Positions 1 through 24,663 of a stretch of 24,663 bases of DNA are shown piece by piece; position 1 is the first letter of the stretch; the number at the start of each line of letters is the position of its first letter. The translations under genes were made by a program, and so were the position numbers. The notes under the pieces are model-generated. The model was not told the origin of the DNA. It made no database searches and was given only the letters and a program-made list of their open reading frames with translations. Origin of the DNA: an uncultured Faecalibacterium sp. (lineage in GTDB: Bacteria; Bacillota; Clostridia; Oscillospirales; Ruminococcaceae); NCBI GenBank assembly GCA_934525325.1, contig CAKSZE010000025.1, positions 1 to 24,663 on the forward strand, written 5' to 3'.

Positions 1-1362
<1,362 letters not shown>

Positions 1363-1366
1363 TGCC

Positions 1367-1406
1367 AAGGGGAATGCAACTAAAAATAGTTGCATTCCCC
1401 TTTATT
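1367..1406 (+). terminator. Intrinsic terminator after secA
   Basis: A perfect 14-bp inverted repeat (1367-1380 with 1389-1402) encloses an 8-base A/T-rich loop. It is followed by a short T-rich tail (TTTATTTG). It begins five bases after the secA stop codon. The right arm also holds the proposed -35 element of the next promoter, so the palindrome could double as an operator. Confidence 0.85.
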
Positions 1407-1417
1407 TGTGCTATACT
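1390..1417 (+). promoter_or_regulatory. Predicted hicAB promoter
   Basis: A -35 element TTGCAT (1390-1395) is separated by 16 bases from TATACT (1412-1417). The TG at 1409-1410 makes an extended -10 (TGCTATACT). The expected transcription start near 1424 would leave only about ten bases before the hicA ATG, just enough for its AGGAGGA ribosome site. The assignment is by consensus match only. Confidence 0.6.
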
Positions 1418-1433
1418 AAGCGTAGGAGGAGTT

Positions 1434-1688
1434 ATGGGACAAAAGGAAAAGCTGATCGAACGATTGAAGGCAAAGCCAAAAACATTCACCTTTGATGATG
1501 CCGAGAGCCTGCTGCGCTATTTCGACTATACGCGCTCCAACAAAGGCAAGACCAGCGGCTCCCGCATCCTGTTCGTATCCGAAAAACATCCGCCTATCAT
1601 GATGCACAAGCCGCATCCCCGCAAGGAGCTTTTGGAGTATCAGATCAAACAGCTGATTCAAATTCTGGAACAGGAGGGACTTCTGTGA
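1434..1688 (+). CDS. hicA: HicA-family toxin (mRNA interferase)
   Basis: An 84-residue protein of the HicA family, whose members are small double-stranded-RNA-binding-fold ribonucleases inhibited by HicB. The recognisable core is the SGSRILF strand followed by IMMHKPHPRKEL. The usual catalytic His after the Gly-Ser of classical HicA is Arg here, a feature I associate with a HicA subfamily ending in the HKPHP signature. The ATG at 1434 is chosen because AGGAGGA (1424-1430) lies four bases upstream; an in-frame ATG at 1362 would run through the secA terminator and has no ribosome site. It overlaps hicB by four bases (GTGA), so toxin and antitoxin are translationally coupled. Confidence 0.88.
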   Translation: MGQKEKLIERLKAKPKTFTFDDAESLLRYFDYTRSNKGKTSGSRILFVSEKHPPIMMHKPHPRKELLEYQIKQLIQILEQEGLL

Positions 1689-2023
1689 ACAATACGATGG
1701 AGTATAAAGGCTATGTAGGCAGCGTAGAATTCTCAGAGGAGGATGGCCTTTTTTACGGCAAGGTAATGGGCATCCGTGCGCTGCTTTCCTACGAGGGTGC
1801 CACTGCTGCGGAGCTTGTCAGCGATTTTCACGGCGCAGTGGATGACTATCTGGCACTCTGCGAGCAGACCCACCAGACCCCCGAAAAAGCCTATAAGGGC
1901 AGCTTCAATGTCCGCATCCCGCCGGAGCTGCACAAGCAGGCTGTGGTTTACGCCGCAGCACATAATATGAGCTTGAATAATCTTGTGGAACGGTCTATTC
2001 GTCAGACGGTTCATGCAGGATAA
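1685..2023 (+). CDS. hicB: HicB-family antitoxin
   Basis: A 112-residue partner of HicA. The N-terminal part (YKGYVGSVEFSEEDGLFYGK, then GATAAELVSDFHGAVDDY) is the partially degraded RNase-H-like HicB fold that binds the toxin. The C-terminal part (FNVRIPPELHKQAV followed by SLNNLVERSIRQTV) is a ribbon-helix-helix DNA-binding domain used for autoregulation. Translation starts at GTG 1685, six bases after AGGAGGG (1672-1678), and the GTG overlaps the hicA TGA. The gene is intact, so the pair looks functional. The next gene starts 25 bases downstream and may share the transcript. Confidence 0.9.
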   Translation: MNNTMEYKGYVGSVEFSEEDGLFYGKVMGIRALLSYEGATAAELVSDFHGAVDDYLALCEQTHQTPEKAYKGSFNVRIPPELHKQAVVYAAAHNMSLNNLVERSIRQTVHAG

Positions 2024-2048
2024 TAAAACAGAGGGAGTTGATTTTACA

Positions 2049-3266
2049 ATGATCGCACCGGAAAAACTGTTGGAAGCCGCCAAGGCGCTGGAGCCCCAGC
2101 TGCAGGAGTGGCGGCGCACACTGCACCGTCACCCGGAGGTGGGCTTTGACCTGCCCCAGACCAAGGCACTGGTCAAAAAAGCGCTGACCGAGATGGGCTA
2201 CACCCCGCAGGACTGCGGCAAGTGCGGCGTGGTGGCGCTTGCAGGTGGCAAGCGTCCCGGCAAGGTGATCCTGCTGCGGGGCGACATGGACGCGCTGCCC
2301 TTGCAGGAGGAATCCGGCGAGGAGTTTTCCTCTGAGCTGCCCGGCAAGATGCACGGCTGCGGCCACGATATGCACACTGCCATGGTTCTGGGCGCAGCCA
2401 AGCTGCTCAAGGAGCACGAGGACGAGATCGAGGGCACGGTCAAGCTGGAGTTCCAGCCCGCAGAGGAGATCTTTCAGGGTTCGCTGGACATGATAAACAG
2501 CGGCCTGCTGGAGAATCCCAAGGTGGACGCAGCCGTCATGTTCCATGTGCTGGCCGGGATGCCCCTGCCCGCCGGTATGGTGCTGGTGCCGGGCGGCGGC
2601 ATCACCATGGCCAGCTGCGAGCAGTACCACATCGTTGTGCACGGCAAGGGCGGTCATGGCTCCATGCCCAACGCCTGCATCGACCCCATCACCGCAGCGG
2701 CGCACATCCACATTGCCCTGCAGGAGATCAACAGCCGCGAGCTGGACCCCGCAGGCTTTGGCGTGTTCACCACCGGCCGGTTCGAGGCAGGTAAAGCCTC
2801 CAATGTCATCCCGGATACTGCCGATATGTGGGGCACCATCCGCACCGTGGACCCGGAGCAGAAGGTCAGCGCCCTTATCCACCAGCGCATGACTGAAATT
2901 GCGCAGGGCGTGGCCACCGCCTACCGCTGCACCGCCGAGGTGGAGTTCAGCGATTACTGTCCCTGCATGGTAGTAGACACCCCGCTGGCGGGCAATGCCC
3001 TGACCTATATGACCGAGCTGCTGGGCAAGGGCGCGATGGATATGACCCCGCTCACCGGCGGCAAGCCCGGCGGCGGCAGCGAGGACTTCGCTTTTGTCAG
3101 CCACGAAGTGCCCACCGTGAGTATGTTCTTGGCCGCTGGCAACGCCAAGGAGGGCTACACCTACGGTCAGCACCACCCCAAGGTGCGCTTTGACGACAGT
3201 GTCCTGTACTGCGGCACGGCAGCCTACACCTATATGGCGCTGCGCTGGCTGGCAGAGCACCAGTAA
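2049..3266 (+). CDS. M20-family metallo-amidohydrolase (N-acyl amino acid / hippurate hydrolase-like)
   Basis: A 405-residue cytosolic enzyme of peptidase family M20, subfamily D, expected to release an acyl group from N-acylated amino acids or similar amides. Visible metal and catalytic motifs are GDMDALP, HGCGHDMHTAM (Cys and His), PAEE for the catalytic and metal Glu pair, and the late GGGSEDFAF and YGQHHP motifs. The lid or dimerisation domain begins near HIVVHGKGGHGSMP. Length is usual for the family. The ATG at 2049 is preferred, with GAGGGAG at 2031-2037 upstream; an alternative ATG at 2013 would overlap hicB. Substrate cannot be decided from sequence; auxin-conjugate-hydrolase-like, hippuricase and acetyl-diaminopimelate deacetylase relatives share these motifs. 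Confidence 0.9.
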   Translation: MIAPEKLLEAAKALEPQLQEWRRTLHRHPEVGFDLPQTKALVKKALTEMGYTPQDCGKCGVVALAGGKRPGKVILLRGDMDALPLQEESGEEFSSELPGKMHGCGHDMHTAMVLGAAKLLKEHEDEIEGTVKLEFQPAEEIFQGSLDMINSGLLENPKVDAAVMFHVLAGMPLPAGMVLVPGGGITMASCEQYHIVVHGKGGHGSMPNACIDPITAAAHIHIALQEINSRELDPAGFGVFTTGRFEAGKASNVIPDTADMWGTIRTVDPEQKVSALIHQRMTEIAQGVATAYRCTAEVEFSDYCPCMVVDTPLAGNALTYMTELLGKGAMDMTPLTGGKPGGGSEDFAFVSHEVPTVSMFLAAGNAKEGYTYGQHHPKVRFDDSVLYCGTAAYTYMALRWLAEHQ

Positions 3267-3301
3267 AATCGCCCCGCAGAACGCCGGGCAGGAGGAAAGC
3301 T

Positions 3302-3868
3302 ATGAAACAGGAGCTGATGGATGCCATTCTGGAAACGCCGGTCATTGCGGCAGTCAAGGACGATGCAGGGCTTTGCAACGCGCTGACCAACGAGAACATC
3401 CGGGTGGTCTTTGTATTATATGGAGATATCTGTAATATCTCCTCCATTGTGCGCCGCATCCACGAAGCCGGGCGCTTTGCCGTGGTGCATGTGGACCTGA
3501 TTGCCGGGCTGGCGGGCAAAGAGGTAGCGGTGGACTTTATCCGCAATACCACCGAGGCCGACGGCATCATCTCCACCCGGCAGTCCTTCATCCGCCGCGC
3601 CAAGGAGCTGGGGCTGGCTGCCATTTTGCGGGTGTTTTTGCTGGATTCCATCGCGCTGGAAAGTCTGGACAAGATCCCCGCAAATCTGCCGGACTGTCTG
3701 GATCTGCTGCCCGGCGCTATGCCCAAGATCCTGCGCCGCGTCTGCGCCAAAGTCAAGGTGCCGGTGCTGACCGGCGGACTGATCGCAGACAAGGAGGACG
3801 TACTGGCTGCGCTGGAAGCCGGTGCTACCGCCATTTCCACCACCAATCAGGCCGTGTGGGATATGTGA
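3302..3868 (+). CDS. glpP: GlpP-family glycerol-3-phosphate-responsive antiterminator
   Basis: A 188-residue TIM-barrel-like RNA-binding regulator. In Bacillus, GlpP with glycerol-3-phosphate binds glp leader mRNA and prevents termination. Family features include VFVLYGDICNI, the VHVDLIAGL strand, DGIISTRQSF, LDLLPGAMPKIL and the phosphate-binding-type end TGGLIADKEDV with GATAISTTN. Length matches the family. AGGAGG lies just upstream of the ATG, 35 bases after the amidohydrolase stop. The next gene is an FAD glycerol-3-phosphate-dehydrogenase-like protein preceded by a leader with a terminator, which is exactly the kind of target GlpP acts on. It is probably cotranscribed with the upstream amidohydrolase or separated from the downstream operon by the inverted repeat at 3892-3933. 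Confidence 0.93.
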   Translation: MKQELMDAILETPVIAAVKDDAGLCNALTNENIRVVFVLYGDICNISSIVRRIHEAGRFAVVHVDLIAGLAGKEVAVDFIRNTTEADGIISTRQSFIRRAKELGLAAILRVFLLDSIALESLDKIPANLPDCLDLLPGAMPKILRRVCAKVKVPVLTGGLIADKEDVLAALEAGATAISTTNQAVWDM

Positions 3869-3891
3869 CCCGCATTCTGCGCAAAAGCGGC

Positions 3892-3941
3892 AGGTGTTTT
3901 TTGTAAGAGTTTCACAAAAAGTGCAAAACACCTTGCTTTTT
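3892..3941 (+). terminator. Possible terminator after glpP
   Basis: A 9-bp inverted repeat (AGGTGTTTT at 3892-3900, AAAACACCT at 3925-3933) encloses a 24-base loop that can pair further, and a short T-run (3937-3941) follows. The T-run overlaps the proposed -35 element of the next promoter. It is weaker than the other terminators in the window. Confidence 0.45.
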
Positions 3942-3961
3942 GTGCAGAGACAGGGTATCAT
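3933..3961 (+). promoter_or_regulatory. Predicted promoter of the glycerol-oxidoreductase operon
   Basis: TTGCTT (3933-3938), a 17-base spacer and TATCAT (3956-3961) match sigma-A consensus well. Transcription would start near 3968, giving a leader of about 140 bases that contains the terminator hairpin at 3997-4046. Confidence 0.6.
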
Positions 3962-3996
3962 AAGAGTAAACAAGTGCTGTTTGTTTCAAGAGATAT

Positions 3997-4046
3997 GAGC
4001 GAAACGGACAAGGGCAGTTGCCTTTGTTTCGGTTCGCTCTTTTTTT
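3997..4046 (+). promoter_or_regulatory. Leader terminator, probable GlpP antitermination target
   Basis: A long imperfect hairpin (3997-4018 with 4019-4039; outer stem GAGCGAA/TTCGCTC, inner stem CAAGGGC/GCCTTTG) is followed by a seven-T run (4040-4046). It lies inside the untranslated leader, 63 bases before the first codon, so it would stop transcription before the operon unless antiterminated. The glpP gene immediately upstream makes it the natural target. Structure is seen; control by GlpP is inferred from family knowledge. Confidence 0.75.
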
Positions 4047-4109
4047 GTACAAACAACAGACGCCCGGCTCCCGACGGGCCAAGGCAGAACGGACAGGAGG
4101 AAAAGAACA

Positions 4110-5555
4110 ATGTATGATGTAGCAATCATCGGCTGTGGTGTCATCGGTGCCGCCGCAGCCTACGCACTGTCGCGCTACGACAACAAGGTGGTCATCCTTG
4201 AGGCCGAGAACGATGTGGCAGACTGCACCACCAAGGCCAACAGCGCCATTCTCCACGCAGGCTACGACCCCGCCCCCGGCACCCGCATGGCACGGCTGAA
4301 TGTGCGCGGCGTAGCGCTGGCCAAGGAGATCTGCGCAAAGCTGGATGTCTCCTACAAGCAGTGCGGCTCTCTGGTGCTGGCACTGGACGAAAAGGAGCTG
4401 CCCCACCTGCAGCATCTGTTTGAGAACGGCACCGCCAACGGCGTGCCCGGCATGAAGATCCTTTCCAAGGAAGAGACCATTGCCATGGAGCCCAACCTTT
4501 CTGAGAAGGTCTGCGGCGCACTGTGGGCACCCAGCGCCGCCATCGTGAACCCGTGGGAGTACGCACTGGCCATGACAGAGGTGGCGGTGCGCAACGGCGT
4601 GGAGCTGCGCCGCAACTGCAAGGTGACCGATGCCGAAGCCATTGAGGGCGGCTACCGCCTGACCGTACCCGGCGGCACGGTGGAAACCCGCTGCGTTATC
4701 AACGCTGCCGGTATCTGGGCAGACAAGGTGCACTCCATGGTGGAGCCCGCCAACTTCCGCATCATCCCCACCCGCGGCGAATACTACCTGCTGGACAAGA
4801 GCGAGGGCACCCGCGTGAGCCACGTCATCTTCCAGTGCCCCAACGAGCTGGGCAAGGGCGTGCTGGTAGCACCCACCGTACACGGCAACCTGCTCGTCGG
4901 CCCCAACGCGGAGCCGGTGGAGGGCAACGACACCTCCTGCACCAGCAGCGGTCTGGAATTTGTCAAGACCACTGCCCAGCGCAGCGTGCCCAGCATCAAC
5001 TTCGGCGAGTCCATCCGCAGCTTTGCGGGCGTGCGCGCCAATCTGGACGTGGATGACTTTATCATTGGCGAAGAGCCGGAAGCACCCGGCTGGATCGACC
5101 TTGCCGGCATGAAGAGCCCCGGCCTGTCCGCTGCCCCGGCAGTGGCTGAGGAAGCCGTTGCCATCCTGCAGCAGCGCGGTGTTCTGGGCGCAGAAAAGGC
5201 CGACTACAAGGACGGCCGCCGCCACATCCGCTTCAAGGAGCTTTCCGCAGAGGAAAAGGCAGCGCTTGTCAAGGAGCAGCCCGCCTATGGCCGCGTGATC
5301 TGCCGCTGCGAGACCATCACCGAGGGCGAGATTCTGGCAGCCCTCCACAGCGAGGTGCCTGCCACCACCATCGACGGCGTCAAGCGCCGCGCCGGTGCAG
5401 GCATGGGCCGCTGTCAGGGCGGCTTCTGCGGCCCCCGCGTGCTGGAACTTATCAGCCGTGAGCTGGGCATGAGCCCCATGGACATCCTGCAGGACAAGAA
5501 CGGCTCGAACGTTCTGGTCAGCGAAACGAAGGTAGGAGGAAAGAGCAATGGTTGA
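4110..5555 (+). CDS. FAD-dependent oxidoreductase, GlpA-like, with C-terminal BFD-type [2Fe-2S] domain
   Basis: A 481-residue DAO-superfamily flavoenzyme related to glycerol-3-phosphate dehydrogenase and GlpA. The N-terminal Rossmann motif VAIIGCGVIGAAAAYALS (about residues 4-21) binds FAD, and TKANSAILHAGYD is the conserved flavin-proximal strand. Near the C-terminus a BFD-like [2Fe-2S] domain has Cys 398, 400, 435 and 440 (CRC and CQGGFC). An AGGAGG site precedes the ATG. It overlaps the next gene by eight bases. The glpP gene and the leader terminator support glycerol-3-phosphate as substrate, with electrons passed to the two following proteins. A related amino-acid or 2-hydroxyacid oxidase role is the main alternative. 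Confidence 0.88.
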   Translation: MYDVAIIGCGVIGAAAAYALSRYDNKVVILEAENDVADCTTKANSAILHAGYDPAPGTRMARLNVRGVALAKEICAKLDVSYKQCGSLVLALDEKELPHLQHLFENGTANGVPGMKILSKEETIAMEPNLSEKVCGALWAPSAAIVNPWEYALAMTEVAVRNGVELRRNCKVTDAEAIEGGYRLTVPGGTVETRCVINAAGIWADKVHSMVEPANFRIIPTRGEYYLLDKSEGTRVSHVIFQCPNELGKGVLVAPTVHGNLLVGPNAEPVEGNDTSCTSSGLEFVKTTAQRSVPSINFGESIRSFAGVRANLDVDDFIIGEEPEAPGWIDLAGMKSPGLSAAPAVAEEAVAILQQRGVLGAEKADYKDGRRHIRFKELSAEEKAALVKEQPAYGRVICRCETITEGEILAALHSEVPATTIDGVKRRAGAGMGRCQGGFCGPRVLELISRELGMSPMDILQDKNGSNVLVSETKVGGKSNG

Positions 5556-6801
5556 TCTGGTCATTATCGGCGGCGGCCCTGCGGGCCTTGCTGCTGCCTG
5601 CAAGGCATGGGAAAGCGGTCTGCGCGACATCCTCATTCTGGAGCGTGATAAGGAACTGGGCGGCATTCTGAACCAGTGCATCCACAACGGCTTTGGTCTG
5701 CACCGCTTTGGCGAGCAGCTCACCGGCCCGGAGTACGCCGGACGCTTTATTGAGATGCTCAAGGACACCGGCGTAAAGGTGCAGCTGGACACCATGGTGC
5801 TGGAAGTGACCCCGGATAAAAAGGTGCACTGCGTCTCTAAAGAGTACGGCTACCAGATCATCGAGGCCAAGAGCATCGTTCTGGGCATGGGCTGCCGCGA
5901 GCGCACCCGTGGTGCCATTGGTACCCCGGGCACCCGCCCTGCTGGTGTGTACACCGCCGGTGCGGCACAGCGCTATGTGAACATGGAAGGTTATCTGGTG
6001 GGCAAGCGGGTGCTGATCCTCGGCAGCGGCGATATCGGCCTGATCATGGCGCGCCGCATGACCCTTGAGGGCGCAAAGGTGCTGGCCTGCGTAGAGGTGA
6101 TGCCCTACTCCGGCGGCCTGACCCGCAACATCGTACAGTGCCTGAACGACTTTGACATCCCCCTGTACCTCTCCCACACCATCGTGGATATTCAGGGTAA
6201 GAACCGCGTAGAAAAGGCCATCGTGGCCGAGATCGGTCCCGACCGCAAGCCCATCCCCGGCACCGAGATGGAGTTCGATGTGGACACCATTCTGCTGAGT
6301 GTAGGTCTGATCCCCGAAAACGAGCTGACCAAACAGGCCGGCATCGAGATGGACCCCCGCACCAAGGGTGCCATCGTGTACGAGAACATGGAGACCAGCA
6401 TCCCCGGCGTGTTTGCCTGCGGCAACGTGGTGCAGGTGCACGATCTGGTGGACTTTGTTTCCGGCGAGAGCGAGCTGGCCGGTGTGGCCGCTGCCAACTA
6501 CGTCCAGAACGGCCCTGTGGCCGAGGGGCGTGTGTTGAGCGTAAAGCCCGGCGCAGACCTTGGCTACACCCTGCCGCAGCGCATCCGTCTGGAAGGCGTG
6601 GAAAAGAGCACCAACGTTTCCTTCCGCGTCCGCCGCATCTGCGGCAAGAGCACCATCCTTGTCAAGAGCGGTGACACGGTGATCGCACGCTTCAAGCGCG
6701 ACCGCCTTGCCCCCGGCGAGATGGAGCACATTGCCCTGCCCAGAGTGCTGCTGGACAGAGCCCCCGTGGACGAAGTGACCATTGAGATCGAGGAGGCATG
6801 A
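5548..6801 (+). CDS. FAD/NAD(P)-dependent oxidoreductase, partner of GlpA-like enzyme
   Basis: A 417-residue pyridine-nucleotide-disulphide-oxidoreductase-fold protein. It has an N-terminal FAD motif (LVIIGGGPAGLAAACKAW), a second dinucleotide motif (VLILGSGDIGLIMARRM, about residues 155-171) and the late FAD motif IPGVFACGNV. No redox-active CxxC disulphide is evident, so it is not a thioredoxin-reductase-type enzyme; a single Cys occurs in GMGCRERTRG. In Firmicutes this type of protein sits between a GlpA-like FAD/[2Fe-2S] protein and DUF1667, as here, and probably moves electrons between glycerol-3-phosphate oxidation and NAD or another carrier. The ATG at 5548 has AGGAGGA nearby and overlaps the previous stop, implying translational coupling. 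Confidence 0.85.
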   Translation: MVDLVIIGGGPAGLAAACKAWESGLRDILILERDKELGGILNQCIHNGFGLHRFGEQLTGPEYAGRFIEMLKDTGVKVQLDTMVLEVTPDKKVHCVSKEYGYQIIEAKSIVLGMGCRERTRGAIGTPGTRPAGVYTAGAAQRYVNMEGYLVGKRVLILGSGDIGLIMARRMTLEGAKVLACVEVMPYSGGLTRNIVQCLNDFDIPLYLSHTIVDIQGKNRVEKAIVAEIGPDRKPIPGTEMEFDVDTILLSVGLIPENELTKQAGIEMDPRTKGAIVYENMETSIPGVFACGNVVQVHDLVDFVSGESELAGVAAANYVQNGPVAEGRVLSVKPGADLGYTLPQRIRLEGVEKSTNVSFRVRRICGKSTILVKSGDTVIARFKRDRLAPGEMEHIALPRVLLDRAPVDEVTIEIEEA

Positions 6802-6806
6802 GCGAT

Positions 6807-7154
6807 ATGAAAGAAGTAATTTGCACCTGCTGCCCTCAGGGCTGCCATCTGCAGGTGGATGAAGCCAACGACTACAAGGTGACCGGCAACGGCTGCCCTA
6901 ACGGCATCGCCTATGGCAAGGAAGAGCTGACCCACCCCACCCGCATCATTACCAGCACCGTGCGCGCCGAGGGCTGCCTGCACTCCCGCTGCCCGGTCAA
7001 GACCTCCAAGCCCGTGCCCAAGGGACAGATGGCTGAGGTTGTCGCCGCGCTGGACAGCGTGGTGCTGCACGCGCCCATCCATGTGGGTGATGTGGTTCTG
7101 ACCAACGTCTGCGGCACCGGCGCAGACATTGTGACCTGCCGCGATATGGCATAA
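6807..7154 (+). CDS. DUF1667 cysteine-rich protein of the glycerol-oxidoreductase module
   Basis: A small protein (115 residues from this start) of the DUF1667 family. The N-terminus carries CTCCPQGC, with further Cys in GNGCPNG, GCLHSRCPVKT and NVCGTG. These resemble metal or Fe-S ligands, and the first motif recalls the N-terminal cluster motif of molybdopterin oxidoreductases. The family occurs with GlpA- and GlpB-like FAD enzymes and is presumed to form a complex with them; its exact role is unknown. An ATG at 6798 overlaps the previous stop (ATGA), but the AGGAGG at 6791-6796 is only one base from it and ten from the ATG at 6807, so 6807 is preferred. Confidence 0.82.
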   Translation: MKEVICTCCPQGCHLQVDEANDYKVTGNGCPNGIAYGKEELTHPTRIITSTVRAEGCLHSRCPVKTSKPVPKGQMAEVVAALDSVVLHAPIHVGDVVLTNVCGTGADIVTCRDMA

Positions 7155-7212
7155 ACTCCCCTTTTGCTCCGACAGCATTGTTCAACTTCCCTTCCTATAC
7201 ACAACACCATAA

Positions 7213-7254
7213 ACAAAGCAGCCGCTGCACCTTACCGTGCAGCGGCTGTTTTGT
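7213..7254 (+). terminator. Terminator of the glycerol-oxidoreductase operon
   Basis: A hairpin with a perfect 12-bp core (CAGCCGCTGCAC at 7219-7230 with its complement at 7237-7248), extendable to 18 bp with one mismatch, has a six-base loop. The 3' side is T-rich (GTTTTGTGTG). It lies 58 bases after the DUF1667 stop. Confidence 0.75.
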
Positions 7255-7275
7255 GTGTAGGAAAATTTCCCGTGA

Positions 7276-7315
7276 AAATGGGATAGCGGAGCGCCTGCGG
7301 GCGCTCCGCTATCCC
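7276..7315 (-). terminator. Terminator of the mod operon (convergent side)
   Basis: A perfect 16-bp stem (7280-7295 with 7300-7315) closes on a TGCG tetraloop. Read on the minus strand it follows the modC stop by about 60 bases and is followed by ATTTTC. It is the most stable-looking hairpin in the window and probably insulates the two convergent operons. Confidence 0.7.
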
Positions 7316-7376
7316 AAAATTATCAATAATTCTTCCTCTAAACATGGCCAGAGCATAGCGGCGGCCATTCGCTTTC

Positions 7377-8426
7377 TCAGCCCTTCAACGGCATGATGCT
7401 CTCCGGCGCGGCACACAGGTACTGCGGCGCGGCGGGCGCTGCCGAGGAAAGGCTTTTTTTGCTTACCTTCCACCACAGCTGCGCCGTGCCCTCCGGCGGG
7501 GTGCAGATGAGATTCCAGTCAAAGGGATTCTCGCTGGTGGAAACGGCCTTTACCGGGATGGCGTTGGGCGCGTCCGCAGCGCAGGGCGCAAAGTCGTGAG
7601 CACGGATGCCCACAGCGGTGCAGCCCGCCGGGACGGGCAGCGCCAGCCGCAGGGTGGTGTTCCAGCCGTCCAGCCGGACGGTGTGGCTGTCCAGCGGGGT
7701 GCAGGGCAGAATGTTCTTGCAGCCGGTCAGCCGCGCGGCGGCAATGCTCTGCGGGTCGGCAAAAACGGCCTTAGTGCTGCCGGTACGCAGCACCTGTCCT
7801 TCGTTCAGCGCGATCATTTCCCGGCACAGGCGGTAGGCCTCGTCCCGGTTATGGGTCACCAGCAGGGCGGTGCCCGCAAAGTTTGCCAGCAGGCTGCCTA
7901 CCTCGCCCTCTACCTCCTCCCGCAGGTAGCTGTCCAGCGCACTGAAGGGCTCGTCCAGCATCAGGATGCGGGGCTTGCCCACCAGAATGCGTGCCAGCGC
8001 GGCGCGCTGCTGCTGCCCGCCGGAAAGCTGGGCGGGATAGCGCTTGGCAAGCGCTTCCAGCCGCATGGCGCGCAGCATTTCGGCGCAGGCGGCGCGGCGC
8101 GCGGCGGGGTCTTTTTCCGCTTTCAGACCGCAGAGGACATTCTGCTCCACGGTCATGTTGGGGAACAGGGCATAGTTCTGGAACAGCAGCCCCACGCCCC
8201 GCTGCTGCGGCGGCAGGTCGATGTGCTGGTCGCTATCAAACAGCACCCGCCCGTCCAGCACGATGCGTCCGCGGTCCGGCTTTACGATACCCGCGATGCA
8301 CCGCAGGGTCATGCTTTTGCCGCAGCCGGAGGCGCCCAGCAGGGCGGTGGAGGTGTTCCCGGCGGTAAAAGCGGCACGGAGGGTGAAGCCGTCCAGCTTC
8401 TTTTCAATGTTGACTTCGAGGCTCAT
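7377..8426 (-). CDS. modC: Molybdate/tungstate ABC transporter ATP-binding protein
   Basis: A 349-residue cytoplasmic ATPase that powers oxyanion import with ModB. It has Walker A GASGCGKS (residues 31-38), Q-loop FQN (Q83), signature LSGGQQQR (134-141), Walker B ILMLDEP (154-160) and switch His192. The remaining 150 residues form a divergent C-terminal regulatory region of the TOBE/MOP kind, with GIRAHDF typical of such domains. The start at 8426 is chosen because ATG overlaps the modB stop by four bases; the frame stays open upstream but inside modB. Whether molybdate or tungstate is carried cannot be told; the neighbouring oxidoreductase family may use either. Confidence 0.92.
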   Translation of the reverse strand: MSLEVNIEKKLDGFTLRAAFTAGNTSTALLGASGCGKSMTLRCIAGIVKPDRGRIVLDGRVLFDSDQHIDLPPQQRGVGLLFQNYALFPNMTVEQNVLCGLKAEKDPAARRAACAEMLRAMRLEALAKRYPAQLSGGQQQRAALARILVGKPRILMLDEPFSALDSYLREEVEGEVGSLLANFAGTALLVTHNRDEAYRLCREMIALNEGQVLRTGSTKAVFADPQSIAAARLTGCKNILPCTPLDSHTVRLDGWNTTLRLALPVPAGCTAVGIRAHDFAPCAADAPNAIPVKAVSTSENPFDWNLICTPPEGTAQLWWKVSKKSLSSAAPAAPQYLCAAPESIMPLKG

Positions 8427-9094
8427 TTGCGGCCACCCGCTTTCTGTTTTTTCTCCAGCAGGTTCACCGCCAGCAGCACCACCGCCGAGATGGCGATATC
8501 CACCAGCACCCACCGCATGGCGCCCAGCTCATCGTTGGTGCGCCACAGCTGATAGACCGTGGTGGCGATGGTGGCGGTCTTGCCGGGGGTGTAGCCCGCG
8601 ATCATGCTGGTAGCGCCGTATTCGCCCAGTGCCCGGGCAAAGGCCAGCACTGTGCCCGCCAGAATGCCCTGACGGCAGGCGGGCATTCGCACCCGCCAGA
8701 AGATCCATGTATTGGACTGTCCCAGCGTCTGTGCAGACCATGCCAGCGTTTCGTCAAAGCTTTCAAACGCGCCGCGCGCAGTGCGGTACATCAGCGGAAA
8801 AGCCACCACGATGGAAGCAAAGATGGCGCTGTACCAGTTCATGACCAGCTTTACCCCGAACTGCTGCAGGAAGAAGATGCCCAGCGGCCGCTTTGCGCCG
8901 AAGAGCAGCAGCAGAAAGTAGCCCACCACCGTGGGCGGCAGCACCATGGGCAGGGTGAGCAGTACATCCAGCACACCCTTGACCACCCGGGGCAGCCGGG
9001 CGATATAGTAGGCCGCAAAAATGCCAAGAAAGAACACCGCCGCGCAGCTGATCAAAGCAATGCGCAGGCTGTTCCACAACGGATACCAGTCCAT
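8423..9094 (-). CDS. modB: Molybdate/tungstate ABC transporter permease
   Basis: A 223-residue inner-membrane permease with about five hydrophobic segments (first near residues 10-32, last near 195-213). The ModB/CysW signatures are present: LLTLPMVLPPTVVGYFLLLLFG near the N-terminal half, RTARGAFESFDETLAWSAQTLG leading into the ATPase-coupling EAA-type loop, and LAFARALGEYGATSMIAG. Length is normal. It follows modA by 10 bases and overlaps modC by four, so the three transporter genes form one translationally linked unit. Confidence 0.93.
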   Translation of the reverse strand: MDWYPLWNSLRIALISCAAVFFLGIFAAYYIARLPRVVKGVLDVLLTLPMVLPPTVVGYFLLLLFGAKRPLGIFFLQQFGVKLVMNWYSAIFASIVVAFPLMYRTARGAFESFDETLAWSAQTLGQSNTWIFWRVRMPACRQGILAGTVLAFARALGEYGATSMIAGYTPGKTATIATTVYQLWRTNDELGAMRWVLVDIAISAVVLLAVNLLEKKQKAGGRK

Positions 9095-9104
9095 CTCTGC
9101 TCCT

Positions 9105-9989
9105 TTATACAGCGCTGAAGCCCACGCCTTCGAATACGGTCATGGCCTTGTCGGTCTGCAAGTAAGCCAAAAACTCCTTGGCAGTCTCGGCGTTGGGGGC
9201 GACCTTCAGCACAGCGGCGGGGTAGATGACCTGACCGCACATCTCCTTGGTGGCCTCGTCCACGGGGGTCAGACCGGCACTGTAAGCATCGGTGCAGTAA
9301 ACGACACCGGCGTCCACGCTGCCCTCGGTGACCTGCGTGGTCACCTCCTTGACGTTGGAGCCGTAGGTGATCACGCCCGCAGCAGCCAGTGCAGCTTCGC
9401 CCAGCTGGTAATAGGCAAGGATCTTCTGGGTGTACTGACCCACGGGTACATCGCTGTTACCCATGCAGAACAGGATATCCTGTGCCTTCAGATGCTCGGC
9501 CAGTGCATCAAAGCTGCCAATGCCCTTGTCGCTGCCCTCCGGCACACAGAGCACCACCTTGTTCTCCAGCAGGTTCACGCGGCTGTCGGCATCCACAAAG
9601 TCCAGCCCGTCCTTGTTCACATCGGCAGAAGCGGTGATGTCCAGCTGGTTCATCTGTTTCTGACCGGCAGAGATGAACAAATCGCAATCCGCGCCCTCCT
9701 GGATCTGGGTCTTGAGGGTGCCGGAGGAGTCGAAGTTAAAGCGGAAGGTCACTTCCGGGTGCTCTGCCGTGTAGCTTTCGCCGATAGCGTTCAGCGTCTC
9801 GGTGAGGGATGCGGCGGCAAACACGATCAGCTCCACGCTCTGGGCTGCTTCCGAGGAAGCGGCGGCAGAGGAAGCCACGGACGATGCTGCGCTGGAAACA
9901 GCACCGCCGCAGGCGGTGAGGGCAGCGGCGGCACCGGCCATACCGGCAGCGGCCAGAAAACTCCGGCGGGAAATGCGATGGCTGTTCAT
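9105..9989 (-). CDS. modA: Molybdate/tungstate-binding lipoprotein
   Basis: A 294-residue periplasmic-type binding protein anchored outside the membrane. The N-terminus ISRRSFLAAAGMAG carries a twin-arginine motif (Arg8-Arg9), followed by a hydrophobic stretch and lipobox LTAC (Cys27), so it looks like a Tat-exported lipoprotein; a Ser/Ala-rich spacer (residues 30-48) follows. The mature part starts LIVFAAASLTETLNAIG, the ModA hallmark with oxyanion-contacting Ser residues. DSSGTLKTQIQEGADCDLFIS and later YGSNVKEVTTQVTEGSVDAGVVY are also characteristic. The ATG is preceded by AAGGAG. It begins the modABC unit, with a candidate promoter in the 73-base gap upstream. Confidence 0.94.
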   Translation of the reverse strand: MNSHRISRRSFLAAAGMAGAAAALTACGGAVSSAASSVASSAAASSEAAQSVELIVFAAASLTETLNAIGESYTAEHPEVTFRFNFDSSGTLKTQIQEGADCDLFISAGQKQMNQLDITASADVNKDGLDFVDADSRVNLLENKVVLCVPEGSDKGIGSFDALAEHLKAQDILFCMGNSDVPVGQYTQKILAYYQLGEAALAAAGVITYGSNVKEVTTQVTEGSVDAGVVYCTDAYSAGLTPVDEATKEMCGQVIYPAAVLKVAPNAETAKEFLAYLQTDKAMTVFEGVGFSAV

Positions 9990-10001
9990 CTCTGTTTCTC
10001 C

Positions 10002-10042
10002 TTACTTCAAGTAAACTATATTCTATTTCTACGCCCCGTAAA
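10002..10042 (-). promoter_or_regulatory. Candidate modABC promoter with overlapping palindromic operator
   Basis: On the minus strand TTTACG (10037-10042), a 16-base spacer and TATAGT (10015-10020) form a plausible promoter. Immediately downstream, at the expected start site, lies the perfect palindrome TTACTTCAAGTAA (10002-10014). It does not look like the Escherichia coli ModE site. A repressor site is inferred from position only. Confidence 0.4.
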
Positions 10043-10062
10043 GGGAAACAGGGCGGGAAACC

Positions 10063-10995
10063 TTACTTGCGGGCGCACTCGCCGTCCAGACCCGCGGCGA
10101 TGCGTACTCCGTGCTCCAAGCTGGGCAGGATGTACTCCAAATTCTCCTGCACTGCCTTGGGGCTGCCCGGCAGATTGACGATCAGGGTCTTGCCGCGCAG
10201 CACGCTGACGCCGCGGCTCAGCATCCCGCGCGGGGTGATGCTCAAGCTGTGATAGCGCATGGCTTCGGCAATACCGGGGGCGTTGCGATCGGCTACGGCG
10301 CAGGTAGCTTCCGGGGTGATGTCCCGGGGGGAGAAGCCGGTGCCGCCGGTGGTGAGCACAAGGTTCACCTGACGGCCGTCTGCCATGCGGATGAGCTGCG
10401 CTTTCAGCGCCTTGGCTTCGTCCGGCAGGATCATGGTCTCCTCCACCACATAGCCTGCGGCGGTGAGCATTTGGGCGATCAGCGGGCCGCTTTTATCCTC
10501 CCGCTCGCCGCGGCTACCCTTATCCGAAAGGGTGATGACGGCAGCGCGCAGGGGCGGGTTTTCCAGTGCGGGCAGCAGGGTCACCTCGTCCCCCACATGG
10601 ATCTCGCCGCCGGTGAGCACCCGGGCGAACACGCCCTCGTGGGGCATGATGCACTCGCCGGTCTGCTGCTTGATGACGCAATCATTGTGGCACTCTTTGC
10701 CGATCTGAGTCATTTCCAGCACAACATCGCCAATGGCGAACCGGCTGGTCACCGGCAGGTTGCGGAAATCGAAGCCCTCGATGACCAGATTTTCGCCAAA
10801 GGCACCGTAGTCCACCCAGAGCTTTTTACGGAAGGCTTCGATCTTTTCGGCGCTGAGCATACTGACCTGACGATGCCAGTTGCCGCCGTGGGCGTCCTCC
10901 ACGATGCCCCATTCCGGGGTCAGGACGGCGCTGGGCACCTCAGTTTTTACGGTGCCCCGCTTGGGGCTGGTGCAGATTGCCAGAAGCTTACCCAT
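10063..10995 (-). CDS. MOSC domain - MogA/MoaB molybdopterin adenylyltransferase fusion
   Basis: A 310-residue two-domain protein. Residues 1-145 are a MOSC (molybdenum cofactor sulfurase C-terminal-like) domain, with EDAHGGNWHRQVSML and IGKECHNDC (Cys102 is the candidate conserved ligand). Residues 150-310 are a MogA/MoaB domain that adenylylates molybdopterin before metal insertion, with VITLSDKGSRGEREDKSGP, TTGGTGFSPRDITPEA (about 215-230) and VNLPGSPKAVQENL. The fusion links MPT activation with handling of the sulfurated or metal-loaded cofactor. The start is six bases after the moaA stop; its ribosome site GGAGGA is formed by the last two moaA codons. Confidence 0.93.
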   Translation of the reverse strand: MGKLLAICTSPKRGTVKTEVPSAVLTPEWGIVEDAHGGNWHRQVSMLSAEKIEAFRKKLWVDYGAFGENLVIEGFDFRNLPVTSRFAIGDVVLEMTQIGKECHNDCVIKQQTGECIMPHEGVFARVLTGGEIHVGDEVTLLPALENPPLRAAVITLSDKGSRGEREDKSGPLIAQMLTAAGYVVEETMILPDEAKALKAQLIRMADGRQVNLVLTTGGTGFSPRDITPEATCAVADRNAPGIAEAMRYHSLSITPRGMLSRGVSVLRGKTLIVNLPGSPKAVQENLEYILPSLEHGVRIAAGLDGECARK

Positions 10996-11001
10996 AGTTA
11001 T

Positions 11002-11979
11002 TTATCCTCCAATGCGATACATCCCGCGGGTAGCGGGCATGGAACTGTCGTTAAAATGGTGTTCCCGGGGCTTTGCCCAGATAGTCTCCCGGATAGCGGC
11101 CAGCAGCTGCGCATCGTCTGCGCCGCTGCGCAGCAGTGCGCGCAGGTCGCACCCGGTCTCGCTGGCAAGGCAGGGGCGCAAAAAGCCCTGACTGGTCAGC
11201 CGCACCCGGTTGCAGGAGGCACAGAACTTGCCGTGCACCGCTGCAATAAAGCCGATGCTGCCCTGCCAGCCCGGCACGGCGTAGTACACCGCCGGACCAT
11301 CGCCCAAGGCGTGCTCCTGCGCCGGGGAAAGGGGCGCAAGTTCCGGCCAGCGCCGGGCAAACCGCGCCCGCAACTCCGGGCCGGAGATGCAGGGCATGGC
11401 AGCACCGTAGCCGATGGGCATCATCTCGATGAACCGCACCTGCAGGGCGTTGTCCTTTGCCAACGCGGCAAGCGTTTCCAGTTCACCCTCGTTGACGCCC
11501 GCCTGCGGCACGCAGTTCAGCTTGACCGGCAGGCCGCTTTGCAGCGCTGCCTGCAAGCCCGCCTGCACGGCGGCAAAATCGTCCCGGGCAGTGATCTGCC
11601 GGAATACCTCCGGGCGCAGAGTGTCCAGACTGATGTTCACGCTGTCCAGCCCGGCGTCCAGCAAAGCGGGCAGCTGCTCTGCCAGCAGCACCGCGTTGGT
11701 GGTCAGAGTGACCCGGCGGATGCCCGGGGTCGCTTTGAGCCCGGCCACCAGCTGCGCCACATTCTTGCGCACCAGCGGCTCGCCGCCGGTCACCCGCACG
11801 GTGTCGATGCCGCACTGGGCAAACAGCGCAGCCAGACGCAGAAATTCTTCGTAGGTCAGCACGGCTTCCCGCTCCAGCTTTTCCACGCCGTCCGGCATAC
11901 AGTAGCGGCAGCGCAGGTTGCACAGGTCGGTCACCGACAGGCGCAGATAATGGATCTCGCGCTGGTAACGATCAAACAT
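11002..11979 (-). CDS. moaA: GTP 3',8-cyclase MoaA (radical SAM)
   Basis: A 325-residue radical SAM enzyme for the first step of molybdopterin synthesis, converting GTP to 3',8-cyclo-GTP in the cytosol. The N-terminal SAM cluster motif CNLRCRYC supplies Cys20, Cys24 and Cys27, and [11 protein letters not shown] is the SAM-binding GGE motif. The C-terminal GTP-side cluster uses Cys253, Cys256 and Cys270 ([18 protein letters not shown]). The protein ends in the functionally required Gly-Gly tail (IGG). It overlaps moaC by eight bases, and its ribosome site lies in the last moaC codons. Confidence 0.97.
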
Positions 11980-12469
11980 AGCCGCCCTCCGCCCGGATAT
12001 AGTGGCCGCTCTTGCCGCCGGTCTTTTCCACCAGATGGATCTCGCCCAGCTCCATGCCCTTATCCACGGCCTTGCACATATCGTAGATGGTCAGCAGCGC
12101 GGTGGAAACGCCGGTCAGCGCTTCCATCTCCACGCCGGTCACACCACTGGTCTTGACGGTGCACAGGGCTTCCACGGCCTGCCGCTCGGGCAGCAGACGG
12201 AACTCGATGCCTACCTTTGTCAGCGGCAGCGGATGGCACAGGGGGATCAGCTCACTGGTGCGCTTGGTAGCCATAATGCCCGCAATGCGCGCCACGCCCA
12301 GCACGTCACCCTTTTTCACGGTGCCGCTCTGCACGGCGGCAAAGGCTTCGGCGTTCATGGTAATGATGCCGTGGGCAGTGGCTTCCCGGGTGGTGACGGG
12401 CTTTGCGCTCACATCCACCATCACGGCGTTCCCGGCGGCATCAAAATGTGTCAGATTATTTTCACTCAT
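11972..12469 (-). CDS. moaC: Cyclic pyranopterin monophosphate synthase MoaC
   Basis: A 165-residue enzyme that rearranges the MoaA product into cyclic pyranopterin monophosphate. Conserved segments are [15 protein letters not shown] at the start, [14 protein letters not shown] with the catalytic-pocket His, [20 protein letters not shown] and the terminal KTGGKSGHY with the active-site Lys. Length is standard. It follows moeA2 by 29 bases with AGGTGA as ribosome site and overlaps moaA. Confidence 0.96.
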
Positions 12470-12498
12470 ATTTTTTCACCTAGTAAGCTGAAAGGGTT

Positions 12499-13518
12499 TC
12501 AGCAATGCCCAAAGCCGCAGTTCGGCCAGTGGCACACTTCGCAGTTCAGGCACAGGCCGCCTTCGCCCAAGCGGGCGATATCCTCGGCGGTGATGGGGTC
12601 ATCGGCCAGTAGACGGGGCAGCAGCAGGTCAAAAATGGTGCGCTTGGCGTACATCACGCAGCCGGGCAGACCGCACACCGGCACACTGTCCAGATAGCTC
12701 ACAAGGAACATGGCTCCCGGCAGCACCGGGGCACCGTAAGTGATGATGTCCGCCCCGGTGTTTTTGATCGCCAGCGGGGTGCGGTCGTCGGGGTCTACGC
12801 TCATGCCGCCGGTGGTAAAGATCAGTTCGCACCCGGCGGCTTTGGCCTCCAGAATGGCGGCGGTGATCCCGGCGGGGTCGTCATCGCAGACCTTATGGAA
12901 AACCATCTCGCAGCCGTAGACGGCCAGCTTGCTTTGCAGGATGGGGGTGAATTTATCCTCAATGCGGCCCTTGAACACCTCGCTGCCGGTGGTGATGATG
13001 CCCACCTTTTTGGCCTGCATGGGCAGCACGTTCAGGATAGGCTCTGCTCCGGCAGCGGCCTGCATGGCGTCCATCTTCTCCTGCTCGATGACCAGCGGGA
13101 TGATGCGGGTACCGGCCAGCTTCTGGCCCTTTTTCACCGGCAGGTCGCCGTGGATGGTGGCGATCATCATCTGCGGGGTGCTGTTTACAGCCATCAGCGC
13201 CTTGCGGTTGATCTTCAACAGGCCGTCGCAGTCCGCGATCAACTCAATCTTGCCCTCTTTCGGCGCAGTACCGTGGATATTTTTGCCCGCAGCGGCCTTG
13301 TACAGCAGGGCGGCTGCTTCGTCCTCGTGGAGGATGCCGGGGTGCTTTTCCCAGACGTAGAGGTTCTCCTTGCCGATGGAAAGCAGCACGGGGATGTCCT
13401 CGGGCTGGATAACGTGCCCCTTGCGGAAGCGGGCATCCTTGTACTCGCCCGGGATGATCTGGGTGATATCATGGCAGAGCACCTGCCCTGCGGCGTCAAC
13501 AGTACGGATCAGTTTCAT
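12499..13518 (-). CDS. MoeA/MoCF-type molybdopterin-binding protein with cysteine-rich tail
   Basis: A 339-residue protein carrying a MoCF-biosynthesis (MogA/MoeA-like) domain: VGIITTGSEVFKGRIEDKFTP (about residues 172-192), IFTTGGMSVDPDDRTP (233-248) and PVCGLPGCVMYAKRTIFD. It lacks the full four-domain architecture of the true MoeA encoded just upstream. The C-terminus CLNCEVCHWPNCGFGHC holds five Cys (323, 326, 329, 334, 339) and two His, a likely Fe-S or Zn site. Such proteins accompany Mo hydroxylase or oxidoreductase loci in Clostridia; the reaction is unknown. Possible roles are metal choice, cofactor storage or delivery. It follows mobB by 13 bases. Confidence 0.82.
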   Translation of the reverse strand: MKLIRTVDAAGQVLCHDITQIIPGEYKDARFRKGHVIQPEDIPVLLSIGKENLYVWEKHPGILHEDEAAALLYKAAAGKNIHGTAPKEGKIELIADCDGLLKINRKALMAVNSTPQMMIATIHGDLPVKKGQKLAGTRIIPLVIEQEKMDAMQAAAGAEPILNVLPMQAKKVGIITTGSEVFKGRIEDKFTPILQSKLAVYGCEMVFHKVCDDDPAGITAAILEAKAAGCELIFTTGGMSVDPDDRTPLAIKNTGADIITYGAPVLPGAMFLVSYLDSVPVCGLPGCVMYAKRTIFDLLLPRLLADDPITAEDIARLGEGGLCLNCEVCHWPNCGFGHC

Positions 13519-13531
13519 GATGGCATTCTCC

Positions 13532-14050
13532 TTACAGCGCGGGCATCTGGGCTTCGATCCAGTCTGCCAGTGCCGGAATATCGTTCAGGTCAAAATCTGC
13601 GCCGGGGATATCTCCCACCACCGCCAGCGGCTGGAAGGAAGCGGGCGCATTCGAGATGGCGCTGCGCACCACCTCGATCTTCGGCCAGCCGCTGGATTTG
13701 AACCCTTCCAGCAGCACAAGGTCGTAGCCGTGACGCTCGAACAGGGCAAGCAGATCCTGTTCGGTCAGGCGGAATTCCTCGGTCAGCAGGTAGCGCGTGC
13801 CGGAGTAGACCGCCACACCCTCGGCACCTGCTTCCCGCAGGCGGTAGCTGTCGGTGCCGGGCACGTCCGGGGTAAAATCGTGGCCGTCGTGCTTGATGAC
13901 GCCCACCTTCAGCCCACGGCTGCGCAGTACGGGCAGCAGCTTTTCCAGCAGGGTGGTCTTACCGCTGTTGTGCACCCCGCTGACCGCCAGCACCGCCGGG
14001 CGCTTGAGCGCCTGCGTTTCGGCAAGCGCCTGTTTTTGTTCACTGTACAA
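13532..14050 (-). CDS. mobB: Molybdopterin-guanine dinucleotide biosynthesis accessory protein MobB
   Basis: A 172-residue P-loop GTPase. Walker A GVHNSGKTT spans residues 25-33, GVIKHDGHDFTPDVPGTDS is the family-specific KHDxH segment, and VLLEGFKSSGWPKIEV is the switch/Walker B region. MobB binds MobA and assists attachment of GMP to the cofactor, but no mobA is in this window. The start overlaps the moeA end by 11 bases. Confidence 0.92.
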   Translation of the reverse strand: MYSEQKQALAETQALKRPAVLAVSGVHNSGKTTLLEKLLPVLRSRGLKVGVIKHDGHDFTPDVPGTDSYRLREAGAEGVAVYSGTRYLLTEEFRLTEQDLLALFERHGYDLVLLEGFKSSGWPKIEVVRSAISNAPASFQPLAVVGDIPGADFDLNDIPALADWIEAQMPAL

Positions 14051-15278
14051 AGCAAAGCACCTCCACTTCCATACCGGGTTCCACCGGCCCGCTTCCGGCG
14101 GGGATCTCCACCAGACAGTTGCAGCCCATCATGGCGGACAGCGCACCGGAGGAGTGCGCCTCGGTGCTGCCCGCGCCGGGCAGGGTCACCTTGCCGCCGC
14201 AGGCGGTGGCCCGCAGGTAGCGGTTGCCCTTGCTGGCTTTGGAAAAACCGTTTGTCAGGGTGCAGACAATGCGGGCAGGGATGCAGCTCTCCTCCCGCCG
14301 TCCGGCGGCGCGCAGCAGCGCAGGGATGGCGTACTGCTCCAGCGTAGCGGCGGCGGCAAAGGGGTTGCCGGACAGGCAGAACACCAGTTTGCCGCCCAGC
14401 GTTGCCGCCAGCATGGGGCTGCCGGGCTTTTGGGCTACGCCCTCCACCAGCAGCTGTGCGCCCAGCTGTTCCAGCACAAGGGGCAGATAGTCCTTCTGCC
14501 CCACGGAAACGCCGCCGCTGGTGATGACAGCATCGCAGCAAGTCAGCAGTTCCTGCATTTTGCCGGTGATGACCTCCGGGTCATCGGAGCACTGCTGCCG
14601 CTCCACGGCAAAGCCCAGCTGACGCAGCCGGGCGGCGTTCTGGATGCCGTTGGCATCGTAAATTTTACCGGGTGCCCACGGTGCGCCGGGTTCCAGCAGC
14701 TCGCTGCCGGTGGAAAGGATGCCCACGGTCAGCGGACGGCAGACGGCTACTTCGGCGTAGCCCTGCCCGGCCAGCACACCCAGATGGGCGGGGGTGAGCA
14801 CCGTCCCGGCGGGCGCAATGACCGCACCGGCAGCCACGTCCTCGCCCCGGAACACTACGTTTTGCAGCGGTTTTACGGCGGCATAAAGCTGCACGGCGTC
14901 CTCGCCGCTGTCGGTCAGCTCCTGCATCAGGATGCAGTCCGCGCCCTCCGGCAGGGGGGCACCGGTCATGATGCGGGCGGCACACCCTGCGGGCAGCGCC
15001 GCAGCCGGGGCATCGCCCGCGTAAAGCTTCATCACCACCGGCAGGGTGACCGGGATCTCCCGGCTTGCACCGGCGGTATCCGCGCTGTGCAGGGCGTAGC
15101 CGTCCAGCGGGCTGCGGTCAAAGGGGGGCTGGTCCATCCGGGCGCAGAGGTCGGCGGCGGCAATGCGGCCGCAGGCGGCTTCCAGCGGGATGCTCTCCGG
15201 GGACGGAGAAGGCAGAAGCGCTGCCGCGCCCAGCACGCTGCGCAGCGCCTTGACGGGGGAGCAGAAAGGCTGGTTCAT
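14040..15278 (-). CDS. moeA: Molybdopterin molybdenumtransferase MoeA
   Basis: A 412-residue enzyme that inserts molybdate (or tungstate) into adenylylated molybdopterin. Recognisable segments are PPFDRSPLDGYALHSADT, ARIMTGAPLPEGADCILM, VGILSTGSELLEPG, ITSGGVSVGQKDYLP and the catalytic-loop region LSGNPFAAAATLE. Domain order and length fit MoeA. The ATG at 15278 is chosen because GGAGGA lies seven bases upstream; an in-frame ATG at 15293 precedes that ribosome site and has none of its own. It is the first gene of the cofactor-synthesis operon and is preceded by a long structured leader with a terminator. Confidence 0.94.
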   Translation of the reverse strand: MNQPFCSPVKALRSVLGAAALLPSPSPESIPLEAACGRIAAADLCARMDQPPFDRSPLDGYALHSADTAGASREIPVTLPVVMKLYAGDAPAAALPAGCAARIMTGAPLPEGADCILMQELTDSGEDAVQLYAAVKPLQNVVFRGEDVAAGAVIAPAGTVLTPAHLGVLAGQGYAEVAVCRPLTVGILSTGSELLEPGAPWAPGKIYDANGIQNAARLRQLGFAVERQQCSDDPEVITGKMQELLTCCDAVITSGGVSVGQKDYLPLVLEQLGAQLLVEGVAQKPGSPMLAATLGGKLVFCLSGNPFAAAATLEQYAIPALLRAAGRREESCIPARIVCTLTNGFSKASKGNRYLRATACGGKVTLPGAGSTEAHSSGALSAMMGCNCLVEIPAGSGPVEPGMEVEVLCFVQ

Positions 15279-15370
15279 TATAACTTCCTCCATAGACCCG
15301 CCGCTCTCCCCTTCTGCTATGGCTCAGATGGGGCACCGGCGGGGGTATTCTTTTTTCAAAAAGGCAGGTG

Positions 15371-15416
15371 AAAAAGAAGCGGAGACGTCTTGACCGGAAA
15401 ATCAAAACGCCTCCGC
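15371..15416 (-). terminator. Intrinsic terminator in the leader upstream of moeA
   Basis: Read on the minus strand, a 15-bp stem with two G-U pairs (15402-15416 with 15379-15393) closes an eight-base loop and is followed by TTCTTTTT. It lies about 300 bases after the ydhW-like stop and 93 bases before the moeA ATG. It could be the end of the upstream operon or, more interestingly, an attenuator governing moeA and everything below it. Confidence 0.75.
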
Positions 15417-15640
15417 AGAATATCCCCACAAAACCGGCAGCGGCAGTTTGCAGTCTGCTACGCCGGTGGCAGCCTTTGGCTATGCGCCGCCCTTGCAGCG
15501 GCAGCACACAGCCAAAAAGTACCTGTGAAGATGGGAGGAGTTCTTTTTTTCAAATTGCAGCGTTTCTTCTGCGGGAAGGCGGTGGGGTTTCCCCCGCCAC
15601 CCTTGAATGCCCGCCCTTGCGGGTGCAGCATTGCGGCGCG
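15417..15640 (-). ncRNA. Structured leader RNA upstream of moeA (candidate molybdenum/tungsten cofactor riboswitch)
   Basis: This non-coding stretch folds readily on the minus strand into successive hairpins. One at 15576-15603 has an eight-base-pair outer stem, a C-A mismatch, four G-C pairs and a GAAA tetraloop. Others lie at 15610-15623, 15475-15516 (about 16 pairs with two bulges) and 15433-15467. An imperfect 20-base direct repeat (15487-15506, 15611-15630; 17 of 20 identical) suggests a duplicated module. An intrinsic terminator follows directly. Position upstream of moeA, a GNRA loop and the terminator fit a Moco/Tuco riboswitch, but I did not confirm the family consensus by eye. Confidence 0.45.
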
Positions 15641-15718
15641 GTGTCCTGCTCTTTGTGGGAGTTTAGACACCTTTGCTCAAAGAAGCTCTTATACCCTGAT
15701 TCAATTGTAGTTTATGGT

Positions 15719-16636
15719 TTAATCGCAGAACTCGTCCACATCGCTGATAGCCTTGGCGTAGCGGCGGGTGAGGTGCTTGGTGGAAAAGAGGAACCGCTCG
15801 TTCTGGTTGTTGGTCAGTTCCTCGATATCGGCATAGGCGGGGTTCTCCTGCATGGCCTTCCAAGTCTCTTCGATGACCTCCGGCGCAAGGCCGTAGGGAG
15901 AGCGCTGGAAGTACTTGAGCGGAGTGGCGCTGGGGTAGATGCGGGCGTTGAACCGCACCATCTCGGCGAACATCACACACAGATCCTTGTCCTCGATAAG
16001 CTGCGCGATCATGGCGTAGTTATCGCTCATGTTGGCGTTGGAATAGTAGTAGGTGTCCTTTGCACCCGCGCGGGTGACGATATCGGTGCACTGGGGGTCT
16101 GCGGGCAGCTGCGCCAGCAGCTCGTCGGCGTTTTCCACCTCCTCCAGCAGCAAAGCGTGGGGGGTAAGCATCGCAGCCGCAGAGCGGGCACGGATGTAAC
16201 CAGCCAACTCCTGTGCCGGGGTCAGCTCTGGCAGCTCCGGGGCGGTCTTGGTGGGCTGATCCGCAAAGGGATCGTTTTCCGCTTCCGGCTCACTTGCCAG
16301 AAAATCCAGCAGCTCCGGCTTTGCAGCATCGGGCTGCGCAGCTTCGGCGATTTCGGGTGCGGCCTCGGCGGCCTGCTTTGCGGCAAGCTCGGCGGTCTCC
16401 CGCTCCACTGCGGCGATCACGTCCTCGCCGGTCTTGGCGGCGCTGCCGTCAAAGGTGCTGCCGGTCTCCTTCAGGCGGCGGGCAGTCTCGCTTGCAGCGT
16501 CGATGTCGAACACCTCTGCCTTGGGCTTTTTCTTGGCGGCCAGTTCTGCCTTTTGCAGTTCCAGAACGGCCTGCTCCGGGTCTACGCTGCCATCCACCGT
16601 GGTGGTGTAGCCGGGTTTACGTCTGCCAAACAACAT
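15719..16636 (-). CDS. YdhW-like protein associated with AOR-family oxidoreductase
   Basis: A 305-residue cytosolic protein without signal peptide. The N-terminal half (to about residue 135) is Ala/Glu/Lys/Pro-rich and probably disordered. The C-terminal half is compact and aromatic-rich, with DTYYYSNANMSDNYAMI, MVRFNARIYPSATPLKYF and FLFSTKHLTRRYAKAI. This part resembles my recollection of YdhW of the Escherichia coli ydhYVWXUT operon, and the gene order YdhY-YdhV-YdhW is the same. Function is unknown; a chaperone or assembly role for the AOR-family subunit is plausible. An AGAGGA site precedes the ATG, 26 bases after the upstream stop. It is the last gene before the structured leader. Confidence 0.7.
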   Translation of the reverse strand: MLFGRRKPGYTTTVDGSVDPEQAVLELQKAELAAKKKPKAEVFDIDAASETARRLKETGSTFDGSAAKTGEDVIAAVERETAELAAKQAAEAAPEIAEAAQPDAAKPELLDFLASEPEAENDPFADQPTKTAPELPELTPAQELAGYIRARSAAAMLTPHALLLEEVENADELLAQLPADPQCTDIVTRAGAKDTYYYSNANMSDNYAMIAQLIEDKDLCVMFAEMVRFNARIYPSATPLKYFQRSPYGLAPEVIEETWKAMQENPAYADIEELTNNQNERFLFSTKHLTRRYAKAISDVDEFCD

Positions 16637-16662
16637 GACGGTTTTTCCTCTTTCTGTGGAAT

Positions 16663-18819
16663 TTATTCAGTTGCTGCGATGTTCTGAGCGTAGATGCCGC
16701 GCTTTTCCAGATCATCGGCCATGTCAGCCAGATCATACTTCTCCAGCGTCTCGCGGGTGGGCACACCGGTGGTGCGGTCCCAGCCAAAGACATCGTAGAA
16801 CAGATCCTTTGCTTTCTCCATATCGGCGCGGTCCAGCTTGGTGGTGCCTTCCTCAAATGCCTTGAAGTCGGGGTCCTTATCAAACACCCAATCGCAGATG
16901 GCATCGTGCTCCTGACGCAGGTTTGCGCTGCCGCAGTTCTGCTGGAAGCTGATGGCGGTCATCACGCGCAGCATCTGGGTGATGCGGGCGCCATCCTCCT
17001 GCAGACCGGCCTGGGTGTAGGTCTCGCCGGTGACAGCAGTCATAAAGTCTGCCTGCAGATCCAGGTCGCCGTGGTAGTTGCGCTCCTTGGAGGGAGACTG
17101 GGTCATGGGCCACATCCAGTTGCACAGGGTGGCGGAGTCGTGGAAGTTCTTATCGTTGACGCAGTAGGCAGCCAGCTTTGCCTTGTTCTCGTTGATGGGA
17201 GTGTAGGCCTTGGCCTTATCGTAGCAGCCCTCGCCGAAGAAGTCCTCCATGACCTTCTTGGTCACCTCATAGGGAGCACCGGAACCGGTCTCGCAGACGA
17301 TCTCGTGGATCATGCAGTCACGGTTGTAAACGAGGTTGTACAGCATACCCACCTGCCATGCCTCAGCAGGGCCGTGGTGGTTGGGGAAGCCGTTGTAGAT
17401 CAGGTTGGAGTTGGTAGCGCCGTCGGTGCGGTCCAGCCAGCTCTTGGGCAGGCCGAACTTTTCCATCATGGCCAGCGTGCCCTTGGCGATGACGGACAGA
17501 TCGCCCTCGCCGTAAGCCATGCGGCGGATCAGCTCGACCTCCCAGCGGGGATCGCCGGCCTTCTCCCACTCCCAGGGCAGAGAGTCGTACTCGGCCTCGC
17601 TGATGTACTTGGTGGCTTCCTCGCGCGGCATCCGCAGGATCCACTGCAGGTCGCGGTTCAGGTTGCCGTAGTTGTCCCACAGACCCATGTCGTCCACAGC
17701 ATGAGACCATGCCAGATTGATGACCATGGTGCCGTCGCCTTCGTACTTGAAGTCGTGCACGCCGTCCGGGTAGACGCGGGTGCCGTACAGCACGGGCATA
17801 CAGGTGTTGGAGTTGTGGGTGGGCAGATCGTAATCGGCCAGCGGATCCACATCATACTCGGTGTAGCAGCGGATGGGGCAGGAAGAGCAGCCGCCGTTCT
17901 TCACGGTGTACTCGGCAGCGGGAGCGCCGAAATCGAAGTAGCCCTTGAAGCAGCGCAGAGCCACCTTGTTGATATCGTTGTAGGGCTGCTCGCCGGTATC
18001 CACGGGGCCGCCGGGAGCCTTCTTCCACATACGGCCGGGAGCGCCGGACCAGCGGTTCTTGCCGGAAGTGGCGCTGTACTCGGCCCAGCTCTGGGGCTGT
18101 GCGGGCACATTGTGGTTGTTGTTGCCGCCAATCAGGTTGCCCATCATGTAGTTGGAGAGCTCCAGCACCTTCTTGGGATCAGCCACCTTGACGCTGCCGG
18201 TACCGCGGATAGCAAGGCCCTTCAGCTTCTTGTTGCCCAGCGCAGCGCCCAGACCGGCGCCGCCGGAGTTGCCGAAGCTGGTGTTCAGGGTGGAGTAGTC
18301 CACCAGATTCTCACCGGCAGGGCCGATGGAAGCAGTCTCGAACTCGCGGCCGTTCTGCTCCACCATCCACTTGTTGGCAGCAAAGGTGCCCTTGCCCCAG
18401 ATCTCGCTTGCATCCTCCAGAGAGACCTTGTCGTCCTCGATGCGCAGGTAGACGGGCTTTTCGGAGATTCCGCTGAACACGATGCCGTCGTAGCCGGCAT
18501 ACTTCAGCATGGAGCCGATGTGGCCGCCCATGTGAGCATCAACGATGGAATTGCCCTTGGACCATGTGGAGCGGAAGGTCACGTTCATGCGGCCGGAGCA
18601 GGGCACGCCGGCACCGGTCAGGGGACCGACACCGAAGATGACCAGAGCCTTCTCGTCATAGGGGTCCAGCTCCATGGGAGCTTCCTCGTACATGATGCGG
18701 TAGGCCATGCCCATACCGCCGATATATTTATGGTATTTTGCGTCGTCCTGCGTGGTGATCTCGCCGGTGGTCAGGTCAACGCGCAGGATCTTGCCTGCCC
18801 AGCCATAGGTTTCAGCCAT
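16663..18819 (-). CDS. Aldehyde:ferredoxin oxidoreductase-family enzyme, YdhV-like
   Basis: A 718-residue oxidoreductase of the AOR family, whose members hold tungsten or molybdenum on two pterins next to a [4Fe-4S] cluster. The N-terminus GWAGKILRVDLTTGEI is the family opening; CSGRMNVTFRS, SIVDAHMGGHIG and ASIGPAGENLVDYS line the cofactor domain. Cluster ligands are Cys311, Cys314 and Cys318 (CSSCPIRC) and Cys566 (TLCNW). It lacks an export signal. Neighbours are a YdhY-like ferredoxin (12 bases upstream) and a YdhW-like gene. Escherichia coli YdhV binds a bis-Mo-MPT cofactor, so Mo is as possible here as W. The substrate is unknown; aldehyde or carboxylate redox is only a family guess. Confidence 0.93.
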   Translation of the reverse strand: MAETYGWAGKILRVDLTTGEITTQDDAKYHKYIGGMGMAYRIMYEEAPMELDPYDEKALVIFGVGPLTGAGVPCSGRMNVTFRSTWSKGNSIVDAHMGGHIGSMLKYAGYDGIVFSGISEKPVYLRIEDDKVSLEDASEIWGKGTFAANKWMVEQNGREFETASIGPAGENLVDYSTLNTSFGNSGGAGLGAALGNKKLKGLAIRGTGSVKVADPKKVLELSNYMMGNLIGGNNNHNVPAQPQSWAEYSATSGKNRWSGAPGRMWKKAPGGPVDTGEQPYNDINKVALRCFKGYFDFGAPAAEYTVKNGGCSSCPIRCYTEYDVDPLADYDLPTHNSNTCMPVLYGTRVYPDGVHDFKYEGDGTMVINLAWSHAVDDMGLWDNYGNLNRDLQWILRMPREEATKYISEAEYDSLPWEWEKAGDPRWEVELIRRMAYGEGDLSVIAKGTLAMMEKFGLPKSWLDRTDGATNSNLIYNGFPNHHGPAEAWQVGMLYNLVYNRDCMIHEIVCETGSGAPYEVTKKVMEDFFGEGCYDKAKAYTPINENKAKLAAYCVNDKNFHDSATLCNWMWPMTQSPSKERNYHGDLDLQADFMTAVTGETYTQAGLQEDGARITQMLRVMTAISFQQNCGSANLRQEHDAICDWVFDKDPDFKAFEEGTTKLDRADMEKAKDLFYDVFGWDRTTGVPTRETLEKYDLADMADDLEKRGIYAQNIAATE

Positions 18820-18831
18820 TGTTGTTCCTCC

Positions 18832-19476
18832 TTACAGATCCATGTAAGCAGCCTGTGCTGCACTGGTAACGGCATCCCAGTCCACGATGGACAGAGCGCC
18901 GGACGGGCAGCCTGCCACGCAGGCACCGCAGGCGATGCACTTGGACGACTTGCCGGTCTCGGGGTTGACGGTGGGCATATGCCAAGGGCAGGCGTCGTGG
19001 CAGGCCCCGCAGCCGATGCACTTGTCGGTGTCCACCACGCGGATGCCCTGCGCATTGGTCGTAATGGCCTTCTGGGGGCAGGCGTTGCCGCAGGCGGGGT
19101 CTTCGCACTGGCGGCAGGTGTCCGGGAAGTAGACCCAGCAGTTGTCGCTGCCGGACAGCAGGCCGTTGCCGGCACCGTCCAGATTCAGACGGCGCTGGAT
19201 CTTGACGCGGCTGATGTAAGAGGAGCACACGCCGTCGTTGGTCAGGGTGCAGTTGATCTCGCAGCGCTGGCAGCCGGTGCACAGGTCTGCGTTGACCACC
19301 AGCAGGCCCTGCGGCAGTGCCCAAGTGGCCACTGCGCCGGAATCCACCTGCTGCTGGGAGCAGCCGAACAGGGACAGCATGGAAGCGGACAGGGTGAGCC
19401 CTGCAAGGCTCTTGCCCGAGATCTTCATGAATTGACGGCGGGTCATGTCAGCCGTCAGGAAATCAGTTTTTGCCAT
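18832..19476 (-). CDS. Tat-signal 4x[4Fe-4S] ferredoxin-like protein, YdhY-like
   Basis: A 214-residue electron-transfer subunit. The N-terminus has twin arginines (MTRRQFMKISG, Arg13-Arg14), a hydrophobic segment and a lipobox-like LFGC (Cys39), pointing to Tat export and possible lipid anchoring. Four [4Fe-4S] motifs follow: Cys66/69/72/76, Cys121/124/129/133, Cys153/156/159/163 and Cys180/183/186/190, with the CP ends exchanging partners as usual. Extra Cys at 84 and 113 are unassigned. The sequence pattern fits YdhY of the ydh operon. The ATG at 19476 is preferred, nine bases after GGAGGA; an ATG at 19485 abuts that site. It lies between the FMN-binding protein and the YdhV-like enzyme, the natural electron relay. 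Confidence 0.9.
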   Translation of the reverse strand: MAKTDFLTADMTRRQFMKISGKSLAGLTLSASMLSLFGCSQQQVDSGAVATWALPQGLLVVNADLCTGCQRCEINCTLTNDGVCSSYISRVKIQRRLNLDGAGNGLLSGSDNCWVYFPDTCRQCEDPACGNACPQKAITTNAQGIRVVDTDKCIGCGACHDACPWHMPTVNPETGKSSKCIACGACVAGCPSGALSIVDWDAVTSAAQAAYMDL

Positions 19477-19498
19477 AGGTTCCATTCCTCCGTTGAGG

Positions 19499-20416
19499 TC
19501 ACTCTGCGCAGAGTACCCCGGTCACATAGAAATACGAGTTGTTGACGATGGTCGTCACAGCCGAAGAGGTGATGGTCGCACCGGAAAGGGCGTCCACCTC
19601 GGTCAGGTCTGCGCTGACGGCACCGGACGCATTGCCGGTGGTGGTCAGGCTGGCCTGCTCCAGACGCACCTTGGACTGCTCTTCTGCCGAAAGATCCGCA
19701 AAGGGAATCGCCATCGGCTCGCCGTCCTGTGCGCTCTTGCTGAGCGTGGCTGCGTACAGCTTGCGCCGTGCCACGGCTTCAGCGCTGGAATCCAGCGGCG
19801 GAGCCAGCTCATCGTCCAAGGGCTCCCCCTTCAATGCTGAGAAGGTAAGCCCCGCAGCATACATCTTGCGGGTAGCCTCGGCCTCGGGAGAGGTATCATA
19901 GGTGCGCCACTGTGCGGGGTCAAAATCCCCGGCGGCAGCGGGCTGCTCCTCCGCCGCACCGGCAGCGGCATAGGCGGCACCGGTAACGGGGTCCGTTACG
20001 GTGTAGCTTTTGCCCGCCAGCGTGAAGGGAGCTGCGCCCTGATACTGGGACGTGAACTCCGGGTTGACGCACTGGCCGCCAAGGCTTTCTGTTTCGTCCT
20101 GAGAGAGGATCTCTACTGCGGAAACATTGCCCTCGGCGTCAATGGTCACGGCAGCCTGTACATCGCTCTGGAAGCCCTTCTGAGAGCCCTCCACGCGGTA
20201 GCTGCCATCGTCGAGCTGGTACACTGCGCTGATGCCGTAGGCGGCTGCATCCGTCTCCGACACCGGCAGCAGGGTACCGGCAACCGTGGTGCGCGCGTGC
20301 TGCACAGCGATCAGACCGACCGCCATGGCAACCGTGGCAGCGCCCATGGCTGCATAGCCCGGCAGCCGCTTGCGCCACAGCGGTACGGGCGCAAACGGGT
20401 TGGTTGCCTGCTTCAT
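19499..20416 (-). CDS. Membrane-anchored FMN-binding domain protein (RnfG/NqrC-like flavinylation motif)
   Basis: A 305-residue protein with one N-terminal membrane segment (about residues 20-38) preceded by Arg/Lys, so the bulk should face outside. An FMN-binding fold starts near residue 60 (GSYRVEGSQKGFQSDVQAAVTID, then DETESLGGQ). The fold resumes at DALSGATITSSAV (275-287), which fits the DxxSGAT motif for covalent FMN attachment by ApbE, making Thr281 the likely site. Between the halves lies an Ala/Glu-rich insertion with two similar segments (177-211 and 213-246). It heads the operon with the YdhY- and YdhV-like genes and likely passes electrons to or from them. The ATG at 20416 has AGGTGAT upstream. 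Confidence 0.87.
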   Translation of the reverse strand: MKQATNPFAPVPLWRKRLPGYAAMGAATVAMAVGLIAVQHARTTVAGTLLPVSETDAAAYGISAVYQLDDGSYRVEGSQKGFQSDVQAAVTIDAEGNVSAVEILSQDETESLGGQCVNPEFTSQYQGAAPFTLAGKSYTVTDPVTGAAYAAAGAAEEQPAAAGDFDPAQWRTYDTSPEAEATRKMYAAGLTFSALKGEPLDDELAPPLDSSAEAVARRKLYAATLSKSAQDGEPMAIPFADLSAEEQSKVRLEQASLTTTGNASGAVSADLTEVDALSGATITSSAVTTIVNNSYFYVTGVLCAE

Positions 20417-20512
20417 GTTATCACCTGCCTGTTTTTTATTTTGCCGGGTAACCCCGGACAGCAATTGAGGCCGCTCTGGCTGCTGCAACAGCGGAGCGGT
20501 CTCTTCGATAAT

Positions 20513-20542
20513 ATATTAACATGGGGGCGCAAAGGATGTCAA
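20513..20542 (-). promoter_or_regulatory. Predicted promoter of the FMN-YdhY-YdhV-YdhW operon
   Basis: On the minus strand a perfect TTGACA (20537-20542), an 18-base spacer and TAATAT (20513-20518) lie in an A/T-rich stretch. The predicted leader of about 90 bases contains two hairpins, CCGCT/AGCGG enclosing GCTG/CAGC (20465-20495 region), and CCGGG-GTTA-CCCGG just upstream of the ribosome site. No T-run follows them, so they are not terminators. Confidence 0.65.
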
Positions 20543-20594
20543 CAGAAACAGACAGCCTTTTCCGATTTGTAACTATTGTTTTTGTAAAATTTGT

Positions 20595-21365
20595 TTAAAG
20601 TTTAGGGATTTTGCGCCCGCACACCAGCTGCAGGCCGTATTCCGCCGCAAGCTCTGCGGATTGCACGGTGGGCATACTTTTGCTTACCAGCACCGGCACC
20701 CCGGCGCGGATGGCCTTGCGCACCATATCCAGCGGCACCCGGCCGCTGGTGTACAGCACACATTCTGCCAGCGGCAGCCCCGCCAGCACCGCGCAGCCTA
20801 CCGCTTTATCCAGCGCGTTGTGCCGCCCCAGATCCTCGCAGGCAAAAACGATTTTCCCTTTATGTAGCACAAAGCAGCTGTGCACCGCCCGGGTGGCGCG
20901 GTACAGCGGCAGACCGGCGTGCATGGCGGCGGTCAGGCGCTCCACCCATTCCGGCTGCAAGGCAAGCCCCGGCACAGGGCGCAAAGGCTGCAACTCCACC
21001 GGACTGCCCAGCGCGATATTATCAGTACAACAGCTGGCAACCTCCTGCGCGGCAGCACGGCGGGTGGGCAGCGGGTGGTGCAGATACACCTGCACCTTTG
21101 CGCCCTCGGCGCAGACGGCGATCTGCTCCACCTCGTCCGCAGATGCGATCCACCCTTCGGTGAGCAGCCGTCCCAAGGCCAGCTGCGGCAGCAGCGCCGG
21201 GGTGCATACCACCCGGAAGGCGGGCTGCTCGTTTACATAAATAGCGGCTGCGTGCTCTGCCGGTACGTTGGTTTCGGTGCCGTCTGGCAGGCGCAGACTG
21301 GCAAAGGCCGCCTGTGCGCCAAAGCGGTCGGTGATCTGCAAAGAGGGTGTGCTGCGTTTTTCCAT
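20595..21365 (-). CDS. fdhD: FdhD-like sulfurtransferase/sulfur carrier protein
   Basis: A 256-residue protein. FdhD moves sulfur from a cysteine desulfurase to the pterin-bound metal of formate dehydrogenases. Conserved parts are VVCTPALLPQLALGRLLTEGWI, FACEDLGRHNALDKAVG and LYTSGRVPLDMVRKAIRAGVPVLVS split over the C-terminal half. The usual CxxC loop is not evident: the corresponding segment reads EVASCCTDNIALGS with adjacent Cys. No formate dehydrogenase gene is in the window, so the client may be the YdhV-like enzyme or a distant gene. The ATG at 21365 follows AAGGA by six bases; the frame extends upstream to 21452 through promoter sequence. Confidence 0.87.
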   Translation of the reverse strand: MEKRSTPSLQITDRFGAQAAFASLRLPDGTETNVPAEHAAAIYVNEQPAFRVVCTPALLPQLALGRLLTEGWIASADEVEQIAVCAEGAKVQVYLHHPLPTRRAAAQEVASCCTDNIALGSPVELQPLRPVPGLALQPEWVERLTAAMHAGLPLYRATRAVHSCFVLHKGKIVFACEDLGRHNALDKAVGCAVLAGLPLAECVLYTSGRVPLDMVRKAIRAGVPVLVSKSMPTVQSAELAAEYGLQLVCGRKIPKL

Positions 21366-21416
21366 AAAGTTTCCTTGTATTATAAATGCAATATTGTGTG
21401 TCAGACGGACAGTATC

Positions 21417-21445
21417 AACATACCGGTTCTGTGGCAAAAAGTCAA
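21417..21445 (-). promoter_or_regulatory. Predicted fdhD promoter
   Basis: On the minus strand TTGACT (21440-21445), a 17-base spacer and TATGTT (21417-21422) give a good match. A second, perfect TATAAT occurs closer to the gene (about 21375-21380) but lacks a clear -35 element. Confidence 0.5.
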
Positions 21446-21460
21446 GAGCCATCTTGCCGT

Positions 21461-21502
21461 AAAACGCAATGCCGGACAGTCCGCAGACTGTCCGGCATTG
21501 CG
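21461..21502 (-). terminator. Terminator after adenine deaminase
   Basis: A perfect 16-bp inverted repeat (21465-21480 with 21487-21502) has a six-base loop. On the minus strand it is followed by TTTT and lies 43 bases after the adenine deaminase stop. It separates the purine genes from fdhD, whose promoter starts right after it. Confidence 0.8.
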
Positions 21503-21545
21503 ATAAAAACGTCAGATTTATAGTTTGCCTTCTCAGGCAGCGCTC

Positions 21546-23285
21546 TCAGAACACCGCCGGGACGATCCGCTGGGCCTCCACATCCACGATGCCGTAGGTG
21601 TTCAGCCGCAGCTTCGGGATGACCGGCAGGCTTACAAAAGCAAGGGTCATAAAGGCATCGATGTCCTCCGAGATGCCGTGGGCTTTCAGCGCCGCCTTGA
21701 GCGCTTGCAGCTTTTTCTCCACAGTCTCGGCGCTCTCGGTGCTCATAAGCCCTGCCACCGGCAGCGGCAGCTCCCCTACCACCTGTCCGTTCAGTGCAAA
21801 GGCAAGACCACCTTTATTCTTGCGCACCGTGTTGCCCGCCAGCACCATGTCGGCATCGTTGGTGCCCGCCACGATGAGGTTGTGGGAGTCGTGGGCGATG
21901 CTGGAAGCCACTGCGCCGCATTGCAGGCCGTAGTTGCCCAAAAAGCCCAATCCCACATGACCGGAGCGGTGATGCCGCTCGAACACCGCCAGCTTGACGA
22001 TCTTTTGTGCCACGTCCACGCCGGGCGCTGTGCCCGGGTGCTGGCAGAACGGAACGATCTTTTCGGTGGTCAGCAGAGCGTGCGGAGTCAGGCAGATCAC
22101 CCGCTGCCGGGTGCCGGTCTGCTTCAGCTGCAATTGCTCTGGGGTGATCTCGTCCATATTGAAGGAATCAAATACCCGCGCAAACCGCGCCTTGTCCACC
22201 ACAAGGGCGGCGGGGTGCAGCATTTTGCCCTGCTGCGCCACCAGTTTGCCCTTTTTATACACCTGCTCCACCGTGAACTGTTCCAGATCCGACAGCACGA
22301 TCAGGTCGGCGGTATAGCCGGGGGCTACCGCGCCGCTGTGCGCAAGGCCAAAATACTGGCACGGAACAAGGGTGCCCATCCGCACCGCCACCACCGGGTC
22401 TACCCCGGCAGCAATGGCCTTGCGGATGATGTAGTCGATATGCCCGCCCTGCAAGAGGTCTCCGGGGTGTTTGTCGTCGGTCACCAGCATACAGCGGCTG
22501 CAATAGGGCTCCCGGAACAGGGGCAGCAGGCTTTCCATGTTCTGCGCCGCCGTGCCCTCCCGCACCATGATGTACTGGCCGCGCCGCAGCTTTTCCATGG
22601 CTTCGTGGATGTCCGAGCACTCATGGTCGGACTGCACCCCGGCGGCGATATAGGCGTTCAGCTCCTCCCCGCTGAGGAAGGGTGCGTGCCCATCGATCTT
22701 TTTGCCCGCAGCGGTGCAGTCGCATATCTTCTGCAGGATCTTTTCATCCGCGCGCACTGTGCCGTAGGAGTTCATCAGCTCCGCCAGACCCAGCACCCGG
22801 GGCTGCTGGTAATAGGGGCGCAGCTGCTCCGCTTCCAGCACCGCGCCGGACTCGTCCAGCCCGGTAGCGGGCACGCAGGAGGGCAGCATGAAGTAGACCG
22901 AAAGTGCCAGATCTTTCGTAGTTTCCAGCATAAAGTCCAGCCCCGCCGTACCGGCCACGTTGGAAATCTCGTGCGGGTCGGTGACCACCGCCGTAGTGCC
23001 GTGGGGCAGCACCGCCCGCTCAAAGGCCGGGCCGCAGAGCATAGAGCTTTCAATATGGATGTGGCCATCCACAAGCCCCGGGCAGACATACCTGCCCTGC
23101 AAGTCCAGCTCGGTCTCGCCGGTATAGTGCCCCACGCCAAGGATGATGCCTTGACGGATGGCTACATCGGCCTGCTCGATCTCGTTTGTGAACACGTTGA
23201 TGACCCGGGCGTTTTTCAGCACCAGCTCTGCCCGCACGTCACCCTTTGCTGTCAGGATCTGCTGTTTCAAGGTTTCCATTTTCAT
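21546..23285 (-). CDS. ade: Adenine deaminase
   Basis: A 579-residue amidohydrolase-superfamily enzyme that converts adenine to hypoxanthine and ammonia in purine salvage. Motifs include VCPGLVDGHIHIESSML (metal-binding HxH), TAVVTDPHEISNVAG, KKIDGHAPFLSGEELNAY, GVQSDHECSDIHEAME and LVTDDKHPGDLLQGGHID. The C-terminal domain contains HHRSGHVGLGFLGNYGL and ASSIAHDSHNLIVAGTND, which distinguish this bacterial adenine deaminase family from adenosine-deaminase-like enzymes. Length is standard. The ATG at 23285 lies six bases after AGGGGG. The upstream transporter ends 64 bases away with no clear terminator between, so the two genes probably form an operon. Confidence 0.95.
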   Translation of the reverse strand: MKMETLKQQILTAKGDVRAELVLKNARVINVFTNEIEQADVAIRQGIILGVGHYTGETELDLQGRYVCPGLVDGHIHIESSMLCGPAFERAVLPHGTTAVVTDPHEISNVAGTAGLDFMLETTKDLALSVYFMLPSCVPATGLDESGAVLEAEQLRPYYQQPRVLGLAELMNSYGTVRADEKILQKICDCTAAGKKIDGHAPFLSGEELNAYIAAGVQSDHECSDIHEAMEKLRRGQYIMVREGTAAQNMESLLPLFREPYCSRCMLVTDDKHPGDLLQGGHIDYIIRKAIAAGVDPVVAVRMGTLVPCQYFGLAHSGAVAPGYTADLIVLSDLEQFTVEQVYKKGKLVAQQGKMLHPAALVVDKARFARVFDSFNMDEITPEQLQLKQTGTRQRVICLTPHALLTTEKIVPFCQHPGTAPGVDVAQKIVKLAVFERHHRSGHVGLGFLGNYGLQCGAVASSIAHDSHNLIVAGTNDADMVLAGNTVRKNKGGLAFALNGQVVGELPLPVAGLMSTESAETVEKKLQALKAALKAHGISEDIDAFMTLAFVSLPVIPKLRLNTYGIVDVEAQRIVPAVF

Positions 23286-23349
23286 AAGAACCCCCTTATC
23301 CTGTTAAAAAGCCTGCGTTCTGCTGCTTGAAAGACCTGTTTTCTTTACC

Positions 23350-24663
23350 TTACATGGCGATCCAGCCCAAGGCATTTGCCACCGAGCTTGCCAGAATGAT
23401 GGCTGCAAAAATGGGGCAAAGCCAGCGGATCATAAAATTGAACACCGGCTTGCGGCGGAACCGCTGACCGTCCTGCTCCACCTCCTGCGCGATCTGCTCC
23501 ACGCCGATGACACGGGACACCAGCAGGCAGGTAGCAATGGCCGCAATGGGCATCATGACCGAGTTGGTCAGGAAGTCGAAGAAGTCCAGGAACTGCATCC
23601 CGAACACAGTCACCCCGGCCAGCGGTCCGTAGCCCAGTGCCGACAGGCTGCCCAGCACCACCATGATGGCGCCGATGAGCACGGTGGAGCGGGTACGATT
23701 CCAGCCCAGCTCGTCCTCAAAGGTGGAGACGGCGCTCTCGGTCAGGGCGATGGAACTGGTAATGGCTGCAAACAGCACCAACACAAAGAACAGCACGCCC
23801 ACCACGGTGCCCAGACCCATGCTGGCAAACACCTTGGGAATGGTGATGAACATCAGCGCAGGGCCGGCCTGCAGGGTGTCCGGGTCGCCGCCGGAGAAGG
23901 CGAACACCGCCGGGATGATCATCAGACCTGCCATGATGGCAATGGCGGTATCGAACACCTCCACGTTCTCGGTGGACTCCTCGATGGAGACGTCCTTCTT
24001 CATATAAGAGCCGAAAGTGACCAGAATGCCCATGGCGATGGACAGAGAATAGAACATCTGTCCCATGGCGGTGACCACGGTCATCCACGAAAAGTTTTTG
24101 GGGTTGGGCACCAGAAAGTACTTTACACCCGCCAGTGCACCGGGACGGGTGACCGAATACCCTGCGATGACCAGCGAAAGCACCACCAGCACCGGCATCA
24201 TCACCTTGGAGACGCGCTCCACGCCGTTGCGCACACCGGCAAAGATGACGCCCAGCGTGAACAGGGTGAACAGCAAAAACGCCAGCTCGGCCTGCAAGCC
24301 GTTTGTGATAAAGGCTGAGAAGTAGCCGTCCGCCGCCAGATTTCCGCCGCGTCCGCACAGGTACTCTGCCAGATAGTGGATGACCCAGCCGCCGATGACC
24401 GAATAATACGGCACGATCAAAATGGGGATGATGGCGTTGATCCAGCCGCCAAAGCGGATGCCCCTGCCCTTACCAAAGTGGGCATAGGCGCTGACCGGGC
24501 TTTTGTGGGTCATACGTCCCAGCGCGGTCTCGGCCACGATCATGGTATAGCCAAAGGTGACTGCCAGCAGAATGTATACCAGCAGAAAAATGCCGCCGCC
24601 GTATTTGGCTGCCAGATACGGGAAGCGCCAGATGTTGCCCAGACCCACCGAAGCGCCTGCGGC
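23350..24663 (-). CDS. Sodium:neurotransmitter-symporter-family transporter (5' truncated by window edge)
   Basis: An integral membrane Na+-coupled symporter of the NSS (LeuT-like) family. The frame is open to the right edge; residues AAGASVGLGNIWRFPYLAAK are the first transmembrane helix with the unwound substrate/Na+ site, so only about ten to thirty residues are missing. At least ten further hydrophobic helices are visible, including GYTMIVAETALGRM, FYSLSIAMGILVTFGSYM and AITSSIALTESAVSTFEDEL. The 437 residues seen plus the missing start fit bacterial members with 11-12 helices. Substrate is probably an amino acid or related amine. The ending WIAM lies 64 bases before adenine deaminase. 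Confidence 0.93.
   Translation of the reverse strand, partial: AAGASVGLGNIWRFPYLAAKYGGGIFLLVYILLAVTFGYTMIVAETALGRMTHKSPVSAYAHFGKGRGIRFGGWINAIIPILIVPYYSVIGGWVIHYLAEYLCGRGGNLAADGYFSAFITNGLQAELAFLLFTLFTLGVIFAGVRNGVERVSKVMMPVLVVLSLVIAGYSVTRPGALAGVKYFLVPNPKNFSWMTVVTAMGQMFYSLSIAMGILVTFGSYMKKDVSIEESTENVEVFDTAIAIMAGLMIIPAVFAFSGGDPDTLQAGPALMFITIPKVFASMGLGTVVGVLFFVLVLFAAITSSIALTESAVSTFEDELGWNRTRSTVLIGAIMVVLGSLSALGYGPLAGVTVFGMQFLDFFDFLTNSVMMPIAAIATCLLVSRVIGVEQIAQEVEQDGQRFRRKPVFNFMIRWLCPIFAAIILASSVANALGWIAM

Follow-up and report, generated by a model that had tools for sequence, protein, structure and literature searches.

The Faecalibacterium cassette described here encodes a molybdenum- or tungsten-containing enzyme of the YdhV type that is probably exported. 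Judging from its gene neighbourhood, the enzyme appears to have a membrane flavoprotein as its electron partner where E. coli has a cytochrome. The cassette lies on the reverse strand of a 24,663-nucleotide stretch of an uncultured Faecalibacterium sp. (contig CAKSZE010000025.1, hereafter the window), in which the operon fmn-ydhY-ydhV-ydhW is accompanied by genes for molybdenum uptake and cofactor synthesis (Table 1). By family match we place the locus in the flavin-linked branch of the YdhV family (Class V WOR; clade 41, a number assigned by likeness) and favour as its mechanism a Tat-exported, flavin-linked YdhV reductase complex that is fed through FMN, probably from Rnf, giving placement and mechanism together a probability of roughly 0.6. 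Many gut bacteria, as well as E. coli, have YdhV-type enzymes, and the available text of PMC13328260 describes none with an assigned activity or role. A compact flavin-tied cassette in a well-known gut genus offers a defined gene set for testing YdhV-type function outside the cell, as well as the maturation and electron-sink role of these enzymes.

In the favoured mechanism, YdhV would receive its cofactor, a bis-molybdopterin bearing Mo or W, while still in the cytosol. The adjacent cassette would serve to make this cofactor (ModABC for uptake, MoaA, MoaC, MogA and MoeA), and FdhD, and perhaps YdhW, would aid maturation of the enzyme. YdhV would dock to YdhY, whose Tat leader would carry the folded pair across the membrane by hitch-hiker export, and YdhY would be held there afterwards as a lipoprotein. 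The anchored FMN protein, which an ApbE of the same genome would flavinylate outside, would connect a membrane donor, most likely Rnf, with YdhY by relaying electrons to and from its four [4Fe-4S] clusters, from which they would pass to the Cys-ligated Mo/W centre of YdhV for reduction of an extracytoplasmic substrate.

The four-gene operon and its subunits

A preliminary description of this DNA had claimed four genes, fmn-ydhY-ydhV-ydhW, at 15719-20416 on the reverse strand, and their coordinates, order and families are borne out by sequence, Pfam and NCBIfam. The start proposed for fmn at position 20416 also fits, since most listed homologues (best 120 of 1241) are about 305 aa long; the longest ORF is 329 aa. 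One homologue among the matches listed bears the name 'FMN-binding protein [Faecalibacterium sp.]'.

Table 1. Features of the Faecalibacterium cassette in the window
Feature	Description	Position	Strand	Basis
modC	named by position	7377..8513	-	TIGR02142 195.1 bits, cut-off 285 not reached
modB		8423..9094	-	TIGR02141 above cut-off
modA		9105..9989	-	TIGR01256 above cut-off
MOSC fusion	MOSC and MogA/MoaB-type domain fusion	10063..10995	-	
moaA		11002..11979	-	
moaC		11972..12469	-	
MoCF-domain gene	339-aa protein with own N-terminal domain and Cys-rich tail	12499..13518	-	
mobB		13532..14050	-	
moeA		14040..15293	-	Pfam
Hairpin	terminator-like, 17 pairs, T-rich tail, between riboswitch and moeA	15379..15416	-	
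Riboswitch	Moco (Mo/W) aptamer RF01055, between ydhW and moeA	15539..15684	-	37.3 bits, gathering 36
ydhW	signal-less; variable N-terminal part, then two tandem winged-helix repeats (modelled)	15719..16636	-	PRK09947 match, model
ydhV	AOR-family catalytic subunit, signal-less	16663..18819	-	AFOR domains, Cys340 alignment
ydhY	4x[4Fe-4S] ferredoxin subunit, Tat-like leader TRRQFMK, lipobox-like LFGC	18832..19485	-	PRK09898
fmn	N-terminal anchor and one FMN_bind (RnfG/NqrC-like) domain with long insert	19499..20416	-	motif DALSGAT
Promoter-like site	TTGACA-18-TAATAT, TG before second hexamer, ahead of fmn	20513..20542	-	consensus match
fdhD	sulfurtransferase family, upstream gene of the cassette	20595..21452	-	PF02634; TIGR00129 129.3 bits, cut-off 140.9

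The FMN protein has a basic N-terminus followed by one hydrophobic stretch, an above-cut-off match to FMN_bind (PF04205, E 1.5e-13) and the covalent-FMN motif DxxSGAT that had been claimed for it, here reading DALSGAT, of which D275, G279, A280 and T281 are invariant in all 11 FMN proteins aligned. Domain and DxxSGA[ST]-type motif together are those of an FMN_bind flavoprotein, the substrate class of ApbE. Scores against the NCBIfam models for rnfG and nqrC fall outside those families (41.8 vs 102 and 28.3 vs 144 bits). The domain contains a long insert, as indicated by the stretching of the 76-position profile over 182–196 residues at three loci (L037, L040 and L047), and the Faecalibacterium insert exceeds that of most other aligned rows in length. 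The predicted structure of the protein is poor (pLDDT 55.7), a point against the favoured mechanism.

YdhY scores above the NCBIfam cut-off of PRK09898 (243.4 vs 213 bits), and the claim of a Tat-signal, lipoprotein-like subunit agrees with its sequence, in which TRRQFMK is followed by a hydrophobic stretch, the lipobox-like LFGC and four CxxCxxC-type cluster motifs. By motif, it matches the small subunit of Class V WORs, which has a Tat signal and/or a transmembrane segment. YdhV carries AFOR_N (E 2.5e-61) and AFOR_C (E 3.6e-32) domains (the PF02730/PF01314 pair), lies just below the NCBIfam cut-off of PRK09849 (848.1 vs 868 bits) and is 45% identical to E. coli YdhV, and the rows closest to it, among the best 80 of 244, come from F. 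prausnitzii and its relatives at 98% identity. It is an AOR-family large subunit of the YdhV branch, as in Class V WORs, and its N-terminus was read as free of a signal, as first proposed.

Cys340 of YdhV aligns with Cys336 of the E. coli protein and is invariant in all 18 diverse YdhVs aligned. In the accessible part of PMC12096430 the equivalent E. coli cysteine is described as a metal ligand that the YdhV branch has in common with the BamB branch only, and the residues that aldehyde oxidases have in the second shell are said there to be missing from the YdhV branch; by alignment, Cys340 is thus the putative ligand of a YdhV/BamB-type site. A BamB profile matches YdhV with E 2e-63, in an alignment that ends just before BamB Cys322 and leaves the pairing with Cys340 uncovered. 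This likeness to Cys-ligated BamB is the reason for which we prefer a reductase over an oxidase, and by analogy we favour a YdhV that would reduce an extracytoplasmic substrate. The same exported complex might instead oxidise an extracytoplasmic compound, with the FMN protein passing the electrons either to Rnf on the inward side or to soluble flavins outside the cell, as flavin-based extracellular electron transfer. We consider this direction rather unlikely: according to the portion of PMC13328260 at hand, those WORs whose role is known chiefly oxidise aldehydes, but the cysteine ligand and the missing second-shell residues of the YdhV branch argue against it, as does C. somerae WOR41L, a relative that oxidised 0 of 46 aldehydes and took up mainly W (same source, in part). 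The behaviour of WOR41L counts against the favoured mechanism as well. E. coli YdhV, by the same partial account, prefers Mo. The modABC and moa/moe genes adjacent to the predicted reductase point to Mo or W, with no indication of which.

Distribution, export and electron supply

Within the genus, ydhW was found in 10 of 25 genomes, all matches having E ≤ 2e-33 and lying below the curated cut-off of a model based on E. coli. An FMN-protein profile match of E ≤ 2.3e-74 occurs in exactly these 10 genomes; the other 15 gave no match to that profile or a weak one (E ≥ 3e-8), many of these beside RnfD matches. The preliminary description had staked its proposal on a conserved gene order and on the co-occurrence of fmn with the ydh genes, and both hold: fmn-ydhY-ydhV-ydhW recurs in all 10 ydhW-bearing genomes, which is more than chance, and fmn is present in 10/10 genomes with ydhW and 0/15 without. 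The two genes share a gene run in each of the 10, and either product would be a candidate for the further subunit of a Class V WOR.

For a wider view we compared 79 YdhV loci from named genomes, taken from the best 80 of 244 confirmed stretches; this set is rich in Enterobacterales and Faecalibacterium, and its counts are not independent. Genes were called by profile matches on open frames (E ≤ 1e-5) from -5 to +7.5 kb of ydhV, and tatC within 8 kb. YdhY is encoded directly beside ydhV in 76 of the 79 loci (L046, L049 and L079, which lack it, start near a contig edge), and the electron-transfer neighbour varies: ydhU in 34 loci (Pseudomonadota), fmn in 14 (Bacillota), neither in 31 and both in none. 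This distribution is in line with the suggestion that an FMN protein takes the place of the E. coli cytochrome subunit, which is itself borne out, ydhYVWXUT of strain MG1655 being annotated with a 'putative cytochrome YdhU'. In 31 of the 79 loci ydhV (in 30 of them together with ydhW) has neither fmn nor ydhU nearby. The enzyme core can thus do without the FMN protein in places, which counts against the favoured mechanism.

A YdhV tree built by a quick method from 78 rows, leaving out L046 and L098 (short ydhV frames) and E. coli L028, separates these groups. A branch with support of 100 sets the ydhU rows apart from the others, and all 15 fmn rows, including the window, fall in one 17-row set with support of 96. 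The two remaining rows of that set are L039, where the contig breaks off 2.6 kb upstream of ydhV, and L034, where 10 kb of upstream sequence contains no fmn; the lack of fmn in L034 is a further point against the favoured mechanism. The simplest reading of this pattern would be that the FMN module was gained once and lost once.

The leader of YdhY follows the same grouping. Among the 79 loci (best 80 of 244), YdhY adjoining ydhV has an RRxF[LMVI]K leader in all 14 fmn loci and in 24 of the 31 with neither gene, the other seven comprising two without an adjoining YdhY and five with other leaders. The leader is degenerate in the ydhU group (TRLEFLR or TRQEFLR in 24/34, other or missing in 10), so that Tat use, judged by motif, is not general, which we count against the favoured mechanism. 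Linkage to tatC was seen in 24 of the 79 loci: five of the 14 with fmn, 19 of the 31 with neither and none of the 34 with ydhU. In L037, L038, L041 and L042 tatC is placed between fmn and ydhY, and PF00902 was confirmed for the TatC genes of L037, L044 and L095. The expectation that apbE and tat genes would accompany the operon was examined in relatives, namely 14 genus genomes, 10 with and four without ydhW: it held for ApbE throughout (14/14) and for TatC in 13/14. TatC was not found in the 87% complete, ydhW-bearing G025, which also counts against the favoured mechanism.

A very unlikely alternative would keep the enzyme at the cytosolic face, with only the FMN protein, and perhaps YdhY, crossing the membrane. 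The signal-less YdhV and YdhW would suit such an arrangement, as would the single arginine in the leader motif of E. coli YdhY, but the Tat consensus at every fmn locus and the tatC linkage across the 79 loci (best 80 of 244) speak against it, and a Tat-exported four-cluster ferredoxin would be left without a partner outside. We retain export of a folded YdhY–YdhV pair as the probable arrangement.

As for the membrane donor, RnfD/NqrB-like proteins are encoded in 25/25 genus genomes, and 23 of them encode at least two RnfD-like proteins. Weak FMN-profile matches lie in long frames (632–743 aa) of G001, G020 and G024, and, combined with the extra RnfD-like copies, these suggest that other flavin pathways may exist, a point in favour of the oxidative direction considered above. 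At L047 an Rnf run stands directly upstream of fmn-ydhY-ydhV-ydhW, with rnfC, rnfD, rnfE and rnfA above their NCBIfam cut-offs, an RnfG-like frame (a weak FMN-profile match), and an RnfB-like frame that falls below its own cut-offs. Such adjacency was seen at this one locus of the 79 (best 80 of 244). We take Rnf to be the most likely electron source for the proposed reductase, a link drawn from its occurrence throughout the genus, in genomes that have ydhW and in those that do not, and from the L047 neighbourhood; this basis is counted against the favoured mechanism.

Cofactor genes, maturation and YdhW

The modC-to-fdhD run has the same order in all 10 ydhW-bearing genus genomes, where fdhD and nine molybdenum and cofactor genes accompany the enzyme genes; in G001 its orientation is flipped, although the flanking genes are the same. 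The RF01055 aptamer is above its gathering score in the window and in three of 10 relatives (L018, L020 and L022) and below it in the remaining seven, the gathering threshold being the only one applied. Promoter-like sites in the region number four against 1.6 expected from shuffles and terminator-like sites four against 5.8, and only its position and the length of its stem set the hairpin at 15379-15416 apart. From this layout, attenuation may control the cofactor genes, and transcription of the enzyme genes could start from their own promoter-like site at 20513-20542.

FdhD is likely to have YdhV as its client. The gene fdhD is present in all 10 ydhW genomes, and no match to PF00384, hence no formate dehydrogenase of that family, was found in any of them (two are 87–89% complete). 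The one PF00384 match found, in G007, which is without ydhW, scored best against Fdh-alpha with 283 bits, under the cut-off of 666. Across the wider loci (best 80 of 244), fdhD lies near ydhV in 10/14 with fmn, 12/31 with neither and 0/34 with ydhU, and a client relation between FdhD and YdhV has been suggested for C. somerae in the available text of PMC13328260. The idea that YdhV is the sole molybdoenzyme of its hosts was rejected, as a MoCoBD_2 (xanthine-dehydrogenase-type) protein is encoded in 13 of 14 genomes, including all 10 with ydhW; the cassette genes may therefore serve that protein too.

YdhW matches PRK09947 well below the NCBIfam cut-off (117.1 vs 203 bits, E 1e-33), and the well-modelled part of its predicted structure consists of two tandem winged-helix repeats. 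Its homologues were examined as the best 120 of 1599, and its sequence has no credible match among solved structures (best E 0.15). A TorD-like helical chaperone seems less likely, given the winged-helix model; among the structural matches listed there is no TorD-type chain. We propose that YdhW perhaps aids maturation of YdhV. It might instead regulate the cassette by binding DNA, or be a structural subunit, the third of the complex; this is a serious possibility at somewhat under even odds, and a question independent of the other alternatives. The fold is common in regulators, but winged helices mediate protein contacts too, and a regulator would not usually keep so close to one gene: ydhW is found near ydhV in 78 of the 79 loci, which come from different phyla (all but L107; best 80 of 244), while other genes change.

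The cassette could represent a new way of maturing an exported bis-MPT enzyme, in which YdhW, with its tandem winged helices, would act as a new kind of Tat-proofreading factor for the YdhY leader, itself strikingly conserved, FdhD would sulfurate the Cys-ligated centre of YdhV rather than a formate dehydrogenase, and the product would be a low-potential, Rnf-fed extracellular reductase. We attach a low probability to this scheme as a whole. The helper genes make such pterin-cofactor questions directly testable: fdhD is carried by genomes in which we found no DMSO-reductase-family protein, YdhW is modelled with tandem winged helices, and no MoaE was found.

Comparison with known systems

Among the closest known systems, ydhYVWXUT of E. 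coli has YdhY, the 45% identical YdhV and YdhW in the same order; it differs in having YdhX, the cytochrome YdhU and YdhT and no FMN gene, and in a YdhY leader without the second arginine of the Faecalibacterium TRRQFMK. RnfG and NqrC share with the FMN protein an N-terminal anchor, an FMN_bind domain and the DxxSGAT motif, whereas the FMN protein scores far below the cut-offs for both, has the long intra-domain insert and has no RnfD gene in its operon. The PceABCT reductive dehalogenase likewise combines a Tat-exported metalloenzyme with an adjacent FMN-binding membrane protein and a dedicated helper, but its enzyme is a corrinoid protein, PceC is multi-spanning and PceT is a chaperone of the trigger-factor type. 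The steroid 21-dehydroxylation cluster Elen_2451-2454 was rejected as a relative, Elen_2453 being described as a molybdopterin oxidoreductase; an AOR enzyme in this cluster was not borne out. BamB, a subunit of Class II benzoyl-CoA reductase, is cytosolic, and we know of no Tat leader or FMN_bind partner for it. It resembles YdhV in the profile match and the cysteine metal ligand noted above (PMC12096430, accessible part), and differs in being part of a bifurcating complex, Class IV in the available text of PMC13328260.

The words 'aldehyde', 'molybdo' and 'tungsten' are absent from the main texts of the flavinylation papers PMC8238504 and PMC11334425, and the name YdhW occurs in seven papers, PMC13328260 among them. 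A close counterpart in print is the Class V WORs (clade 41), which, as described in the available text of PMC13328260, have an AOR-family L subunit, a Tat-signal S subunit and a further membrane-linked subunit, to which the gene products predicted here would correspond. One sentence of that 2026 paper refers to a flavin-linked type, and Faecalibacterium is among the carriers of Class V WORs that it names; as far as its available text goes, it gives no flavin-subunit architecture, Faecalibacterium cassette or YdhW fold, and tat genes for C. somerae only. To this published outline the present analysis adds, as far as the literature searched shows, the architecture of the flavin-linked branch, the co-occurrence of its genes, its single-clade distribution, its tatC linkage, the cofactor cassette and the riboswitch that belongs to it, and, for YdhW, a modelled fold.

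MoaE and the candidate MoCF protein

The molybdopterin synthase subunit MoaE was found in none of the 25 Faecalibacterium genomes searched with PF02391 (control genomes positive in 11 of 14), whereas 14 of the 25 carry moaA. A profile built from a divergent MoaE of the same phylum, run without a positive control, likewise matched none of 14 genus genomes. A report on acetogens (n = 14) also lists MoaE in none (PMC5039349). The observation applies to the cofactor genes of the window as well as to the genus.

We posit the MoCF protein, a cassette product with its own N-terminal domain and a Cys-rich tail, as a candidate for the missing MoaE step. A search across the phylum recovered its N-terminal domain in 76 of 199 genomes. 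The domain co-occurs with a clear MoaE (E < 1e-20) in 1 of the 13 genomes encoding one, and with a divergent MoaE in 7 of 12, a comparison that joins two surveys of apparently identical sets of 199 genomes, taken regardless of moaA. Taxonomy may be the cause of this pattern.

Positions of features in the window and at three further loci
Feature	Sequence	Positions	Strand
HicA-like and HicB-like genes	window	1362-2023	+
ModA	window	9105-9989	-
Cofactor genes	window	10063-15293	
MoCF protein (339 aa)	window	12499-13518	-
P-loop protein near fmn	L038	5673-6257	-
P-loop protein near fmn	L041	2405-2965	-
P-loop protein near fmn	L047	7735-8310	+

Other genes of the window

ModA matches TAT_signal weakly, at 20 bits where the cut-off is 22.7, and may therefore be a second Tat substrate. 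Following secA, which is truncated by the window start, HicA-like and HicB-like genes adjoin each other and are likely to form a toxin-antitoxin pair, the HicA-like gene scoring 25 bits against a cut-off of 27.

Related loci and gene fusions

A similar cofactor run (modABC, moeA, mobB and MoCF) occurs at locus L122 of G007, a genus member without ydhW, where the place of the AOR-family subunit YdhV is taken by a nearby DMSO-reductase-family frame of 710 aa; the enzyme of such cassettes may thus be exchangeable. Among the best 120 of 1241 homologues of the FMN_bind protein (gene fmn), single predicted sequences combine FMN_bind with ferredoxin domains (P0127, 527 aa) or with FdhD (P0229, 451 aa) in one chain, and either could be a real fusion or an assembly error. 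Read by eye, three fmn loci have a similar P-loop protein near fmn, with a stretch that resembles ICPRGGKGCGIC.

Outside Faecalibacterium, five Eggerthellaceae loci (L093, L096, L101, L103, L105) carry the YdhW-like gene on the opposite strand, where its frame is longer, at 311-597 aa; close by, each also encodes another ferredoxin, 179-180 aa in length. Dielma fastidiosa (L044) combines ydhYVW with tatC and with genes of the moa and mod groups but has no fmn; for this species a molybdenum trait with an AOR is described as horizontally transferred in PMC6147048.
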